Source of the DNA: Candidatus Tenderia electrophaga
GTDB lineage: Bacteria > Pseudomonadota > Gammaproteobacteria > Tenderiales > Tenderiaceae
Direction of reading: 5' to 3'
Assembly: GCA_001447805.1 (NCBI GenBank)
Contig: CP013099.1
Coordinates: 2,923,181 to 2,987,180 of the forward strand
Length of the DNA stretch: 64,000 nucleotides
A program made the translations under genes and the position numbers. This document shows, one piece after another, positions 1 to 64,000 of the stretch (positions within the stretch are counted from its first letter, which is position 1; each line of letters opens with the position of its first letter). Under the pieces are notes generated by a model. That model made no database searches and had not been told where the DNA came from. It saw only the letters and a list, made by a program, of their open reading frames with translations.

Positions 1-88
1 GTTTGCTCTCGTCGCACGTCTGTGCCACTGCGGGCAGAGACAGACTGCCGACCAGCACCGCAATGAACACGCTTCTCAAATACATCAC
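1..88 (-). CDS. N-terminus of a secreted protein (partial)
   Basis: Read on the minus strand, this is the first 28-29 codons of a gene that leaves the left edge. The start is ATG at 85-83 or the GTG directly before it (88-86). The complement of TCTCCT at 95-100 gives an AGGAGA ribosome site 7 bases before the GTG. The peptide starts MYLRSVFIAVLVGSL and continues to an AVA-Q junction, a clear Sec signal peptide with a signal peptidase I type site, followed by TCDESK. Nothing else of the protein is visible, so no function can be given. It is divergent from pyrC. Confidence 0.6.
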   Translation of the reverse strand, partial: MMYLRSVFIAVLVGSLSLPAVAQTCDESK

Positions 89-281
89 GTCACGTTCTCC
101 TAAACACCCCTGAGCGGGAGGTCCGCGGACCTGCCATCGAAACTTGGCGATGTCAGAGCTTCGCACTCAGATATTCCCGCACAGTTTGAGAGGTCATTGT
201 AACAAGGCCGGGATCGAGCGTCGAGAATCCGCCCAGAAATGGCATAATGCGGAAAACCCATCCCATCCCTTGGAGTATTTA

Positions 282-1337
282 GTGGATCACCTGACCATTA
301 CCCGCCCGGACGACTGGCACCTGCATCTGCGCGACGGCGCCGCCCTGGCCACCACCGTGCCCCACGCCGCCGCCCAGTTCGGCCGCGCCATCGTCATGCC
401 CAATCTGCGCCCGCCGGTCACCAGCACCGAGATGGCCCTGGCCTACCGCGCGCGCATCCTGGCGGCCTGCCCGCCGGGCAGTGATTTCAATCCCCTGATG
501 ACCCTCTATCTGACCGACGACACCGCGCCGCAGGAAATCCGCCGCGCCAAGGCCAGCGGCCACATCCACGGCGTCAAGCTCTATCCGGCCGGCGCCACTA
601 CCAACTCGGATTCCGGCGTTACCGATCTGGAGCAGGTCTATGACACCCTGGCGGTCATGGCGGAGGAAGGCATGCCGCTACAGGTCCACGGCGAGGTCAC
701 CAGGCCGGATATCGACATCTTCGATCGCGAAAAGGTCTTCATCGAACAGACGCTGGCACCGCTGATCGACCGCTTTCCCGAGCTGCGCATCGTCTTCGAG
801 CACATCACCACCAAGGACGCGGCCGACTTCGTGCTCTACGCCGGCGAGCACGTCGCCGCCACCATCACCGCCCATCACCTCTTGCTCAACCGCAACGACA
901 TGCTGGTGGGCGGCATCCGCCCGCACCACTTCTGCCTGCCGGTACTGAAGCGTGAACAGCACCGTCAAGCACTGTTGGACGTGGCCACCAGCGGTAATCC
1001 CAAGTTCTTCCTCGGCACCGACAGCGCCCCGCACCCCAAGGGTGCCAAGGAAAGCGCATGCGGCTGCGCCGGTATCTACACCGCCTTCGCCGCTATCGAA
1101 TTTTATGCCGAGGCCTTCGAGGCCGCCGGCGCCCTGGGCAAGCTGGACGGCTTCGCCGGGCGTTACGGAGCGCAGTTCTACGGCCTGCCGGTGAGTAAAC
1201 AGACCCTGTCCTTGGCGCGCCGCGAATGGGCCGTGCCCAAGGCCTTCGCCTTCGACGAAGACGTGGTAATCCCGCTGCGCGCCGGCGGCGCCTTGCACTG
1301 GCAATTGCTCAATAACGAAGAAACACATGTTGCCTGA
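282..1337 (+). CDS. pyrC: Dihydroorotase, E. coli PyrC type
   Basis: Zinc amidohydrolase that closes N-carbamoyl-aspartate to dihydroorotate in cytosolic pyrimidine synthesis. The sequence shows DWHLHLRDG with the two metal histidines near the N-terminus, the [11 protein letters not shown] segment carrying the carbamylated lysine, [14 protein letters not shown] and GTDSAPH with the catalytic aspartate. The start chosen is GTG at 282, preceded by TTGGAG six bases upstream. It gives 351 residues, close to the 348 of the E. coli enzyme. An in-frame upstream extension back to 144 adds 46 residues with no family counterpart and is rejected. rnt follows after 42 bases and may be cotranscribed. Confidence 0.95.
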
Positions 1338-1379
1338 ACGGCCATCCACCCCCACAACCGAAAGCACTGAATCGATCTG

Positions 1380-1994
1380 ATGTCTGTAACCAAACCAAGA
1401 ATCGCTAACCGCTTCCGCGGTTTCCTGCCCGTCGTCATCGACGTGGAGACCGGGGGCTTCAACGCCGCCACCGACGCCCTGCTGGAACTCGCCGCCGTCA
1501 TGATCGATATGGACGAGGACGGCATGCTCTACCGCGCCCATACCCACGCCTGCCATGTGGCGCCCTTCCCCGGCGCCAATTTGGAACAATCCGCGCTGGC
1601 CTTCAACGGCATCGATCCGCACCACCCGTTTCGGGCCGCGCTGGCGGAGAAAGAGGCACTGGAACAGGTGTTTCAACCCATCCGCGCCGAGATCAAACGC
1701 ACCGAATGCAGCCGCGCCATCCTGGTCGGCCACAATCCGTTTTTCGATCTGGGTTTCGTCAAGGCGGCGGTGGAACGCACCCAGGTCAAAAATCCCTTTC
1801 ACGCCTTCAGCAGCTTCGATACCGCCACCCTTGGGGCGCTGGCCTATGGCCAGACAGTGTTGGCGCGCGCGGTGCAGGCCGCCGACATCGAATGGGATCA
1901 GAGCCAGGCCCACTCGGCCATCTATGACGCGGAGAAGACCGCCGACCTGTTCTGTACCGTAATCAACGCCTGGCAGGAATTGCAGTCACTGTAG
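1380..1994 (+). CDS. rnt: Ribonuclease T
   Basis: DEDD-family 3'-5' exoribonuclease that trims tRNA CCA ends and the 3' ends of other stable RNAs. The 204 residues match the usual length. ExoI shows as [10 protein letters not shown] with D21 and E23, ExoII as [10 protein letters not shown], and ExoIII as the [11 protein letters not shown] segment with the catalytic His and Asp. [13 protein letters not shown] and [12 protein letters not shown] are RNase T signatures rather than DNA polymerase epsilon-subunit ones. It lies 42 bases after pyrC on the same strand, and its stop faces the stop of the histidine kinase gene across an inverted repeat. Confidence 0.96.
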
Positions 1995-2086
1995 GGCGCA
2001 CCATAATATTTCCGCGACTCGCGACCCGGTGCGTGAGTCGGGTTCGGTTTAAGCGTCAGACTGATGGTGCGCCGTGCGCACCCTAC
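1991..2086. repeat. Inverted repeat between convergent genes
   Basis: GGCGCACCAT at 1995-2004 is perfectly complementary to ATGGTGCGCC at 2064-2073. A second arm, GTAGGGCGCA (1991-2000), pairs almost perfectly with TGCGCACCCTAC (2075-2086). The structure lies between the rnt stop and the kinase stop. It could act as a bidirectional terminator, although there is no clear T-run, or be a dispersed extragenic palindrome. The function is inference. Confidence 0.5.
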
Positions 2087-3402
2087 GCCCGCCCCGGCAA
2101 CACCACATCCACCCTAAATCCGCCCAAGTCCTCGGACTGCCCAAATACCAAGCTGCCCTGGTAGTGCTCGACAATATCGCGCACGATGGCCAGGCCCAGG
2201 CCGTGACCGGCGGTGCCCTCGTCCAGGCGGCGGCCGCGCTGGTCCAGTTGCTGGCGCAGTTCGGGCGCACAGCCCGGACCGTCATCCTCCACCGTCACCG
2301 TTAGACCGGCACGGTCGGGAACCGTGACGCGCACGCGCCGGCGCGCCCATTTGCAGGCGTTGTCCAGCAGGTTACCGAACAACTCCAACATGTCCTCGCG
2401 GTCGCCGGCAAAGGTCTTGTGCTGGGGGATGCGCAGTTCGAATTCGAGCCCGCGTTCGCTGTAGATCTGCCTCAGAATGTCGACCAGGCCGTCGAATTCG
2501 CGCCCGGGGTCGAAGCTCAAGCCCGGTGTCGAGATGCCGGCCAGACGCGCCCGCTTGAGTTGGCGATCAATAATCTGGCGCATGGCGCCGGTCTGTTCCT
2601 GCAGCCGACGCGCCAATTGCGGATTTTGCCGTACCACCTCTTCGTCTTCCAGGCGCACCAGCACCGTCAAGGGCGTCTTCAGGGCATGGGCCAGGTTGCC
2701 GAGGGCGGAACGAGAGCGTTCCAACCTATCCTGCATCACCTGTAACAGCCGGTTGAACTCCTTGACCAGCGGATGCACTTCGCTGGGCACGGCTTCGCGC
2801 AGGCGGGTGATCTCGCCCAGTTCCAAACGCTTCACATCCTCGATCACCAGGCCCAAAGGACGCAGACTGCGCTTGGCGAGCAAGGCCAGCAACAGCATCA
2901 CCAGCACCATCAGCACCACACTGACAAGGGCATAGCGCTGGCCGAAGTCATGCAACTGCTGCAACAGCGGCGTCATATTCTCGGCCACGACGATACGCAA
3001 CGGGTGCCCCTGCTTGGAGAACTCGCGCACGATCAAGAGCAACCACTGATCGTTGGGGCCGGACACATACTGGGGCTCGCCGCGCGCTGCATAGACGGGA
3101 AAATCCTCGTCCCAGAGCGAGCGCGAACGCAGTTGTTGTGTGCCGCTTTGGACCAGATAGTAGTGCCCGGAAAAAGGCATGTGATAAATGGCCTCGTCGC
3201 GCTGGGTATCAAAGTGAACACGCCCGTCGGACGTAAACGCGATGCGTGCCAGCAGGCTGTCGGCATCGTGTTCCAGGCGCGACACGACATAGTCCTGGGT
3301 GAGGGTGCGCACCGCCGTATTGACCACCCACCACTGCAGCACAAACACGGCCACCAGCCCCAGGCCTAAGCCGAGCCCGAGGCGAGCAAGCAGTGACTTC
3401 AC
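2083..3402 (-). CDS. Sensor histidine kinase, PhoQ/QseC-like
   Basis: Inner-membrane two-component sensor of 439 residues. A transmembrane helix at about 7-27 and another at about 157-177 bracket a periplasmic domain of roughly 130 residues. A HAMP-like linker follows, then the phosphoacceptor box NLAHALKTPLTVL with His239, the N box GNLLDNA (about 343-349), the G1 box DDGPG (373-377) and the G2 box GHGLGLAIV (399-407). The HALKTPL variant of the H box is typical of the PhoQ subgroup. Its ATG overlaps the stop of the response regulator by four bases, so the two are translationally coupled and almost certainly partners. The signal is unknown; a PepSY protein heads the operon. Confidence 0.93.
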   Translation of the reverse strand: MKSLLARLGLGLGLGLVAVFVLQWWVVNTAVRTLTQDYVVSRLEHDADSLLARIAFTSDGRVHFDTQRDEAIYHMPFSGHYYLVQSGTQQLRSRSLWDEDFPVYAARGEPQYVSGPNDQWLLLIVREFSKQGHPLRIVVAENMTPLLQQLHDFGQRYALVSVVLMVLVMLLLALLAKRSLRPLGLVIEDVKRLELGEITRLREAVPSEVHPLVKEFNRLLQVMQDRLERSRSALGNLAHALKTPLTVLVRLEDEEVVRQNPQLARRLQEQTGAMRQIIDRQLKRARLAGISTPGLSFDPGREFDGLVDILRQIYSERGLEFELRIPQHKTFAGDREDMLELFGNLLDNACKWARRRVRVTVPDRAGLTVTVEDDGPGCAPELRQQLDQRGRRLDEGTAGHGLGLAIVRDIVEHYQGSLVFGQSEDLGGFRVDVVLPGRA

Positions 3403-4070
3403 GCCTGATCCGCCTCGAACACGTAACCCTGGCCGCGCTTGGTTTGGATCAGCGCCTTGCCCAGCTTTTGGCGCAGCCGATTGACATAGACCTCGATGAC
3501 ATTGCTGTCCTTGTCGGAGTCGTAATCGTAGACGTGTTCGGTCAACACGGATTTGGACAGAATGCGACCGGGATGGAGCATGAAATAACGCAACAGGCGG
3601 AACTCGGTGCCCGTCAACGGGAATACCTCGCCGGCAGCGGTGGTGACGCTCTGCGTGTGCTCGTCCAGCTGCAGATGTCCGACCTTGAGCTGATCACCGC
3701 CGGTCTGGGCCTTGAGACGCCTGACCACGGCCTGCATGCGCGCCAGCAACTCCTCCACATGAAACGGCTTGGCCAGATAATCGTCGGCACCGGCCTTGAA
3801 GCCGTCCACCTTTTCGTGCCAGGCATCACGGGCGGTCAGAATCACCACCGGCACCTTGTTACCGGCGGCGCGCCAGTGGTGCAGCACCTCGAGGCCTGAG
3901 CGTTGCGGCAGCCCCAGGTCGAGCACCACCAGGTCGTAGTCTTCTTGCTCGCCCATGAATTCGGCGTCGACGCCGTTATCGATCAAATCCACGGCGAAGC
4001 CCGCCTTGGCGAGGTCATGCTTAAGCTGCCCGCCCAGCGCCGGATCATCCTCGACCAGCAATACCCTCAT
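3399..4070 (-). CDS. OmpR/PhoP-family response regulator
   Basis: Cytosolic transcription regulator of 223 residues. The receiver domain (1 to about 115) has the acidic pair in VEDDP, phosphoacceptor Asp51 in VVLDLGLPQ and the LAKPF switch lysine near residue 101. The C-terminal winged-helix DNA-binding domain contains LTGTEFRLLRYFMLHPG and the closing VYVNRLRQKL and GQGYVF segments. It forms one operon with the kinase downstream (four-base overlap) and the PepSY gene upstream (two-base gap). It is PhoP/QseB-like by sequence, but its regulon cannot be inferred here. Confidence 0.95.
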   Translation of the reverse strand: MRVLLVEDDPALGGQLKHDLAKAGFAVDLIDNGVDAEFMGEQEDYDLVVLDLGLPQRSGLEVLHHWRAAGNKVPVVILTARDAWHEKVDGFKAGADDYLAKPFHVEELLARMQAVVRRLKAQTGGDQLKVGHLQLDEHTQSVTTAAGEVFPLTGTEFRLLRYFMLHPGRILSKSVLTEHVYDYDSDKDSNVIEVYVNRLRQKLGKALIQTKRGQGYVFEADQA

Positions 4071-4072
4071 GA

Positions 4073-4384
4073 CTAATGCTCCGTCTCACCCTGTTTTTCC
4101 CGCAGGAATCGACCATCGCCGGCATCGTAATAGTACTCGTGCACGGCGCCCTGCTCGTCGACGAACTCGACCTCGTAGACGTATACGCCGTGCTCGCGCT
4201 CCAGCTCGATCTCGATAACCCTGCCGCCATGCCGGCCGCGGGCGTCCTCCAGAATCATTTCCAGCGGTACGATATTACCGGCATCACGCAGCCGTTTGGC
4301 CGCGTCGTGATCCCCTTCCGAGGCCGCCGCGACGAGACTGCCCAAACAGCACAACAGGCCGAATATAGCCAGTGCCGCTTTCAT
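4073..4384 (-). CDS. Secreted PepSY-domain protein
   Basis: Small exported protein of 103 residues when started at ATG 4384. The N-terminus MKAALAIFGLLCCLGSLVAA is a signal peptide. The mature part carries a PepSY motif: an RLRDAGNIVPLEMIL helix followed by EIELEREHGVYVYEVEFVD and a YYYDAGDGRFL strand. An upstream in-frame ATG at 4468 would add 28 residues and bury the signal peptide, so the shorter form is preferred. Such proteins often precede PhoPQ-like systems and may modulate the sensor or a protease, but the role is inferred from position only. Confidence 0.8.
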   Translation of the reverse strand: MKAALAIFGLLCCLGSLVAAASEGDHDAAKRLRDAGNIVPLEMILEDARGRHGGRVIEIELEREHGVYVYEVEFVDEQGAVHEYYYDAGDGRFLREKQGETEH

Positions 4385-4560
4385 ACTCGACACGTCATGC
4401 CCTCGAGTGCGCCACACCGCGGCGCCTGCCGGCAGCGTAAAACAAAATATTTCATGCTTCACCTCCAATCGTGCGTGGTAAAAGCGTAGCGGGCAAACAT
4501 AAATTAAAACTGAAACAGCGGCCCTGGCGAATAGGTCTTTCCGTCCCGGTCATAAAACGC

Positions 4561-4586
4561 AAAAAGCCGCCCCTTGCGGAGCGGCT
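4561..4586 (-). terminator. Rho-independent terminator of grxD
   Basis: On the minus strand the sequence AGCCGCTCC-GCAA-GGGGCGGCT forms a nine-pair stem (one G-T wobble) with a GNRA-type tetraloop, directly followed by TTTTT. It lies about 50 bases after the grxD stop and is correctly oriented to end that transcript. Confidence 0.85.
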
Positions 4587-4635
4587 ACGTTACAGTGCCT
4601 ACCTCGAAATCTTCAGCAATGGGGCAAACGGCGCG

Positions 4636-4953
4636 TCAGCTGGCCAAGGCTTGTTTGACCATGGTCTCCAGCTCACCGTTTTCAAACATGGCGATGGTGA
4701 TATCGCAGCCGCCCACCAACTCGCCTTTGATATAGAGCTGGGGAAACGTAGGCCAGTTGGCGTATTTGGGCAGGTTGGCGCGCAGCTCCGGTTGTTCCAG
4801 AACGTTGTACGCGTTGTACTCGGCACCGACCTCATTCAGGATCTGCACCACGCGGGCGGAAAATCCGCACATGGGAAACTGGGGCGTGCCCTTCATGTAC
4901 AGCACCACGGGGGCGCCTTCCACCTGTTGCTTGATTGTCTCCATGATCTCCAT
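4636..4953 (-). CDS. grxD: Monothiol glutaredoxin Grx4
   Basis: Cytosolic monothiol glutaredoxin of 105 residues that binds and delivers [2Fe-2S] clusters, often with BolA partners. The defining active-site motif is seen in PMCGFSARVVQIL, preceded by VVLYMKGTPQFP, and the glutathione-binding region WPTFPQLYIKGELVGGCDI is intact. ATG 4953 has an AAGGAG ribosome site five bases upstream; a second in-frame ATG lies three codons later. The gene is monocistronic, with its own terminator at 4561-4586. The family assignment is secure. Confidence 0.96.
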   Translation of the reverse strand: MEIMETIKQQVEGAPVVLYMKGTPQFPMCGFSARVVQILNEVGAEYNAYNVLEQPELRANLPKYANWPTFPQLYIKGELVGGCDITIAMFENGELETMVKQALAS

Positions 4954-5037
4954 ACCGACTCCTTCAAACGTGCTCGGATCAAAAGTCCGAGTATTCTACT
5001 GGGAAATACCGCAAAAATATACTCAAGGAGTATAGGG

Positions 5038-6585
5038 TCACTTGGCCGGACGGGATAGCCCCCACGCGCCGCCGCCAGGTGTTTCGATGCTCAGGCGCTG
5101 GCCCGGGCGGGCAGTGAAGCTGATCTTGGCGGGTAGGATCTCGCCGTCGAGACGATTCACCCCCGGCATCCCCGCGCCGCCGCCGTTCAAGCCCCAGGGC
5201 GCATGTCCACGCCGTTCGGTCAATAATGTGACACTGGTGACCTGCAGGAATTCAAATTCGCGCACCAGGCCGTCGCCGCCGCGCTTCAAGCCCTCTCCGC
5301 CCGAACCGCGGCGCACCTGGTAGCGGCGGATACGCAGGGGATAATGCATCTCCAGGCTCTCCACCGGCGTATTGAGGGTGTTGGTCATGTGGGTCTGTAG
5401 GGCGCTCAGACCGCCGCCGCGGGGGCCGGCGCCCATGCCGCCGCCCAGGGTCTCGTAATAATCCCACGCGTGGCCGACGTGGCGCGCCCCCATGGCGACA
5501 TTGTTCATGCTGCCATGGCTGGCCGCCGGGATGCGCTCCGGCAGTGCCTGGGCCAGGGCGCCCATGATGACATCGACAATGCGGGTGCTGGTCTCCACAT
5601 TGCCCGCCGCCACCGCCGCCGGGCGCCGGGCGTTAACGAGGCTGCCTTCCGGCGCCTGCAATCGGATCCGGCGAAAGCTGCCGGCGCAGGCCGGGGTGTG
5701 GCGCGGCATCAGACAGCGGAACACGTAATACACCGCCGCCGCGGCCACCGACAGGGGGCAATTGATATTGCCCGCCACCTGTGTCGCGGTGCCGGCGAAA
5801 TCCACCTCCACCGCGCCCGCCTTGACACTGAGCCGGGCGCGGATAGGGATGTCCTGATGGCCCAGGCCGTCGTCGTCCATCACGTCCTCGAAACGATAGT
5901 CCCCCCCCGGGATTTCACTCAAGGCCCGGGTCGCCAAGCGCTCGGCATAATCGTTCAGCAAGCCCACGGACTGCTCGAACTGCGCCGCCCCCATGCCGTC
6001 CACCAGGCCGCTCAAACGGGTCCCGCCGATGCGGTTGGCGCTGATCTGGGCGGCGAAGTCGCCGCGGCTTTGGCCAGCGTTGCCGGTGGCCGACACAATC
6101 GAATCGAGCAAGGCCTCGTCCAGGGCACCACCACGGATCAGATAGGAAGGCGGGATGATCACCCCCTCCTCGTCCAGGCGTTGGGAGATGGGCATGGAGC
6201 CGGGGGTGCTGGCGCCGATGTCGGCGTGATGGGCGCGGTTGGCGACGAAACCCACCAGGCGCGTGGCGCTGAACACCGGCGCGATCAGGGTGACATCGGG
6301 CAAATGGGTGCCGCCGAGGAAGGGGTCGTTGACGATCACCATATCGCCGTGGCGCCATTCCAGCCGGCCGATAATCCCGGCCATGGCGTAGGCCATGCTG
6401 CCCAGATGCACCGGTATATGGGCCGCCTGGGCGCACAACTCACCCTGGGCGTCGAACACGGCACAGGAAAAGTCCAGTCGATCCTTGATATTCGGCGATA
6501 ACGCGGCGCGACGCAGCATGGCCCCCATCTCGTCGCACACGGCGGCGATGCGGCTGGCAAAAACGGAGAGTTGAATGGCATCCAT
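5038..6585 (-). CDS. Hydantoinase B / oxoprolinase-family subunit
   Basis: Cytosolic protein of 515 residues related to HyuB, the N-methylhydantoinase / acetophenone carboxylase beta-type subunit. Family signatures include NIKDRLDFSCAVFD, AAHIPVHLGSM, NDPFLGGTHLPD, ADIGASTPGSMP and a Gly-rich C-terminus (GGGMGAGPRGGG, RRGSGGEGLKRGGDG, GGGAWG). The ATG at 6585 is preferred over the TTG at 6603 because the conserved N-terminus MDAIQLSVFASRI begins there. The normal ATP-binding partner HyuA is not next to it, so the substrate and even the activity are uncertain. It is flanked by grxD and sodB. Confidence 0.85.
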   Translation of the reverse strand: MDAIQLSVFASRIAAVCDEMGAMLRRAALSPNIKDRLDFSCAVFDAQGELCAQAAHIPVHLGSMAYAMAGIIGRLEWRHGDMVIVNDPFLGGTHLPDVTLIAPVFSATRLVGFVANRAHHADIGASTPGSMPISQRLDEEGVIIPPSYLIRGGALDEALLDSIVSATGNAGQSRGDFAAQISANRIGGTRLSGLVDGMGAAQFEQSVGLLNDYAERLATRALSEIPGGDYRFEDVMDDDGLGHQDIPIRARLSVKAGAVEVDFAGTATQVAGNINCPLSVAAAAVYYVFRCLMPRHTPACAGSFRRIRLQAPEGSLVNARRPAAVAAGNVETSTRIVDVIMGALAQALPERIPAASHGSMNNVAMGARHVGHAWDYYETLGGGMGAGPRGGGLSALQTHMTNTLNTPVESLEMHYPLRIRRYQVRRGSGGEGLKRGGDGLVREFEFLQVTSVTLLTERRGHAPWGLNGGGAGMPGVNRLDGEILPAKISFTARPGQRLSIETPGGGAWGLSRPAK

Positions 6586-6716
6586 GGAATACCATCCTAG
6601 CAAATCCTTTTACCTCTTCCCGCTTTCGTACTATTGTCTGTAATCTCTTGCATTTTCCATGGCCGTTTCTTAGACTGAATCTAATAATCCCCAGGTAATT
6701 CAATCAACAATAAACC

Positions 6717-6724
6717 AAGGAGAG
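6717..6724 (+). promoter_or_regulatory. Ribosome binding site of sodB
   Basis: AAGGAGAG lies six bases before the sodB ATG at 6731, a near-consensus site that fixes the start and fits high expression. Confidence 0.8.
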
Positions 6725-6730
6725 ATCGAC

Positions 6731-7312
6731 ATGGCACATAAACTGCCTGAACTGCCCTACGCCAAGGACGCATTGGCCCCCACCATTTCCGCCGAGACCC
6801 TGGAATACCATTACGGCAAACACCACCAGACCTATGTGGACAAGCTCAACGGCATGATCGAAGGTACCGAGTTTGCCGACGCCACGCTGGAAGACATCGT
6901 CAAGAAATCCTCCGGCGGCATGTTCAACAACGCCGCACAGGTGTGGAACCACACCTTCTACTGGAACTGTCTCAGCCCCAACGGCGGCGGCGAACCGAGC
7001 GGCGCCCTGGCCGACGCCATCACCAAGGCCTTCGGCTCCTTCGCCGATTTCAAAGAGAAATTCGCCACTTCAGCCGCCGGCAACTTCGGTTCGGGCTGGA
7101 CCTGGCTGGTGAAAAACAGCGACGGCTCGGTGGAGATCGTCAACACCAGCAACGCCGGTTGCCCCCTGACCGAGGGCAAGACCCCGCTGCTGACCGTGGA
7201 CGTGTGGGAACATGCCTACTACATCGATTACCGCAATGCCCGCCCCAAGTACCTGGACGCGTTGTGGGGCATCATCAACTGGGATTTCGCCGAGAAAAAC
7301 TACGGGGGTTAA
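6731..7312 (+). CDS. sodB: Iron superoxide dismutase
   Basis: Cytosolic enzyme of 193 residues that converts superoxide to peroxide and oxygen. The four metal ligands of the E. coli enzyme are present at the same positions: H27, H74 (QVWNHTFYW), D157 and H161 ([13 protein letters not shown]). FGSGWTWLV and [11 protein letters not shown] are typical of the iron rather than the manganese form. The sequence runs colinear with E. coli SodB almost without gaps. The gene stands alone behind a strong ribosome site and is followed by a C-rich inverted-repeat element. Confidence 0.97.
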
Positions 7313-7316
7313 CCTT

Positions 7317-7428
7317 TTAAAATCCCCCCTAACCCCCCTTTTTCAAAGGGGGGGATCTGTTGCGGAACCTGACCAAACACACCGTAAAGCCCCCCTCTTG
7401 CGTAAAGAGGGGTTGGGGGAGATTTAAA
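7317..7428. repeat. C-rich/G-rich inverted-repeat element (single copy)
   Basis: The left end TTAAAATCCCCCCTAACCCC is an imperfect inverted copy of the right end GGGGTTGGGGGAGATTTAA. The left end includes an inner palindrome, CCCCCCTTTTTCAAAGGGGGG. The element is about 110 bp and non-coding, and lies between sodB and argD. It is the simplest member of the family that forms tandem arrays elsewhere in the window. A MITE-like origin is inference. Confidence 0.8.
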
Positions 7429-7547
7429 AAGCCGGCACGATTCCCCCGCACCCATCAGTGCGATTGATTGCCCAGTCCCCGAAATCACAGTAAAATTCTC
7501 ACTTTGCAGCAGCCCACCGGGCTGCTTTCTTGTTTTCGGGGATACCA

Positions 7548-8708
7548 ATGACGGATCACTTAATGTCCACGTATAAGCGCCTACCGGTGAGTTTCGTGCG
7601 CGGCGCAGGCGCCTGGCTGTGGGACGATAATGACAAACAATACCTCGACGCCCTGAGCGGCATCGCCGTCTGCAGTCTCGGTCACGCCAATGCCCGGGTG
7701 GCCGAGGCCATTTGCGCGCAAGCGCGTCGCCTGCTGCACACCTCCAATATCTACGGCATCGCCAACCAAGATCGATTGGGCGAGGCGCTGTGCCGCGTCG
7801 CCGGCATGGACAAGGTGTTCTTCGGCAATTCCGGCGCCGAGGCCAACGAGGCCGCCATCAAGCTGGCGCGGCTCTACGGCCACAACAAGGGCATCGCCAA
7901 CCCGGCCATCATCGTCGCCGCAGGCAGCTTCCACGGCCGTACCCTGGCCACCCTGAGCGCCACTGGCAATGCCAAGATCCAGGCCGGTTTCGAACCGCTG
8001 GTGCCCGGCTTCGTGCGCGTGCCCTACAACGATATCGCCGCCATCGAGCAACTGGCCGACAATGCCGACATCGTCGCCGTGCTGGTGGAACCCATTCAGG
8101 GCGAAGGCGGCATCAATATCCCGGCCGACGATTATCTCGACCGCATCCGCGCCCTGTGCGACCGACACGATTGGCTCATGATGCTGGACGAAATCCAAAC
8201 CGGCATGTGCCGCAGCGGCAAGTGGTTCGCCTACCAACACAGCAACAGCGCGCCCGACGTGATGAGCGTCGCCAAGGCGCTCGGCAACGGCATGCCCATC
8301 GGCGCCTGCCTGGCGCGCGGCAAGGCGGCCGAGGTGTTGCAGCCCGGTAGCCACGGCTCCACCTTCGGCGGCAATCCGCTGGCCTGCGCCGCGGCCCTGG
8401 CGGTGATCGAGGAAATGGAAAGCGGAGACCTGGCCAACAACGCCATGATCAAGGGTGAACGGCTGCGCCAAGGCCTGCAACAGGCGTTGGCCGATTGCGA
8501 CAGCGTCGCCGCCATACGCGGCCGCGGCCTGATGCTGGGCGTGGAATTGAAACACGCCTGCGGCGAGCTGGTGCAGCGAGCCTTGGATCAAGGCCTGCTG
8601 ATCAACGTCACCGCCGAGAAGGTGGTCCGCCTGCTACCGCCGCTGATTATCGAGAGCGACGAGATCGACCGCATCGTTGATATAATCGCAAGCCTCGTTA
8701 AACAATAG
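7548..8708 (+). CDS. argD: Acetylornithine aminotransferase
   Basis: PLP-dependent class III aminotransferase of 386 residues that makes N-acetylornithine in arginine synthesis; members may also act on succinyl-diaminopimelate. Seen are [18 protein letters not shown] for the cofactor phosphate, the [13 protein letters not shown] segment, EPIQGEGGI, the [16 protein letters not shown] loop and [13 protein letters not shown] with the Schiff-base lysine. ATG 7548 is preceded by a GGGGAT ribosome site; an in-frame codon at 7530 adds six residues without support. argF follows after 35 bases, so the pair is probably an operon. Confidence 0.94.
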
Positions 8709-8743
8709 AATTGAATCACTCGATGGATACTAAGGATGCCGCC

Positions 8744-9661
8744 ATGGCTGCACGTCATTTTATTACTCTGATGGACTTCACCCCTGACGAACTGCAGGGA
8801 TTGATTCAACGCGCCATCGAACTGAAACGCATGCAAGGCAGCGGCGCGATCTACGAGCCGCTCAAGAACAAGGTGTTGGGGATGGTATTCGAAAAATCCT
8901 CCACCCGCACCCGCGTCGCCTTCGAGACCGCCATGGCCCAATGCGGCGGCCACGCCATCTTTCTCTCGCCGCGCGACACCCAACTCGGCCGCGGCGAACC
9001 CATCGAGGACAGCGCCAGGGTCTTGTCGCGCATGGTGGACGTGATCATGATCCGCACCTACGAACACGAGAAGCTGCTGCAGTTCGCCAAGTATTCGCAG
9101 GTACCGGTGATCAACGCCCTCACCGACATGCAGCACCCCATCCAGCTGCTGGCTGACATCCAGACCTATGTGGAACACCGCGGTGAGATTCGCGGTAGGC
9201 GCGTCGCCTACATCGGCGACGGCAACAACATGTGCCATTCCTACATCGACGCCGCGCGCCAATTCGGCTTTGAGCTGGTGATCGCCTCGCCCGCAGGCTA
9301 TCTGCCGGACCCGGCCATTCTCAAGGCCGCCGGCGCCAGCGCCTATCTGGTAGACACCACTCAAGAGGCCGCCAAGGGCGCCGACCTGATCGTCACCGAT
9401 GTCTGGGCCAGCATGGGTCGGGAGGAAGAGCTGAGTAACCGCCGCATCGCCTTCGGCGACTACCAGGTCAATCAGGCCCTCATGCAGCTGGCAAATCCCG
9501 ACTGCCTGTTCATGCACTGCCTGCCGGCACACCGCGAGGAAGAGGTCAGCGCCGAGGTCATGGACGGACCGCAGAGCGTGGTCTGGGACGAGGCCGAAAA
9601 CCGCCTGCATTCGCAGAAGGCCTTGCTGGAATTCCTGCTCACCGGCAAACTCGGGGGCTGA
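8744..9661 (+). CDS. argF: Ornithine carbamoyltransferase
   Basis: Cytosolic enzyme of 305 residues that forms citrulline from ornithine and carbamoyl phosphate. It has the carbamoyl-phosphate loop [26 protein letters not shown] of the ornithine domain and FMHCLPAHR with the catalytic cysteine. ATG 8744 is chosen because AAGGA lies seven bases upstream and the length then fits the family; in-frame TTG 8711 and ATG 8723 would add 7-11 residues. It is directly downstream of argD in the same pathway. Confidence 0.96.
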
Positions 9662-9701
9662 TTTAGCGGCGCCACGCTGGCGCGGCGCGACGGGCATAAA
9701 C

Positions 9702-10763
9702 ATGAAGACCCTGCTCAGCCTTAACAATATCGAATGCCGCTATCACGACACGGCGGTGGTCAAGGATCTGTCGTTCAATATCCGCCCCGGCATGCTGGCC
9801 TGTTTGCTGGGCCAGAGCGGTTGCGGCAAGACCACCGTACTGCGCGCCATTGCCGGCTTCGAGCCGCTGCATCATGGCGAGATCGTCCTTCATGACCAAG
9901 TCGTCTCCCGGCCCGGCTTCACCCTGGCGCCGGAAAAGCGCGGCCTGGGCATGGTGTTCCAGGATTACGCCCTGTTCCCACACTTGGACGTGGCGGGCAA
10001 CATCGGCTTTGCCCTGAGCGGCAAATCACGCCACGAGAAACGTCGCATCGCCGAGGAATTGCTGGAGACCGTCGGTCTCAAAGGCTATGCCGGCCGTTAT
10101 CCCCACGAACTCTCGGGCGGCCAGCAGCAACGCATCGCCCTGGCCCGCGCCCTGGCGCACCGGCCGGACCTGATCCTGATGGACGAGCCCTTCTCCAATC
10201 TGGATGTGGACCTGCGCGAACGCCTGGGCCTGGAGGTGCGCGACATTCTCAAGCAGCAGGGCATCGCCGCCATTCTGGTCACCCATGACCAGCACGAGGC
10301 CTTCGCCCTGGGCGACATGGTGGGGATTATGAAACACGGCCGCATCCTGCAATGGGACACGCCCTTCAATCTCTATCACGAACCGGCCGACCGCTTTGTT
10401 GCCGACTTCATCGGCCAAGGGGTGTTTCTCGATGCCCGCCTGATCTCACCCAATGCCGTGGAGACCGAGGTGGGTATCATCGAAGGCGACCGGGCCTACC
10501 CCTGGCCACCCGGCACGGCGGTGGAGGTGCTGCTGCGCCCCGACGACATCGTGCCCGACTCGGACAGTAAATTGACCGCCGAGGTGGTCAATAAGGCCTT
10601 CAAGGGCGCCACCATTCTCTACACCCTGCGGCTACCGACCGGCAACCGGGTGCTGTCCTTGTTTCCCAGTCATGACGATCATCCACTCGGTGCGCAGGTG
10701 GGGATCAGCATTAATGCGGATCACTTGATCAGTTTTCAGAAAACTAAAGTGCTAGCTGTTTGA
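9702..10763 (+). CDS. ABC transporter ATPase, FbpC/iron(III)-type
   Basis: Cytosolic ATP-binding subunit of 353 residues. It has Walker A GQSGCGKTT (about 38-46), a Q-loop in MVFQDYALFPHLDV, signature LSGGQQQR, Walker B LILMDEPFSNLD and switch His in VTHDQHEA. A C-terminal TOBE-like domain (about 270-350) follows, with LLRPDDIVP, as in Fe(3+)/spermidine/sulfate importers. The wording of the N-terminal half is closest to FbpC. No permease or binding-protein gene is next to it, so the substrate is uncertain. It lies 40 bases after argF and may share its transcript. Confidence 0.85.
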   Translation: MKTLLSLNNIECRYHDTAVVKDLSFNIRPGMLACLLGQSGCGKTTVLRAIAGFEPLHHGEIVLHDQVVSRPGFTLAPEKRGLGMVFQDYALFPHLDVAGNIGFALSGKSRHEKRRIAEELLETVGLKGYAGRYPHELSGGQQQRIALARALAHRPDLILMDEPFSNLDVDLRERLGLEVRDILKQQGIAAILVTHDQHEAFALGDMVGIMKHGRILQWDTPFNLYHEPADRFVADFIGQGVFLDARLISPNAVETEVGIIEGDRAYPWPPGTAVEVLLRPDDIVPDSDSKLTAEVVNKAFKGATILYTLRLPTGNRVLSLFPSHDDHPLGAQVGISINADHLISFQKTKVLAV

Positions 10764-10780
10764 GTTAGGGGCCGGGGGCT

Positions 10781-11205
10781 TAAATCCCCCCTAACCCCCC
10801 TTTTGCAAAGGGGGGAACAAAGGGTGGTTTTTATGGAAGGGCGAGCCCAAGGGATTCCTCGCGGACCACTCACATAAACCGGTGGTTTCTTCCCTCATTT
10901 GCGTGCAGCAATGCACCATTCCCCCTTTGCAAAGGGGGGAGCAAAAGCTGGTTTTTTTATGGAAGGGCGAGTCCATGGGATTCCTGGCCGACCACTCACA
11001 TAAACCGCTTGTTTCTTCCCTCATTTGCGTGCAGCAATGCACCATTCCCCCTTTGCAAAGGGGGGGAGCAAAAGCTGGTTTTTTTATGGAAGGGCAAGTC
11101 CAGGGATCCCTCGCCGACCACTCACATAAACCGGCGTTTTCCTCCCTCATTTGCATATAGCAATGGACCATCCCCCCCTTTGCAAAGGGGGGTTAGGGGG
11201 GATTT
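10781..11205. repeat. Tandem array of about 125-bp units with inverted ends
   Basis: The outer ends AAATCCCCCCTAACCCCC (from 10782) and GGGGGGTTAGGGGGGATTT (ending 11205) are inverted copies. Inside, the landmark TTGCAAAG recurs at 10803, 10927, 11053 and 11180, so three units have periods of 124, 126 and 127 bp. Each unit carries a TTTTATGGAAGGGCGAG stretch, ACCACTCACATAAACC and TTCCCTCATTTGCG. The units differ by a few percent. The array fills the gap between the FbpC-like gene and the convergent cytochrome c4 gene. Open frames across it are by-products of the repetition. Confidence 0.9.
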
Positions 11206-11279
11206 CCAGGCCGCACCCCAAACAAACCCCAAAAAAAAGCGGACCGAAGCCCGCCTTTTCAAACCATTTCGTCAACCGA

Positions 11280-11924
11280 TTACAGCTGTGCCGACAGATA
11301 TTCGGCCACGGCCTCGATCTCCTGATCGGTCAGTTTATCAGCGATGGCGCTCATCATACCGGCCGGGTCGTTCTCACGCTTACCGGCGCGGAACTCCTTC
11401 AGCTGTTTGATCAGATAATCGCGATGCTGCCCGCCGATGACGGGGAACACCGAAACATTTTCTGATTTGCCCTTACCCTTCTCGCCGTGGCAGTTGATAC
11501 ACCCGTAGACACCACTTTTGGGATTCCCCTGACGGAACAGTTTTTCGCCCTTGGCCAGCAGGTCCTGGTCGGGCTTGGTCAATGCACCTTTCATTTTCTG
11601 CTCAGAAAAGAAGGCGCCAATGTCCTTGGCGTCTTGATCCGAACCCACCATGGCCGCCATGCCCGCCATGGTATCGTTATTGGCGCGGTGACCGCTCTGA
11701 AAGTCCTTGATCTGTTTGACGATGTAACCGGCATATTGACCGGCCAGACGCGGATAGGTGGCATCTTCGCTATTACCGTCAAAGCCGTGGCAACCGCCGC
11801 ACAGACCGGCCTTGCCTTCACCGGCGGCCGCATCGCCGATGTCCGCCGCCTGGGCGGTGACGCCAAAACCACACAGGGCGGCCGCCGCCGCCATGAAACG
11901 CATGTTACGTGATATCAACTTCAT
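11280..11924 (-). CDS. Dihaem cytochrome c4
   Basis: Exported c-type cytochrome of 214 residues. It has a signal peptide ending near AQA-AD (about residue 27) and two haem c sites, CGGCH at 42-46 and CINCH at 142-146, each followed by a similar half: YPRLAGQY...YIVKQIKDFQSG and FPVIGGQHRDYLIKQLKEFRAG. This internal duplication defines cytochrome c4, a periplasmic electron carrier to terminal oxidases. The gene is single; its 3' end faces the repeat array. The assignment is firm, but the redox partner is unknown. Confidence 0.93.
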   Translation of the reverse strand: MKLISRNMRFMAAAAALCGFGVTAQAADIGDAAAGEGKAGLCGGCHGFDGNSEDATYPRLAGQYAGYIVKQIKDFQSGHRANNDTMAGMAAMVGSDQDAKDIGAFFSEQKMKGALTKPDQDLLAKGEKLFRQGNPKSGVYGCINCHGEKGKGKSENVSVFPVIGGQHRDYLIKQLKEFRAGKRENDPAGMMSAIADKLTDQEIEAVAEYLSAQL

Positions 11925-12038
11925 TTCTACTCCCCCCCTAGCTAACTAGGATTATTCCCCAAAAAAAACTTCCTATAATGACTGACTTTTTATATCAACC
12001 TCCATGCCCAAGGTCAAATGATAGTTATTGCTATCGCG

Positions 12039-12821
12039 CTACTCGGCATCCAGGCCGGCCTCGCGCAACAAGGCCTTCACAAACTGCACCGGGATGGCAT
12101 AGGAGATCCCACTCGGGCTCTGCAGCGCGTTTTCCTTGGTTTCCTTAACGAAAACGCTGTTAAGCACCCCCACAACCTTACCGGTTTCAGGGTCATACAG
12201 CGGGCTGCCGCTGTTGCCCGGATAGGCGATAGCGTCGAGCTGAAATACTTTATATTGGGTCGCCATGCGTTTGAGCAGGCGCGGATTGAGCTGCTTGGAA
12301 TTGTAGACCGGCTGCACCGCCGGGGTGATGGCCGACACCATGGCCTGGTGGGTCACCACGTGATACCCCAGGGCGGAGCCGATGGGAAAACCGCTGATCA
12401 GAAACTCGCGCCCCTCCTTAACCCCCGCGTCGTCCCCCAGGCTCAGCGGTGTGAGCGGCGCATCGGAGAATTTCAGCAGGGCCAGATCGTGCGCCTGGTC
12501 TTCCGCGATCACGGTGGCCATGCGCACTTCGCGGCGCTGTTCATCGGGCACGACCACCACCAGGCTTTCCTTTTTGGCCGGATCAAGGAAGGGCGGAATG
12601 TTATGCGCATTGGTAATGGCATGCCGACCGTCGGCGACGACGAAGGCTGTACCGACAAATATCACCGCCGGCTGGCGCAGCGCTTGGTAATTGCCCAGGG
12701 CCACCACGCCGGGTTTCACCTTGGCGATGACGGCGGAATAGTCCCCGGCCGACAGCAGCGGAGCGAAGAGTAGGCCGCACATTAGCAGTCGCAGACGGCG
12801 CTTGTTAAACATCACGTTCAT
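12039..12821 (-). CDS. Exported trypsin-like serine protease
   Basis: Secreted protein of 260 residues with an N-terminal signal peptide (KRRLRLLMCGLLFAPLLSAG) and a chymotrypsin/DegP-type fold. The apparent triad is H73 in AITNAHN, D112 in QAHDLALLKF and S204 in YPGNSGSPLYD. It ends soon after the protease domain and has no PDZ domain, unlike DegP or DegS (usually 350-480 residues). Envelope protein quality control or cleavage of a specific partner is possible. It is divergent from the VanZ-heparinase fusion gene. Confidence 0.85.
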   Translation of the reverse strand: MNVMFNKRRLRLLMCGLLFAPLLSAGDYSAVIAKVKPGVVALGNYQALRQPAVIFVGTAFVVADGRHAITNAHNIPPFLDPAKKESLVVVVPDEQRREVRMATVIAEDQAHDLALLKFSDAPLTPLSLGDDAGVKEGREFLISGFPIGSALGYHVVTHQAMVSAITPAVQPVYNSKQLNPRLLKRMATQYKVFQLDAIAYPGNSGSPLYDPETGKVVGVLNSVFVKETKENALQSPSGISYAIPVQFVKALLREAGLDAE

Positions 12822-12917
12822 TCATCTCAATCCAGAATCGCCTGGGTCATGCAGGATGACGGATATGATAGCCTACTCGCAGTCACCGCCGTCCGACATA
12901 CCGTTTCGAGCCGCCCA

Positions 12918-15900
12918 ATGACCACACATAACGCAAGCCGCTATTTTTTGTACTGGCTCATCTGGGCGGTATTGATCGTCTATGGCAGTCTGCTGCCCTT
13001 CGAGCTGCGGCCGCACAGCCTGGCCGAGGCCATCGAAAAATTTCGCCACATCCCCTATCTGGATCTGGGTGTGGTGTCGCGCGCCGACTGGATCGCCAAC
13101 ATCCTGCTGTACATCCCCCTGGCCTATCTGGGTGTCACCTGGCTGAGCCGGCTGACCTGGCTGCCGCGCAGCCTGGCGATGCTTTTCACCGCGGCGCTGG
13201 GGGTGGCGCTGGCGCTGGGCGTGGAGTTCACGCAGATCTTTTTTGCCCCCCGTACCGTATCACTCAATGACCTGATTGCCGAGTCCATCGGCACCGCGCT
13301 GGGCTTGATCGTGTGGAGCGCCAGTCACTCGCGCCTGGCCGGACTGGCGACGGCGGTGCTGCGCCCCGGCCCCGGTGCCTTGACGGCCGGCCTGACCCTG
13401 TATGCCCTGGCCTATCTGGGACTGGCCCTGTTTCCCTACGACTTTATGGTCTCGCTGGCGGACCTGCAATGGAAACTGCTGGAAGGCCGCTATGGCTGGG
13501 GCCTGGAGCACTGCGATGCGCTGCTTCACTGCACCAGCCAATGGCTGGCCGAGACGCTGGCGGCCCTGCCTCTGGGGCTGCTGCTGGTGCGCCTGATGCC
13601 GCACCGGGCGGGGCGCCATGGCGGCAACCTCGGCATTGCCGTCGCCGTGGGCGCTTGCCTGGAGGCGGCCCAGTTTCTGATCGCCTCCGGCGTCACCACG
13701 GTCAACGGCGCCCTGTCCAAGGCGGTGGGCATCGGCCTCGGCGCCTGGCTGCGTGACATCCCCTCGCCGCAGCTGGCGCAACGTCACGCCCACTGGCTCA
13801 GACCGGCGCTGTTGCTGGCGCTGATTCCCTATCTGGTGTTGGCGGCCCTGCTCAACGGCTGGAGCGGTATCGAGTGGGGCAACTGGGAAACCCTGCGCAG
13901 CGCGCTGGACAAACAACGCTATCTCCCGTTTTATTACCACTACTTCAGCACTGAGACCCAGGCGGTGGCCAGTCTGCTGGCCCAGAGCGCCATCTATCTG
14001 CCGCTGGGCGTGGGCTTCTGGCTGTGGCACGCCAGTGGCGCCACCCCGCTGCGCCGCCCGCCGGTATTCGGTCTGCTGCTGAGCAGCGCGGCGATTGCCT
14101 GCGTCATCGAGGCGGGCAAGCTGTTCATCCCCCGCACCCACCCCGACCCCACCAACCTCCTCATCGGCCTGGTGGCCGCCTGGTTGGGGCAGCGCCTGTG
14201 TCAATGGCTGGCGGCCTGTGCCCGCGCTCCGGCGCCGGCGCCCGCCGAACGCGCACCGGTGGTGCGGCAATTTCCGCGCAAGGCGCTGCTCGGCGCCGGC
14301 GGGGTGATGCTGGTCATGGGCGCGCTGGGCCTGACCCTGATGCAGCAATCGGCCGACTCCGAGGCCATGTTCGTGGCCGGGATCAAACATGACTATGCGA
14401 CGCCCGACGCGCTCCCCCCCGCCGTATTACCGAATTTCCGCACGCAGCATCCACGCTTGCCCGTGCCAACAGCGATGGAGATAGCCCGCCTGCAACGGGA
14501 AAACCCCGGCTTCTTCGACGACCACCGCCGGCGCGCCGCCGGCCCACGGAGCAATCCCGATTCCGCCATCCTGATGGCCTATGTGGAACCGGGCAGCCAG
14601 GACCTGGACAGGCTGTTCCAGCACCTCATGGCCCTGAAATTCAATTGGCGCGGTTATGAACAGGGCAAACGGCTGGCCCATGCGTATGACTGGCTCTACG
14701 ACCAGTGGAGCGAGACGCAACGGCGGCAACTGCAGGACAAACTGGCGCATGGCTGTGGCTATCTGATCGAAGTGATTCGCAGCGGCCGCCTCTCGCCCTA
14801 CAACGTCACGCTCTACAGCGGCCCGGCCCAGGCCCTGACGGCTTGCAGTATCGCCTTATATCAAGATGACCCGCGCGGCGATGCGGTGATGGCCTTCAGC
14901 GCCGATCTGTGGCACGACCGCATCCTGCCGGTGTGGCGCCAGGTCATGGGTGAGCACGGCGGCTGGCACGAGGGCGCCGACGTGGTGGCCAAGGGCATCG
15001 GCCAGGCGGTCTACCAGCTGCCTAATCTGTGGCGCCGCGCCACCAGTGTGGACTATTTTCAATCGGAGCCGGGCTTGCGCGGCTTTTTGGACTTTCTGGT
15101 CTACCGCATCCGGCCGGACGGCACCCAACTCCGGCTCGGCGACAGCAGCACCTTCACTCGTGACGCCCCCGACCGCCTGGCGCTGGCGCTCGAATACCGC
15201 CATGCCGCCGCCTACAGTCTGGCCCCTCCACCGAAAAACCCCGTGCCCACCAGCTGGCCCTGGGGACCACTCACCGATAACGGCCTCTACGATCCAAAAG
15301 CCGTCCAGGCCCTGCCCCTGACCAAGCACTTCGACGGCATCGGCCTAGTGGTGATGCGCAGCGGCTGGGATGAGGATGCCACGTACATCACCTTCAAGGC
15401 CGGTGACAACTACTCATCGTTCACCCATTTGGACCAGGGCAGTTTTACCCTCTACAAGGGCGGGCCGCTGGCCATCGACAGCGGCCTGTACTACAAATAC
15501 GGCTCGGACCATCACCTCAACTACGCCTACCAGACCATCGCCCACAACGTGGCCACGGTCGCCAACCCCGCCGAAGCCGCCGCCATCTCCAACAACGAGT
15601 TCAGCCGCACGACGCGCAGCATCGCCAATGACGGCGGTCAGCGCCGCGTCGGCGGCAATCTCGAGCTCTACCCCCACCCGCTGGACCTGGACGAATGGCA
15701 GTCCAAGGCCGAGATCTATCACACCGGCCGTATCACCGAGCTCAAGCAACGGGACGGCGTGGTCATGGTCAGCGCCGACATCAGCGCCGCCTACACCAAC
15801 CGTTTCTCGGGGGAAGGCACAATCTCCAGCCGCAGCCGCCGGGTGGAGCGCTATCTGCGCACGTTCATCTACGATCGGGTCAACGACCTGGTGTTGGTAT

Positions 15901-16397
15901 ATGACAGCATCAGCAAGACCGAGCCCGGTTTTACCAGCCGCTGGCTGATTCATTTCCCGGATAAGCCGGCACTCATCGGAGCTGACCGCTTTCTGCTCGC
16001 CCCACGGGCCGAGGACATCACCGCCGAGCCCGGCGGCATACTGGAGGGGCAGGTGCTATTGCCGGCCCAAGCGCAGATCACGCCGGTGGGCGGGCCGGGC
16101 AAGGAATTTTGGGTGAACGGTAAGAATTACGACGACAAGGGCGCGGTGCAGAAAGCCGCCATGCGCGGCAAACGCATGACGCCCGCCGACGCGGGGACGT
16201 GGCGTATTGAGATCACCGCGGCGACGCTTGTGGAGACAGATGAGTTTCTTGTCGCCATGCCCCTGAAACGCAGCTGGTCAGACCCGACCCCCTCCGTCAG
16301 CTGCACGCCGGGAAACGCTGTCATCAATTGCGCGATTACCGGGAAACGTGATATGACATTGCAGATCGCCGCCGACGGCACGGCGACGCTGCAATAA
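12918..16397 (+). CDS. Triple VanZ-like membrane protein fused to heparinase II/III-like domain
   Basis: Large protein of 1159 residues from ATG 12918; an in-frame extension to 12849 is less likely. The first ~440 residues are hydrophobic and contain three similar blocks, each ending in a helix rich in small residues: WIANILLYIPLAYLG to VEFTQIFF, the CTSQWLAETLAALPLG to CLEAAQFL block and the LLAQSAIYLPLGVGF to IEAGKLFIP block, all VanZ-like. After one more membrane helix (KALLGAGGVMLVMGALGLTL) comes an alpha/alpha-toroid region. A heparinase II/III-type beta-sandwich domain follows, with FKAGDNYSSFTHLDQGSFTLY and YAYQTIAHNVATV. The enzyme part is probably periplasmic and acts on uronate-containing or other acidic glycans. 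Substrate and lyase activity are inferred. Confidence 0.8.
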   Translation: MTTHNASRYFLYWLIWAVLIVYGSLLPFELRPHSLAEAIEKFRHIPYLDLGVVSRADWIANILLYIPLAYLGVTWLSRLTWLPRSLAMLFTAALGVALALGVEFTQIFFAPRTVSLNDLIAESIGTALGLIVWSASHSRLAGLATAVLRPGPGALTAGLTLYALAYLGLALFPYDFMVSLADLQWKLLEGRYGWGLEHCDALLHCTSQWLAETLAALPLGLLLVRLMPHRAGRHGGNLGIAVAVGACLEAAQFLIASGVTTVNGALSKAVGIGLGAWLRDIPSPQLAQRHAHWLRPALLLALIPYLVLAALLNGWSGIEWGNWETLRSALDKQRYLPFYYHYFSTETQAVASLLAQSAIYLPLGVGFWLWHASGATPLRRPPVFGLLLSSAAIACVIEAGKLFIPRTHPDPTNLLIGLVAAWLGQRLCQWLAACARAPAPAPAERAPVVRQFPRKALLGAGGVMLVMGALGLTLMQQSADSEAMFVAGIKHDYATPDALPPAVLPNFRTQHPRLPVPTAMEIARLQRENPGFFDDHRRRAAGPRSNPDSAILMAYVEPGSQDLDRLFQHLMALKFNWRGYEQGKRLAHAYDWLYDQWSETQRRQLQDKLAHGCGYLIEVIRSGRLSPYNVTLYSGPAQALTACSIALYQDDPRGDAVMAFSADLWHDRILPVWRQVMGEHGGWHEGADVVAKGIGQAVYQLPNLWRRATSVDYFQSEPGLRGFLDFLVYRIRPDGTQLRLGDSSTFTRDAPDRLALALEYRHAAAYSLAPPPKNPVPTSWPWGPLTDNGLYDPKAVQALPLTKHFDGIGLVVMRSGWDEDATYITFKAGDNYSSFTHLDQGSFTLYKGGPLAIDSGLYYKYGSDHHLNYAYQTIAHNVATVANPAEAAAISNNEFSRTTRSIANDGGQRRVGGNLELYPHPLDLDEWQSKAEIYHTGRITELKQRDGVVMVSADISAAYTNRFSGEGTISSRSRRVERYLRTFIYDRVNDLVLVYDSISKTEPGFTSRWLIHFPDKPALIGADRFLLAPRAEDITAEPGGILEGQVLLPAQAQITPVGGPGKEFWVNGKNYDDKGAVQKAAMRGKRMTPADAGTWRIEITAATLVETDEFLVAMPLKRSWSDPTPSVSCTPGNAVINCAITGKRDMTLQIAADGTATLQ

Positions 16398-16415
16398 ATA
16401 TCTCCAAGCGCAGAC

Positions 16416-16835
16416 TTACGGACAACCGACGTTGATGCCGGACACCACGGTGGCGTTGTCCACATTCACCACCCCGGCCTGGCAAAAGCTGTAGCTGCCG
16501 CCGTCATCCCAGATCTCGTAGCTTTGACTGCCCGTGCCGTAATCATAGGTCACCACGCTGGCCGTCCCGGCCTCGGTGACGCTCCAGGTACCGACCTGGG
16601 TTCTGGGATCGACGGGATCAGCGTCGCCCAGTTTATAGTCCCACAGCGCGCCGCCGGCTTGATGTTCTTCCTGCCAGCGATCGCCGCCGCGCGCCGCGCA
16701 GACCGTGTTGCCGCTGAGCAAGGTGGTGAGCGCGGCATCGGTCACCTGGGTGGCGGGGGTGTTGCACGCCGCGAATGCGCCTTCGGCGGCGCAGGCCAGG
16801 GCAAGCACGCCCGCCATGTGTGTTATTGGTTTCAT
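16416..16835 (-). CDS. Small secreted protein of unknown function
   Basis: 139 residues with a signal peptide (MKPITHMAGVLALACAAEG to about AFA-A). The mature part has four cysteines (ACNTP, TVCAAR, SFCQAG, VGCP), suggesting two disulfides, and is rich in Gly, Thr, Asp and aromatic residues, so a small beta-sheet domain is plausible. AGGA lies three bases before ATG 16835. No family is recognised. There is no C-terminal sorting motif of the PEP-CTERM kind. Its 3' end faces that of the VanZ-heparinase gene, 18 bases away. Confidence 0.75.
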   Translation of the reverse strand: MKPITHMAGVLALACAAEGAFAACNTPATQVTDAALTTLLSGNTVCAARGGDRWQEEHQAGGALWDYKLGDADPVDPRTQVGTWSVTEAGTASVVTYDYGTGSQSYEIWDDGGSYSFCQAGVVNVDNATVVSGINVGCP

Positions 16836-17107
16836 TGGTCCTAACCCTCATTTTTGTGTACGGCCAACGCGCATTATGACACGCCGAGTCAACTGTATAG
16901 CACAAGATAATGACGGCGGATAAGCGCCCCGCCGGGGCGTGGCGCAGACGCCACGCGCCATCACGTCAGGCCCTTGTGCGCGAGCTTGCATTTCCGGGGT
17001 CGCGGCATCAGGCGTGGGGTTGCCTGGTCGATCGATACTCTTGCCAGTTCTCCATCAGTTTCAGTCACCTACACCACAGCCCCGGGCCGCACAGTGAGAA
17101 ATGCAGG

Positions 17108-18454
17108 CTAGGGAAAACCCCCATCGGCGCGGGGCTTGCGCCGAAGATCGGGCGGCCAATGGGCCGGCGCCGGCGCGCTGGCATAAGCCCCCGCCTCGTC
17201 GCCGCGGCGCGGCACGCCGTCGAAGTCCCGATTCCAGGCCGGGTATCGGCGCAGCCGCGTGGTGTCGAATTCGGCCTGCAGGGGCTGAAGCGGGCGCAGG
17301 TCCAGCTCGCCCGGCGGCATCAGGGGCTGACGCAGATACGCCCCCACCACGGACAAGGACGCCGTCACATTGCCCCGGACCTCATTCGCCTCGATGGGCT
17401 GCGGGGCAAACACCGCATTGGCCGTCACCCGCTGGGTGTAGGGCGTCATCAATTCCACCAGCTCGCCCTGCGGCGGTAACACCCGGATGCCGGTGCCGGC
17501 GCTGAGCACTGTATTAAAGAAGATATCCATGCGCCGCGGAATATCGTTATGGGGCTGGATGTGCACCGCATCGCCGAAATCATTGACGAAGAGGTTATTG
17601 TACAAACCGATATTGCCCTCGCCCTGAAACAGGGCCTCGGTCGGGTTCTGATAAAAGAAATTGCCGTAGATCAGATAGCGGTCATGCTCGCCCGGCCCGC
17701 TCAGCGGCCAGTGGCCCACCAACACATTCGGTCTGGCCATGGGCGGCTCCGAGCCACCACGCAATTTGCTGAAGACATTGTGGCGGATAATGGTCTGCGC
17801 ATCGCCCCGGGGCATGCCGGGCACGTCTTCACGCTTCAGCTGGTGCTTCACCTGCAGGTTATAGCCAAGGGTATCGAGCACCAGATTGCGCTCGATCAGA
17901 CCGGCGACAAAGGCATCCGAGCCGTCGGAATTGCCGAAATACAGACCCGTGCCGGCGCCGATAATTACATTGCCGCGCACCACCCAGTTCCAGGCCGGAC
18001 ACTTGGTGGAGATGCCCACGATCTGCTGATTGTGGCCGTGATTCACGATTCTGAGATTTTCCAGGGTGATGTGATGGGCCCAGTCGGCATGGCCTTCGGC
18101 CTTGACGGCATCCACCGGCAGGCCGCGGCCGTCCAGGATAAGATCGCTTATTTCTACGTGGCTTGAATTGAGGATGCTGACGCTGTTGTGATTAGGCCGC
18201 CCGATAAACAGCGGACGCCTGGCGTCATCTGCCGCGGTGATGATGATCGGTTGACCGGAAGTGCCGTTGAGCTTATGGATCGGCAAACCGCGCCGGTAGG
18301 TACCGGGCTGCAGACGTAACACATCTCCCGGCGCCAGCTGCTTTAATAAGGCGCGGTAATTGGCTGGGGTGGCGGAATAATCGGCGCCCGGGGCCAAGAC
18401 AGGCAAGAGGCAAAGCACTAGCGCTACAACCCATCTATGCATTGCGTAATTCAC
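17108..18454 (-). CDS. Secreted parallel beta-helix protein, possible polysaccharide lyase
   Basis: Exported protein of 448 residues. The likely start is GTG 18454, with AGGAGG four bases upstream; ATG 18442 four codons later is an alternative. A signal peptide (HRWVVALVLCLLPVLAPGA) precedes a domain of repeated right-handed beta-helix coils: DVLRLQPGTYRRGLPI, VSILNSSHVEISDLILDG, ITLENLRIVNHG, WVVRGNVIIGAGTGLYFGN, LYNNLFVNDFGDAVHIQ. The opening resembles chondroitinase-B/PL6-type proteins, but I cannot identify catalytic residues. With the heparinase-like gene next to it, a role in trimming an acidic or sulfated glycan is plausible. Confidence 0.75.
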   Translation of the reverse strand: MNYAMHRWVVALVLCLLPVLAPGADYSATPANYRALLKQLAPGDVLRLQPGTYRRGLPIHKLNGTSGQPIIITAADDARRPLFIGRPNHNSVSILNSSHVEISDLILDGRGLPVDAVKAEGHADWAHHITLENLRIVNHGHNQQIVGISTKCPAWNWVVRGNVIIGAGTGLYFGNSDGSDAFVAGLIERNLVLDTLGYNLQVKHQLKREDVPGMPRGDAQTIIRHNVFSKLRGGSEPPMARPNVLVGHWPLSGPGEHDRYLIYGNFFYQNPTEALFQGEGNIGLYNNLFVNDFGDAVHIQPHNDIPRRMDIFFNTVLSAGTGIRVLPPQGELVELMTPYTQRVTANAVFAPQPIEANEVRGNVTASLSVVGAYLRQPLMPPGELDLRPLQPLQAEFDTTRLRRYPAWNRDFDGVPRRGDEAGAYASAPAPAHWPPDLRRKPRADGGFP

Positions 18455-18606
18455 GCCGCCTCCTCGCCAAAACACCGTTCCCCTCATCACTGATCCTGCA
18501 CAGCAACAACGGACACCCATTTAAGCGACTCATTGAGCCTCAAACACCTCGGGGCTGAGATAGCCGTTGGCGCTGTGTCGGCGGGTTAAATACCCCGGTT
18601 ACCCGA

Positions 18607-18909
18607 TTATGTGCGACCTTTCCACGCTTTTGGATTACGACGGGCATGAAGCACCGCCAGAACAGAAATGCGATCTTCCTCTTCGATAAAAAATACACCA
18701 AAGGGAAATCTATGGATTAACACTCGGCGCACTTCTTTGTAAATTATTGAATAAATTTCTGGACTTCGAGATGCTCTAGACAGTGCCTCTTCAATACATA
18801 AAAGAAAGCTTTCACCTAATCCTTTTCTTTGAGCCTCGTACCAATCATAAGCGTCTTTAATATCTGCCTCCGCCTCTGGGCGGATGACAACCTTTTTTAT
18901 TACACTCAT
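18607..18909 (-). CDS. RelE/ParE-family toxin
   Basis: 100-residue protein of the RelE/ParE superfamily. It starts with VVIRPEAEADIKDAYDWYE, has the conserved VRRVLIHRFPFGVFF strand pair and ends ISVLAVLHARRNPKAW, all typical of ParE-like toxins, which act on gyrase or, in RelE relatives, on ribosome-bound mRNA. Its ATG overlaps the stop of the antitoxin gene by four bases, so the module is translationally coupled with the antitoxin first. Confidence 0.88.
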   Translation of the reverse strand: MSVIKKVVIRPEAEADIKDAYDWYEAQRKGLGESFLLCIEEALSRASRSPEIYSIIYKEVRRVLIHRFPFGVFFIEEEDRISVLAVLHARRNPKAWKGRT

Positions 18910-19106
18910 GAATTTGAAATTCTGTCTCTAACATTCTCCCACGTGTCACCTGCGTCCGGGTTTTCTGAATAGCTCGCCAGCCTAGCATCCAGTTCTCTTC
19001 TTTGATCATCGGTTAGTGGAAACAGCTTCTCTTCAGATGCAACGCTATCCCACAGATCTTCTGCCAGCAGAATTTTCTCAGAGGGGGTAAGCTCTTGTAA
19101 TTTCAT
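18906..19106 (-). CDS. Antitoxin, putative addiction-module component family
   Basis: 66-residue acidic protein matching the short addiction-module component family (TIGR02574-like): LTPSEKILLAEDLWDSVASEE followed by LTDDQRRELDARLASYSENPDAGDTWENVRDRI. It precedes and overlaps the ParE-like toxin gene, the usual order for this family. It probably binds and neutralises that toxin; autoregulation is not visible in the sequence. Confidence 0.88.
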   Translation of the reverse strand: MKLQELTPSEKILLAEDLWDSVASEEKLFPLTDDQRRELDARLASYSENPDAGDTWENVRDRISNS

Positions 19107-19456
19107 GAGTTTTCCAACCTTAAAATTAGATATTCACATCTATTTTAGCGGATTCCCGGGCTGGGTACTAAAGGTAATCCGATTGCTTGTAATTTCAAGC
19201 ACATAACATTCCCCCCCCAGACTGAGGCAATCGCCAGGCACCAGGGTCGGACCACTACTCTTTAACCCAAGGGGGCGATTGCCTGGATGACAGTTGAAGG
19301 AGGGATTGTTGGGACCAGCCGCCGGAACTCGGAACCTAGAGCCGGCATTTCGGGGGAAAATTGGGCCTTTAAGGCCTAATCAGAAGCAATATCAATGGGG
19401 GTTAATAATACTTTCAGATGGTTATCGTGGTCCGACCCGGTGAAGCGGCCCGATGA
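19107..19456. other. Intergenic region with nested inverted repeats
   Basis: No gene is supported here. GGGTCGGACCAC at 19244-19255 is perfectly complementary to GTGGTCCGACCC at 19427-19438, and AGGCAATCGCC at 19225-19235 to GGCGATTGCCT at 19274-19284. The interval lies between the two toxin-antitoxin modules. The structure could be the remnant of a small non-autonomous element or an extragenic palindrome; no transposase is present. Confidence 0.55.
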
Positions 19457-19771
19457 TTAGGCGGCATTCAGCGGTTTAATGCGGGCTATATCTTTCTTTA
19501 TTCCCTCCGCGGCGTCCCACAAATCCACAGCCCTCTGCGCGTTAAGCCAGAACTCAGGTGTATTACCAAACAGACGCCCCAACCGGAGCGCCATCTCCGG
19601 GCTGATACCGCGCCGCTCGCGTAACAATTCATTAATCGATTGCCGTGACACACCCAGGGCCTCAGCCAAGGTGGAAACGGTAAGCTCATATTCAGGCAGA
19701 AAATCCTCACGTAGCATCTCCCCTGGATGGGTCGGCCGACGCTTGATCCTGGTTGTATTCGGAATGCTCAT
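19457..19771 (-). CDS. higA: Antitoxin HigA
   Basis: Helix-turn-helix antitoxin of 104 residues. It has the N-terminal PTHPGEMLREDFLPEYELTVS typical of HigA/VapI, then the HTH (TLAEALGVSRQSINELLRERRGIS) and the ALRLGRLFGNTPEFWLNAQ extension. The ATG at 19771 is preferred, since GAGG inside the end of higB lies eight bases upstream; a GTG at 19780 overlaps the higB stop. It binds its toxin and the operon promoter. Toxin before antitoxin is the normal order for higBA. Confidence 0.93.
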   Translation of the reverse strand: MSIPNTTRIKRRPTHPGEMLREDFLPEYELTVSTLAEALGVSRQSINELLRERRGISPEMALRLGRLFGNTPEFWLNAQRAVDLWDAAEGIKKDIARIKPLNAA

Positions 19772-19776
19772 ATTAC

Positions 19777-20067
19777 TCACCTCGTTGAATGATAATCGCA
19801 GGCTTCAACATCATAAGCATCACCGTCCACGAATCGGAAACAAATGCGCCATTGGTCATTAATCGAGATCGAGTACTGCCCTTTCCGATCGCCTTCCAGC
19901 GCATGAAGCCGATTACCGGGCGGAACCTTTAGGTCATCCACCCGCGTGGCCAAGTCCACGTACTCCAACTTACGCCTAGCCCGTTTGGCAACATCCGCTG
20001 GAAACCGTTTGGCTTTGCCTGTGAGATACAGCTCCTGCGTGAGTCGATCCGCGAACGTTTTGATCAT
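19777..20067 (-). CDS. higB: mRNA interferase toxin HigB
   Basis: 96-residue RelE-superfamily toxin that cleaves mRNA on the ribosome. It shows MIKTFADRLTQELYLTGKAK, ARRKLEYVDLATRVDDLKVP, NRLHALEGDRKGQYSISIND and the closing QWRICFRF. ATG 20067 gives the usual family N-terminus; the seven in-frame residues upstream do not fit. It is coupled to higA, whose ribosome site lies within its last codons. Confidence 0.93.
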   Translation of the reverse strand: MIKTFADRLTQELYLTGKAKRFPADVAKRARRKLEYVDLATRVDDLKVPPGNRLHALEGDRKGQYSISINDQWRICFRFVDGDAYDVEACDYHSTR

Positions 20068-20366
20068 ACATCGAATGTAGTCTGTCACGTTACACGTGTC
20101 AACCGTAGAGGCTATACCCGCATTTAAAGGGGACGTTAACCCCCCGTGTCAGAATAGTTATAGTTGCCGGCATGCGTTAAAGCGGGCGGTACCCTTTATC
20201 CACCCTTGCTGCCCGCCCCCTTTCAACGGCTATTCGGACGGAAAAATTGAAGTTCCAAGGTTTAATTTAGGTCGACTTATGGCACTTTTCCTAATATATT
20301 CTGGCAGTTGCCGTGATCAGGCCCGATGGCAGAATATAATTCCAACATGATAATAATAATTCCAAC
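20068..20366. other. Intergenic region before the glycan island
   Basis: About 300 bases between the divergent higBA operon and the first glycosyltransferase gene; it must hold both promoters. The 14-base sequence ATAATTCCAACATG occurs at 20336-20349 and again at 20356-20369, the second copy containing the start codon of the downstream gene. No other structure stands out. Confidence 0.5.
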
Positions 20367-21548
20367 ATGCGCCAGTTGATCGTAACCGGTGGCTATCCCT
20401 ACTCCACCCATACATTTGTCATCAGGGAAATCGCGGCGTCCATTGCCGCGGGAAATGAAGTCTATGTGCTGGCATCGAACCGCGGTGATAAGGCTGGAGC
20501 AACGCTGGCGGCACGACTGGGCATGCCGGACCCGGCCCATTTGCTCTACGGTGACTACGCAAACAGCCGGTTGTTCGCACCGAGCCTATGCCGTTTTGGA
20601 CGCCGTGTGCGTTCCGCCGCCGACGTCGCCGTGTATGGCCGGCGGCTGGCGGAAAGGCGTAAGACGTTCTTTTGCCATGCCCTATCCAGGCTGCCGCGGC
20701 TTGACCTCATTCATGCCAACTTCGCCGGCTGGGCCTTTGAGGTCGGCATGCCCCTAAGTCAAATTCTGGACATCCCCTTGACTATCACGGTGCACAACAA
20801 TCATGAGCAGTTACGGCGCAGGAGCCTCCATAGTCTACAAGCTCTTCAGCAGCGCGCCGCGGCACTGGCGCTGGTGAGCAGGTCCAGCCAGCGGATCTGG
20901 GCGCAAAGAACCGGCAGCGAGCACAGGCTCCGGGTAATCTACAACGGTATAGAGTTATCGGAGTTTCCCGACAGGCAACCCGACACCGCAGACTCAGCCC
21001 CCAGACTCATCTCTATCGGCAGGCTCGCCAGGGAAAAGAGCATCGATGAAGGTATAAGAATATTCAGCCGATTGAAACAAAAATTTCATGACTGCATTTA
21101 CCACATTATCGGCGATGGTCCGGAAAGGGCAGAACTCGAAAGTTTGGCGAATCGGCTCGGCTATAGAGAGTCGATAATATTCCATGGCACGCTCACCCAT
21201 GAGCAGGTACGAAAACAATTAGCCAATTCGGATATTTTGCTGCATACCGGTGTCGATGAGTCTTTCGGTCTGGTGATTACCGAAGCGATGGCGGCATATA
21301 AACCGGTCGTGGCAAGCAATTCAGGCGCGGTGCCCGAACTCATCACTCACGGGGAAACAGGATATCTGTATGAACCGGGCAATGAAGATCGGGCGTTGAA
21401 CTATCTGACCAGCTTGGCGGCAGACGCGGAAATGAGAAATAAACTCGGCAGACAAGGACACAAAGTAGTCGAGGAAAGGTTTTCTTGGCCGGCGCATATG
21501 GAACGCATGGAACAGCTCTGGCTTGATGCCCTAGCAATGAAACCATAA
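20367..21548 (+). CDS. GT4-family glycosyltransferase
   Basis: Cytosolic GT-B retaining glycosyltransferase of 393 residues. The N-terminal half has GGYPYSTHTFVIREI and VHNNHEQL; the C-terminal half has ISIGRLAREKSIDEGIRIFSRL, GDGPERAELE, IIFHGTLTHEQV and the donor-phosphate ESFGLVITEAMAA motif (E-x7-E). ATG 20367 sits in the second copy of a 14-base direct repeat. The sugar donor is not predictable. It opens the polysaccharide island and converges with the next GT4 gene. Confidence 0.9.
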   Translation: MRQLIVTGGYPYSTHTFVIREIAASIAAGNEVYVLASNRGDKAGATLAARLGMPDPAHLLYGDYANSRLFAPSLCRFGRRVRSAADVAVYGRRLAERRKTFFCHALSRLPRLDLIHANFAGWAFEVGMPLSQILDIPLTITVHNNHEQLRRRSLHSLQALQQRAAALALVSRSSQRIWAQRTGSEHRLRVIYNGIELSEFPDRQPDTADSAPRLISIGRLAREKSIDEGIRIFSRLKQKFHDCIYHIIGDGPERAELESLANRLGYRESIIFHGTLTHEQVRKQLANSDILLHTGVDESFGLVITEAMAAYKPVVASNSGAVPELITHGETGYLYEPGNEDRALNYLTSLAADAEMRNKLGRQGHKVVEERFSWPAHMERMEQLWLDALAMKP

Positions 21549-21613
21549 AAAGCAGCACAGCCGAATAACCATACGAATTGGACGGCGCTCCCAATTCTAA
21601 AAATACGGAGAAA

Positions 21614-22723
21614 TCAGAGACAGGTGGAATACAGCTCCTGATAAGCGGCCACCATCCCCTCCAGGGTAAACTGCCGCTCAAACCGTTCGCGCCCTGCCCT
21701 ACCCATTTTCCGGCCAAGTTCGGGATCACTCACAATCTTCAGAAGCGCCGCGACCAGCGCCTCAATATCATCCGAAGGGATCACGACCCCTGAAACGCCG
21801 TCCTCCACCACCTCACTGTTACCCCCCACATCGGTGGCGACAATGGGCCTGGCTGCCGCACTGGCCTCCGCCAAGGTCAATGATAAACCTTCACTCTTGG
21901 AGCACAGGACAAACAGGTCGAGGGCGCTCAGCAACTCAGGCACATCGGAACGCGCCCCCAAAAAGCGGATCTGCCCGGCCAACTCCAACTCATCGCGCAG
22001 GGAATGCAGTTCCTGGCGCAGCGGCCCGTCACCGATAATCAGCAGCACCGCATCCGCACGCTGCTTCGCCAGCCGGGCCATGGCGCGAATCAACAGGGCG
22101 TGGTTCTTGATCGGGTCCAACCGGGCCACGATGCCGATCACCGGCTGATCGGGCGTCAGGCCCAGCTCAGATCGAATGGCGTCGACGTCGTAATCCTGCG
22201 CGAATCTGGCGGCATCGATACCGTTATGAATAGTGGTGATCTTTGCTGCCGCGATACCTTCTTCCTCCGCCAGATAACGCTTGCCGTAGTCGGCCACCGC
22301 CACCACCCGGTCCACCAGCTTGCCTAACACGCGATTCGCCAACCGGGTCTTCCAGCCCGAAGAAAAATCACGCCCGTGCTCGGTATAAACGATACACGGC
22401 ACTCGGGCCAGTTTCCCCGCCAGTGTGCCGTAAAAGAAGGCGGTGGGATTATGCAGATGCAGGATCTGCGGCCGGGTCCGGCGTATAAAGGCGGCAAGTG
22501 TGAAGATGTAGCCTAGATCCACACCCGGCCGGCGCTGCACCAGATGCACGGGAATCCCTCTATCGGCCACCTGCGCCGTGAGGTCGCCCAGGGTATCGAA
22601 ACAGCAGACCACAGGGCTGAAGCGGCTGCGATCCAGGCGTTGCAGAAAATTGACCACCATCATCTCCAGGCCGCCGATCTCCAGCCCCTGAATAAGGTGA
22701 ACCACGCGAACGGAATCGGTCAA
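21614..22723 (-). CDS. GT4-family glycosyltransferase, exosortase-locus type
   Basis: 369-residue GT-B enzyme starting at TTG 22723 (LTDSVRVVHLIQGLEIGGLE), whose first bases overlap the TGA of the upstream sulfotransferase. Frames reaching further upstream lie inside that gene. Seen are HLHNPTAFFYGTLAG, YTEHGRDFS, VVAVADYGKRYL, IHNGID, GIVARLDPIKNHALLI, GDGPLRQEL and CSKSEGLSLTLAEASAA. The N-terminus resembles the sugar transferases associated with PEP-CTERM/EpsH loci (TIGR03088-like). It is translationally coupled to the sulfotransferase, so both probably act on the same glycan. Confidence 0.88.
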   Translation of the reverse strand: MTDSVRVVHLIQGLEIGGLEMMVVNFLQRLDRSRFSPVVCCFDTLGDLTAQVADRGIPVHLVQRRPGVDLGYIFTLAAFIRRTRPQILHLHNPTAFFYGTLAGKLARVPCIVYTEHGRDFSSGWKTRLANRVLGKLVDRVVAVADYGKRYLAEEEGIAAAKITTIHNGIDAARFAQDYDVDAIRSELGLTPDQPVIGIVARLDPIKNHALLIRAMARLAKQRADAVLLIIGDGPLRQELHSLRDELELAGQIRFLGARSDVPELLSALDLFVLCSKSEGLSLTLAEASAAARPIVATDVGGNSEVVEDGVSGVVIPSDDIEALVAALLKIVSDPELGRKMGRAGRERFERQFTLEGMVAAYQELYSTCL

Positions 22724-23613
22724 GAAAGATATCCAAGCTTCTTCAACGTCGGCCCGGCGATCTCCATGGCCTGGGCGATCTCCGCCTCCGGCCAGGATTG
22801 GTAGGTACCGGTATTGGGCATGAAACCCTTGGACTCCTCCGCCTTGTAATCCTGCAGACCGTAATCGTGCTGCTGCTTGTAAAACTCCAGCACCTGTGGA
22901 TCCCACGCCTCGTCCAGAAACTCAAACAGCGGCGGCAGATAGCGCGCCGGCTCGGCGGAATACTCCTCGTATTTAACCCGAAAACACTGCGCCGGGTGGG
23001 CCGCCTCGAAGGCCAGCATCTTTTCGCACTGCTCCATCCAATAGCGCAGGTTAGTCAGATGCGGGGCGCCGGGATACTGATCGGCATATTTTTTACCCGG
23101 CCCGCGATTGACGTCATTTTCATACATCCTCGACATGGAGTTGGCCACATCGAGGCCGTGACGGTAGAGCATGATGTAGCGGCATTGCTCCCCGAAAATG
23201 GCATGCAGAAATTCAATGATGTCTACATAGGATGGTGTTTTATCGAACCAACGTTGCTTGCCCTTGGCCACAGCATAATCATCGAATAGCGCCCCTGCGA
23301 AGCGGCGCAGATGGCGCTGCAGGCCTTGATCGTCGACCCCCATTCCCTGCAGCCCTTTGCGATACCATTCGTCGCCGTGGAGTGAGGCCAAGCCATTGAG
23401 GAAGTTGGACTCCGGTGGTACGGCGATGTTTGGATGACTGTCGAGGACATAACGTAACAAGGTGGTGCCGGAACGATACACCCCGACAATAAATCCGGGC
23501 GGCATCGCCTGACGCGCCGCCCGATCGACTGTTTTAACAATCACTCGCTCACGCACCTGGGGCCCGCCGGCGGCGCCTGAGATTTTTCTTATCACCCGAC
23601 CCAGTAAACTCAT
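22720..23613 (-). CDS. Sulfotransferase (PAPS-dependent)
   Basis: 297-residue cytosolic sulfotransferase from ATG 23613. It has the 5'-phosphosulfate loop VGVYRSGTTLLRYVLDSHPN, the WFDKTPSY segment and the 3'-phosphate motif YIMLYRHGLDVANSMSR, then FRVKYEEYSAEP. The family moves sulfate from PAPS onto a hydroxyl or amine of a sugar or other acceptor. An in-frame extension to 23730 is unsupported. It forms a two-gene unit with the GT4 gene downstream (overlapping stop and start) and is divergent from a deacetylase-like gene. Confidence 0.9.
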   Translation of the reverse strand: MSLLGRVIRKISGAAGGPQVRERVIVKTVDRAARQAMPPGFIVGVYRSGTTLLRYVLDSHPNIAVPPESNFLNGLASLHGDEWYRKGLQGMGVDDQGLQRHLRRFAGALFDDYAVAKGKQRWFDKTPSYVDIIEFLHAIFGEQCRYIMLYRHGLDVANSMSRMYENDVNRGPGKKYADQYPGAPHLTNLRYWMEQCEKMLAFEAAHPAQCFRVKYEEYSAEPARYLPPLFEFLDEAWDPQVLEFYKQQHDYGLQDYKAEESKGFMPNTGTYQSWPEAEIAQAMEIAGPTLKKLGYLS

Positions 23614-23797
23614 TATTCTAGATTCACACCTTATTATTCCAGACCGCCACACATCTTCGTCAACGGCAGTTCCAGCGGCATCATACCAAATAGCACGCCC
23701 CGTGCGGACCGCCGGCCACGCCAACAGCACGCATCCACCTGCCCGATCATGATATATTTGGCGCCGATCCAGCTGTATTTAGTGCCGATTGACTTAT

Positions 23798-25021
23798 ATG
23801 TTTCCGCCCACAGACCCCCTCAACTGGCTGCTGCTCATCGTCACCCTCTGGCTGGCCCCGCTAGGGCTGATCATCATTTATTTTGCCCCCACCCTGAGGG
23901 CCATCTGGCGCGAACCGGTGTTGCGCCATCCCGTGCTGATCGTGGAGAGCGATGATTGGGGCGCCGGCCCGTTGGAACAAACCGAGGCACTGGAGCGGGT
24001 TGCCGACATTTTATCGAGTTGCCGCGATCATCGCGGTCAGCCGGCGGTAATGACCCTGGCCGTAATACTCGCCGTTCCAGATGCCGCCGCCATCCGCGCC
24101 AGCGGCAAATACCGTCGGCGCGGCCTGGACGATGCGCAATTTGCAGCAGTGCGCGAAGCCATGGAAAACGGCGTCAAACAAGGCGTCTTCGCTGTGCAAT
24201 TGCACGGCCTTGAGCACTACTGGCCGCCGAGCCTGATGGCCAGCGAGGACGAGACCGTACAACTTTGGCTGACACAGGATACGCCCCAATCCACTGAACA
24301 GCTCCCCGCTCATCTGCAAAGCCGCTGGATCGACACCACCACGCTGCCGTCACGCCCCTTGCAGGAACGGGACATTGAAACAGCGGTTGGCGAGGAGATC
24401 GAGCTGTATCAGCGCATATTCGGAGATATACCCAAGGTCGTGGTACCGCCCACCTTTATCTGGAGCGACGTGGTGGAAGCCGCCTGGGCGGCGGCGGGCG
24501 TGAGATACGTGGTAACACCGGGCCGCAAAATTACCTGTCGCGATGCCGAGGGCAAGCCGGCCTGTTACCAGGGCCGTGTTCACAATCTTGAAACAGGGCG
24601 TGGAGTACACTACCTCGTGCGGGACGATTACTTCGAACCCATGCTCGGTCATGCGGCAAGCGAAACGCTGGCGGCCCTGGAAAGAAAAACCGCATTGGCG
24701 CGCCCCTGTCTGTTGGAAACCCATCGCGCCAATTTCCTGGGTAAGCGGGAACGTGTCGATCCCGCCCTGCGGGAGCTCGCCGCACTGCTGCAACAAGCGC
24801 TGAATCGCTTTCCCGGGCTACGTTTCATCAGTACCGAGGCGCTGGCCGGGGCCATGCTGTCCGGCAACCCGGACTGGCTGGAACACCGACGGGGTCCACG
24901 CCTGGCGGTTTTCGCCGAACGCATCACCCACATCCCCCGGCTCGGCAAGCTGAGCCGCTTCATCGGGCTGCATCTAGTGCTAAAATGGGCCGCCACATTC
25001 TTCGGGCACCGGGCTTCATAG
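23798..25021 (+). CDS. Membrane-anchored NodB-like polysaccharide deacetylase homologue
   Basis: 407 residues from ATG 23798. A membrane helix (about 10-29) is followed by a domain with the NodB-like aspartate pair in VESDDWGAG (51-57) and a plausible H-x3-H metal motif in QLHGLEHYW. Further conserved-looking points are VVPPTFIWSDVVEAAW and LETHRANF. Divergent members of this superfamily deacetylate N-acetyl sugars; the D-H-H triad seems present but the rest is far from classic NodB. It lies between two sulfotransferase genes and is followed by a GT4 gene 59 bases on. Confidence 0.75.
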   Translation: MFPPTDPLNWLLLIVTLWLAPLGLIIIYFAPTLRAIWREPVLRHPVLIVESDDWGAGPLEQTEALERVADILSSCRDHRGQPAVMTLAVILAVPDAAAIRASGKYRRRGLDDAQFAAVREAMENGVKQGVFAVQLHGLEHYWPPSLMASEDETVQLWLTQDTPQSTEQLPAHLQSRWIDTTTLPSRPLQERDIETAVGEEIELYQRIFGDIPKVVVPPTFIWSDVVEAAWAAAGVRYVVTPGRKITCRDAEGKPACYQGRVHNLETGRGVHYLVRDDYFEPMLGHAASETLAALERKTALARPCLLETHRANFLGKRERVDPALRELAALLQQALNRFPGLRFISTEALAGAMLSGNPDWLEHRRGPRLAVFAERITHIPRLGKLSRFIGLHLVLKWAATFFGHRAS

Positions 25022-25080
25022 AACGGCATCGCGCCCGTCGTTGGTAACCACAATTATGAAACAAAACCAAACAACCCCAC

Positions 25081-26247
25081 ATGAATAAAAACAGCTTCCC
25101 GTGCTTGCTGCTCACCGAAATCTTTCTTCCCACCAGCGGTGGGACAGCGGTACTGTTTGACGGCGATTTTCGCGAATTGGGCGGCAAGGAAGTGCATATC
25201 GTCACCGCCGCGGTGCCCGGTGCCCACGAGTTCGATCAGACCCATCCCAACACCATTCACCGCCTGGGCCTGAAACGCCATGCCTGGCTGAGGCCCGAGT
25301 CGGCGCTGATGTATATCAAGCTATTTTCCCGCTCTCTCGGCATCGCGCTTACCCGGCCGATTAATGCGGTCTTTGCCGGCCGTGCCCTGCCTGAAGGCAT
25401 TACCGCCTGGGCCGTGGCCCGGCTGACACGACGCCCCGTCATCATCTACGCCCACGGCGAGGAGCTGACCGGCTGGGGACGGGGCAAAAAATTCAAGGCC
25501 ATGTGCTTCGCCCTGCGCCACGCCGACTGGGTCATCGCCAACAGCGACTTCACCCATGACACCCTGGCCACGCTGATCAAGGTAAATCCCGAAAAAATCG
25601 TCACCCTCTATCCCACCGCCGATGAAGTGCGATTCCGACCCGACTTGCCCTATGAAGACCTGCGCCAGGATATCGGCATCAGCGAGCAACAAAAACTCAT
25701 CCTCTCGGTGGGACGGCTGCAGCGACGCAAGGGTTTCGATAACGTGATCCGATCGCTGCCGGAGCTGCTCGCCAACGGGATCGATGTCCATTACGCCCTC
25801 ATCGGCATCGGCGAAGACCACGACTACCTGATCGAACTGGCCGCTGAATACGGCGTGGCGGAGCGCATTCATTTTCTCGGCCATGTAAGCTACGAAGACT
25901 TACCGCGCTGGTACAACGCCTGCGACGTGTTCGCCATGCCCAATCGGGACATCGACGGCGACACCGAAGGCTTTGGCCTGGTCTATCTGGAGGCGGCGGC
26001 CAGCTGCAAACCTTCGATTACCGGGAATAGCGGAGGCACGGGATCTGCAGTGGCCCACGGCGAGACGGGGCTGCGGGTGAACGGCGACAGCGTGGACGAG
26101 ATCGCCGCAGCGTTGATTAGCTACTTAATCGATCCCGCGCTGGCGGCATCAACCGGAACAAAGGGCCGGGATCGCGTGCTGGAAAAGTTTACTCAAGAAC
26201 GGCGTGCCCAGAACCTGCGTAGGCTTATCGGCGCAAGCTCGCCATAA
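25081..26247 (+). CDS. GT4-family glycosyltransferase
   Basis: 388-residue retaining GT-B enzyme. It has LLTEIFLPTSGGTAVLFDGDF at the N-terminus, IIYAHGEELTGWGRGKKFKA, DWVIANSDFTHDTL, ILSVGRLQRRKGFDNVI, IHFLGHVSYEDLPRWYNACD and EGFGLVYLEAAA with the donor-binding glutamates. No clear ribosome site precedes ATG 25081, so it may be translated by coupling to the deacetylase-like gene 59 bases upstream. The acceptor is unknown. A sulfotransferase gene follows after 30 bases. Confidence 0.9.
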   Translation: MNKNSFPCLLLTEIFLPTSGGTAVLFDGDFRELGGKEVHIVTAAVPGAHEFDQTHPNTIHRLGLKRHAWLRPESALMYIKLFSRSLGIALTRPINAVFAGRALPEGITAWAVARLTRRPVIIYAHGEELTGWGRGKKFKAMCFALRHADWVIANSDFTHDTLATLIKVNPEKIVTLYPTADEVRFRPDLPYEDLRQDIGISEQQKLILSVGRLQRRKGFDNVIRSLPELLANGIDVHYALIGIGEDHDYLIELAAEYGVAERIHFLGHVSYEDLPRWYNACDVFAMPNRDIDGDTEGFGLVYLEAAASCKPSITGNSGGTGSAVAHGETGLRVNGDSVDEIAAALISYLIDPALAASTGTKGRDRVLEKFTQERRAQNLRRLIGASSP

Positions 26248-26277
26248 GCATCACTTAGCGAACGACCATATAAGCAT

Positions 26278-27147
26278 ATGAAATCGAGATTCATCTCCAG
26301 GCTGGTGAACTCCGTTTCTTTGGGCCGACTGAAATTCGGTTGGTACGACAATGCGTTTTGTAGCGACGCAAATGCCATATTCAGCGGCGGTAGCCCGCGC
26401 AGCGGCACCACCCTGCTCTATTCCCTGCTCAATGCACACGACAATATCTTTATGGCATTGGAAACCGGTCTGATGTCCGGCAACCGAAATCTTAGCCGTA
26501 TTCACGGCAGAACGAATCTATCTGTGCCGGAGTTAAGCGAACTGTATCGCCGCTCGCGCTGCTATCCGGAATTTTCAGAGAAGGTCTTGTCCGGGCTTGC
26601 TGTGGACGCCGGCAAACAACGATGGGGTGACAAGTCGCCCGTCAACGTGACCTTGATAGAAAACATATTCCGCTATTTTCCGAAGTCCCGGTTCATACAT
26701 ATTGTCAGAGATGGTCGCGACGCCGTTTGCTCCATCCGCAATCACCCGCCGTCATTCGGCAATAGGTATAACATCAATCCCTGGGACAAATCGGTGCAGC
26801 TATGGGAATCGTGGACGAGGCAAGGGATAGCATGGCGGGACGACCCACGCTATTACGAGATAAAATACGAGGCGCTGGTCAACAACCCCCAACAGGCCCT
26901 GATAGAGCTGTTCCAATGGTTAGGCGAACCCTGGCAGGACAACATCTTGACCAAGGCTAAGTCCACAAAAGTCTCTTCTCATCTCGGCGTTTCAAAACCC
27001 ATCAATCGTGATTCCTATGGAGCCTGGCAGGCAAAATTACCTCAAGAGGCCAGGGCGCTATTCTATGGATCGGCCAACGAACTGTTGGTCAGCCTGGGCT
27101 ATACTGAGGATGACGCATGGATTGGCGACAAGCCGGTAGATCTATAG
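26278..27147 (+). CDS. Sulfotransferase (PAPS-dependent)
   Basis: 289-residue sulfotransferase with the PAPS loop GGSPRSGTTLLYSLLNAHDN, RWGDKSPVNV, the 3'-phosphate motif FIHIVRDGRDAVCSIRNHP and YYEIKYEALVNNPQQAL. It closes the plus-strand trio deacetylase-GT4-sulfotransferase and meets the GT39-like gene tail to tail, 11 bases away. The grouping suggests that deacetylation, chain growth and sulfation act on one repeat unit. Confidence 0.9.
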   Translation: MKSRFISRLVNSVSLGRLKFGWYDNAFCSDANAIFSGGSPRSGTTLLYSLLNAHDNIFMALETGLMSGNRNLSRIHGRTNLSVPELSELYRRSRCYPEFSEKVLSGLAVDAGKQRWGDKSPVNVTLIENIFRYFPKSRFIHIVRDGRDAVCSIRNHPPSFGNRYNINPWDKSVQLWESWTRQGIAWRDDPRYYEIKYEALVNNPQQALIELFQWLGEPWQDNILTKAKSTKVSSHLGVSKPINRDSYGAWQAKLPQEARALFYGSANELLVSLGYTEDDAWIGDKPVDL

Positions 27148-27158
27148 AACCAGGCCAT

Positions 27159-28424
27159 CTAATCAGAGAAAACTTTTTTTCTGTTATTCCTGTCAATCCA
27201 CCAAGCATACCCCAGCCAAATTCCGTAGACCGACAGAACAGACATTATCGGCATGGCGGGAAGCCGGTACCGGAATATCACATAGCTGGCCGCATGGATC
27301 GCGCAATACAGTAATACAGTTGCATACAGAATGAGATGTGACCGCTCCAGTTTCCTAAAAAACAACAGCGGCAGCAGGGCAGTGGTCAGAATAAACAGAT
27401 AATAAACAAGCCAGACGGAACGCACGGCCGACTCCAGGCTCGACTGATCACCGAATTTTCCTGTATGAAAGGGCGGCATCCAGAAATACGCCACCTTGCT
27501 GAGCGAGCGCCATGCCGTTTGAACTGGGTTTTCGAACATGTAATCCAGGGCCTTGTCCTGAAGGATTGCCATGGACTCAAGCTGTCCTTTCTCGCGGCGC
27601 AGGGCATACCACTCAGCCCCCATCGGCGTGTCTTGAATCCCGACAAAGCCAGCCGAGGAATTGGCGTTGTTGCCCAGATAAAGATTAAAACTACCGTTGG
27701 TATTGAGCACCGGCTGGCCGAGTTCCGAATATGTATAGGCCAACCAAGGTGTCAAGGCGATCGCACAGCCGAGAATACAACCCAGGGCCGGCGCCCAACG
27801 CAACCCGGACAATGACGGCTTGCGGAGATTGAAACCGATCACCACCACACCGATCAATACCCCGGTTAGTATGGTCGCCGGGCCTACCATCAATTCCATA
27901 CCGAATATAAGCCCGAGGGTCAGCGCCGCAAACAAACCGGGGCGGCGTGAGTAGCGCAGCAGAATCACTGTCTGAAGCAAAAGCAGTGGCACCATCAGGT
28001 TTTCTTTTGCCACATATTCGGTATACAAAACGGCCGGCGGATAAACGGCCCACAACAGGGCCGCGGCGGCCGCCCACTTCCAATTCGGTAGCGCTTCCCT
28101 GCCGCAAAGGTATACCAGCAACACACTGACAACGCCCAGGACCGCGTTTACGAAACCGACCACTTCCACGCCAGCACCGAAGAGCGCGAAAAAAGGAACG
28201 AGAAACAAGGGATATCCGGCGCTATAAAAGGCGACGTTACCCATCCCGTCGCTCATGTGTCCCGTAGCCAGCATGGAGGTCGCCATTCTCATGTAGATGG
28301 CGTAATCCGACACCGGCGCGATGTCCAACACCATGACGGCAGCGAGCCTGATCGCTGCCGACAATAGCAATATCGTCAGCAAGACGCCGGCCTTGGTCAT
28401 ATTGGCGGACACAGCAAGCCTCAT
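27159..28424 (-). CDS. GT39/ArnT-like polytopic membrane glycosyltransferase
   Basis: 421 residues with about ten membrane helices. It starts TKAGVLLTILLLSAAIRLAAVMV and soon after has an acidic DIAPVSDYAIYMRMA loop, the place where GT-C enzymes of the PMT/ArnT type carry their catalytic aspartate. It also has YTEYVAKENLMVPLLL, typical of GT39, and a central periplasmic loop NTNGSFNLYLGNNANSS. Such enzymes move sugars from polyprenyl-phosphate donors at the periplasmic face. Three bases separate it from the SMR-like gene, which follows a polyprenyl-phosphate prenyltransferase gene, so its donor may be a polyprenyl-phosphate pentose. Confidence 0.8.
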   Translation of the reverse strand: MRLAVSANMTKAGVLLTILLLSAAIRLAAVMVLDIAPVSDYAIYMRMATSMLATGHMSDGMGNVAFYSAGYPLFLVPFFALFGAGVEVVGFVNAVLGVVSVLLVYLCGREALPNWKWAAAAALLWAVYPPAVLYTEYVAKENLMVPLLLLQTVILLRYSRRPGLFAALTLGLIFGMELMVGPATILTGVLIGVVVIGFNLRKPSLSGLRWAPALGCILGCAIALTPWLAYTYSELGQPVLNTNGSFNLYLGNNANSSAGFVGIQDTPMGAEWYALRREKGQLESMAILQDKALDYMFENPVQTAWRSLSKVAYFWMPPFHTGKFGDQSSLESAVRSVWLVYYLFILTTALLPLLFFRKLERSHLILYATVLLYCAIHAASYVIFRYRLPAMPIMSVLSVYGIWLGYAWWIDRNNRKKVFSD

Positions 28425-28427
28425 CCG

Positions 28428-28802
28428 CTACGCGCTGCGTCCCACCAGGACACAACCGATCGCAATCAGTATGGTTCCGGCAATGCGCGCAGGCGTAATC
28501 GTTTCGTTAAGAAGAAAGGCGCCGAAGGCCATGGTGACAAGAAAACTGATGCCCACGAACGGGTAGGCGATGGAAAGATCGACTTTCGACAGGACCCAGA
28601 GCCACATCCCCACGCTCAGCCCGTAAATCAACAGGCCGAGCCATATCAGAGGGGACAACGCCACCGCCACCAATGCATCCATAAGACCGCCCTCAAGGGC
28701 GGACTGCACGTGGCTCCTCATCACACCGAGCTTCAGGGCCAATTGCGCGCATGCGGACAAAGTTACCGTCAGCAGTATCAGGCCTAAAATAAGATATGTC
28801 AT
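28428..28802 (-). CDS. SMR/EamA-type small flippase-like protein (ArnE/F-like)
   Basis: 124 residues from ATG 28802, with four predicted membrane helices: ILGLILLTVTLSACAQLALKL, IWLGLLIYGLSVGMWLWVLS, VDLSIAYPFVGISFLVTMAFGAF and ITPARIAGTILIAIGCVLVG. The pattern AQLALKLG, W-x-L and YPFxGxSFL matches small multidrug-resistance relatives such as ArnE/ArnF, which flip undecaprenyl-phosphate-aminoarabinose. It lies between a UbiA-type synthase and a GT39-like transferase with gaps of 18 and 3 bases, so flipping of a lipid-linked sugar is the best guess. Confidence 0.82.
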   Translation of the reverse strand: MTYLILGLILLTVTLSACAQLALKLGVMRSHVQSALEGGLMDALVAVALSPLIWLGLLIYGLSVGMWLWVLSKVDLSIAYPFVGISFLVTMAFGAFLLNETITPARIAGTILIAIGCVLVGRSA

Positions 28803-28820
28803 ATCGATCCCCACTCAGAA

Positions 28821-30251
28821 TTAAACATATCGAGCCAACAGCACGACCGCAACGAATGCCGCGCCGACCATTTGGCTCACCCGGTCCTTGATCGCAAACA
28901 CCACCGGGTCCTCAAATATCTTCCCCCTGCGCGCCCCAATCCAAATACGATTCCCCCAATACAGCATCAGCAGGCATAGACCCCATAACAATTCGGGAGT
29001 CCTGTACAGCACGGCCACTTCATCACTGTTGATATACAATGCCAATATCACCACGGAGGCGGTGATAGTCGAGGCGCCGAGGCTGAACATGGTCTCGGTG
29101 TCCGCCGCTGAGTAGCCCCGCCCATGCGCCTTTTCGTCGGTCTCGGACAGGGCGGACACCTCAATGTAGCGTTTGAGATAAGCCAGGCTGACGAATACGA
29201 AGACCGAAAAGGCCATCAACCACGAAGAGAGTTCGATATTCACCGCCTCGGAGCCCGCCACCACACGCAAGGTGTACAACACCGCCAGGGTCATCACATC
29301 CGCGGTCGATATCCGTTTCAGGAAAAACGAATAGGCGTTCGTCAATAGATAGTAAACCAGCAACACAGCGACGAAAGACAAGGGCAGGAATAACAAGGCG
29401 ATGATAAACGCCGCCAGGGGCAGACCGCCGGCCCCGACAATCCCGATGGTCAGGGGCAGCTCGCCCGAGGCCAGCGGCCTGTTGCGCTTAGTGAGGTGAC
29501 GACGATCCGCCTCCAGATCCAACATGTCGTTCAGAAAATAGACGCCTGAGGCACAGATACCGAAACATAGAAAGGCCAGCGCCGCCGACATCAACATCGG
29601 AACATCTATATAGGCATGCGAGGTGAACATGGGGACAAACACCAGAAGATTCTTAGCCCACTGATGAATGCGCATTTCCTTGAGCAAGGCCTGACCAAGT
29701 GAGTGGGGAGAGGTGATGACTTTCTCGGCCTTACCCTGGCGCCTGGCACGCTCAACATCGCTGCGCGGCGCGTTTACTAGAATATTCGAGCAGGACTCCG
29801 CCCAAATCGGACGATCTGCAATGCTATCCCCTGCATAAGCGAAACCCTCTCCATCCGCCTCTCGCAGGATCGCCGCCAGCTTTTTAATTCCTTTGAGGTT
29901 GAGCTCCACATCCGAGGCGATGACCCTATCGAACAATCCAAGATATTCGGCCACCTGATGTGCATAGCGCTGATTTGAGGCCGTGGCCAGGACAATCTTC
30001 CTGCCTTGATTCTTCTGTTCCCAAAGATAATCGATCAACTGATTTTCAAAGGGAAGATAATCCATGTCGAGGTCGACCAGGCGCGCCACGCGGTCTTTGA
30101 CATAGGATCGACCCTGCAATATCCAGATGAGCAAGGAAAACATCCGCAACGGATTCGCCTTGACCAGCTTAAGTACGCTTTCGACAAACAGGTCCGTACG
30201 CACCAGTGTTCGATCAAGATCTACGAATATATATTTTACTTCACTCTGCAT
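28821..30251 (-). CDS. HAD phosphatase-UbiA prenyltransferase fusion (DPPR-synthase-like)
   Basis: 476 residues from ATG 30251. The N-terminal ~190 residues are a HAD phosphatase: FVDLDRTLVRTD (nucleophile D11, acid D13), VLATASN, a GIKKLA lysine and YAGDSIADRPI. The rest is a membrane UbiA domain with NDMLDLEADRRHLTKRNRPL, whose DR-x-H-x2-KR-x-RP pattern is that of decaprenyl-phosphate phosphoribosyltransferases. That enzyme joins phosphoribosyl pyrophosphate to polyprenyl phosphate; the HAD part could then remove the 5'-phosphate. This gives a one-protein route to polyprenyl-phosphate ribose. The family is clear; the combined reaction is inferred. Confidence 0.87.
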   Translation of the reverse strand: MQSEVKYIFVDLDRTLVRTDLFVESVLKLVKANPLRMFSLLIWILQGRSYVKDRVARLVDLDMDYLPFENQLIDYLWEQKNQGRKIVLATASNQRYAHQVAEYLGLFDRVIASDVELNLKGIKKLAAILREADGEGFAYAGDSIADRPIWAESCSNILVNAPRSDVERARRQGKAEKVITSPHSLGQALLKEMRIHQWAKNLLVFVPMFTSHAYIDVPMLMSAALAFLCFGICASGVYFLNDMLDLEADRRHLTKRNRPLASGELPLTIGIVGAGGLPLAAFIIALLFLPLSFVAVLLVYYLLTNAYSFFLKRISTADVMTLAVLYTLRVVAGSEAVNIELSSWLMAFSVFVFVSLAYLKRYIEVSALSETDEKAHGRGYSAADTETMFSLGASTITASVVILALYINSDEVAVLYRTPELLWGLCLLMLYWGNRIWIGARRGKIFEDPVVFAIKDRVSQMVGAAFVAVVLLARYV

Positions 30252-30361
30252 ACCAGACACCTTCAGCGCCGAAGAAAACACCGCTAAACATCGTTCTCAC
30301 CCAATCCATCCAGCCTGCCGAACGTAGACATCCCACGACGTCTCGCCATGAATCTGAGACT

Positions 30362-32446
30362 CTAATCGTGCATCCAACACTCGAGTTTCGACTTGAGCCG
30401 AGCGGCGATCTCCGGATTCCGGTCGATGACATTGTGCCGGCATGCCGGATCCTCACGAATATTAAATAACTGGTAAATCGACCCATCTTCAAGAGGCTGA
30501 TATGTCAACTTCCACTCCCCCAGCCTGACCATACGGTCCTTGGCCGCCACCACGATGTCTTGAAACTCCGGCTTCAATGAAATCATTCCCGACGCCTTGT
30601 CCGGCACCTCCAGCAATTCAGGCAAGCTGGGATAACGCAAATGTCCGTCCGGCGTGCCCGGCAGGTCGGTGAGCCAGACGCCGGTTTCGTAGAATGCAGG
30701 CAGGTCCTCATCCGCCGGTTCACCATGCATGAATCGCGCGAGCGACACCCCCTCCATCCCCCCGTCACGCGGCGCACCGATCAAATCCAACAGTGTCGGA
30801 GCCAAGTCCACCGTCCGCACCACACTGGACACGGTCTGTTGCTGCCGGTTGCGTGGATCAGCAATAATCAAGGGCACCCGCGCAGAAAAATCACCAATGG
30901 CCGAATTCCCCTGCCCCCAGGTCTCATGCTCGAAAAACTCCATGCCGTGATCGCTGAAAATCACCACCACGGTATTATCAGACAGCCCGGAGTCTTCCAA
31001 ATAATCCAAGATACGCTTCAATTCATCATCGAAATTCTTCACGCAGCCGTCATATAGGTTAATAATCTGATCCAGGTCGAATTCGGTCTTCGGCTCGCCC
31101 TGCCGGCGGATGATCTCGAACGGATCGCGCAACCTGGCCATGGCGAACTTGGATTCACCACGATACTCGCGATCGGCGTACATTGTGTAATAGGGATACT
31201 TGGATGCAAACGGAGGATGCGTCGTCGCCATGAACGACATCAGAAAAAACGGCTCATCCCGTTGCGCCAAACGCGCAATCATACGTCGCGTGTCACGCCC
31301 GACCTCCTCGGTCAGAGGATGTCCACCCAAATAATAGATTTCAGGCAACAACATCTTGCCGAATAGATTCTGCGTAAACAAAGATAGAAATAGACGTATG
31401 TCCTTAGGCCCCTGCCGCAACAGGTATTTAATATTCCATTGGTCATGGGGCATCTCGGTATATTCGAAGCCGAAGTCGAGTTTGTTCAAATCGGAAATGG
31501 CCCAGTCCCCGACCGCTGCGGTGCGATAGCCCTGGCGCCTGAGAATATCGGGTAGCGCGGCGACCGGCAGATGGGTATCGGCGGGCGAGAGGAAATTGTC
31601 GCGCACGCCGTGGGTGTGGGGCCAAGTACCCGTGAGCATCGAGGCCAGGCTGGGGGCCGTGCGCGCGCAGGGCACATAGCAATCGGTAAAGCGGGTAGCG
31701 CGGCCGGCCAGCGCCTCCAAGGTCGGGGTGAGTTCGCGCGGATACCCCATACCGTTTACACGGTCGGCACGCAGGGTATCGGCGCCGATCATAATGATAT
31801 TGGGACGGCTCCGGTCACCACGCGCCTTGACTGGCCGCGGCTCACGCTGCCAGGCGGACAACGACATAACGATGATATAGGCCAGGGAGATGCACAGTAT
31901 GAGGCCAAAGCCGAGCCAGTCCGCTGCGCCGGCCAAGCTCACCAGTGCGGCCCCGAGCCAAGCGGCGGTTGCGCCCCAAAGCACGATATCCAGGGCCCTG
32001 AGACGCGCCGGTGTCAATTGTTCCCACAGGGCATAGAAGTGCGTCATGGAATAATGGGAGGACGAAGCGATCAAGCCCGGCGAATAGAGTAGCTTACGCA
32101 GAAATTGACGCCCGCTCAGAACAAGCAGGGAAGACGAAGCGGCGACTATAGCGACGGTAATATCAAAATCATAGCCCAACAGGGCCATACCGCCCACATA
32201 AAGGATGCTCCCGACAAAGGCCATCAGAGTGGAAATCAGGAAGGCGTAAAATGTAAGCCGCCCCAGGGCGTAAGCCAAGTAAAGCCGGTAGTGCGATAAT
32301 ACGCCTTCGGCAATCTGGGGACCTGTTCGAGCGAAATCACGGAGTGATTTAGCCAGCATCAACAAGGTAATGACTGCACCAACGAGCAGGCTCACGCCGA
32401 ACCCTTCGGCCAACGACTGCAGAATGAGACGATCGGTATCGGTCAT
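30362..32446 (-). CDS. Membrane sulfatase-superfamily enzyme with Thr at the nucleophile position
   Basis: 694 residues. Five predicted membrane helices occupy the first ~200 residues, followed by a large periplasmic alkaline-phosphatase/sulfatase domain. Metal-site segments IIMIGADTLRADRVNG and VVIFSDHGMEFFEHE are intact. The nucleophile motif, normally C/S-x-P-x-R, reads TAPSLASMLTG: Thr takes the Cys/Ser place and Leu the Arg place. It therefore cannot form formylglycine. The five-helix plus Thr layout is that of phosphoethanolamine, phosphoglycerol and LTA-synthase-like transferases, though overall wording is sulfatase-like. Transfer or removal of a charged group on the glycan is likely. 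It sits in the minus-strand glycan operon. Confidence 0.82.
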   Translation of the reverse strand: MTDTDRLILQSLAEGFGVSLLVGAVITLLMLAKSLRDFARTGPQIAEGVLSHYRLYLAYALGRLTFYAFLISTLMAFVGSILYVGGMALLGYDFDITVAIVAASSSLLVLSGRQFLRKLLYSPGLIASSSHYSMTHFYALWEQLTPARLRALDIVLWGATAAWLGAALVSLAGAADWLGFGLILCISLAYIIVMSLSAWQREPRPVKARGDRSRPNIIMIGADTLRADRVNGMGYPRELTPTLEALAGRATRFTDCYVPCARTAPSLASMLTGTWPHTHGVRDNFLSPADTHLPVAALPDILRRQGYRTAAVGDWAISDLNKLDFGFEYTEMPHDQWNIKYLLRQGPKDIRLFLSLFTQNLFGKMLLPEIYYLGGHPLTEEVGRDTRRMIARLAQRDEPFFLMSFMATTHPPFASKYPYYTMYADREYRGESKFAMARLRDPFEIIRRQGEPKTEFDLDQIINLYDGCVKNFDDELKRILDYLEDSGLSDNTVVVIFSDHGMEFFEHETWGQGNSAIGDFSARVPLIIADPRNRQQQTVSSVVRTVDLAPTLLDLIGAPRDGGMEGVSLARFMHGEPADEDLPAFYETGVWLTDLPGTPDGHLRYPSLPELLEVPDKASGMISLKPEFQDIVVAAKDRMVRLGEWKLTYQPLEDGSIYQLFNIREDPACRHNVIDRNPEIAARLKSKLECWMHD

Positions 32447-32561
32447 AGGCACACCTGACCTTGCATCAACACCGGCCCCTCATTGGATGTTGTGTCAGTC
32501 ATCACCCCTATCATGTCGATTCCAACATGTTTGAGAAACGGCGCGTGGGTGAAACGCTTTT

Positions 32562-33464
32562 TCATAAGCGACGCCCCAGCAGCATGTCTCTGGCCAGTCC
32601 CAGACAAAGCCTGCCGCGCCCCAAGGGCGACAAAGCAAAGGCACGCAAGACGTCTGCCAGCGCCGTACTGCGCTGACCCGCCCGGTAGGCCCCTTTGGCG
32701 TAATCGGCATAGACGCCCGCCAGGCTGGAGCGCCAAAAACTCCCCTGCCGCTCCGGCGACAGCAGGACGCGGTTCTTTTTGATCGACTGCAAGGCCGATT
32801 CGCGCATGGCCGCCAGATTGCGGCTGACACTCTGTTCGCGCCGCAGGATCACCACCAGCGGCTCGGCAATGCAGGCATAACCGGACACGGCGGCCAGCCT
32901 GATCCAAAGATCGGGGTCTTCGAAACCGCGCAGACGTTCATCGAACAGCCCCACCTGCTCGAACAAGGCCTTGCGTGCCATGACCGCCGAGCAGCCGCCG
33001 GCAATGGCCGCGTTTTCGCTGAAAAGCGTCTCCAACACATTCACCGTATCCAGCGGCGGGCAATGCCAGTCGTTGACGAATTCGCCCTGCGGATTTTCGA
33101 CCCGTGCGGCCGTGGAACAAAAGCCGACCTCGGGGCGCGCCTGCATCAACTCGACCTGCCGGGCGAGCTTGTTCGGCAGCCACCAGTCGTCGGCGTCAAG
33201 AAACGCCACGTACTCCCCGCGCGCGGCACGGATACCCGCGTTACGCGCTGCAGACATGCCGGCATTGTCCTGTTCGATCACCTTTATCGTGTCGCCGTAG
33301 CGCTGGAGCACCTGCCGGGTATCATCCGTGCTGCCGTCGTTGACGACGATGAGCTCGAATCCACGCAGGCTTTGGGCGAGCACACTGTCGATGGCGCGAG
33401 CGACACACCAGGCCACGTTATAGGCCGGCATGACAATACTAACGACCGGGTTATTATCAGTCAT
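32562..33464 (-). CDS. GT2-family glycosyltransferase
   Basis: 300-residue GT-A inverting enzyme: VVSIVMPAYNVAWCVARAIDSVL, LIVVNDGSTDDTRQVL, GMSAARNAGIRAARGEYVAFLDADDWW with the D-x-D motif, and GFEDPDLWIRLAA near the catalytic base. ATG 33464 is chosen because GGGG lies seven bases upstream; ATG 33470 is a close alternative. The start overlaps the end of the upstream sulfotransferase gene by eight bases, so the two are coupled. Donor and linkage are unknown. Confidence 0.9.
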   Translation of the reverse strand: MTDNNPVVSIVMPAYNVAWCVARAIDSVLAQSLRGFELIVVNDGSTDDTRQVLQRYGDTIKVIEQDNAGMSAARNAGIRAARGEYVAFLDADDWWLPNKLARQVELMQARPEVGFCSTAARVENPQGEFVNDWHCPPLDTVNVLETLFSENAAIAGGCSAVMARKALFEQVGLFDERLRGFEDPDLWIRLAAVSGYACIAEPLVVILRREQSVSRNLAAMRESALQSIKKNRVLLSPERQGSFWRSSLAGVYADYAKGAYRAGQRSTALADVLRAFALSPLGRGRLCLGLARDMLLGRRL

Positions 33465-34401
33465 CGGCATACCCCAACTCGGTCATTAACGGTTGGATCG
33501 TTGGCAGAATACGCTCGATGGCCTCCGGATTATGCGCCTTCCACTTTTGCCGTTTAGGCGTACCCTTGACGATACTGGTGGGCCGGCGGCTGAGGTTGGC
33601 GCAACGCGTCTCCAGGCTTTCATCAAAGGGGATACCCAGACGCTCAAAGACGGGCCGGAACATCTCCACCGGCCGCTCGAAAATATCCTCGTAACGCAGC
33701 TGTATCCACTGCGCCGACGGAATGAACTGTTTGGCCTCCAGGGCCATGCGGTTGGCGGTCTGCCACTGATAGGCGCAGACCTCCTCCAAGGAAGCACGAT
33801 TGTAGTCGCGCCATCCGGGCGGTAGAAAGAATGACCAGTCGCTAAACTCAGCGTCGTTTATCGCCACGGTTTCGGGGCAGGGTCCAAGAAACTGGGACAG
33901 ACGAAAATGACCGTCGTGGCGCCAGCCGTCCATCATGGAGCTGATATTGTCCCGGCCGTCGCGATGGATGTAGATGAACGTCGCCCGGGGAAACAGCTTA
34001 TACAGATAAGGCAGACGCATGACATTGATACAGGTCTTGTCCAACACCCTGCCCCGTCCCAGACGCTGATAGAAATAGCACAGCGCGGCATCGCGATGGC
34101 CCGGCTTAGCATCGTCGGCGTAAGCCGCCTCGGAATGCCAACCGTTCAAGTGCGGACCCCAAAGACCGTTCCAAAAGCTGGGAATCTCATAGCCCAGAGA
34201 ACGCAACTGGGGTGCGGCGGCGATGGTCTCATACGTAACGGTGGTACCGGAACGGGAACAGCCCACCACAAATACGGGATCGGGCATGGCGGGCCGTGTC
34301 AGCCGCCACCACCAACCGCGCACCGTGTACCTGGCCTGACGCAGGTTCTTGGCCCGGATCTCCGGGTCCAGCAGTTTGTGAATGTTGCGCAACTTCGCCA
34401 T
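33457..34401 (-). CDS. Sulfotransferase (PAPS-dependent)
   Basis: 314 residues from ATG 34401; in-frame codons further upstream lie within the preceding GT2 gene. Motifs: FVVGCSRSGTTVTYETIA (5'-phosphosulfate loop), VLDKTCINVMRLPYL, FIYIHRDGRDNISSMMDGW (3'-phosphate) and WIQLRYEDIFERPVEMF. A family of sugar sulfotransferases fits, acceptor unknown. It is packed between two GT2 genes, three bases after one and overlapping the next by eight, so sulfation is built into the same operon as chain assembly. Confidence 0.9.
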   Translation of the reverse strand: MAKLRNIHKLLDPEIRAKNLRQARYTVRGWWWRLTRPAMPDPVFVVGCSRSGTTVTYETIAAAPQLRSLGYEIPSFWNGLWGPHLNGWHSEAAYADDAKPGHRDAALCYFYQRLGRGRVLDKTCINVMRLPYLYKLFPRATFIYIHRDGRDNISSMMDGWRHDGHFRLSQFLGPCPETVAINDAEFSDWSFFLPPGWRDYNRASLEEVCAYQWQTANRMALEAKQFIPSAQWIQLRYEDIFERPVEMFRPVFERLGIPFDESLETRCANLSRRPTSIVKGTPKRQKWKAHNPEAIERILPTIQPLMTELGYADD

Positions 34402-34403
34402 GC

Positions 34404-35390
34404 TCAATGTTTCCCCGAACCCGTCAGCGAGTGAGCCTGCAGCCTGTCCTTGTGACGCAGGTGATAACCGCGGCATTCGCCCATGGCCGCCGCCAGACGC
34501 ACCAAATAAAAGCGACGATGCTGCGCCTTGATCGCTGTCAGCACCCACAACAGATAACCGGCGACCTTGCGGTACATGAACGCGGGCACGCGCCCCCCCG
34601 AGGTGCTGTTGTCCTCAGACAGGCGTACATTGGACGCCGAGCGGATATAGGCCTTTTTAATGAGATAGGCGAGCGCGAGACGCTCGCCATCGACATAATG
34701 ATATTGCACGACATCGGGCACATACTGCAGTCGCGCCCCCAGATGCAAGGCACGGCGGACCCATTCCAAATCCTCCGCCCCGCCCAGGTTATGACCGACC
34801 GGGCCGAACTCGGTGGAAAACCCGCCGACGCGCTCGCACCACTCGCGCCGCAAGAACAAATTACCGCCCCCCGGAATGGCACTGTCGAGCGCGAGCGGCT
34901 TGGGCGTATCACCCTGGTCGAAGCGGGGGACAGGCAGCGGGTAGATTCGGTACGGGCCTTTGTCGTGCACCCAGGCGGGCTCAGAGCCGTCCCAGTCGGG
35001 CAGGATACGGCCGCAAAACAGGTCCGCATCGGGATATGCTTCCGCGGCGCGGCAAAGATTTACCAGGTACGCACTGTCCACCCGGTGGTCATCATCAACA
35101 AAGGCCACCAGATCCGATCGAATCCGTGGAATAGCGCTGTTCAGGGCGTGGGATTTACCGGGGGTGGGCTCCTCGAACCAGTCCAGGGCCAAGGCATCCG
35201 GTTTTATCTGTTTAAAATTTTCAAGCCGGATGACAGTCTCGTCGCTGCAGGCGTTGGCCGCCACCAGGACGCCCACCTGCCACCCTTTGGGTCGCTGTGC
35301 TGAATTCAAAAACTCCAAAGTGCGCAACAACAGGTCAACACGATTATGCGTGCAGATTAGAATCGTGAGTGAGTTTGGACCGTTGATCAT
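34404..35390 (-). CDS. GT2-family glycosyltransferase
   Basis: 328 residues from ATG 35390; a TTG at 35414 is possible. GT-A motifs: LTILICTHNRVDLLLRTLEFL, AANACSDETV, EPTPGKSHALNSAI, DLVAFVDDDHRVD (D-x-D region), IPGGGNLFLRREWCERVGGF and the catalytic-base region GGAEDLEWVRRAL. The C-terminus contains a weakly hydrophobic stretch (YLLWVLTAI). It precedes the sulfotransferase gene. The sugar is unknown. Confidence 0.9.
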   Translation of the reverse strand: MINGPNSLTILICTHNRVDLLLRTLEFLNSAQRPKGWQVGVLVAANACSDETVIRLENFKQIKPDALALDWFEEPTPGKSHALNSAIPRIRSDLVAFVDDDHRVDSAYLVNLCRAAEAYPDADLFCGRILPDWDGSEPAWVHDKGPYRIYPLPVPRFDQGDTPKPLALDSAIPGGGNLFLRREWCERVGGFSTEFGPVGHNLGGAEDLEWVRRALHLGARLQYVPDVVQYHYVDGERLALAYLIKKAYIRSASNVRLSEDNSTSGGRVPAFMYRKVAGYLLWVLTAIKAQHRRFYLVRLAAAMGECRGYHLRHKDRLQAHSLTGSGKH

Positions 35391-35449
35391 TACCGAAGCA
35401 TCAAGGTCAAACAAAGCAAATCAAAATCGGTTTTACTGAAGAAGTCATT

Positions 35450-36394
35450 TCATCGCGCTTCTTGGTAAGCTTTACGGTACCCCTTCATGGTGCCGAGAAA
35501 ATGCCCTACCGTCATTAACTGGCGAAAGGCGCGGTGTGGTCCTCTGGTAGCGAGCTGCCACAGATATTTACCGCCCGCACGGGCGAATTGGGGATATAAA
35601 AACAACGGCACGGCGAACAGCCGTCGCCCAAACTGCTTTTCATCGTAATAGGCCTTCTGAAAACCGGCATTGTAATGAATGGTGAGAAAATATTTGCGTT
35701 CAAGCTGGTGCGGCAATATCTGGTGGTAAACGATTGCCTTTGGCTGGTAAAAGATACGCGCATCATCGGTAGCGGCTAGACGATGAAAATAATCGGTTTC
35801 CGCCCCTTTAAACAATTCGCCGCGTTTGCGCCCTTGCCCCTTGCGTCCAACCTTGGGGTTAAAAAGCCCGATCTTATCCACCACTCGGCGGTTGAATGAC
35901 ATGTTGCCGCCGTAAGGATATTGGACCACGCCGTCCATCCTGAACGGTTCCTCGCCATAATCCTGATAGCCGAGGAATCCCCATACCTCGGGTGTCACCC
36001 ACGGTGGAAGCTTGATGTCGGGATCCAGATGGATACGTCCGCCGACCGCATCGGCATCATTCTGCTCCAGCGCCTCATAGAGCGCGGCAAGCCAGTCGGA
36101 CTTCACCAGAATATCATCGTCCACATAACAAAAATATTTGCCGCCCGAATCATTCACGCCGTGATTGCGGGCGTTGTTGAGACCTTGCTCGGCTTCGAAG
36201 CTATAGCGTATACGAATCGGCAGCGTCTCAGCCAAACGCTCCACGACCTGGCGGGTATCATCACTGGAGTTGTTATCCACGACCAACACCTCCCAATCCA
36301 GGCCTTCCACGCCCTCCTGGCGGGCCAGGTGGTCAAGGCAGACGGGCAGATTGCCACTGCGATTGTAAGTGCAAATAATGACTGTAAAATCCAT
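35450..36394 (-). CDS. GT2-family glycosyltransferase
   Basis: 314-residue GT-A enzyme: DFTVIICTYNRSGNLPVCLDHL, VLVVDNNSSDDTRQVV, EQGLNNARNHGVNDSGGKYFCYVDDDILV, VGGRIHLD and YPYGGNMSFNRRVVDKIG, with GAETDYFHRLA as the likely base-containing segment. It begins two bases after the deacetylase stop and is followed by another GT2 of similar layout, so the pair may add successive sugars of one repeat unit. Confidence 0.9.
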   Translation of the reverse strand: MDFTVIICTYNRSGNLPVCLDHLARQEGVEGLDWEVLVVDNNSSDDTRQVVERLAETLPIRIRYSFEAEQGLNNARNHGVNDSGGKYFCYVDDDILVKSDWLAALYEALEQNDADAVGGRIHLDPDIKLPPWVTPEVWGFLGYQDYGEEPFRMDGVVQYPYGGNMSFNRRVVDKIGLFNPKVGRKGQGRKRGELFKGAETDYFHRLAATDDARIFYQPKAIVYHQILPHQLERKYFLTIHYNAGFQKAYYDEKQFGRRLFAVPLFLYPQFARAGGKYLWQLATRGPHRAFRQLMTVGHFLGTMKGYRKAYQEAR

Positions 36395-36396
36395 GC

Positions 36397-37170
36397 CTAT
36401 CCCCTCCGCCCCAAACGACTCAACACCCTGCCGGAGTAATATTGCAGCGGCAGATACCAGGCGGCGTCATTGGTACCGAACTTCAGCTTTTGCCGGAAAT
36501 GTTTGAGCCTGTCGCTGCCAAACACCTCTATCCGGCGCAATAAAAATCGATCCGTGGTCGCATTATTGAAGCCGGAGCGGGTGGAACAGGCACTGGCGTA
36601 ACCGGCCCGCTCGACCGTGTCCCGGGTCGCCTGATTGTAAAGCCCGTATGGATAGGCGAAATGACGCACCGGCTTTGCCAGCAGCTCTTCAAGCGACGTC
36701 TTGCTGTCGCCGATCTCGCGCCGCATCTGCTCGTCGCCGGTCTCGGGCAGACGCACGTGGTTGAGGGTGTGACTGCCGATTTCAATACCGGCAGCGTCCA
36801 TTTCGCGAATCTGACCGGCATCCATCAAGCGTCTTTTTGGCATGCCACGGCTGTGCATCCAGTCATTGTCACCACCAATCCGGTTGGCCACAATATACAT
36901 GGTCGCGGGAATCCGATATTTTTCCAGCACCGGCATGGCGTGCTCGAAGGTACTGGCAAAGCCGTCGTCAAAACTCACCGCCACGGCATTGGGCGGGAGC
37001 GGTATTTTTCCGGTTTGCGCCTCCAGAATCCGGTCGAGCGAGACCGGTTGGCAGCGCTCGCTGAGCCAGGCCATCTGCTCGGCGAAACGCTCGGGCAAAC
37101 AACAATACTTGGCCTCCTGCCCGGAACAGCCCGTATCGAGGATGTGATACATGAGAATTGTGGCGCGCAT
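36397..37170 (-). CDS. NodB-type polysaccharide deacetylase
   Basis: 257 residues with a complete carbohydrate esterase 4 core: ILMYHIL at the N-terminus, catalytic SFDDGFAST (66-74), the SHTLNH zinc histidines (H134, H138), the HFAYPYGLYN motif and a C-terminal RRIEVFG segment. No signal peptide is visible, so it may act on lipid-linked intermediates in the cytosol or be exported another way. The family removes N- or O-acetyl groups. Five- and two-base gaps join it to the propeller gene upstream and the GT2 gene downstream. Free amines made here could be sulfated by the sulfotransferases of the same operon. Confidence 0.9.
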   Translation of the reverse strand: MRATILMYHILDTGCSGQEAKYCCLPERFAEQMAWLSERCQPVSLDRILEAQTGKIPLPPNAVAVSFDDGFASTFEHAMPVLEKYRIPATMYIVANRIGGDNDWMHSRGMPKRRLMDAGQIREMDAAGIEIGSHTLNHVRLPETGDEQMRREIGDSKTSLEELLAKPVRHFAYPYGLYNQATRDTVERAGYASACSTRSGFNNATTDRFLLRRIEVFGSDRLKHFRQKLKFGTNDAAWYLPLQYYSGRVLSRLGRRG

Positions 37171-37175
37171 ACGGT

Positions 37176-38468
37176 TTAAACCACTCCCTTGAGATCGACA
37201 ACATACATCTGACGCTCACCGGAGTGAACGGAATCAATACAGACTTTGCTCCCGTCACGACTCCAGCGCGGATGCAGATCACAACGGATCTCACCCCACC
37301 ATTTATCCTTGGGCGAGCGGAGTCTGGCAAGGTCAGTGCGTTTACCCCGATCCGGGTCAAACAACATCAAGGTACGCAACTGGTAAACATCGGGATAGGT
37401 ATCATTCAGCACCCATTTGCCGTCCGGTGAAAAGGTGCAGTGACCGTCTTCAGTGAGCACCGATTCACCGACTACCGAAATCGAGCCGTCCCCGTCATCA
37501 AGAAAAAGAAAGCGGTCGCGGCCGTCCGGGTGGCGCGCCCAGATCATGATGCGACGGTCATCCAGCCAATCGTAATGCGAAACCATGCCGGTATCCAGCA
37601 GACAGCGCAGCTCAGAACCATCTGGCTTCGCGGTATAGAAGCGAACTGACCAGCCGGCCTCACCCACACGCCAGATATGAAAAAAGGCGAAACGTCGGCC
37701 GCCACGACTGAATTGAATGTGATTGATCCAGTGGTGGGCGCCTTGCATCCCCTCTTTGGGATTCAGGGTCGCGAGTTGCTCCAGGGAGATGATCAGGCGT
37801 GACGTCCCCCCCTCCAGGTCCATCAGGTGGATCCCGTCATCAACCGGGTGCGGCTCATCCGCCCATGGATCGGTGACACCGGCATAACCGTAGCCGGGGC
37901 GGTGGCGTTGCAGCCGCGCAAAATTCAGACTCAAGGCCTGCTTGCCATCCGGTGCTACGGCATAGACGGGGCGCTCGTATGTCTTTACCTCGTCGCCGTT
38001 GACATGCCTTACCACGGCCACCAAACGACCGTCGCGGCGGTCATTGTGAATGAACAGCCGCTCCGGATCGGCCGGATGCCATTGCGTCATCGCCCCCTGC
38101 TGCCAGTTCCAAGCATGACCTTCCGATAAGGCTTCGAAGCGATTATCGTCATCGACATGAACAACACCGATCGTGACCCTATCGTCGGCGGCGGGCGGGC
38201 GATCGTTGAAGTCCACTTCATGCGCCAGGAGCAGTCGGCCGGAAAGATTCCAGGGTGTCTTTTCGTAATAACCGAAAAAGTGATGTTTCGGCCCGGTAGT
38301 GACGGGGCGAACGATCTCCCGGCCGCGACCAAAGCGTATCAAGCGATAAAAGGCGGGGAACCGTTCAAGCGCGCGCAGCTCCATCCAACACTCGAACTCG
38401 TGCTGAACACGCCACGGGACGCATTTCTGTTCAAATACAAAGGATCTCAGCTTGCCGGCCAGACTCAT
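37176..38468 (-). CDS. Cytosolic beta-propeller protein of unknown function
   Basis: 430 residues without signal peptide or membrane helix. It contains repeated WD40/PD40-like blades: MTQWHPADPERLFIHND, YAVAPDGKQALSLNF, HIQFSRGGRRFAFFHIW, CTFSPDGKWVLND and LHPRWSRDGSKVCIDS. The N-terminal FGYYEKTPWNLSGRLLLAHE and the HHWIN and WSRDG segments recall oligogalacturonate-lyase-type propellers, but I cannot assign active-site residues. ATG 38468 starts MSLAGKLRSFVFEQK. It lies in the glycan operon between a GT2 gene and the deacetylase, so a role in sugar handling is inferred only from context. Confidence 0.75.
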   Translation of the reverse strand: MSLAGKLRSFVFEQKCVPWRVQHEFECWMELRALERFPAFYRLIRFGRGREIVRPVTTGPKHHFFGYYEKTPWNLSGRLLLAHEVDFNDRPPAADDRVTIGVVHVDDDNRFEALSEGHAWNWQQGAMTQWHPADPERLFIHNDRRDGRLVAVVRHVNGDEVKTYERPVYAVAPDGKQALSLNFARLQRHRPGYGYAGVTDPWADEPHPVDDGIHLMDLEGGTSRLIISLEQLATLNPKEGMQGAHHWINHIQFSRGGRRFAFFHIWRVGEAGWSVRFYTAKPDGSELRCLLDTGMVSHYDWLDDRRIMIWARHPDGRDRFLFLDDGDGSISVVGESVLTEDGHCTFSPDGKWVLNDTYPDVYQLRTLMLFDPDRGKRTDLARLRSPKDKWWGEIRCDLHPRWSRDGSKVCIDSVHSGERQMYVVDLKGVV

Positions 38469-38504
38469 GAAGCACCCTTGTAATTGCGCCGCACCCACGC
38501 CATG

Positions 38505-39473
38505 TCAGCCTCCCCGCCTGTCAAGCGCAGCGATAAACCTTGGATATAAAGCCTCAGGTAACAGCAACGCCGGCAGGATATAGCGCAGATCTTTGAGCTG
38601 CCAACATCGCATGGGAAACACCATACGAAAAATTTTCTGGGCGGAAACCAGGTCACGTCGCCAGTATGCGTTATAAGCTCGCTTGAGCAGGGCGCCGTCG
38701 ATCAATTCACGCAATCGCCCGGCCGACAAATGCACCACCAGCTCGGGATGGTTGGCAACAAATTTTTTCTTCACATCCCGCACATTGCGCGCCTGGCGCC
38801 ACTCATTGGACGTAATCTGCCCCACGCCGTGATGACGGTAAAACGCCAATACCTCCTCGACCAGGACGATGGGCCTGGCCACCGCAATACGCAGCCAGAG
38901 ATCATAATCCATACAGGTCGACCAGTTGAGGTCGAAGCCGCCCACCTCGATCATCACATCACGCCGTACCAACGCGGCATGAATGGGCCAGGGGGACGCC
39001 GAGCGCAGAAACATCTCCGCCTTGTTCTCGGGGCTATAAACCGGGGGAATATATGGCTCGCCGCTTTTTTCCGCCAGCCCTACATTCTGCCAACCACAAT
39101 ACGCCAACGCGGCATCCGATCCTACGAGACCGGCATGTAATTTTTCCAGGCAGTCCGCCGCCCAGTAATCATCCGCGTCCAGAAACGCGACAAACTCGCC
39201 GCTGGCCCGGGTCATGCCGTTGTTGCGCGCAGGATAAGGACCCTGATTCTCCTGCTCCACGAATACGATTCTGTCGCCGTACTCGGCGAGTATTTCCCTG
39301 GACCCGTCGGTGGAGCCGTCATCGACAACGACCAACTCCACATCCGGATAACTTTGATTCAGTACACAGTCGATGGACTCGCGCAGGTGCCGCTCGGCGT
39401 TATAGCACGGCATGATGACGGAAATACGCCCCGCAACTTGCGGCTTCCGAACTGATTGCTCTTCCATATTCAT
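38505..39473 (-). CDS. GT2-family glycosyltransferase
   Basis: 322-residue GT-A enzyme with ISVIMPCYNAERHLRESIDCVL, LVVVDDGSTDGSREIL, GPYPARNNGMTRASGEFVAFLDADDYW and STCMDYDLWLRIAV. The layout matches the GT2 at 32562, including a tail with several basic and aromatic residues. It is the second gene of the long minus-strand operon that starts with the WbsX-like gene. Donor and linkage are unknown. Confidence 0.9.
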   Translation of the reverse strand: MNMEEQSVRKPQVAGRISVIMPCYNAERHLRESIDCVLNQSYPDVELVVVDDGSTDGSREILAEYGDRIVFVEQENQGPYPARNNGMTRASGEFVAFLDADDYWAADCLEKLHAGLVGSDAALAYCGWQNVGLAEKSGEPYIPPVYSPENKAEMFLRSASPWPIHAALVRRDVMIEVGGFDLNWSTCMDYDLWLRIAVARPIVLVEEVLAFYRHHGVGQITSNEWRQARNVRDVKKKFVANHPELVVHLSAGRLRELIDGALLKRAYNAYWRRDLVSAQKIFRMVFPMRCWQLKDLRYILPALLLPEALYPRFIAALDRRGG

Positions 39474-39540
39474 GACTACCCTTAATCTAAGAGGATATCT
39501 TTAGTCCGCCAGAATCTGGGATGCCCCCGGCATAGCACTG

Positions 39541-40614
39541 CTACCCCTGAAGCTCCTTATCAAGAACCTCAAGGTAAGCCCGCCCCCAACGTAGATCAGG
39601 CTCGAGATGGTTCCCCTCCGCCCATTCATTCCAGGCCTTGATAAACAGGATCTTATGCTCTGGTTCGTGGTCAGCCACCTTGGACATCGCATCTTGCAGA
39701 TGACGCCGAAACAACCCCGGGGTGGAGCCGTGGAAGACGAGCCCATTCATTGCGGCCCGCGGCGTGTTGTCCCAGTTTGGTAACACACAGGGATAATCCA
39801 CGAAATCCGGCTTAATTTTGCGCAACAGAAACGAAAGCATTTCCTCATAACTGTACACAGACAGTTGGTGCCGCCCACGCCCCAGCAACACCTTAAGCTT
39901 GGCATCCCAATACCGGATGGGAACCCGACCGTCACGGGGTGGCAGCTTCTGCATCATGCAGGCATCGAAGCCGCGCTCGCGCGGATCCCAGCTGGGATCA
40001 AAGTGGGCCACGCCAACCAGATGCAGCCCCTTCAACCCCGCCTGATGCGCCCGTTCCCGCCAGTAATCGGTCACCCGCGTTATGTCGGGGATATGGTCAG
40101 GCTTGTACACAAGGAACAGCGGCTTGCCGTCCACCGTGATGTAGCGTGGGTCGGTAAACGCCTTCAACAGAAAATCGAAATGGGCGGCATGGTCCTCCAT
40201 ACCGGGATAGGTCTGCTCGATCAGGATCTTGTCCGGACAGCCTTGCCAGATGCTGTTCCAGCTATGATTGGCCCAGCACAGGCAAAAGGGAAAATCAGGC
40301 GCGCCGGAACTCAATATCTCGTTGACCGGGCGCTCCAAGATACGCCGCCCGCCGAACCAGTAATGGTAATAGCAGAATCCCTCCACACCGTACTCCCGGG
40401 CCAGCTCGGCCTGGGCGGCGCGGGCTTCCGGCAGGCGCAAATCATAGAAACCCAGATCCGCCGGCACATGAGGCTGATAATGCCCACGAAACAACGGCTT
40501 GGCTTTGGCCGTATTGGTCCATTCGGTAAACCCCTTCCCCCACCACTCATCATTCTCTGGAGTTGGGTGAAACTGGGGCAAATGGAAGGCGATGGCACGA
40601 GCTTTTTTATTCAT
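39541..40614 (-). CDS. WbsX-like glycan protein (GH99-like domain)
   Basis: 357 residues of the WbsX family, found in O-antigen and capsule loci and related to GH99-type (beta/alpha)8 enzymes. Seen are AIAFHLPQFHPTPENDEWWG, GFTEWTNTAKAKPLF, GVEGFCYYHYWFGGRRILERP, FCLCWANHSWN, the FLVYKPDHIPD strand and the closing FIKAWNEWAEGNHLEPD. It probably acts as a glycosyltransferase or endo-acting glycan enzyme in the cytosol. It is the first gene of the minus-strand operon running down to 27159. Confidence 0.88.
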   Translation of the reverse strand: MNKKARAIAFHLPQFHPTPENDEWWGKGFTEWTNTAKAKPLFRGHYQPHVPADLGFYDLRLPEARAAQAELAREYGVEGFCYYHYWFGGRRILERPVNEILSSGAPDFPFCLCWANHSWNSIWQGCPDKILIEQTYPGMEDHAAHFDFLLKAFTDPRYITVDGKPLFLVYKPDHIPDITRVTDYWRERAHQAGLKGLHLVGVAHFDPSWDPRERGFDACMMQKLPPRDGRVPIRYWDAKLKVLLGRGRHQLSVYSYEEMLSFLLRKIKPDFVDYPCVLPNWDNTPRAAMNGLVFHGSTPGLFRRHLQDAMSKVADHEPEHKILFIKAWNEWAEGNHLEPDLRWGRAYLEVLDKELQG

Positions 40615-41156
40615 ATTAACTACTTTTTGCTTCTATCTGAGGGCCACGCCGGCCATCGCTTGATGCGCTGCCGGTCTACCTCTGGGCGCAGGTTCAAACC
40701 ACCAATCAAGCAGCCGAGTCCATGCAGTGAAAAATAGCGCTATTTTATCTTAATCTCTTGTTACTATGTGGAAAAGTTGCCGCGCCCGGCCCGGGATTGC
40801 CCCGACATGGAACCCCTGCCCCTTCCGGAAGGCGACCATAGCAAAAAAAACCCCGGCACCGTTTGAACATTCAAAATCACCCCGTAAAATAGGGCCTAAA
40901 CCACAATATGTAATAACAGACCGTTGAAAAATGATTTTCAGTCCCTTCTCCCTCTGGGGTAGGGCATTTTTCAACAGCCTGATAAGTGACTGATTTGGTT
41001 AGCGGCGGCGCTGTTCAAAACTGTACCCCGAGCGCATACGATGACGCCCGGAAGAACGGCGTACATGATTGTTTTATATGAAAAATATAACGGATCTCCC
41101 ATCAACCCAGGCCATGCCCACAAGCTACCAACCACAACCCCCAGGATTAGAATACC
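40615..41156. other. Divergent intergenic region with an inverted repeat
   Basis: About 540 bases between the WbsX-like gene and the sulfotransferase fusion; it should hold promoters for both directions. GTTGAAAAATG at 40923-40933 is perfectly repeated in inverse at 40965-40975 (CATTTTTCAAC), around a pyrimidine-rich loop containing CCCTTCTCCCTCTGG. It may be a terminator-like hairpin or an extragenic repeat. No gene is supported. Confidence 0.55.
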
Positions 41157-42458
41157 GTGACCACACAATCACACGCGGAAAAGATATTTTGCATCGGCCT
41201 GTCCAAAACCGGCACCACTAGCCTGGCGGCCGCATTAAGGCAACTCGGCTATACGGTCCGGGACAATCTCGGCGTTAGCCGGTATATCCCCGGCGACCTG
41301 AGCTGTGTCGACGAGGCCGAAATTGAGGCCCACGACGCCTTCACCGATACCCCCATCCCCAGCCTCTATCGTGAACTCGACGCCCGATACCCCAATGCCA
41401 AATTTATTCTCACCATCCGGGAAAAAGGGCCCTGGCTAAAATCCTGCAGAAAGCAGTTCACTCAACGCCATGCCAAGGCGCGTCACGACGCCATCAACGA
41501 GCTGTTCATCGATATGTATGGCAGCGCCTGGTTTGACGAGGAAAAATTTTCCGCAGGCTATGACAGATTCGTGGAGGGGGTAAAAGACTATTTCAAGGAC
41601 CGCCCCGATGACCTGCTGATTCTGGACCTTTGTGACGGCGATGACTGGGAACCACTGTGTCGCTTTCTCCACAAGCCGATTCCCGACGCACCGATCCCCG
41701 TCACAAATGTCACCAAAATCCAGTGGATCAAGGCGGAAGATGTCGCCGACATCGCCAGAAAGGCGGGCGCGAATATCCCTACCGCCGACTCACTGAAACA
41801 TTCAAGCGGCTCAGCACCCAAAGGCATGCTGGGCCGCCTCGGCGACAAGGCCCGCAACACCGTCATCGCACGGCGCCGCGCCAGGCTACCCAACATCCTG
41901 GACACCACCTATCAAACAATCGTGGACAACCTCAAGTCCATCGACGCCTCAATACCCGTATTGTCCGAAAAAACCAAGGACACGCCCTACTCAGACCGAA
42001 AGCAATGGAGTCATGCCTGGCTGATCGACACCTTCAAAGGGAAGGACCTGCTGCTCCGGGGTGATAATGGCTTCAGCATCAATATCGCCCTGGTCGAAAA
42101 CGGCAATGTGAGGATGGGGGTCGTCTACTTCCCGGCGACCGATACTGTCTATTACACGAAAAACGGGAGCGTCAGCTATAAACAGTCAGGGGCCGATGAG
42201 GCGCTACAATTGGGCCATGGAGATTCCCGCAGCGACGCATCCTCAGCAACCGCTGAAACAACTCAGGGTAACGCGCCCCTAACGCTATGCAAAGCGGCGG
42301 AAGGCGATACACAACAACCGTACATACGGGGGCAATTCAGAGAATGGGAAATCGCCGCCGCTAACGCCATTCTAAATGGAAGTGGAAAAAGGATTAAAAT
42401 TCCCGAGACCGAGCAGGAACCCAAATACAACAAAGAAACACTAATGATTAACATCTAA
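41157..42458 (+). CDS. Sulfotransferase fused to a degenerate CysQ-like domain
   Basis: 433 residues from GTG 41157. Residues ~9-190 are a sulfotransferase with P-loop-like GLSKTGTTSLAAAL (14-27), ILTIREKGPWLKS in the 3'-phosphate region and ILDLCDGDDWEPLCRFL. After a basic linker, residues ~248-430 align by eye with the PAP phosphatase CysQ: IPVLSEK, WLIDTFKGKDLLLRGDNGFSIN, IALVENGNVRMGVVYFPA and EWEIAAANAIL. The catalytic DPLDGT is changed to DTFKGK (Lys294 for Asp, Lys296 for Thr), WD to WE398, and the N-terminal ~50 residues of CysQ are missing. The second domain is probably inactive and may bind PAP. Confidence 0.85.
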   Translation: MTTQSHAEKIFCIGLSKTGTTSLAAALRQLGYTVRDNLGVSRYIPGDLSCVDEAEIEAHDAFTDTPIPSLYRELDARYPNAKFILTIREKGPWLKSCRKQFTQRHAKARHDAINELFIDMYGSAWFDEEKFSAGYDRFVEGVKDYFKDRPDDLLILDLCDGDDWEPLCRFLHKPIPDAPIPVTNVTKIQWIKAEDVADIARKAGANIPTADSLKHSSGSAPKGMLGRLGDKARNTVIARRRARLPNILDTTYQTIVDNLKSIDASIPVLSEKTKDTPYSDRKQWSHAWLIDTFKGKDLLLRGDNGFSINIALVENGNVRMGVVYFPATDTVYYTKNGSVSYKQSGADEALQLGHGDSRSDASSATAETTQGNAPLTLCKAAEGDTQQPYIRGQFREWEIAAANAILNGSGKRIKIPETEQEPKYNKETLMINI

Positions 42459-42497
42459 CGGTATAACAAATACCTGATTGACCCTACCAATTTACTA

Positions 42498-43385
42498 GTG
42501 CAGATTCTGAACCGCATAACTTCAAAATTACAACATGCCATTTTTGATATTAAGCACATCTTTTCAAAAGACGTTCTTATATTTTATTGGCGTGGCGCCA
42601 ATGATCAAAACTTCGGCGACCAGCTCAATGTTGATCTAATTAGATATTACGGCTTTCAGCCCGTCCCCTGCGCACCGGGAAAAGCCGAAGTCTTCGCCAT
42701 TGGCTCCATTCTGCATAGGTATGCAAAAGGCCACGACGGCATCGTTGCCGGCTCCGGCTATATCAAACCCCCGCAACATATCACTATTAACCCCAAGAAT
42801 ACTATCGCCTTACGTGGTCCGAAAACAAATTCTTATTTCAAAAAAGACGATATACCGCTATGCGACCCAGGTATCCTCGCGAAACGAATATTCGGCTCAT
42901 TCAGTACACAACACCAAATCGGTATAGTCCCGCATTTTCGCGACCAAGACGATCCCCAGCTGCTTAGCTTTCTGAATAATCACCCGGCTATAAAGCTGAT
43001 TGATGTATTGCAAAAGCCCGAGGCGGTCGTCAGGGAGATCGCACAGTGCGAGACCATCTTATCGTCCTCACTACACGGATTAGTAGTCGCGGATTCGTAC
43101 AACATTCCCGCCGTATGGATAAATTTCGATGATCGACAGGAAGGCGGAGAATTCAAATACCTCGACTATCACGGATCTCTCGGCATTGAAAGGCGGAGAA
43201 TATCCTTAGGGGCGACCCCAGACCTCGGCATGTTGTTGGACCAGGCAGTAACGGTCGACCCTCGAGTTACGGATCAAAAAATAATGGAGCTGGAACGCGC
43301 ATTCAGCACACTAAGGCACCGTCTTATCATTCTTCGTATCCACAGAGTGTTCAAGGCGGTATTATCCACAATTATGCATAGGTAA
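42498..43385 (+). CDS. Polysaccharide pyruvyltransferase-family protein
   Basis: 295 residues from GTG 42498. It has FYWRGANDQNFGDQLNVDLI at the N-terminus, IALRGPKTNSYF and the C-terminal signature ILSSSLHGLVVADSYNIPAVWIN typical of the pyruvyltransferase/GT-B-like family. Family members attach ketal pyruvate to sugars from phosphoenolpyruvate. The sequence is clearly more A/T-rich than the genes to its left. It follows the sulfotransferase fusion by 39 bases on the same strand. Confidence 0.85.
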   Translation: MQILNRITSKLQHAIFDIKHIFSKDVLIFYWRGANDQNFGDQLNVDLIRYYGFQPVPCAPGKAEVFAIGSILHRYAKGHDGIVAGSGYIKPPQHITINPKNTIALRGPKTNSYFKKDDIPLCDPGILAKRIFGSFSTQHQIGIVPHFRDQDDPQLLSFLNNHPAIKLIDVLQKPEAVVREIAQCETILSSSLHGLVVADSYNIPAVWINFDDRQEGGEFKYLDYHGSLGIERRRISLGATPDLGMLLDQAVTVDPRVTDQKIMELERAFSTLRHRLIILRIHRVFKAVLSTIMHR

Positions 43386-43437
43386 CGGCAATAATATATC
43401 TTGACCGGCCTTCTTATATACCCGAGAGCCGCATATT

Positions 43438-44649
43438 CTATGCGAACAGCTTCCTGAGTCGATAGGGAACATATTTGTTAATGAATGTCGACTTGCCGCT
43501 AGATAGGGGCGCGGGAATATTGTTGACCATTTTGGCGGACAACTTCTGCGACAAGGACGGCGAATAGCCTATTTTTTCGGCATACTCCCTTATTTCTCTA
43601 ATAAATGGATCATCGCTTTTACCCAACAGCGTCTTTACAATATAGGCTTCGCGGACTTCATACCATTTATTCAAATCAAATACATTCGCAAACTTGTCAA
43701 GCTCGCCCAGCAACTCCAAGGTAAACAGCGTCCGGGTACACTTCCAACATGCCGAACAGTTCATTCCATCCTTGCTGCCCACACATACATTCAGCCATTT
43801 ACTGACTCCCTCGATCATTGCCACACGGCCGGTTTTCTCTACACGAGAATACTGCCCGCCGGTAGAGATGCAATCCAATGTCTCGGTGGACAACAAGTGA
43901 ACAGCCATGGCGTCGGCATACGCCATACTATTGGTGTTTCCAACAAAGGCATCCTGATACCTGTACGCCGATGCGTAGTAATACTTGGAAAATAATTTTT
44001 GCAGCAACAGGACGGCCGATACGTTTCTCGGCACATGAGTCTTCTGAAAACTGGATGTAAATATTTCATTAATATTTGAATCAATCTTAATGAAGGGTAT
44101 ATCCATGACATTCGGAAACCCTTTGATCAAATCATATCTTAAATTGAATAGCCGCCGCGCATGCTCCGCATCGTTCCCCAAACCATGTGACCCGACATTA
44201 TTGAAGGCGAAGTGAGTAATTTTGAATCCGTCCGGCACGTCTGCCGCAATCAAATGGTCATAAACAGCGCAAAACGAATCAATACCGGCGGAGAACCCGG
44301 TGACGACGGCTCCGGCACAACTGTATGCACCTTTATCGAATGAATCCGGGACTATGCTGACTTCGTTTAGAGACGGATCTGTCCGTCTGAGGATAGGAAT
44401 ATAATACTGGGTTAGATTATAGAATAATTTTTCTGAAACAGCGCCTTTGACGACCACATCCTCTCTGGCCTGCATCGCCAGATAGATCAGACCGACCAGG
44501 AAGGAATCAAGCTTCTCGGTGGTCAAATATTCTTTATATCTTTTATCGACCGAATACCACAGGCGTTCTTTCTTGCCGGCATGCTCAATAAGCGAGGAGA
44601 CAACCACAATATCGCCGTTTTCACAAATCTCGACGGGATTAATTCGCAT
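43438..44649 (-). CDS. PP-loop ATPase with QueC-like cysteine site
   Basis: 403 residues. A PP-loop (ATP-pyrophosphatase) motif VTGFSAGIDSFCAV lies at 117-129, corresponding to SGG-x-DS. Near the C-terminal third, C289, C298, C301 and C304 (VCV..., NCSACWKC) form C-x8-C-x2-C-x2-C, which I recall as the spacing of the QueC zinc site. Middle segments include FVGNTNSMAYADAMAVH. PP-loop enzymes adenylate a carboxylate, carbonyl or base and let ammonia, sulfide or an amine attack. The substrate here is unknown; the context is polysaccharide modification. No queuosine genes are near. Confidence 0.8.
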   Translation of the reverse strand: MRINPVEICENGDIVVVSSLIEHAGKKERLWYSVDKRYKEYLTTEKLDSFLVGLIYLAMQAREDVVVKGAVSEKLFYNLTQYYIPILRRTDPSLNEVSIVPDSFDKGAYSCAGAVVTGFSAGIDSFCAVYDHLIAADVPDGFKITHFAFNNVGSHGLGNDAEHARRLFNLRYDLIKGFPNVMDIPFIKIDSNINEIFTSSFQKTHVPRNVSAVLLLQKLFSKYYYASAYRYQDAFVGNTNSMAYADAMAVHLLSTETLDCISTGGQYSRVEKTGRVAMIEGVSKWLNVCVGSKDGMNCSACWKCTRTLFTLELLGELDKFANVFDLNKWYEVREAYIVKTLLGKSDDPFIREIREYAEKIGYSPSLSQKLSAKMVNNIPAPLSSGKSTFINKYVPYRLRKLFA

Positions 44650-44692
44650 TTCATAACACCGTTAAAGCCTACTTCTTTTACATATATCGACC

Positions 44693-45754
44693 CTAACGCA
44701 TGAGAATTGAACGTTTACCCAACTTCGATGAATTTTTATTGACGTATTTTTCCGTAACCATCAGCACCTGCACTGTGCCGCCGGGCGCTTGCTCTATACG
44801 ACGAACAAACGTCTCCGGTCGAAGATGCTCCTGGTAATATGAAATAACATTATTACGCAGCTCGGCGATTTGCCTCTCTCCCATGCCAAGCACGTGCCGC
44901 ACCTTCCTGGCGAGGTCGTCCGCATCGCCGAAAGCGATACAATTCTTCATGTGCTCAAGCCCGGGCGAGAACCACTCGGGATAATTGATAACCGGAATCA
45001 CACCCAGCGCCATCGCCTCGATCACGTTATGACACATGGGCATACATATCCCCGGCGGCGAAAGAAAGAAATCCGCCCGGGAAAGACGATCAAGCCAGAG
45101 CGCGTCATCCACCCACAGCCTGGTGGTGTCGAGTACCACGAACTTGTTGAGATAATCACCAGCAAAGGCGGCTGACAGCGTCGTTTCATCATCGAGGATC
45201 AATGAGTCGTCCGGCAGCCGCTGAAGCAGGATCTCGATTATCTCCGGTCGCGACAGCTTGACATCAGGATATTTAACCTTTGGTCGGTTATACCCATTGG
45301 TGTCACCGGAGAAAAACAGCCTGAGCCGCTTTTGACTCTTCCGCAAACACCGTAAAACACCATACATATCTTTTCCATGATGCCCCCAATGGACCGGGTG
45401 CATCGGGTAAGGCATCAAAATCGGTTTTTTCGTTAACCAATACGACGAGAAAATATCATATCCCAGCTGAATCTTGCGCTTCCATTTTTTACCGGCACAC
45501 TGCTTATCTTCGCGATCAAACAAATACACAAAGTCCTGACTATTGCCTGGAATAGCATCCGACACCTCGAGTCGGCCGAGAGATAGCGTTAACTGCCCTA
45601 TCCTTGTATCCGGATCAATACTGATCGTGTCGGATAGAATGACTCTGTAACCGCTCACGACAAACACATTTAGAATCGAAAAAATAAGCCGCCCACTCTC
45701 ACTCAGGATATGCTTATCCAGGAACCTCACATAAATGGCGGGGGCGTCATACAT
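44693..45754 (-). CDS. Exostosin-like (GT47-type) glycosyltransferase
   Basis: 353 residues. The C-terminal half contains RADFFLSPPGICMPMC followed by HNVIEAMALGVIPVINYPEW and a DADDLARKVRHVLGM segment. This pattern (S-x-F-x-L-x-P-x-G, then E-A-x2-x-G-x-I-P-V-I) resembles exostosin-family GT47 enzymes, known from heparan and plant wall synthesis. The N-terminal half is not recognisable beyond a likely GT-B fold. Alternatives are other GT-B families. It lies in the A/T-rich part of the island, 43 bases after the GT4-like gene's stop region on the same strand. Confidence 0.65.
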   Translation of the reverse strand: MYDAPAIYVRFLDKHILSESGRLIFSILNVFVVSGYRVILSDTISIDPDTRIGQLTLSLGRLEVSDAIPGNSQDFVYLFDREDKQCAGKKWKRKIQLGYDIFSSYWLTKKPILMPYPMHPVHWGHHGKDMYGVLRCLRKSQKRLRLFFSGDTNGYNRPKVKYPDVKLSRPEIIEILLQRLPDDSLILDDETTLSAAFAGDYLNKFVVLDTTRLWVDDALWLDRLSRADFFLSPPGICMPMCHNVIEAMALGVIPVINYPEWFSPGLEHMKNCIAFGDADDLARKVRHVLGMGERQIAELRNNVISYYQEHLRPETFVRRIEQAPGGTVQVLMVTEKYVNKNSSKLGKRSILMR

Positions 45755-45798
45755 ACGAAAGCCTTAACACAACATTACGCATGTCTAAGAGTTGCGGA

Positions 45799-46845
45799 TC
45801 AGAGAGCAGCAAGAATTCGCTCCCAAACACTGACCAACACCTGCTCTTCTCTGGCCGGCGAATATTCCGACGCAATAAACTCGGATGCTGCGCGGCGCTC
45901 GGCGGAAAAATACGCCTCATCCTGATTACAGGCGTCGATAATATGTTCCAACTGACGTGCATAGCCGATGATATCACCATCATTAATGGGAAAAGAAAAC
46001 TCCGGCATGAAAAACTCTTTCCCTCCCCAACCGTGATAACCCATCACGATGCAACCACAGGCCATAGCCTCGGCAGCCGGAAGTCCAAAACCCTCGCGGA
46101 ACCCAAAGCTAAGAAAGATCATAGATTCTCGCATCAGCGCCGCAACTTCTTGCTGCGGCCTGTTGATAAAAGGCACCACCTCGAATTCTTCGAGCTTGCC
46201 GCGAAACTTTAGAATATTTACAACCTGCATTGCGTCGGCCTGAGACTTAATGCGGGAAAAACAGATTTGCTTCTTCTTTTCCTTCTGAAAGAAAAACATA
46301 TCCGGATCTATCGAGAGAAAAAAGCGCTGGACATTGGCGCCAGGAAAGGCGTAGTGCACATACTCTTCGCAGTGTTCTGAATTTACAAGAACCGCCCTAA
46401 CAGATTCATCACGATAGGGCGTCTTAAGATTGCTCTTTGAGTATGAGTACCCCTTAAAGGTAAGAAAACCATTCTGGTTAAGGATAACTTTCGGTATACC
46501 CTGCCCAATCTCCGCCAAATCCGGGCCCTGGGTCTCCGTCATAACCAGAATATCATTGCATCCGATCGCAGCCGAGGCACCACCGATAATGGGAATATCA
46601 GTCAGGCCATCGTCCTTGACACACCTCCTGATCTTATTACGTGCCCGGAGAACAAGAGATCTTAGCGGAAAGCGGGTATAAGCTATCCGGGTATTATTGG
46701 GAAACCAAGTACACCTGAACCCATTTTTCTGGTGCAGAACGTAGGCAGGTATGCCATGGCTATTAAGAATATCTACATGGCGATAGATAACACGGATACC
46801 ACCGGTTGGATTGTCACTATGAGGACATAGATAGTAAATCGCCAT
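45799..46845 (-). CDS. GT4-like glycosyltransferase
   Basis: 348-residue GT-B protein. It begins AIYYLCPHSDNPTGGIRVIYRHVDIL and has LVMTETQGPDLAEIG, VILNQNGFLTF, VLVNSEHCEEYVHYAF and the donor-binding region LSFGFREGFGLPAAEAMACGCIVMGYHGWGG (split here: EGFGLPAAEAMACG is the core). It probably adds a sugar within the glycan repeat unit. It starts nine bases after the sulfotransferase stop on the same strand. Codon use is A/T-rich. Confidence 0.82.
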   Translation of the reverse strand: MAIYYLCPHSDNPTGGIRVIYRHVDILNSHGIPAYVLHQKNGFRCTWFPNNTRIAYTRFPLRSLVLRARNKIRRCVKDDGLTDIPIIGGASAAIGCNDILVMTETQGPDLAEIGQGIPKVILNQNGFLTFKGYSYSKSNLKTPYRDESVRAVLVNSEHCEEYVHYAFPGANVQRFFLSIDPDMFFFQKEKKKQICFSRIKSQADAMQVVNILKFRGKLEEFEVVPFINRPQQEVAALMRESMIFLSFGFREGFGLPAAEAMACGCIVMGYHGWGGKEFFMPEFSFPINDGDIIGYARQLEHIIDACNQDEAYFSAERRAASEFIASEYSPAREEQVLVSVWERILAAL

Positions 46846-46854
46846 AGCAGATCT

Positions 46855-48303
46855 CTATTCCTGTTCCGCGTCTTGTTGTGCAACATCCGACGCAGAGGAC
46901 GACCACAAACTAATACGTTTTAATAGCATCTGGGTGAAATTCGGATCATCCGCGCGCAAACATTTATCAATCCCGGAACCGTAATATTTCTTTAGCTCGG
47001 CCAACGATATTCTTTTTTCACAGTTTAAAACTGTAACTGTGGACATCTTCACCATGACCTTCTCGACCATGCGGCGTAGCCACCATTTTCTAGATAGCTC
47101 AGGAAACGGCTGAAACACCCACACCAGCTTGGCATTTGCAAACTTTAATCTCAACAACAATAAGACAACTCGCATAATAAATACTATTGACGTCACTTTA
47201 CTCGTAGACGATGGATGCGGCAGAGGCACTTCCTCAGTAACCCACAGGTCAGGCATCGACCCACAGACCGGATCAAGAAGAGAGCCAACGTTCTCCAGTC
47301 GCACAGAGTGACTTCCATTAGCTATAGCTTGCAAGATAGTGTCATATAGATCTCGGTGTTGGCGAGATACAAGCATCAGCTCCGAGGTGCGCAAAACAAG
47401 AGATGGAATCGTGCTTGTTGTTATTAAGTCATACCCCCATGCTCTTAATTCATCTTGCGCAATCATCTCGGACACCCGTAATTTATCGGGTAAAACATTA
47501 TTCCGCCAAGCCGCCACCTTAGATTTATCAACAGACATTGCGGCTTGATTCATATGACTTCCGGTCGTATCAAGCAACGTCTTCTCTGTACCGTCAGGAA
47601 CTAGCATACGATCGTCGAACGGCACTCCCAGAAAGAGGCAGATCTGTCGAACGATAGTTCCTGGATTCTGCACAAGATCCTCATAACGAATCGCCAGCGT
47701 ATTATTGTCATTTTCTGCAAATGTGCGGCCGCCAGAATTTGCCTGCCTCCACAGCCATAAGTTTTCATAGAAATTTGAACTTCCAAATCTAACCTTTGTC
47801 AACGAATGCGCAACATCTCTACCATCCCTAACAATAATGATTATTGGTGCTTCTGGAAAAAGGAATCGAATGAATGGAAGACAAAGAATATGATTAGGTG
47901 TCTTTTCAATCCACAATGACTTCCCATAGTGCTCACTGATTGTTTCACCTAATGCAATAAAAGCTTCTCTACCGGTAACGACCTGTCCTCCAACTCGCTC
48001 ATAGACCAGGTGAGCCGGCTTATTCCAGTCTGCCGTGGGCTTCATACTATCCACAATTTTGTATAACGAATCCGGCCATTCACGCTCAAAACACTCAGGC
48101 CCACCTGGGTATCTAAAGAGTCTGTATAGAAAATTCGTTTCAGGTGTTACACATATTTCCGAATGACGATTCAAAATTGCCGAGACGAGCGTCGTACCAC
48201 TGCGCTCCTTACCAACAACAAAAGCAGGCGAATGAAAAGCAGATCGACACTGAGAAACATTGCCGGCAGAGCGATCAAAATCAACAGTATGGGTGGTATT
48301 CAT
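46855..48303 (-). CDS. Sulfotransferase with a long C-terminal extension
   Basis: 482 residues. The first ~295 are a complete sulfotransferase: FVVGKERSGTTLVSAILNRH (28-47), WIEKTPNHIL, IIIIVRDGRDVAHSLTKV and LAIRYEDLVQNPG. The remaining ~185 residues are unusual: a hydrophobic stretch VTSIVFIMRVVLLLLRL, then ANAKLVWVFQPFPE and VTVLNCEKRISLAELKKYYG. These resemble the acceptor half of a GT-B glycosyltransferase, with no donor half. The extension may be a gene-fusion remnant or a membrane-binding part. Visible A/T-richness (one sampled 60-base line is 35% G+C) suggests foreign origin. Confidence 0.83.
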   Translation of the reverse strand: MNTTHTVDFDRSAGNVSQCRSAFHSPAFVVGKERSGTTLVSAILNRHSEICVTPETNFLYRLFRYPGGPECFEREWPDSLYKIVDSMKPTADWNKPAHLVYERVGGQVVTGREAFIALGETISEHYGKSLWIEKTPNHILCLPFIRFLFPEAPIIIIVRDGRDVAHSLTKVRFGSSNFYENLWLWRQANSGGRTFAENDNNTLAIRYEDLVQNPGTIVRQICLFLGVPFDDRMLVPDGTEKTLLDTTGSHMNQAAMSVDKSKVAAWRNNVLPDKLRVSEMIAQDELRAWGYDLITTSTIPSLVLRTSELMLVSRQHRDLYDTILQAIANGSHSVRLENVGSLLDPVCGSMPDLWVTEEVPLPHPSSTSKVTSIVFIMRVVLLLLRLKFANAKLVWVFQPFPELSRKWWLRRMVEKVMVKMSTVTVLNCEKRISLAELKKYYGSGIDKCLRADDPNFTQMLLKRISLWSSSASDVAQQDAEQE

Positions 48304-48397
48304 AATATCAGGACGAGCGGCTAATACAGATCCGCTTTAATTCTTAGCCGGAAGAGAACAAACATAACTCTTTTATATTTAACCAGGCAACTTAACG

Positions 48398-49186
48398 CTA
48401 TTGTTGCTTTCGAGCTACTAACTGACGAAGCCCAGCACGTTCAGTAACGGGAATATCAAATGGTGGTTTCTCTTGATACAACTGAAATCCACACTTTTCC
48501 AGAAAGGCACATATTTTTAGATTATCCGCACCCAAATGGGGATGAAGATCGAGAAGCAACACCAAGTCTGGATAAGTTCGTAGCGTATTTTCCGCCCCTT
48601 TTAGAACAAGCATCTCGGCTCCTTCCACATCGATTTTCATGACACGAATAGGCGTCTCCATAGCTTGTTTTTCAAGTACGCTATCCAGGGTACGAGTCTG
48701 CACCGTAATTACACCTTCTGCCCGGTTCTTTTGTCCAGGAATCAAAGTATGCCACCCACTCTTACTGCCAAGATGTAGTTCAGCAGTACCGTTTTCATCG
48801 CTTAATGCCATTTCGAAAAGCATAACGTTAGTGTAGCCATTACGACGAGCGCTTTTGTTAATCCAATGACAATTGCTAGGCTCTGGTTCAAACGCCAACA
48901 CCCGCCCTTCTTCGCCCACGAGCTTTGCGGCTAATAAAGTAAAATCCCCTTTATTTACGCCCACATCAACAAAACAGTCTTTTTCCCGCAGAAAATGCTT
49001 AAATGCCGCGTGTTTTTCTGGTTCATATCTCCCCATCGCCCGCGCAAGCATCATCTGGGATTCGGAGATATCCAGATAGATATCACCTCCAGGAACACGA
49101 TAAGGAAAATAGAAAGATGGAATAAACCGCGCCCAGCTATCATGATGTTTGAGGAGCCACTCGGCAAATACCATTTTCGCTTTCAT
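48398..49186 (-). CDS. FkbM-family methyltransferase
   Basis: 262 residues with a SAM-dependent fold of the FkbM type: FVDVGVNKGDFTLLAAKLVG (motif I), VLAFEPEPSNCHWINKSA, VMLFEMALSDENGTAELH, the TRTLDSVLEK segment, IRVMKIDVEGAEMLVLKGA and LLLDLHPHLG. FkbM enzymes O-methylate sugars and polyketides. It is the gene after wzt on the same strand (four-base gap), so it may place a methyl group on the glycan, possibly as the end mark read by the Wzt carbohydrate-binding domain. Confidence 0.9.
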   Translation of the reverse strand: MKAKMVFAEWLLKHHDSWARFIPSFYFPYRVPGGDIYLDISESQMMLARAMGRYEPEKHAAFKHFLREKDCFVDVGVNKGDFTLLAAKLVGEEGRVLAFEPEPSNCHWINKSARRNGYTNVMLFEMALSDENGTAELHLGSKSGWHTLIPGQKNRAEGVITVQTRTLDSVLEKQAMETPIRVMKIDVEGAEMLVLKGAENTLRTYPDLVLLLDLHPHLGADNLKICAFLEKCGFQLYQEKPPFDIPVTERAGLRQLVARKQQ

Positions 49187-49190
49187 TAGC

Positions 49191-50486
49191 TCAGTCCTTA
49201 ATTTTACGTGGCAGGATCGCTGATGTCTCCGGCAAGGTTGCGGGCACAGAAAAAAATTGGTTACCTAGCAATTCCCACGAGGCGTCTACATTAACAAGCC
49301 TCATCGGTGCCTGACGAGACTCTTCACTCGTTGGTCGAACCGAGAACATTCTTAATGTTTCACCGGAAAATATTACCCGCCGATACTGATCAAAAACTGC
49401 AATCCGGATACAGTAGACCCCAGGCGCTATCGGGTAAGATGGAATACAGCATTCAACCTCATATAATCCCTGGGGGAAATCCGGCCGGTTTTCGAATATG
49501 GCCGTTGAGTTAGCGGTAAGATATACAAAGTCAGTTGTATGCGTTCCGATTACGATTTCCGGCTTCTTCACAGCCTGGTTAAATCTAAATGCCACCCGGA
49601 TTCGCAATGGCTCGCCGGAATGAATCTCTTCAGTGGTTTCGCCGTGAGTATCTAGCAATACTATTTTCTCAACGTCGACTTCTCCCGAGCTTTTTATTCT
49701 TTTTCTCGACCCATGTTCCTGCGTGGAATCGGAATGAATTTTGTCATTACTACGTTGATAAAATAGGGTGCAAACTTCGCCCGAGTCTCCATCTTTCAAG
49801 ACTTTTCCATGATCAAGCAAAACAACGCGGGAACACATTCTTTCAACCTGCCTGATATTGTGACTAACAAGCAGTACAGTCCTCCCCTGCCCCTTAATTA
49901 CATCCTCCATCCGATCAAAGCACTTACGTTGAAAGGCCAGATCACCCACCGCCAGTACTTCATCAACGATCAGTATCTCCGCCTCGATACTAGTGGCGAT
50001 GGAAAAACCCAGCCGCACCTTCATGCCCGAGCTGTAGCGCTTTATCGGGGTGTCTATGAATTCTTCCAGTTCGGCGAATGCGACAATTTCGTCGACTTTC
50101 TTCTTGATCTCGGCACGGGGGATGCCGAGGATGCTGCCGTTGAGATAGATATTTTCACGGCCGGTGAGATCCCCAATCAGGCCCGCCCCCACCTCGATCA
50201 GCGGCGCCACCTTGCCGCTGACTTTAACCGAACCGCTGGTGGGCTGAACAACATTGGACAGGATTTTAAGCAGCGTACTTTTGCCGGCGCCGTTTTGCCC
50301 GATGATACCGACGACTTCGCCCGGTTCCACCTTGAAGTCGATGTCGTCCAGTGCCTTGAATACTTTGCGTTGCGGCGCAGGCTGCCCCTTCAGCCTCGCC
50401 ATCAGACCTGTCAGATTGTCTTTGAAACTGGTGAGCTGTCCCAGGCGGAATTCCTTGCTGACGTGATTGACTTCAATTGCTGACAT
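49191..50486 (-). CDS. wzt: Wzt-type ABC exporter ATPase with C-terminal glycan-binding domain
   Basis: 431 residues. The ATPase domain (1 to ~245) has Walker A IGQNGAGKST (62-71), the QPTSGSVKVSG loop, signature YSSGMKVR, Walker B ILIVDEVLAVGD and LLVSHNIRQVERM, as in KpsT/Wzt. The last ~180 residues form a beta-rich domain (VEKIVLLDTHGETTEEIHSGEPLRIRVAF, LYEVECCIPSYPIAPGVYCIRIAVFD) like the Wzt C-terminal domain that recognises capped polysaccharide ends. It works with the permease gene upstream to export an undecaprenyl-linked glycan across the inner membrane. Confidence 0.93.
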   Translation of the reverse strand: MSAIEVNHVSKEFRLGQLTSFKDNLTGLMARLKGQPAPQRKVFKALDDIDFKVEPGEVVGIIGQNGAGKSTLLKILSNVVQPTSGSVKVSGKVAPLIEVGAGLIGDLTGRENIYLNGSILGIPRAEIKKKVDEIVAFAELEEFIDTPIKRYSSGMKVRLGFSIATSIEAEILIVDEVLAVGDLAFQRKCFDRMEDVIKGQGRTVLLVSHNIRQVERMCSRVVLLDHGKVLKDGDSGEVCTLFYQRSNDKIHSDSTQEHGSRKRIKSSGEVDVEKIVLLDTHGETTEEIHSGEPLRIRVAFRFNQAVKKPEIVIGTHTTDFVYLTANSTAIFENRPDFPQGLYEVECCIPSYPIAPGVYCIRIAVFDQYRRVIFSGETLRMFSVRPTSEESRQAPMRLVNVDASWELLGNQFFSVPATLPETSAILPRKIKD

Positions 50487-50567
50487 TGGTGACTATCCTA
50501 ACTTTTTTCGCGGCTGAGGCCGCTCCTTCGGGACGGGTGATTCGGCTTTGCATAGCATAAGGATGGT

Positions 50568-51386
50568 TCAGATCACGTCCGCAAAATGGGCTTCGGCCCG
50601 CTTGAAATAGATATAACTGAGGGGCAACAGGATCAGGATGGTGATCAATCCGGGCCAGATGGCGCCGATATCCGGCGCCATACCCTGCAACATCGCCTTC
50701 TGGAAGGCGTCGATGATGCCCGCCAGGGGGTTCATCATATATAGCGTATAGAGCATGTCTGACCATTCACCCGCCGCCTGCTGAGTCAGCAGCCTTTCCT
50801 TTACCAGGGCCAGGGGATAAATGACCGGCGAAAGATACATCAGCAGGGAGAGCACGACGGGCAGGCCCGTTCTTACATCACGGTAATAGACGTTGGCGGC
50901 CGCCCCGGCAAAGGCAACGGTGAGGGAGACGATAATGGTATAGAGGATGATCAACGGCACCCAGAACACGTGGATGGTCGGCGCCATTTTGTAATACACC
51001 ATCATGCCGGCCAGGATCAGGAAACTGATACACAGTTCGACCAATTTGGTCAGCACCGAGGTAATGGGGAATATTTCTCGCGGGAAATAGATCTTTTTGA
51101 TGAGATTGGTATTTCCGACCACGCTGTTGACACCTTCGGCCGTCGCCTCCTGGAAAAAAATCCACGGCAGCAGGGCGGCGAACACCAGGATTGGATAAGG
51201 TATATCGCCGCTGTCGATACCTACGAAGCTCTTTACCACCGTAAAGATCAGCATCAGCATCAGGGGCTTGAGCAGGGCCCAGGCGATGCCCATATAGGCC
51301 TGCTTATATCGTACGGTAATAGTCTTCCAGGTCAGCGCCGCCAGCAGTTCGCGGTAGCTGTATAGATTGTTTATAACGCGCAGCAT
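50568..51386 (-). CDS. wzm: Wzm-type ABC exporter permease
   Basis: 272 residues from ATG 51386 (MLRVINNLYSYRELL); longer in-frame reading upstream has no family support. It is an ABC-2 type permease with six helices and the cytoplasmic YKQAYMGIAWALLKPLMLMLIF start, LPWIFFQEATAEGVNSVVGNTNLIKKIYFPREIFPI and a C-terminal NPLAGIIDAFQKAML. This matches polysaccharide and O-antigen exporters. Together with Wzt it forms the transport channel for the island's glycan. It is divergent from the GT4 gene at 51866. Confidence 0.93.
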   Translation of the reverse strand: MLRVINNLYSYRELLAALTWKTITVRYKQAYMGIAWALLKPLMLMLIFTVVKSFVGIDSGDIPYPILVFAALLPWIFFQEATAEGVNSVVGNTNLIKKIYFPREIFPITSVLTKLVELCISFLILAGMMVYYKMAPTIHVFWVPLIILYTIIVSLTVAFAGAAANVYYRDVRTGLPVVLSLLMYLSPVIYPLALVKERLLTQQAAGEWSDMLYTLYMMNPLAGIIDAFQKAMLQGMAPDIGAIWPGLITILILLPLSYIYFKRAEAHFADVI

Positions 51387-51865
51387 GATGTTTGCTTGTC
51401 CATCGATATTCTTATGATTCTGTATCGGCCCTAAATAACAAAATGTTACCGGGCGCACTAGCTGATGAGCCGTTTTCTTCCAAGCGGCAGGGCGGGATTT
51501 TAACATCTTTGTCGGGATGGGTATTATCGAGGTAAACACGCAGGCGGACTGATGACACCACACCGGATATGTCGATTTTCTTTACAGCCGTTGGAGGGTA
51601 GCGCCCGCTATCGCAGCGGCTTCTCCCGTACCCGGGCAAGCGCGGGGATTTCGACACCGTGAGATACGCATGGGGAGGCCCATAGCGCCATACTCCACTA
51701 ATACACTTATTAGTTATAAGGTTATTGATGGCGTTCGCGCTTTGGGCGGGGGTACGGTATTCTGCGCGGTCAAACGCATCTCCTGTAGCGCCCTGCGAAA
51801 CCGGGTCGGCGACCCAACCCTTTCCATCGGCGTGGAAGGTAAAAACAGGTATAAGTCACACATAA
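51387..51865. other. Divergent intergenic region between wzm and a GT4 gene
   Basis: About 480 bases; must contain promoters for the wzm-wzt-fkbM unit and for the plus-strand GT4 gene. CTAATA (51698-51703) and TATTAG (51708-51713) form a short dyad that could be an operator. Frames crossing the region do not resemble known proteins. No JUMPstart-like sequence was noticed. Confidence 0.4.
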
Positions 51866-52972
51866 ATGAATAATAGCGCCGAAAAGATCATCGTTTGTTT
51901 TACCGCGAATTCCGCCTTTGAATGGGGCGGTGCAAGCCGGGTCCTGTTCACCAACCTGCGGCTGCTCGACAGATCAAAATTCGAGCCCATCGTCCTTTTG
52001 CCTTATCGGGGCCGCATCATCCCCACCCTTGAGTCCCTGGGTATTCGTTATGAGGTCTGGGGAAAACTGCACGAACCCCAGGGCATTCTCGAGTATTTAA
52101 AGACGCTGTATCGATTCATACGCTTCCTGAAGCAGAACAAAGTCCGCATCCTCCACATCAACGGGGTCTACTGGCGACCGGCCGAGGTCTTGGCGGCCAA
52201 GCTGGCGGGCGTTCCCATTGTGACTCACTACCATGTTCTTCCCAAAGAACCCGGTCCGTTCGTCAAATATTCATCCCTTATCGTCGCCGTTTCGGAATAT
52301 ATCTCCAAACATGCCTTGCCGCCGGGTGTACCAAAGCGCGTGCTGCACAACGCCGTCGAGCCGGAAAAGTTTACCCAGGGCATCAGCATACGCGGTGAAT
52401 TGGGGATCGATACCGACAAGGTGGTGGTCAGCTTCATCGGCCAGATCAAGAAGATCAAGGGGGTGGATCTGTTCATCGCTATGGCCAAGCGCCTGCAGCA
52501 CGACGATGTCGTCTTTATCATCGCCGGCAAATGCCGTAAGCCGGCGGATGAGGGCAACGCCTATACCGAGGAGGCGCTGCGGGCGGAAATCGGCGACACT
52601 CCGAATATCCACTATGTCGGGTTCCGGGAAGATATTCCCAATATTTACGCCTCGTCAGACATGATCGTGGTTCCCTCCCGCTGGGAGGAACCCTTCGGCC
52701 TGATTCTGCTCGAGGCCGGGGCGGTGTCGAAACCGGTGGTAGCCGCTCAGGTCGGCGGCATTCCGGAAGTGGTTGTGCATGGCGAAACCGGCTATCTGTT
52801 TCCTAAAGAGGACCTGGATACGATGACACTCCAGGTCGAGACATTGGTGTCGGATGCCGCTCTAAGGACCAGAATGGGTGCACAGGCGCGGGAACATATC
52901 GAGCGGCATTTTACCCATCAACCCGTAAGAGCCCTGGAACAGACCTATCTCGACCTGTTGGACCAAAAATGA
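51866..52972 (+). CDS. GT4-family glycosyltransferase
   Basis: 368-residue GT-B enzyme: CFTANSAFEWGGASRVLFTNL, LLPYRGRIIPTLESLGI, RILHINGVYWRPAEVLAAKL, YHVLPKEPGPFVKYS, VLHNAVEPEKF, VSFIGQIKKIKGVDLFI, IHYVGFREDIPNIYASSD and SRWEEPFGLILLEAGAV with the donor glutamates. It is a single gene between divergent wzm and the convergent O-ligase gene. The donor is unknown. Confidence 0.92.
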   Translation: MNNSAEKIIVCFTANSAFEWGGASRVLFTNLRLLDRSKFEPIVLLPYRGRIIPTLESLGIRYEVWGKLHEPQGILEYLKTLYRFIRFLKQNKVRILHINGVYWRPAEVLAAKLAGVPIVTHYHVLPKEPGPFVKYSSLIVAVSEYISKHALPPGVPKRVLHNAVEPEKFTQGISIRGELGIDTDKVVVSFIGQIKKIKGVDLFIAMAKRLQHDDVVFIIAGKCRKPADEGNAYTEEALRAEIGDTPNIHYVGFREDIPNIYASSDMIVVPSRWEEPFGLILLEAGAVSKPVVAAQVGGIPEVVVHGETGYLFPKEDLDTMTLQVETLVSDAALRTRMGAQAREHIERHFTHQPVRALEQTYLDLLDQK

Positions 52973-53037
52973 CCGGGTGCTGATGTCATTGAAACCCACC
53001 CCGAAACCGGTACCCGAAACGGTCTTATAAACGGGGC

Positions 53038-54324
53038 TCAGGGCCCGATGTCTACGTTCCCGTATTTCATGCGCCCGCCATTCCCCGGCTCCTGCCGCGC
53101 TTGCCCGACGGCTTTAACCTTCTCAGGATTCGCCAGATAGTTGAGCGTCAACACTTTCAATATCACCACCATGGCGACGAAGTGATAGATAAGGTCGAAA
53201 TAGGCCAGACTGATAAACGCCCCACCCACGCCAAAGGCGACGATGCTGACCTGCAGCATGGCTGCCATGTCCCCCGCCCAGCGCATCTCCTCGTGTCGTT
53301 TGGTCTTTCGTTTGACCCAGGAGGCACTCATCCAGGTAAACGCGCCCAGTGCCAGGAACAGCCCCAGGCCCACATAGCCGTGCTCACCCAGTATCTGAAA
53401 ATAGATACTGTGGGCGGCACGGCGCCCGGCGGTCATTTCAAAGCCGCCGCCGACCAGGGGGTTTCGGTTGGCCACATTGATCGCGAATTCCCAGGCATCG
53501 AGGCGTCCCATGGCCGAGGCATCCTCCTCGTATGTTTCAATGGAGTGCATGCGCTCCTTCCACTCCGCCGGCATAAAATTGAACGCAGCAAAGCTTGATG
53601 CGGCAATGACGATTGCCAACAGGATCTTGCCCCGACTTTTCATGAACAGGAAGAACAAGACAGCGATCAGCCCCAGAAACGCGCCGCGGGACGACGTGCC
53701 GACTACCGCGAATATGGTCAAACCGATCGAAATCGTCATGGCATGCTTGATCCATCGGTTAGGAGTACTCAGTTGGAGGTAGCGCATCAGTGGAATGGTC
53801 ATATTCAAAGCCGTCCCGATTTCGCCGCGGGTACTGATAAACGATCCATCCGGCCCCAATACGAGATATGAACCGCCTGTTTGGAGTGTGAAAATGCCTC
53901 CTTTGAAGCCGTAAAAGCCAAGCGAGACGACGATTACCCACACCAGGATCTGAAGGCGCTTAGGATCATTGATAAACATCAGAGTGATATAAATAAACAA
54001 CATCACCTTCCATACCTTGCCCCACTTGAACCAGGCGGCGTCCGGAATCTGGGCGAAGAAGGTGGTGATCAACATCCAAATGATGAATACGGTCAGGACG
54101 ATGGTTTCGCGAGTCCAGGGGATTTTTCTGGATTCCTTGGTGAAGATGACTGCAAGCAATGTGGCGGCCGCGACGATCTCGGCATATTGGATGCTGGTGG
54201 CCCAGGCAAGGCGATGGGGGTTCATATACCCCAGCCACGACCATACATAAACGCCGATATGGGGCTGCCGTAAAATGAATGGCAACGTGGCGAAGACAAT
54301 CAGCGTTAAGACGAGCGCTCTCAC
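53038..54324 (-). CDS. O-glycosylation ligase / Wzy-like, exosortase A-associated
   Basis: 428 residues from GTG 54324, with AGGGA about eight bases upstream. A polytopic Wzy_C-type membrane protein: the N-terminus MRALVLTLIVFATLPFILRQ followed by HIGVYVWSWLGYMNPHRLAW is characteristic of the exosortase A-system putative O-ligase (TIGR03097). It also has ISTRGEIGTALNMTIPLMRY, VGTSSRGAFLGLIAVLFF and NPLVGGGFEM, with HSIYFQILGEHGYVGLGLF in the periplasmic loop. It likely polymerises or ligates the repeat unit of an exosortase-linked exopolysaccharide. It heads a unit with the formyltransferase and toroid genes upstream on the same strand. Confidence 0.9.
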   Translation of the reverse strand: MRALVLTLIVFATLPFILRQPHIGVYVWSWLGYMNPHRLAWATSIQYAEIVAAATLLAVIFTKESRKIPWTRETIVLTVFIIWMLITTFFAQIPDAAWFKWGKVWKVMLFIYITLMFINDPKRLQILVWVIVVSLGFYGFKGGIFTLQTGGSYLVLGPDGSFISTRGEIGTALNMTIPLMRYLQLSTPNRWIKHAMTISIGLTIFAVVGTSSRGAFLGLIAVLFFLFMKSRGKILLAIVIAASSFAAFNFMPAEWKERMHSIETYEEDASAMGRLDAWEFAINVANRNPLVGGGFEMTAGRRAAHSIYFQILGEHGYVGLGLFLALGAFTWMSASWVKRKTKRHEEMRWAGDMAAMLQVSIVAFGVGGAFISLAYFDLIYHFVAMVVILKVLTLNYLANPEKVKAVGQARQEPGNGGRMKYGNVDIGP

Positions 54325-54345
54325 TATGATATCCCTTCGCTACGC

Positions 54346-55179
54346 TTATCCGGCATCTTGGCTCGCTGCGTCTTTGGTGAACCACTTTACCCTGGGCGGC
54401 AGGTCGATATCTTTCAGCATCCCCTCCCGCATCTTCTTGTCCAGATGTTGCTCGTGTCTCAGCCCCCGGTCCTTGACCTGGTAGAGCCTGCCCTTCTCCG
54501 CCTGATCCTGACCGAACTGCTCACCACGCTGAAGGCGGTCCAACAATTCGGCATAGACCTCGGCACTGTCGCGCACCGCTCTCCAGAACAGGGTCAATTC
54601 ATCGTCACCCTCCTTGACCTCGGGCGAGACATAGGCGATGAGGTGGCCGGTATCGATGCCGGCGTCGATAAAGTGCAGGGTGCAGCCAATCTGCTCGGGT
54701 TCGCCGTTGTGCAGTGCCCAGAAGGTGCAGTCGGCGCCGCGGTAGTGGGGCGAGAGTCCGCCGTGCAGATTGACGATGCCCAGGCGTCCTTTTTCCAATA
54801 ATTCGCCCTTGATCAGGGAGGTGCCGAAGACGGCGATGACGTCGGGCTGGAGTTTGTCGGCCAGGGCCACCACGTCAGGATGGTTGATATGGGGCACTTC
54901 CACGACCAGGTCCTCCCGCTCCAGCTTGGGCGGCTGCTCACCGAAGAAGAAGTTGGCCTCGCCGTTACCGACATAACGGCGCCGGTCGCGCAGCCAGCGC
55001 CACACCTTGCGCCACAACTTGGTCGGGCTGGCGAGCAGCTTGAACACCTTGGCGGCGTTGAGATCGCTGCCCACCTCCTGGACGATGGCCACGGGCCGCC
55101 CGGCGCGGCACAGCCGGTTGGCGACGTGCAGATGCCGCGGCGAGCGGCCGCACAGAATCATGACGGAGAGATCAGACAT
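54346..55179 (-). CDS. Formyltransferase-family protein
   Basis: 277 residues. The central region has the formyltransferase core VNLHGGLSPHYRGADCTFWAL (Asn-x-His part) and the downstream DAGIDTGHLI aspartate, as in methionyl-tRNA, GAR and sugar N-formyltransferases. The N-terminus SVMILCGRSPRHLHVANRLC is not typical of Fmt, and the C-terminal tRNA-binding domain is absent. It probably N-formylates an amino sugar using formyl-tetrahydrofolate. Its ATG overlaps the end of the toroid gene by eight bases, and the O-ligase gene follows after 21 bases. Confidence 0.82.
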   Translation of the reverse strand: MSDLSVMILCGRSPRHLHVANRLCRAGRPVAIVQEVGSDLNAAKVFKLLASPTKLWRKVWRWLRDRRRYVGNGEANFFFGEQPPKLEREDLVVEVPHINHPDVVALADKLQPDVIAVFGTSLIKGELLEKGRLGIVNLHGGLSPHYRGADCTFWALHNGEPEQIGCTLHFIDAGIDTGHLIAYVSPEVKEGDDELTLFWRAVRDSAEVYAELLDRLQRGEQFGQDQAEKGRLYQVKDRGLRHEQHLDKKMREGMLKDIDLPPRVKWFTKDAASQDAG

Positions 55180-56383
55180 CGGTGGCTCTCTGGATCGACG
55201 CGGGCGGCACGGCGATGTCGGCCATGTCCATCATCAGGGCGTCGGCGAAGAACTTGGCCGCCCAGTTGGGATATTCGAAACGGGAGTAATCACCCCAGAT
55301 GGGGGCCGATCCGGCGATGCCGCCGCGCACCACCTCGTCGGCGGCGTTGATGCGTTGGGTACGTTTCACGTAGCCGATGGCCTTTTGCGCCGCCTGACGC
55401 AGCTCGGGAGCGGCGCCGTCCTGGGCCAGGCGTAGCCAGTTCAGGCTCATCTGCGCCACGCCGGTGATACAACAATAAGAAGCAGTGGGTTCCCAGCCGT
55501 CACCGTAGGTGCCGGCCAGCCAGCCGTCCTCACGTTGCACCTTGGCCATGCCCTTGGCCGCCTTGAGGGCCGAGCGCAGGTAGCGTTCCTCGCCCAGCAG
55601 CAGGCCGCTTTCCAGAAAGCCGCGGATGGCATAGGCAATGGTATGGGTGAAGGGGGAACGGTTGAGAGTGAAGGCATTGGTGGCGTACCAGCCCGAGGGG
55701 GTCTGCTGCGACAGGGCCCAGTCGAGGTGCTTGATCGCCCCCTGTTTCAGCGCTTCGTCGCCGGCCACCAGGGCGGTCTTGAGCAGCGCCCAGGTGCCGC
55801 GGGTATTGTAGACATGGGGCACGCCGTTGTGTTCATAGTGGCGCCAGCTGCCGTCTTCTTCCTGGTGCCGGACCAGCCACTCGCCGGCCTTCACCGCCGC
55901 CTCCAGACAAGCCTGGCGCCCCAGTTGCAGATAGCCGGCCAGCATGCCGTGCATGATCTGGCCGGTATTGAAGATGACCGGATGGCTGCCGCGCTCGCCG
56001 AAATGGCCGGGAAAGGCACCGTCGTCCTGCTGCAGGGAGAGCTCCCAGTCAATCATGCGTTGGGCACGCTGCACCAGTTCGGGCCGCTGCAGGATCTCGG
56101 CGGCGGCGAGGAAGGTTTCAATGATATAGCCGGTGGTCTCGGGATAGCCGGGCAGCCAGCCGTCCTCAAAGCTCCAGCCTGCCGCCACGCCGCCCGCGTC
56201 GGGACCGCCATCGCATACGTCCTGGGCTCGGCAAAGCCAATCGATAGCGGCCTCAAGGTGGGTCTTGTGGTCGTGCTCGGGCTGGCGGGACATCCCGACC
56301 ACGTCGCCGGTAATTAAACGCAGATGACGCGGCCGCCAGGGCTTGTAGCGAAACGGCAGGGCCAGCAAAATGCTTGGATTCAT
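55172..56383 (-). CDS. Alpha/alpha-toroid protein of exosortase-type loci
   Basis: 403 residues; AAGGAAG precedes ATG 56383. Repeated helix pairs with QW-like turns are visible: QQDDGAFPGHFG, HQEEDGSWRHYEHNG, QQTPSGWYATNAF and QREDGWLAGTYGDGW. This is an alpha/alpha barrel like terpene cyclases, unsaturated-glucuronyl hydrolases, 2-epimerases or C5-epimerase catalytic domains; no catalytic DXDD of squalene cyclases is seen. A sugar-acting role fits the context. Its end overlaps the formyltransferase start, so the two proteins probably act together. No signal peptide is evident. Confidence 0.75.
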   Translation of the reverse strand: MNPSILLALPFRYKPWRPRHLRLITGDVVGMSRQPEHDHKTHLEAAIDWLCRAQDVCDGGPDAGGVAAGWSFEDGWLPGYPETTGYIIETFLAAAEILQRPELVQRAQRMIDWELSLQQDDGAFPGHFGERGSHPVIFNTGQIMHGMLAGYLQLGRQACLEAAVKAGEWLVRHQEEDGSWRHYEHNGVPHVYNTRGTWALLKTALVAGDEALKQGAIKHLDWALSQQTPSGWYATNAFTLNRSPFTHTIAYAIRGFLESGLLLGEERYLRSALKAAKGMAKVQREDGWLAGTYGDGWEPTASYCCITGVAQMSLNWLRLAQDGAAPELRQAAQKAIGYVKRTQRINAADEVVRGGIAGSAPIWGDYSRFEYPNWAAKFFADALMMDMADIAVPPASIQRATDV

Positions 56384-56477
56384 GAATTGCTTCCTTTATT
56401 ACTTCTTATTTCATCGGCAGTCTGGCGTGGAACCCGATACTCGAGGGCTAATGGGCAAATAGGCGCCATTATACCAA

Positions 56478-57034
56478 CCTCCCCTTAAGGGGCATCCACA
56501 AAGCATCGAGAATTGAGGGGGATGTAAAAACTTCGCGATTCACCCGTCGCAGCGGTGGTGCTGCCTACACGCTTAAATCCCCCCTAACCCCCCTTTTTCA
56601 AAGGGGGGAATGGTGTTGGTGGACTGCACACTGGTCGAAGCCCGGTCAGCCACCGCCCCCATACCAAAGGCAAATTGAGGGGGGTTAATACGCTTCGCGG
56701 TTCGCTCATAGCAGCGGTGGTACTGCCTGCACTTTATAAATCCCCCCTACCCCCTTTTTCAAAGGGGGGATTGGGAATGGCGGCCATCGCCACTGCCGAA
56801 GCCGCCCCACCAACCTCCCCCTTTATTTAAAGGGGGATTGAGGGGGATTTCAGCACCTTGCAGTTCACTCATGGCTCCGCTGGCTTTGCCGACCTTTTTA
56901 TAAATCCCCCCTACCCCCCCTTTTTCAAAGGGGGGAATGGTGTTGGTGGACAGCACATTGGTCGAAGCCCGATGCCCCACTTCCCCCTTTACCAAAGGGC
57001 ACCCACAGGGCATAAAGGATTGAGGGGGATTTAA
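56478..57034. repeat. Tandem array of about 162-bp inverted-end elements
   Basis: Non-coding. The right-end landmark ATTGAGGGGG recurs with its TTGA at 56513, 56675, 56838 and 57020, giving steps of 162, 163 and 182 bp. Left ends AAATCCCCCCTAACCCCC or AAATCCCCCCTACCCCC, with a CTTTTTCAAAG palindrome, start each full unit (for example at 56575). The first unit is decayed. Spacers such as GTTCACTCATGGCTCCG are shared with the array at 58.6 kb. It lies between the toroid gene and the CapK-like gene. Confidence 0.9.
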
Positions 57035-57129
57035 CCGAATTCGCAGCTGAGCTGTAGCATCGGTTTCTTCGGCGAGCTCTGCAATCCTACCCTGCCCCCA
57101 TGTTTGTAGGAGGGGGACATAAAAAAGAT

Positions 57130-58521
57130 TTATGAATCAGGCGATGATTCGGCCGTGCGCAATCCATCATCCAGCGCCACGTGACTCACCACATAGCGAT
57201 GCTTGCCCGAAGCCTCGGGCCGGATCTCGTCCAACAAGCGCAGTTCGACCCGCACCTCAGCGCCTAGCCGCGCCTGGATGCCCCGCTCGATCTCGGCGGC
57301 GCAGGCGGCCGTCCACCGCGGATTCTGTACGACCTGTATTTCAATTTTGTCGACGGCGTGCTGAATCAACTTGAATTCCTCCACCCCCTGCACTGCGCGC
57401 AGCACGTAGATCACCGCCAGGGCGTGCATGATGGTGCCGTCGGCGCGCACGATAAAGTCCGTGGTGCGGCCCATCACCTCGCCGATCACATGCAGGCCGC
57501 GGCCGGCCGAGCAGATCTCATCGGTCTGACACACCATGTCACCGGTGCGATAGCGGATGAAGGGCTGGGCCTGGGAGCAAAGCCCGGTCATGACCGCCTC
57601 GCCTACTTCGCCGGGCGCCACGGGTTGGCCATCCGCACCGAGCACCTCCAGAATGATGCTCTCGCTCATGAGCAGCATCTGCCCTCCGGGCGACTCATGG
57701 GCGGTAAAACCGATATCGCGGCTGCCGAATTCGTTGGCGGCCGGCACGCCGAAGACCGTCTGGATCAACTCGCGCTGATGCTCATAGAGCGGCTCGCCGG
57801 TGGTACAGACCACCTTCAAGCTCGGCAATCTAAGGTCCCTGCCGCGCGCCTGGGCGTGGGCGGCCAGCAGGGCGATGCTGCTGGCGTAGCCGTAGATGCA
57901 CTTGGGCCGGTAGGCGCGGATCGCCTCCATGTAGTCATCCATGTTTTGCGGCGACATTTCGAAGGCGTTGAGCACCAACTGATTGAACAGGCGGTCGCGC
58001 AACTGCTTGATGCGATCGGTCTTGTTCAACTCCACAGGCGCGCCCCACAGATAGACCTCGCGGTCGCCCACGTCCACACCCCACCAGCGCCGCGCGCGGA
58101 TACGCCCGGCGGCGTCCGAGGCCTGGCGCCAGCGGCCAAAATAAAAGATCAGCGGCTGACCGCTGGAACCGCCGGTGTTGTATTTGAAGGCGCCGCCGGG
58201 CACATCGCGCCAGACCATGTCATCGCCGTTTTGGATGGCGTCATGTTTGCTCATGGTGGGCAAGCGGCGCAGCGCCTCCAGACTCAGCGGCGCCGCGTGA
58301 CTCAGTTCCAGACCCGCTTCACGGATACGGGCCGCATGCCAAGGACAATGGGCGGCGGCAATTTGTAGCAGCTCTTTCAGCTTGCCCAGCTGCAATTGCT
58401 CAACATCTTCGCGGGACAACCACTGGCTTTTTTCCAGCGCCGCCGCATAGGGAAAGGTGGGGCGATGCATGAGCCGCTCGTGCAAGGGATAGATGATTTT
58501 TTTTGTCAGAAATGGATGCAT
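57130..58521 (-). CDS. CapK/PaaK-like adenylate-forming protein
   Basis: 463 residues of the phenylacetate-CoA ligase/CapK family, common in capsule and exosortase loci. Seen are the N-terminal LQLGKLKELLQIAAAHCPWH, the ATP-binding loop KYNTGGSSGQPLIFYFG, IYGYASSIALLAAHA, VVCTTGEPLYEHQREL, FGSRDIGFTAHE and YRTGDMV, plus a C-terminal DFIVRADGTIMHALAV hinge. It may activate an acyl group for glycan decoration. No operon partner is close: repeat arrays lie on both sides. Confidence 0.87.
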   Translation of the reverse strand: MHPFLTKKIIYPLHERLMHRPTFPYAAALEKSQWLSREDVEQLQLGKLKELLQIAAAHCPWHAARIREAGLELSHAAPLSLEALRRLPTMSKHDAIQNGDDMVWRDVPGGAFKYNTGGSSGQPLIFYFGRWRQASDAAGRIRARRWWGVDVGDREVYLWGAPVELNKTDRIKQLRDRLFNQLVLNAFEMSPQNMDDYMEAIRAYRPKCIYGYASSIALLAAHAQARGRDLRLPSLKVVCTTGEPLYEHQRELIQTVFGVPAANEFGSRDIGFTAHESPGGQMLLMSESIILEVLGADGQPVAPGEVGEAVMTGLCSQAQPFIRYRTGDMVCQTDEICSAGRGLHVIGEVMGRTTDFIVRADGTIMHALAVIYVLRAVQGVEEFKLIQHAVDKIEIQVVQNPRWTAACAAEIERGIQARLGAEVRVELRLLDEIRPEASGKHRYVVSHVALDDGLRTAESSPDS

Positions 58522-58558
58522 GGCTTGCTTTGACTATTTTGGCGCTTACTTTACCACC

Positions 58559-59177
58559 TGGCCTTTTATTAAAGGGGGCGTGAGGGGTTTTTAAACACCC
58601 CGCCGTTCACTTTTAGCGTCGGTGTGTTCGCCCAGCTTTTTAAATCCCCCCTAACCCCCCTTTTTCAAAGGGGGGAATGGGTATGGCGGCCATCGCCACT
58701 GCCGAAGCCGCCCCAGCAACCTCCCCCTTTATTTAAAGGGGGATTGAGGGGGATTTCACGCACCTTGTTGTTCACTCATGGCTCCGGGCGTTGCCGACCT
58801 TTTTATAAATCCCCCTACCCCCCTTTTCAAAGGGGGGAATGGGTATGGCGGCCATCGCCACTGCCGAAGCCACCCCAGCAACCTCCCCCTTTATTAAAGG
58901 GGGACTGAGGGGGATTTCACACACCTTGCTGTTCACTCATGGCTCCGGGCGTTGCTGACCTTTTTATAAATCCCCCCTACCCCCCTTTTTCAAAGGGGGG
59001 AATGGGTATGGCGGCATCGCCGCTGCCGAAGCCGCCCCAGCAACCTCCCCCTTTATTAAAGGGGGATTGAGGGGGATTTCACACACCTTGCTGTTCACTC
59101 ATGGCTCCGGGCTTTGCTGACCTTTTTATAAATCCCCCATCTCCCCCTTTATTAAAGGGGGATTGAGGGGGATTTCA
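58559..59177. repeat. Tandem array of about 161-bp inverted-end elements
   Basis: Non-coding. Right-end landmarks (TTGA/CTGA before GGGGG) fall at 58744, 58905, 59067 and 59163: two full steps of 161 and 162 bp, then a shortened unit. Each full unit reads left end AAATCCCCC..., CTTTTTCAAAGGGGGG, then ATGGGTATGGCGG, CGCCACTGCCGAAGCC, CCTCCCCCTTTATTAAAG and right end GGGGGATTGAGGGGGATTT, then the spacer TTCACTCATGGCTCCGGGC. Internal units are nearly identical, indicating recent local duplication. A decayed unit precedes at 58559-58593. Confidence 0.92.
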
Positions 59178-59226
59178 GCGCCTCGACAAGACCACCACCC
59201 ATATCTGCTGCCCACCGAGCGCCCCC

Positions 59227-60456
59227 CTATTCCTTACCAAAATGGGAATACCCGCTGTTGACCAGGCGACCGAATTCCTCCGTCAATACCGCCACTCGGC
59301 GCTCCCAGGCATTGGCCCGGGCATAATCGAGGATCACGCTACGATCCCACGCCTTATCCAAGGCATCGATTAAGGCTTGTTCCAGTCTCTCGCGGTCACC
59401 AAAGGGGACAATAGTACCCAAGCCTTCATGGGCCACCACCTCGGCATTGCCGCCCACGTCCGTGGTCACCACCGGCAGGCCGCAGGCCATGGCCTCGAGG
59501 AAGACATTGGCCCAGCCCTCGTTGCGGGTCGAAAGCACAAACACATCGGCGGCCGACAAGGGCAGCTTCAACGCTTCCGGGGGCAGCGCACCCAGAAAGC
59601 ACACAGTCTCTTCCAGTCCCAGCTCTGCCACTAGCCGGTTTAACTGCTCGGTCCAGTCCCCTTCGGGGCTGGAGCCGCCAACGATCAAATAGCGCAGCCC
59701 GGGGAAGCGTTGACACAAGGCGGGCAGGCGCTCGATCACTCGATGGAACCCCTTGCGTTCCACCAAGGCCCCCACCGAGATCAACACCGGCGCATCCTGT
59801 TCGATGCCCAGTTGAGCGCGCGCCTCTGGGCGGGGGACGGGCCGAAACTTCTCCGTGTCCACGCCGTTGCCCACCACCCGAATCTTGTCGGGATCGATGC
59901 CCAAAGCGATGGCGTGCTGACGCAAGGATTCCGATACGGAGAATATGCGGTCGGCGTTTTTCATCGCCTGGATCATGCGCCGGCGCCGGCCGGGCAGTTT
60001 GGCCAGCGGCACTTCAGTGCCGCGTAGGGTGATGGTCACCGGTCGCCGCAGCCATTTGCCCAGCAGCGTTGCGGCATAACCGTCGGGATAGGCGAAATGT
60101 GCATCGATAATGTTGAACCCAAATCGGTGCCTCAGCTTGCGCAGTGTGGCCAGACTGCCCAGGGCCATAAAAAAGCCATCCAGCGACTTGAACAGTCCGG
60201 GCATCGAGAAGAAGCGCGGGTGATAGACCTCAATATCCTCCTGAATCTCGAAGCGTGGGGCCGGCGGGCGAAAGTGCGGGCGCCATTTGCGGATGATCCC
60301 CTGCAAGGGAAACCACGGCACCGGGGCCACCACCACCAAGGGAAGTTCTTTGGCTACTCGGAACATACGTTCGCGGATGAACAACCCTGCCTTGGGCTGC
60401 CCGGGATGGGGAAACAGGGTGGTGAAGACCAGGAGTTTTGGCTGTACATCATCCAT
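59227..60456 (-). CDS. GT4-family glycosyltransferase
   Basis: 409 residues from ATG 60456; a TTG three codons upstream is possible and no strong ribosome site is seen. GT-B features: FTTLFPHPGQPKAGLFIRERM, IIDAHFAYPDGYAATLLGKWL, ITLRGTEVPLAKLPG, IFSVSESLRQHAIALG, VVGNGVDTEKFRPV, LISVGALVERKGFHRVI, VCFLGALPPEALKLPLSAAD and STRNEGWANVFLEAMACG. This type is common in exosortase A loci. It stands alone between two repeat arrays. Confidence 0.92.
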   Translation of the reverse strand: MDDVQPKLLVFTTLFPHPGQPKAGLFIRERMFRVAKELPLVVVAPVPWFPLQGIIRKWRPHFRPPAPRFEIQEDIEVYHPRFFSMPGLFKSLDGFFMALGSLATLRKLRHRFGFNIIDAHFAYPDGYAATLLGKWLRRPVTITLRGTEVPLAKLPGRRRRMIQAMKNADRIFSVSESLRQHAIALGIDPDKIRVVGNGVDTEKFRPVPRPEARAQLGIEQDAPVLISVGALVERKGFHRVIERLPALCQRFPGLRYLIVGGSSPEGDWTEQLNRLVAELGLEETVCFLGALPPEALKLPLSAADVFVLSTRNEGWANVFLEAMACGLPVVTTDVGGNAEVVAHEGLGTIVPFGDRERLEQALIDALDKAWDRSVILDYARANAWERRVAVLTEEFGRLVNSGYSHFGKE

Positions 60457-60595
60457 TGTATTCAAAATATCAATAAGGTTTTTTTGGCTGCTTTGAATAG
60501 CCTCGAGGCTACTCCATTTTCATGGTACTTACTTAATGCCGTCACCCGGCGTGGTTTCGGCCTGCGCCGGGTTGGGCCCATCACTGAAGCCACCA

Positions 60596-61072
60596 CACTC
60601 ACCTCCCGCTTTCTTAAAGGGCACCCACAGGGCATAAAGGACTGAGGGGAATTTATTCTTGCTTAGCACCCCATGCAGATGAACGGGGTTAGCTCAGCTG
60701 CTTAAATCCCCCCTAACCCCCCTTTTTCAAAGGGGGGAATACTGCTCATACCACACACACCATGCGACAGCGAAGCCACCACACCCGCCTCCCCCTTTCT
60801 TAAAGGGGGACTGAGGGGGATTTATTCTTGCTTAGCACCCCTTGCAAATGAATGGGGTTGGCTCAGCCGCTTAAATCCCCCCTAACCCCCCTTTTTCAAA
60901 GGGGGAACACTGCTCATACCGCCCACCATGCAACACTGAAGCCACCACACCCGCCTCCCCCTTTCTTAAAGGGGGACTGAGGGGGATTTTTTCTTGCTTA
61001 GCACCCCCTGCAGATGAATGGGGTTGGCTCAGCCGCTTAAATCCCCTAACCCCCTTTTACAAAGGGGGGAAC
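60596..61072. repeat. Tandem array of about 166-bp inverted-end elements
   Basis: Non-coding. CTGA before GGGG recurs at 60642, 60811 and 60977 (steps 169 and 166 bp). Unit interior differs from the other arrays: TTCTTGCTTAGCACCCC, GATGAATGGGGTTGGCTCAG, then left end AAATCCCCCCTAACCCCC with CTTTTTCAAAG, ACTGCTCATACCGCCCACC, GAAGCCACCACACCCGCC and CTTTCTTAAAG. The ends are shared with the other arrays but the interiors are array-specific. It lies between two GT4 genes. Confidence 0.92.
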
Positions 61073-61110
61073 ACTGCTCATACTGCCCACCCCCCCTCGG
61101 CCCATGGCAC

Positions 61111-62334
61111 TTACTCAACGCCGGCACCAAGTAAACGTTCATATACCGGCTTGTAACGCCTCACGCTTGCGACCCAATTTCTCTCCTCTTCCACAAAGCG
61201 CCGTCCCGCCGCGCGCACCTCGGGCAGACGCGCAGTTTGACTTAACACACCCAGTACGCAATTCGCCAGGGCATGGGCGTCGCCGGCCGGAAACAACCAA
61301 CCGGTCTCGCCGTCGCGGATCAACTCCTTATGACCCCCCACGTCCGAGGCCACCACAAGGCGCTTCTGCGCCATGGCCTCCAGCGGTTTTAACGGCGTGA
61401 CGATCTCGGTAAGACGCATAGGCAGGCGCGGATAGACGAAGATATCGACCAGGTCGTAATAGCGCTGCACCTGTTCATGCGGCACCCGGCCGGTGAAAAT
61501 GACATGCGCCTGTAGCCCCTGTTCCTCGGTGATCCTGCGCAACTCATCCGCCTTGGGGCCGCCGCCCACCAACAGCAGGCGCGCATCGGGGCGCTGCTTG
61601 AGAATTTCGGGAAAGGCTTTGAGCAACAGCGTCAGTCCTTCATAGGCGTAGAAGGAACCGATAAAACCGAGCACCCATTTGTCCTTCAGTCCCAGTTCTT
61701 CCTGCAAGGTCGGGTCGGCGCTGCGGTCGGCCTGGAAGCGCGCAATGTCGACGGCGTTGGGAATCACGGTGACCTTCTCCGGCGCCACGTCGCGTGCCAC
61801 GATCTCTTTGCGCAGGCCCTCACAGATCGTGGTCACGGCATCGGCGCGGTGAATGACCCGTGTTTCAAGTGCGCGGGTGAGGCGATAACGCAACCCACCC
61901 TCTGTGGCGGTACCGTGATCCACCGCCGCATCCTCCCAGAAGGCGCGGATTTCATACACCACCGGAATACCATGGCGCTTGCCCACGCGCACGGCCGCTT
62001 CCCCATCCAACATGGGCGAATGGGCATGGAGAATATCCGGTCGCACTTCCTTCACCACTTCTTCCAGCCTTTTTTCCAGTGCCGCCACGATCGCCCATTG
62101 ATTCAGCACCGGCAAGCGGGTCATCCAGCCGCTCGGTGTCGGGCTACGGTAGAAGCGCAGGCCGTCCACCTCTTCCACATCGCCCTCCACCGTGGCGGCG
62201 ACGTTGTGCTTGGGGCCGGTCACATGAAACGTCTCCCAACCCAATTCGCGCTGCTGCTGCAGGATGGCGCGACTGCGGAAGGTGTAACCGCTGTGCAGGG
62301 GAATGGAATGATCCAGGACATGCAGGATACGCAT
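61111..62334 (-). CDS. GT4 glycosyltransferase, exosortase A-associated (Daro_2409-like)
   Basis: 407-residue GT-B enzyme. The N-terminus MRILHVLDHSIPLHSGYTFR and the ELGWETFHVTGPKH segment are characteristic of the PEP-CTERM/exosortase A-associated family (TIGR04063). Further motifs: LHAHSPMLDGEAAVRVG, VYEIRAFWEDAAVDHG, VIPNAVDIARF, LGFIGSFYAYEGLTLLL, VIFTGRVPHEQVQRYYDLVD and TPLKPLEAMAQKRLVVASDV. It is 44 bases after the amidotransferase gene on the same strand and followed by a repeat array. Confidence 0.93.
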   Translation of the reverse strand: MRILHVLDHSIPLHSGYTFRSRAILQQQRELGWETFHVTGPKHNVAATVEGDVEEVDGLRFYRSPTPSGWMTRLPVLNQWAIVAALEKRLEEVVKEVRPDILHAHSPMLDGEAAVRVGKRHGIPVVYEIRAFWEDAAVDHGTATEGGLRYRLTRALETRVIHRADAVTTICEGLRKEIVARDVAPEKVTVIPNAVDIARFQADRSADPTLQEELGLKDKWVLGFIGSFYAYEGLTLLLKAFPEILKQRPDARLLLVGGGPKADELRRITEEQGLQAHVIFTGRVPHEQVQRYYDLVDIFVYPRLPMRLTEIVTPLKPLEAMAQKRLVVASDVGGHKELIRDGETGWLFPAGDAHALANCVLGVLSQTARLPEVRAAGRRFVEEERNWVASVRRYKPVYERLLGAGVE

Positions 62335-62378
62335 GTTATGACGACCTCTTGTTATTGTTCACCATGATAGGAAGGTTA

Positions 62379-64000
62379 TTAACAACGCAGCACCTGGCGC
62401 GCAAAGGATTCAAACATCAGTAATGACCACAGCGGCACACTGTAATCGCGCCGCCCCGACTGATGCTGGTCCACCATCTCTTTCAGAAACCTGCTGTTGA
62501 AATAGCCGGTCTCGGCCAGCACCGGCCCCAGCACCGCCTGGCGCACACGCTCTTTGAGTGGCCCGCGAAACCAGCTGGCCAGGGGCACGGAGAAACCCAT
62601 CTTGGGACGATACAGAATGTCGTGGGGCAGATGGGACGTCAGTGCCTTTTTGAATACGGCCTTACCTTCACCGCCCTTGAGTTTCATATCGGGCGGCAAG
62701 GTGGCCATCCATTCCACCAGCTTGTGGTCCAGCAACGGCACCCGCACTTCCAGGGAATGGGCCATGCTGGCGCGGTCTACCTTGGTGAGGATGTCGCCCG
62801 CCAACCAGGTCTTGATATCCAGGTACTGAACAAAGGATAGCGGGTGGTCCGGGGCGTGTTTGGCATGTTGCTTGAGAACATCGACAGCGTTGTAGCCCTG
62901 CAGTTGGTCTTTGAACTGCCGGCTGAATAGTCGGCTGCGCAGCGGATCGCCTAGATGTGAAACGCTGTGAAAATAGCCGCCCACGCTGTCGCGCGCCAAG
63001 GCTTCGAAGGTGGACTTGGCGCGCAGCACCTTGGGGGCCCAATCCGCCTTGGGATACAGCTTGCCCAGCAGACCGAAGACGGGCCGGCGGATGGCCGCGG
63101 GCATAAAGGCGCGCATCCGTTCTTCATGCAGGTGCCAGCGATAACGGCGGTAACCGGCCAGGTTCTCATCGCCGCCGTCACCGGAGAGGGCCACGGTGAC
63201 GCGTTTGCGTGCCAGCTGGCAGACGCGGTAGGTGGGCATGGCGGAACTGTCGGCAAAGGGTTCGTCATAGAGGCCGGCCAGCTTGTCGATCAGGTCGAAG
63301 TCGTCCGGATTGACCTCCTCCACCTGGTGATCGGTGTGATAACGCTCGGCCACCTGGGCGGCATAGCGCGCCTCGTTGAATTTGGGGTCGCCGAACGAAA
63401 TAGAACAGGTATTCACCGGTTTATCGGACAGGCCGGCCATCATGGCCACCACGGCACTGGAATCGACACCGCCGGAGAGGAAGGCGCCCAGCGGCACTTC
63501 GGCGACCAGGCGGATATCCACGGCTTCTTTGAGCCGCTCGAGCAACTCGCTACCGGCCAGAATCTCGTCGCCGGGCCCGCTACTGCTAAAGCTTACATCC
63601 CAATACTGTCGCGGAGAGGGCAAGGCCTGACCATGACGCAGCGTGAGGATATGGCCGGGCGCCAGCTTGCGCGCCTGACGCAGGATGGTCTTGGGATCGG
63701 GCACGTAACCGTAGGCGAAGTAATCCTCCACCGCGCGGGGGTCAATATCGCGCTGCAGACCCGGATGGGCCAGCAGCCCCTTGAGTTCGGAAGCGAAGAT
63801 AATGTGGCCGTCATCCAACTGCGCGTAGTAAAGCGGCTTGATGCCGAGCCGATCGCGCGCCAGAAATAGGGTCTGCCGATTGCGGTCCCACAGGGCGAAG
63901 GCAAACATACCGCGAAAGCGCTCGACACAGGCCTCGCCCCACTCTTCCCAGGCATGGACGATGACCTCGGTATCACAATGGGTGCGGAAGCTGTGGCCCA
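62379..64000 (-). CDS. Asparagine-synthase-like amidotransferase, exosortase A-associated (partial)
   Basis: The frame runs off the right edge, so the first part of the protein, with the glutaminase Cys2, is missing; about 540 residues are seen. Visible are the end of the class II glutaminase domain (GHSFRTHCDTEVIVHAWEEW, MFAFALWD, LFLARDRLGIKPLYYA, IIFASELKGLLAHPG) and the synthetase PP-loop FLSGGVDSSAVVAMMA with ALSGDGGDENLAGYRRYRW. AsnB-like enzymes of this type are standard members of exosortase A loci (XrtA-system amidotransferase, TIGR03108-like) and probably amidate a uronic acid or another carboxylate of the glycan. The ATG at 63908 is internal, not the start. Confidence 0.93.
   Translation of the reverse strand, partial: GHSFRTHCDTEVIVHAWEEWGEACVERFRGMFAFALWDRNRQTLFLARDRLGIKPLYYAQLDDGHIIFASELKGLLAHPGLQRDIDPRAVEDYFAYGYVPDPKTILRQARKLAPGHILTLRHGQALPSPRQYWDVSFSSSGPGDEILAGSELLERLKEAVDIRLVAEVPLGAFLSGGVDSSAVVAMMAGLSDKPVNTCSISFGDPKFNEARYAAQVAERYHTDHQVEEVNPDDFDLIDKLAGLYDEPFADSSAMPTYRVCQLARKRVTVALSGDGGDENLAGYRRYRWHLHEERMRAFMPAAIRRPVFGLLGKLYPKADWAPKVLRAKSTFEALARDSVGGYFHSVSHLGDPLRSRLFSRQFKDQLQGYNAVDVLKQHAKHAPDHPLSFVQYLDIKTWLAGDILTKVDRASMAHSLEVRVPLLDHKLVEWMATLPPDMKLKGGEGKAVFKKALTSHLPHDILYRPKMGFSVPLASWFRGPLKERVRQAVLGPVLAETGYFNSRFLKEMVDQHQSGRRDYSVPLWSLLMFESFARQVLRC

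Follow-up and report, generated by a model that had tools for sequence, protein, structure and literature searches.

CysQ normally clears PAP, the inhibitory by-product of sulfotransferases. In Candidatus Tenderia electrophaga, a CysQ-like domain that has lost its catalytic residues is fused to a sulfotransferase, which raises the question of what such a domain contributes to the very enzyme class that its ancestor served.

A sulfotransferase–CysQ fusion and its distribution

The gene lies in the window (the whole 64,000-nucleotide stretch of DNA analysed here) and forms a single open reading frame of 433 codons, with a GTG start and without an internal stop (Table 1). Its product comprises an N-terminal Sulfotransfer_4 domain (residues 9–190) and a CysQ-fold domain (approximately residues 193–433), both of which score above the curated Pfam cut-offs. 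The Sulfotransfer_4 match (PF17784; E = 5e-34, 118 bits against a threshold of 22.8 bits) bears out the sulfotransferase that an earlier note, written from the sequence alone, had placed at these residues. The same note regarded the C-terminal half as CysQ-like, and the profile searches agree: the Inositol_P superfamily (PF00459) is matched with E = 6e-10 and 39.6 bits against a gathering threshold of 27, in line with the predicted fold, and the NCBIfam CysQ model TIGR01331 is matched with E = 1.4e-25 by the whole protein and 1e-26 by the C-terminal part alone. The TIGR01331 score of 90–94 bits is, however, well under the equivalog cut-off of 228.8. Among PDB sequences, the C-terminal part is matched best by Bacteroides CysQ (3b8b; E = 3e-18). 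At the sequence level, the match to CysQ is colinear in order and far beyond chance.

The same full-length fusion is encoded in six other genomes, giving seven in total, and both domains exceed the Pfam cut-offs in all six homologues. Two carriers belong to the same genus, and their fusion proteins are 59% and 51% identical to the window protein along the full length (one is a Candidatus Tenderia sp., the other a Chromatiaceae genome). The remainder are two gammaproteobacterial or pseudomonadotan MAGs, Methylomicrobium sp. wino1, whose chromosome is complete, and genome G294. Searches at genus and family level returned fusions in G001 and G003. The earlier note had proposed looking for the same domain order elsewhere and had named a gene-merging error as a possible refutation. 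Six independent full-length homologues, including that on the complete Methylomicrobium chromosome, rule out an assembly or sequencing error joining two genes. The fusion is nevertheless rare, occurring in 2 of 369 Gammaproteobacteria sampled, and a sweep of 398 Pseudomonadota gave a fusion-level match in the genome of origin only. Since the scan of named genomes used short patterns, the count is a lower bound (at least seven genomes) and further fusions probably exist. Searches of phages, plasmids and viral contigs did not find the full-length fusion. Literature searches for a sulfotransferase–CysQ fusion or for inositol-monophosphatase (IMPase) pseudoenzymes returned nothing relevant; in the earlier note, too, this architecture was not known to have been described. 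The fusion thus appears to be a new combination within known families, for which we found no published description.

Table 1. Positions of the fusion gene, its protein elements and neighbouring genes in the window
Feature	Position	Strand	Basis or occurrence
Fusion protein, sulfotransferase + pseudo-CysQ, 433 aa	41157..42458	+	ORF, Pfam, NCBIfam, homologues in six other genomes
Sulfotransfer_4 domain, residues 9–190	41181..41726	+	Pfam E = 5e-34; PDB matches Schistosoma SULT, Cpz8, SgdX2
PAPS 5'-phosphosulfate loop GLSKTGTTSL, residues 14–23	41196..41225	+	Near-invariant in six fusions; also present in L040
Presumed 3'-phosphate-binding element, Arg88...Ser96	41418..41444	+	Both residues invariant in six fusions
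Retained CysQ helix alpha-1, residues 193–206, A..AG	41733..41774	+	Aligned with CysQ N-terminal helix; helix 193–204 in model
Divergent basic linker and long helix, residues 208–262, replacing CysQ hairpin/VTxAD motif	41778..41942	+	
Pseudo-CysQ core, residues 251–433	41907..42455	+	Inositol_P, CysQ and Foldseek matches
Degenerate DPLDGT, Asp291-Thr-Phe-Lys294-Gly-Lys296	42027..42044	+	CysQ alignment
Degenerate GSxLK phosphate site, residues 372–376, Lys to Thr376	42270..42284	+	CysQ alignment
Degenerate WD motif, Trp397-Glu398	42345..42350	+	CysQ alignment
Partner glycosyltransferase, GT47/RXYLT1-like, 353 aa	44693..45754	-	Weak Pfam match; found at each of the seven loci
WbsX-type glycosyltransferase adjoining the fusion	39541..40614	-	Pfam E = 1e-142; also near the fusion in L017, L018, L020
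Polysaccharide pyruvyl transferase family member, immediately downstream of the fusion	42498..43385	+	Pfam E = 1e-9

The sulfotransferase domain and its polysaccharide cluster

The N-terminal domain carries both the PAPS loop and the Arg...Ser element, the latter of which presumably binds the 3'-phosphate, as in SULTs generally. The whole domain, including these two elements, is shared with Schistosoma SULT (4mua/5tiz), Cpz8 (9kf1/9kf2) and SgdX2 (8y9p), none of which possesses the CysQ domain present in the fusion. With both elements conserved, the domain looks intact, and we infer that it is an active PAPS-dependent sulfotransferase. Other Sulfotransfer_4-like domains (L022, L026, L027, L028 and L029) occur in different contexts, C-terminally in repeat-like proteins (Planctomycetes MAGs, Halovulum) and inside a glycosyltransferase-like protein (Planktothrix).

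The surrounding cluster serves polysaccharide synthesis and contains several glycosyltransferases, sulfotransferases, a WbsX protein and a pyruvyl transferase. One neighbour accompanies the fusion: at all seven loci, a homologue of the GT47-like glycosyltransferase, 45–48% identical, is encoded no more than a few genes away. This gene was found in 3 of 95 relatives and in 2 of 369 genomes of the class, in each case exactly those with the fusion, where the two surveys overlap and the counts ignore kinship. The genome also retains a separate intact CysQ (L002) and encodes an APS kinase, so that other proteins account for removing PAP and supplying PAPS.

Several further features of the locus were observed. 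A Sulfotransfer_2 protein is encoded near the fusion in three loci (L018:10586-11269, L021:7481-8191 and L040:3127-3813; Pfam match for the L018 copy), so that the cluster is served by several sulfotransferases. A Sulfotransfer_3 protein in the window (46855–48303) has about 190 extra C-terminal residues beyond any Pfam match. The propeller-like and GT2-like products of window genes 37176–38498 and 38505–39473 correspond to one 748-residue protein in Methylomicrobium sp. wino1 (L020:14276-16522), suggesting that they work together. A family of approximately 660 residues is encoded near the fusion in three loci (L019:5498-7477, L020:11658-13622 and L021:3178-5238), and a Pfam scan of two of these three members gave no match. 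The G+C content falls to 0.46–0.48 over window positions 42000–50000, compared with 0.55–0.62 in the flanks, which suggests that this part of the polysaccharide cluster was laterally acquired.

Predicted fold and evolution of the C-terminal domain

The earlier note had also proposed structure prediction and comparison with CysQ. AlphaFold predicts a CysQ fold with high confidence (mean pLDDT 91 and pTM 0.80 for the whole protein; 90 and 0.88 for the C-terminal domain alone), although the input alignment consisted mostly of true CysQ sequences, which could bias the model in favour of this fold. In Foldseek, the top PDB match of the domain model is again CysQ 3b8b (E = 7e-13, TMq 0.69), with a high root-mean-square deviation of 7.8 Å over 274 columns. 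The domain thus shares sequence family, predicted fold, helix 1 and core residues with CysQ 3b8b and 5djk. It differs from them in lacking the catalytic, metal and PAP-phosphate residues, in having a long helix in place of the hairpin, and in being fused to a sulfotransferase.

The CysQ N-terminus, which the earlier note described as lacking, is missing as regards the hairpin and the VTxAD segment, whereas helix 1 is retained in all seven fusions, with Ala203 and Gly204 invariant; in L019, the Pfam Inositol_P match begins at profile position 13. The replacing segment is divergent (17% identity over residues 208–250) and carries a net positive charge in all seven fusions. In the model it lengthens helix 2 at its N-terminal side, giving a single helix at residues 224–262. 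We considered that this linker might form an amphipathic, membrane-binding helix and did not adopt the idea, as the hydrophobic moments are inconsistent between members.

Residue conservation was read from an alignment of all seven fusions and 31 CysQ proteins that stand alone in related genomes. Eleven core residues (P267, R281, W284, W288, A311, L312, G321, V322, P326, W397 and N425) are kept in all seven, and a few conserved residues are specific to the fusions: Lys335 in six of seven, and His286 and the His403 column in five each. These residues, together with the co-conserved glycosyltransferase, are consistent with a remodelled pocket that binds a new ligand, such as a glycan or a lipid-linked acceptor. 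We consider this explanation unlikely, since no clear new polar cluster is formed, and most residues conserved among the fusions are common to CysQ and look structural.

The seven C-terminal domains share one side of a branch that is supported at 96/83 and recovered in 98% of bootstrap trees. This topology is compatible with one fusion event, but several long branches keep it short of proof. Mean pairwise identity across the fusions is 65% for the Sulfotransfer_4 domain and 35% for the pseudo-CysQ part. The window copy lacks about 20–30 residues found in other fusions, and the L040 fusion ends slightly early. The faster evolution and these shortened copies would fit a passive remnant, in which a decaying CysQ domain persists only through its attachment. 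Such a remnant is nevertheless improbable, because the frame is open and the core residues are kept in seven lineages, the fold is predicted with high confidence, and third codon positions change most. Between the window and L017, the differences in the pseudo-CysQ part are 0.56, 0.37 and 0.29 for positions 3, 1 and 2, which indicates purifying selection, weaker than that on the sulfotransferase part.

Loss of the CysQ active site and a candidate docking role

In the inositol-monophosphatase superfamily, metal is bound by the first of the two Glu residues in the EE motif, by both Asp residues of DPxDGT and by the Asp of the WD motif (PMC2080633). INPP1 adds its Asp54, equivalent to the VTxAD Asp, and its Lys294, which holds the second, non-hydrolysed substrate phosphate (PMC7948987). 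By motif reading, the GSxLK Lys of CysQ would be homologous to INPP1 Lys294. The Arg of YxR presumably also takes part in PAP binding, as in Hal2p.

All eight key positions are kept in 30 of the 31 CysQ proteins, whereas the fusions keep 11 of 56 cells. The Lys of GSxLK and the Asp of WD (each 31/31 in CysQ) and the Arg of YxR (30/31) are absent from all seven fusions, as is the VTxAD Asp. The SEE Glu survives in the window protein only, the Thr of DGT in one fusion, and the second Asp of DPLDGT in three; its first Asp and its Gly are each kept in six. Neither the metal ligands, nor the VTxAD Asp and DGT Thr, nor the PAP-phosphate Lys and Arg are present as the sets that characterize CysQ. Retention is higher at the other conserved columns than at the key positions (4.1 versus 1.7 of 7, p = 0.0007). 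The replacements differ between lineages, with no common substitute. An Arg at the GSxLK Lys column of L020 is probably a gap artefact, the gapless reading giving Ala. In the window protein, Glu271 and Asp291 are the only metal ligands left; Lys294, Lys296 and Glu398 mark lost catalytic positions, correctly identified as such in the earlier note. Its judgement that the domain is unlikely to hydrolyse PAP is upheld by these losses, which very probably preclude catalysis. The loss of catalytic and ligand residues, the kept core, the predicted fold and the purifying selection mark the domain as a conserved, very probably inactive CysQ pseudoenzyme module. A full-text search pairing pseudoenzymes with the inositol-monophosphatase/CysQ family found no paper, indicating that they are little documented there.

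The losses also bear on the proposal of the earlier note that the domain acts as a PAP sensor or product-binding regulator. A degenerate domain that still binds PAP (or PAPS) and regulates the sulfotransferase would explain why a CysQ descendant is joined to the PAP-producing enzyme itself. The retention of the first Asp and the Gly of DPLDGT is in keeping with it, and in INPP1 the loss of Asp54 alone abolishes activity with little change in substrate affinity (PMC7948987). However, with the second-phosphate Lys, the YxR Arg and most metal ligands gone, a CysQ-like PAP site is not visible in the fusions, although PAP or PAPS might bind in a different mode. The absence of the WD Asp, the near-absence of the SEE Glu and the lineage-specific replacements weaken the proposal further, leaving it a slim chance. 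A still-active PAP phosphatase with altered chemistry, to which the DPLD retained in L019 and L040 might point, is highly improbable given that the WD and VTxAD Asp residues are gone in all seven fusions, the DGT Thr in six, and the genome holds a separate intact CysQ.

The computations show that the fusion exists and is conserved, that the CysQ active and PAP sites are lost, that a CysQ fold is predicted and that the gene is linked to that of the glycosyltransferase. From this we hold with moderate confidence that the protein actively sulfates glycans and that its dead CysQ domain has a structural or docking function. The PAPS-dependent sulfotransferase would attach sulfate to a sugar in the surface polysaccharide that the surrounding cluster produces. 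An ancestral full-length CysQ would have fused once to the sulfotransferase and then lost its catalytic hairpin, most of the residues that bind metal and those for the PAP phosphates, while helix 1 and the core fold persisted. Since the fold is kept while catalysis and the PAP site are lost, the pseudo-CysQ domain may have been retained under selection for a structural or docking role. The co-occurrence suggests the GT47-like glycosyltransferase as the likeliest partner, or else the complex of the growing glycan; alternatively, the protein may associate with itself or contact the true CysQ. Against docking, Lys335, His286 and the His403 column might instead belong to a newly acquired binding site. 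More tentatively, the pseudo-CysQ domain might be an obligate docking or allosteric subunit through which the sulfotransferase is coupled to a single dedicated partner, the GT47-like glycosyltransferase; the two proteins would then form a module for sulfated glycans that is new to bacteria.

A pseudoenzyme would thus be fused to the enzyme class whose inhibitor its ancestor destroyed, with even the inhibitor-binding residues lost, offering a clean test case for the conversion of a metabolic helper into a structural or regulatory part. Together, the fusion and the glycosyltransferase may serve as a marker for sulfated bacterial polysaccharides of a family not yet characterised. A precedent for an IMPase-fold protein that works through protein and RNA contacts is SuhB, which binds NusA and RNA in the rRNA antitermination complex (6tqn, 6ib8; PMC6614801); SuhB is a separate IMPase protein, whereas the domain described here is fused to a sulfotransferase.

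Follow-up and report, generated by a model that had tools for sequence, protein, structure and literature searches.

Locus and gene content

The window, that is, the whole 64-kb stretch of DNA that was analysed, encodes on its minus strand a PP-loop protein of 403 amino acids, P0001, which belongs to a branch of QueC-type, ATP-using enzymes that has not been catalogued. At 43438-44649 only the minus strand gives an open frame; that of the plus strand contains 11 stops. The gene, its parts and its neighbours are as follows:

42498..43385, plus strand: polysaccharide pyruvyl transferase-type protein, 295 aa (PF04230, 38.9 bits with a cut-off of 25.3, C-terminal part only)
43438..44649, minus strand: QueC/QatC-like PP-loop protein P0001, 403 aa (ATG start, open ORF)
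44317..44649, minus strand: N-terminal alpha+beta domain of P0001, residues 1-111 (weak RNase H-like arrangement)
44275..44295, minus strand: PP-loop FSAGIDS of P0001, residues 119-125
43738..43785, minus strand: QueC-type cysteine site of P0001, C289-x8-C298-x2-C301-x2-C304 (four Cys in 103/103 relatives)
44693..45754, minus strand: probable glycosyltransferase (PF00534, 17.5 bits, weak, below cut-off)
45799..46845, minus strand: family 4-type glycosyltransferase (PF00534, 29.2 bits, over cut-off)
46855..48303, minus strand: sulfotransferase (PF13469, 106.7 bits)
48398..49186, minus strand: FkbM-type methyltransferase (PF05050, 85.6 bits; TIGR01444 over cut-off)
49191..50486, minus strand: Wzt-type ABC transporter ATPase with Wzt C-terminal domain, glycan export (PF00005 and PF14524)
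50568..51506, minus strand: ABC-2 type permease, Wzm-like (PF01061, 50.4 bits)

An earlier, sequence-only reading had described the gene as lying in a polysaccharide locus within an A/T-rich block, and both parts of the description hold. Glycosyltransferases, a sulfotransferase, an FkbM-type methyltransferase and a Wzt-type ABC transporter are encoded on the same strand, the start of the PP-loop gene being 43 bp downstream of the probable glycosyltransferase gene, and G+C is 0.455-0.477 over 42-50 kb versus 0.516-0.654 in every other 2-kb bin of the window. The pyruvyl transferase-type gene on the other side is convergent with the PP-loop gene, with 52 bp between their ends; the two thus do not form one operon or transcription unit, and their partnership in the window is by neighbourhood only. 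The motifs that the same reading had pointed out are in place: FSAGIDS occupies residues 119-125, the loop SAGxDS being one letter away from SGGxDS, and C289, C298, C301 and C304 have the spacing C-x8-C-x2-C-x2-C.

The surroundings hold other genes worth recording. Four sulfotransferase-type genes lie within 26 kb by glycan genes (22720-23613, 26278-27147, 41157-42458 and 46855-48303), which suggests a sulfated surface polymer. In one of these frames, 41157-42458 on the plus strand, a sulfotransferase domain (PF17784, residues 57-186) is followed by a CysQ/inositol-phosphatase-like region (about residues 251-410; TIGR01331, 90 bits, far under the cut-off of 228.8). DPxDGT is the usual metal motif of CysQ/inositol-phosphatase-type proteins; the frame has DTFKGK in its place and, to judge from these residues, its phosphatase part may be inactive. 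A 1182-aa protein (12849-16397, plus strand) combines a VanZ domain with a heparinase II/III-like C-terminal part, and an asparagine synthase-type amidotransferase (62379-63908, minus strand; PF00733, 357 bits) lies at the window edge; genes of the latter type also adjoin several PP-loop-family relatives of P0001.

Predicted fold

The AlphaFold2 model of P0001, built from 30 alignment rows, has a mean pLDDT of 86.9 and a pTM of 0.85. In a DALI-like comparison, its top structural match was QatC (9y01; Z 15.2, rmsd 4.7, 302 residues, 8% identity), residues 1-371 of the model aligning with residues 6-457 of QatC, and QueC (3bl5 and 2pg3; Z 12.3 and 12.0) and Cap9 (9nto; Z 11.6) came below it, while TilS, MnmA, LarE, TtuA and ThiI reached 8.7 or less (8.7 for TilS and MnmA). 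Foldseek alone was weak, the best match being QueC 2pg3 at E 0.025. Profile-profile comparison saw the cysteine motif only, with a probability of 19% to QueC and 6.7% to QatC, and the kinship therefore rests on the fold, the loop and the zinc-type site together. According to the model, P0001 has a PP-loop fold of the adenine-nucleotide alpha-hydrolase type and belongs to the QueC/QatC branch, which is in line with the ATP-pyrophosphatase loop claimed by the sequence-only reading; a different fold, which would have spoken against that reading, did not appear.

The structural scores also bear on the idea that P0001 is a sulfur transferase of the LarE/TtuA/MnmA kind, which would give a glycan a thio-acid or thioamide group. 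These enzymes are PP-loop relatives (Z 8.7 and below) and the locus contains many sulfotransferase genes, though those transfer sulfate, not sulfide. However, the scores are well under those to QueC and QatC and, outside the four-cysteine site, the next best cysteine column is occupied in 47/103 aligned relatives and the one after it in 35; with no fifth conserved cysteine, thiolation is disfavoured, and we regard a sulfur transferase as highly improbable.

The N-terminal domain, residues 1-111, was also folded alone (pLDDT 94.0). It looks weakly RNase H-like, with a best Z of 4.8 and a best Foldseek E of 0.0085 to RNase HI, and QatC was absent from the match list of the domain alone. We considered and rejected a nuclease role: despite the RNase H-like layout, Z is only 4.8 and the best-conserved acidic column of the domain is occupied in 62/103 relatives.

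A family with its own signature

P0001 reaches no Pfam or NCBIfam cut-off, DUF6395 (PF19932) coming nearest at 18.5 bits; the comparison with NCBIfam gave nothing beyond one unrelated row at E 0.16, and single-sequence searches with P0001 found no relative in genome contigs, viral contigs, phages or the PDB. The family is too divergent for single-protein searches, and profile searches were therefore needed. By tblastn and profile searches, relatives were found in 8/369 and 9/369 genomes of the class; they occur in 10/398 genomes of the phylum and in 2/56 related genomes, the window's own genome being counted each time, and six other genomes of the genus, 77-95% complete, had no family member. 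Relatives are also present on nine plasmid records, from Azospirillum and Paracoccus, and at 63 loci in the genome-contig collection, found by pattern search and tblastn. The family is spread over Pseudomonadota, Actinomycetota, Verrucomicrobiota/Kiritimatiellales, Omnitrophota, Cyanobacteria, Anaerolineales, Nitrospirae, Acidobacteria, Firmicutes and candidate phyla. No description of it was found in the open-access literature searched on QueC, DUF6395, pyruvyl transferase and exopolysaccharide topics.

Of 113 profile matches in 92 loci, 109 remained after a length cut at 300 aa, and 103 rows after a duplicate filter and a coverage filter. Across these 103 relatives, G122, D124, N297, K303 and the four cysteines C289, C298, C301 and C304 are invariant, so that the loop motif and the cysteine site are not chance resemblances; R269 (101/103) and K272 (102/103) are nearly so. 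The loop pattern [ST]-x-G-x-D is found in all 103 (SAGID in P0001), and the stricter SGGxDS in 65/103 and in 7/7 QueC controls, where P0001 has SAGIDS. The cysteine site reads NCxxCxKC in 103/103 relatives versus 0/7 QueC and 0/6 QatC rows, and at the level of sequence the family has a signature of its own.

In a quick tree, the window protein forms one clade (99 SH-aLRT) with a protein from genome G734 (37% identity) and a Paracoccus protein (30%), and the same three with two more rows form a second clade (96 SH-aLRT); the loop in this clade is SAGIDS, SAGVDS or SCGVDS. The Paracoccus yeei plasmid pYEE4 (L011, 11455-13131) encodes a relative of 558 aa, which is extended at its N-terminus by about 170 residues. 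That these residues might be the remnant of a pyruvyl transferase was considered and rejected, as they gave no Pfam row at E 0.01 and no profile match. Several loci carry at least two copies of the PP-loop family, often close together (L080, L088, L085, L101, L065, L069, L060, L115 and L121).

The canonical QueC motifs are SGGxDS, C(x)8CxxCxxC, YxQxHxxE, VPxRN and YPDC, as given in a 2026 study of the QueC family (PMC13329287). Of these, YxQxHxxE, VPxRN and YPDC were each found in 0/103 relatives and in 7/7 QueC controls. The Pfam QueC model (PF06508) gave no row for P0001 at E up to 1 and matched 4/13 relatives weakly, with a best E of 0.004, and the canonical QueC of the same genome lies outside the window, at 2888756-2889385 (E 3.9e-80). 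The sequence-only reading had noted that no queuosine genes are near, and neither these in general nor queD or queE in particular were seen when the window gene list was read by eye. P0001 is not the queuosine enzyme, and the earlier doubt about a tRNA-modification QueC was well placed. One might still think of a QueC paralogue of the queuosine pathway, intact or decayed, that resides in a polysaccharide island by chance: the fold branch and the cysteine spacing are those of QueC, and queC (exsB) of S. meliloti lies within an exopolysaccharide cluster, yet is a gene of queuosine synthesis (PMC3568095), from which it follows that genomic place alone does not show function. However, the substrate motifs are missing from all 103 relatives while every control has them, the genome already has a canonical QueC elsewhere, and a family that keeps its own invariant NCxxCxKC, absent from the seven QueC controls, is not a decayed QueC. 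We give this explanation hardly any credence.

Linkage to pyruvyl transferase-type genes

The neighbours of the family were tabulated with home-made gene calling; loci L064 and L078 were dropped as no family gene was called in them, and duplicates (L070, L084, L013 and L111) were removed, whereas near-identical pairs such as L093 and L094 were kept. Among immediate neighbours of 120-1000 aa at 84 loci, the Pfam family PS_pyruv_trans (PF04230) accounted for 27/152 (11/76 and 16/76), being the commonest family in both immediate-neighbour lists; among 135 genes sampled from 423 that lie at least six genes away, it was absent from the 25 families listed. With an iterative PS_pyruv profile run on all called genes, the matches numbered 26/154 at a distance of one gene, 5/137 at two, 2/140 at three and 2/683 at four or more. 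After removal of the two seed genes, the contrast was 24/152 adjacent versus 2/683 distant (Fisher p 8e-17, with genes treated as independent, which they are not quite, some loci coming from near relatives).

Counted by locus, 27 of 86 have an adjacent PS_pyruv gene and 34 have one within three genes, and the adjacent pairs are on the same strand in 22/27 cases. One fusion protein of 753 aa carries both domains, with PF04230 at residues 401-608 (48.9 bits), and in Azospirillum the PP-loop and PS_pyruv genes form an isolated pair, flanked by a multicopper oxidase gene on one side and molybdate transport genes on the other. On the tree of 103 rows, the linkage label must change at least 26 times, and thus the linkage arose or was kept in many lineages. 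It is also uneven: the adjacent gene was found in 2/24 loci of evenly drawn genomes (plus the fusion) versus 23/59 loci retrieved by pattern, and since the retrieval used patterns from three proteins, the fusion among them, part of the latter rate is clade sampling.

Genes for family 2 glycosyltransferases, flippases and asparagine synthase-type amidotransferases are also common beside the family. By eye, however, many loci have no nearby glycan gene, examples being those beside ribosomal proteins (L063), ferritin-like genes (L047) or a carbonic anhydrase. The glycan context suggested by the sequence-only reading is thus borne out by the commonest neighbours of the homologues, which are PS_pyruv_trans and other glycan genes, though many loci are of another kind; a predominance of tRNA-modification genes, which would have spoken against that reading, did not appear among the commonest neighbour families. 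Overall, the family represents a new branch, not yet catalogued, of an established superfamily, and its recurrent partner is an unusual one.

Proposed chemistry

PP-loop enzymes split ATP into AMP and PPi while activating a substrate oxygen; QueC activates a carboxylate (CDG) in this way and then adds ammonia. The known targets of QueC-fold enzymes are nucleobases and, in phage defence, protein N-termini. As the CDG motifs are gone from the P0001 family and a glycan partner recurs beside it, we propose a sugar or glycan carboxylate as the substrate and an amide as the product. In this scheme, P0001 would hold zinc in its four-cysteine site and adenylate a carboxylate on a sugar or glycan intermediate, releasing pyrophosphate; ammonia or an amine would then attack the acyl-adenylate to give the amide. 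The plainer candidate for the carboxylate would be a uronic acid; the boldest, a pyruvate ketal made by the partner. P0001 probably performs a chemical modification of a surface sugar chain, and to the fuller statement, that it is a zinc-binding ATP pyrophosphatase activating a carboxylate in a surface-glycan pathway and forming an amide, we assign an even chance, its substrate and product being the conjectural parts.

Among the amidation, nitrile formation and thiolation that the sequence-only reading had left as options, amidation-type chemistry appears the most plausible by analogy with QueC and Cap9, of which the former joins CDG to ammonia and the latter to a protein N-terminus (PMC13279940, PMC13329287). 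A more daring version makes the neighbouring genes a two-protein module: the partner would place a pyruvate ketal on a surface glycan or glycolipid; the carboxylate so introduced would be activated with ATP by the QueC-like enzyme and coupled to ammonia or an amine, which would mask its charge. We hold this version to be doubtful. If it is true, amidation of a pyruvate ketal would, to our knowledge, be a type of glycan decoration not described before. More generally, a glycan-linked branch of the QueC fold that spans many phyla and keeps its zinc-type site invariant would widen the known chemistry of bacterial surface sugars, and the PP-loop and pyruvyl transferase-type proteins offer a concrete enzyme pair, an example being the isolated two-gene unit of the Azospirillum plasmids.

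Comparison with known systems

QatC, of the qatABCD anti-phage system (9y01; NF041925), resembles P0001 in having a QueC core, an N-terminal extension and a four-cysteine site, and the canonical CDG motifs are missing both from it and from the P0001 family. Cap9 of type IV CBASS (9nto) shares the QueC core (Z 11.6) and, according to PMC13279940, keeps the CDG-binding Tyr and Asp and couples CDG to a protein N-terminus; unlike Cap9 as described there, the P0001 family is without the YPDC motif. The two systems raise the possibility that P0001, too, conjugates a protein, adenylating a small acid and attaching it at the N-terminus of another protein, for which the pyruvyl transferase-type protein would be a candidate. 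QatC, including its N-terminal extension, is indeed the best whole-protein structural match, QueC-fold enzymes are able to use a protein amine (PMC13279940), and the family has a recurrent partner and one fusion. The details, however, point elsewhere: the QatC model NF041925 (cut-off 280 bits) matched nothing in the window's own genome, P0001 included, and among 13 relatives gave a best E of 0.018, in two of them; the STRTxHP stretch of QatC is found in 0/103 relatives versus 6/6 QatC controls; PADLOC, run on 10 window proteins, gave rows only for the Wzt ATPase and none naming a qat gene; and the partner N-termini share, by eye, neither a motif nor a glycine-2. A conserved N-terminal glycine, as in CBASS and qat, was thus looked for by eye in the partners and dropped as a candidate feature. 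We consider protein conjugation improbable, and a role of P0001 in phage defence is less likely than one in glycan modification.

A second established group comprises the N-acetyl sugar amidotransferases of the WbpG/PseA kind, which draw ammonia from a glutaminase partner to convert the N-acetyl group of a sugar into an acetamidino group. WbpG, placed in cluster 5 of the PF06508 network in PMC13329287, is a PP-loop protein of O-antigen synthesis; it is likened to P0001 by a length of 300-400 aa and by surface-glycan synthesis, the P0001 gene itself sitting in a glycan locus. Its cluster differs, however, in the cysteine pattern, which the same paper gives as CxxC(x)6CxC and which in P0001 is C(x)8CxxCxxC. 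Nor did P0001 have an NCBIfam sugar-amidotransferase row at E up to 1, no such model was among the families matched by 13 relatives, and no HisH/HisF-like partner was among the 25 commonest neighbour families listed. That P0001 belongs to this group is, in our judgement, as improbable as protein conjugation, and amide formation on a sugar or glycan carboxylate remains the reading we prefer.

DUF6395 (PF19932) matches P0001 weakly and just at the cysteine site, the 18.5 bits being under the 25-bit cut-off and only 34 residues, 273-306, being covered. Compared with canonical QueC (PF06508; 3bl5, 2pg3), P0001 is about 180 residues longer, as the sequence-only reading had remarked in calling it much longer than QueC, and is without the YxQxHxxE, VPxRN and YPDC motifs, but has in common with QueC the PP-loop core and the C(x)8CxxCxxC site.
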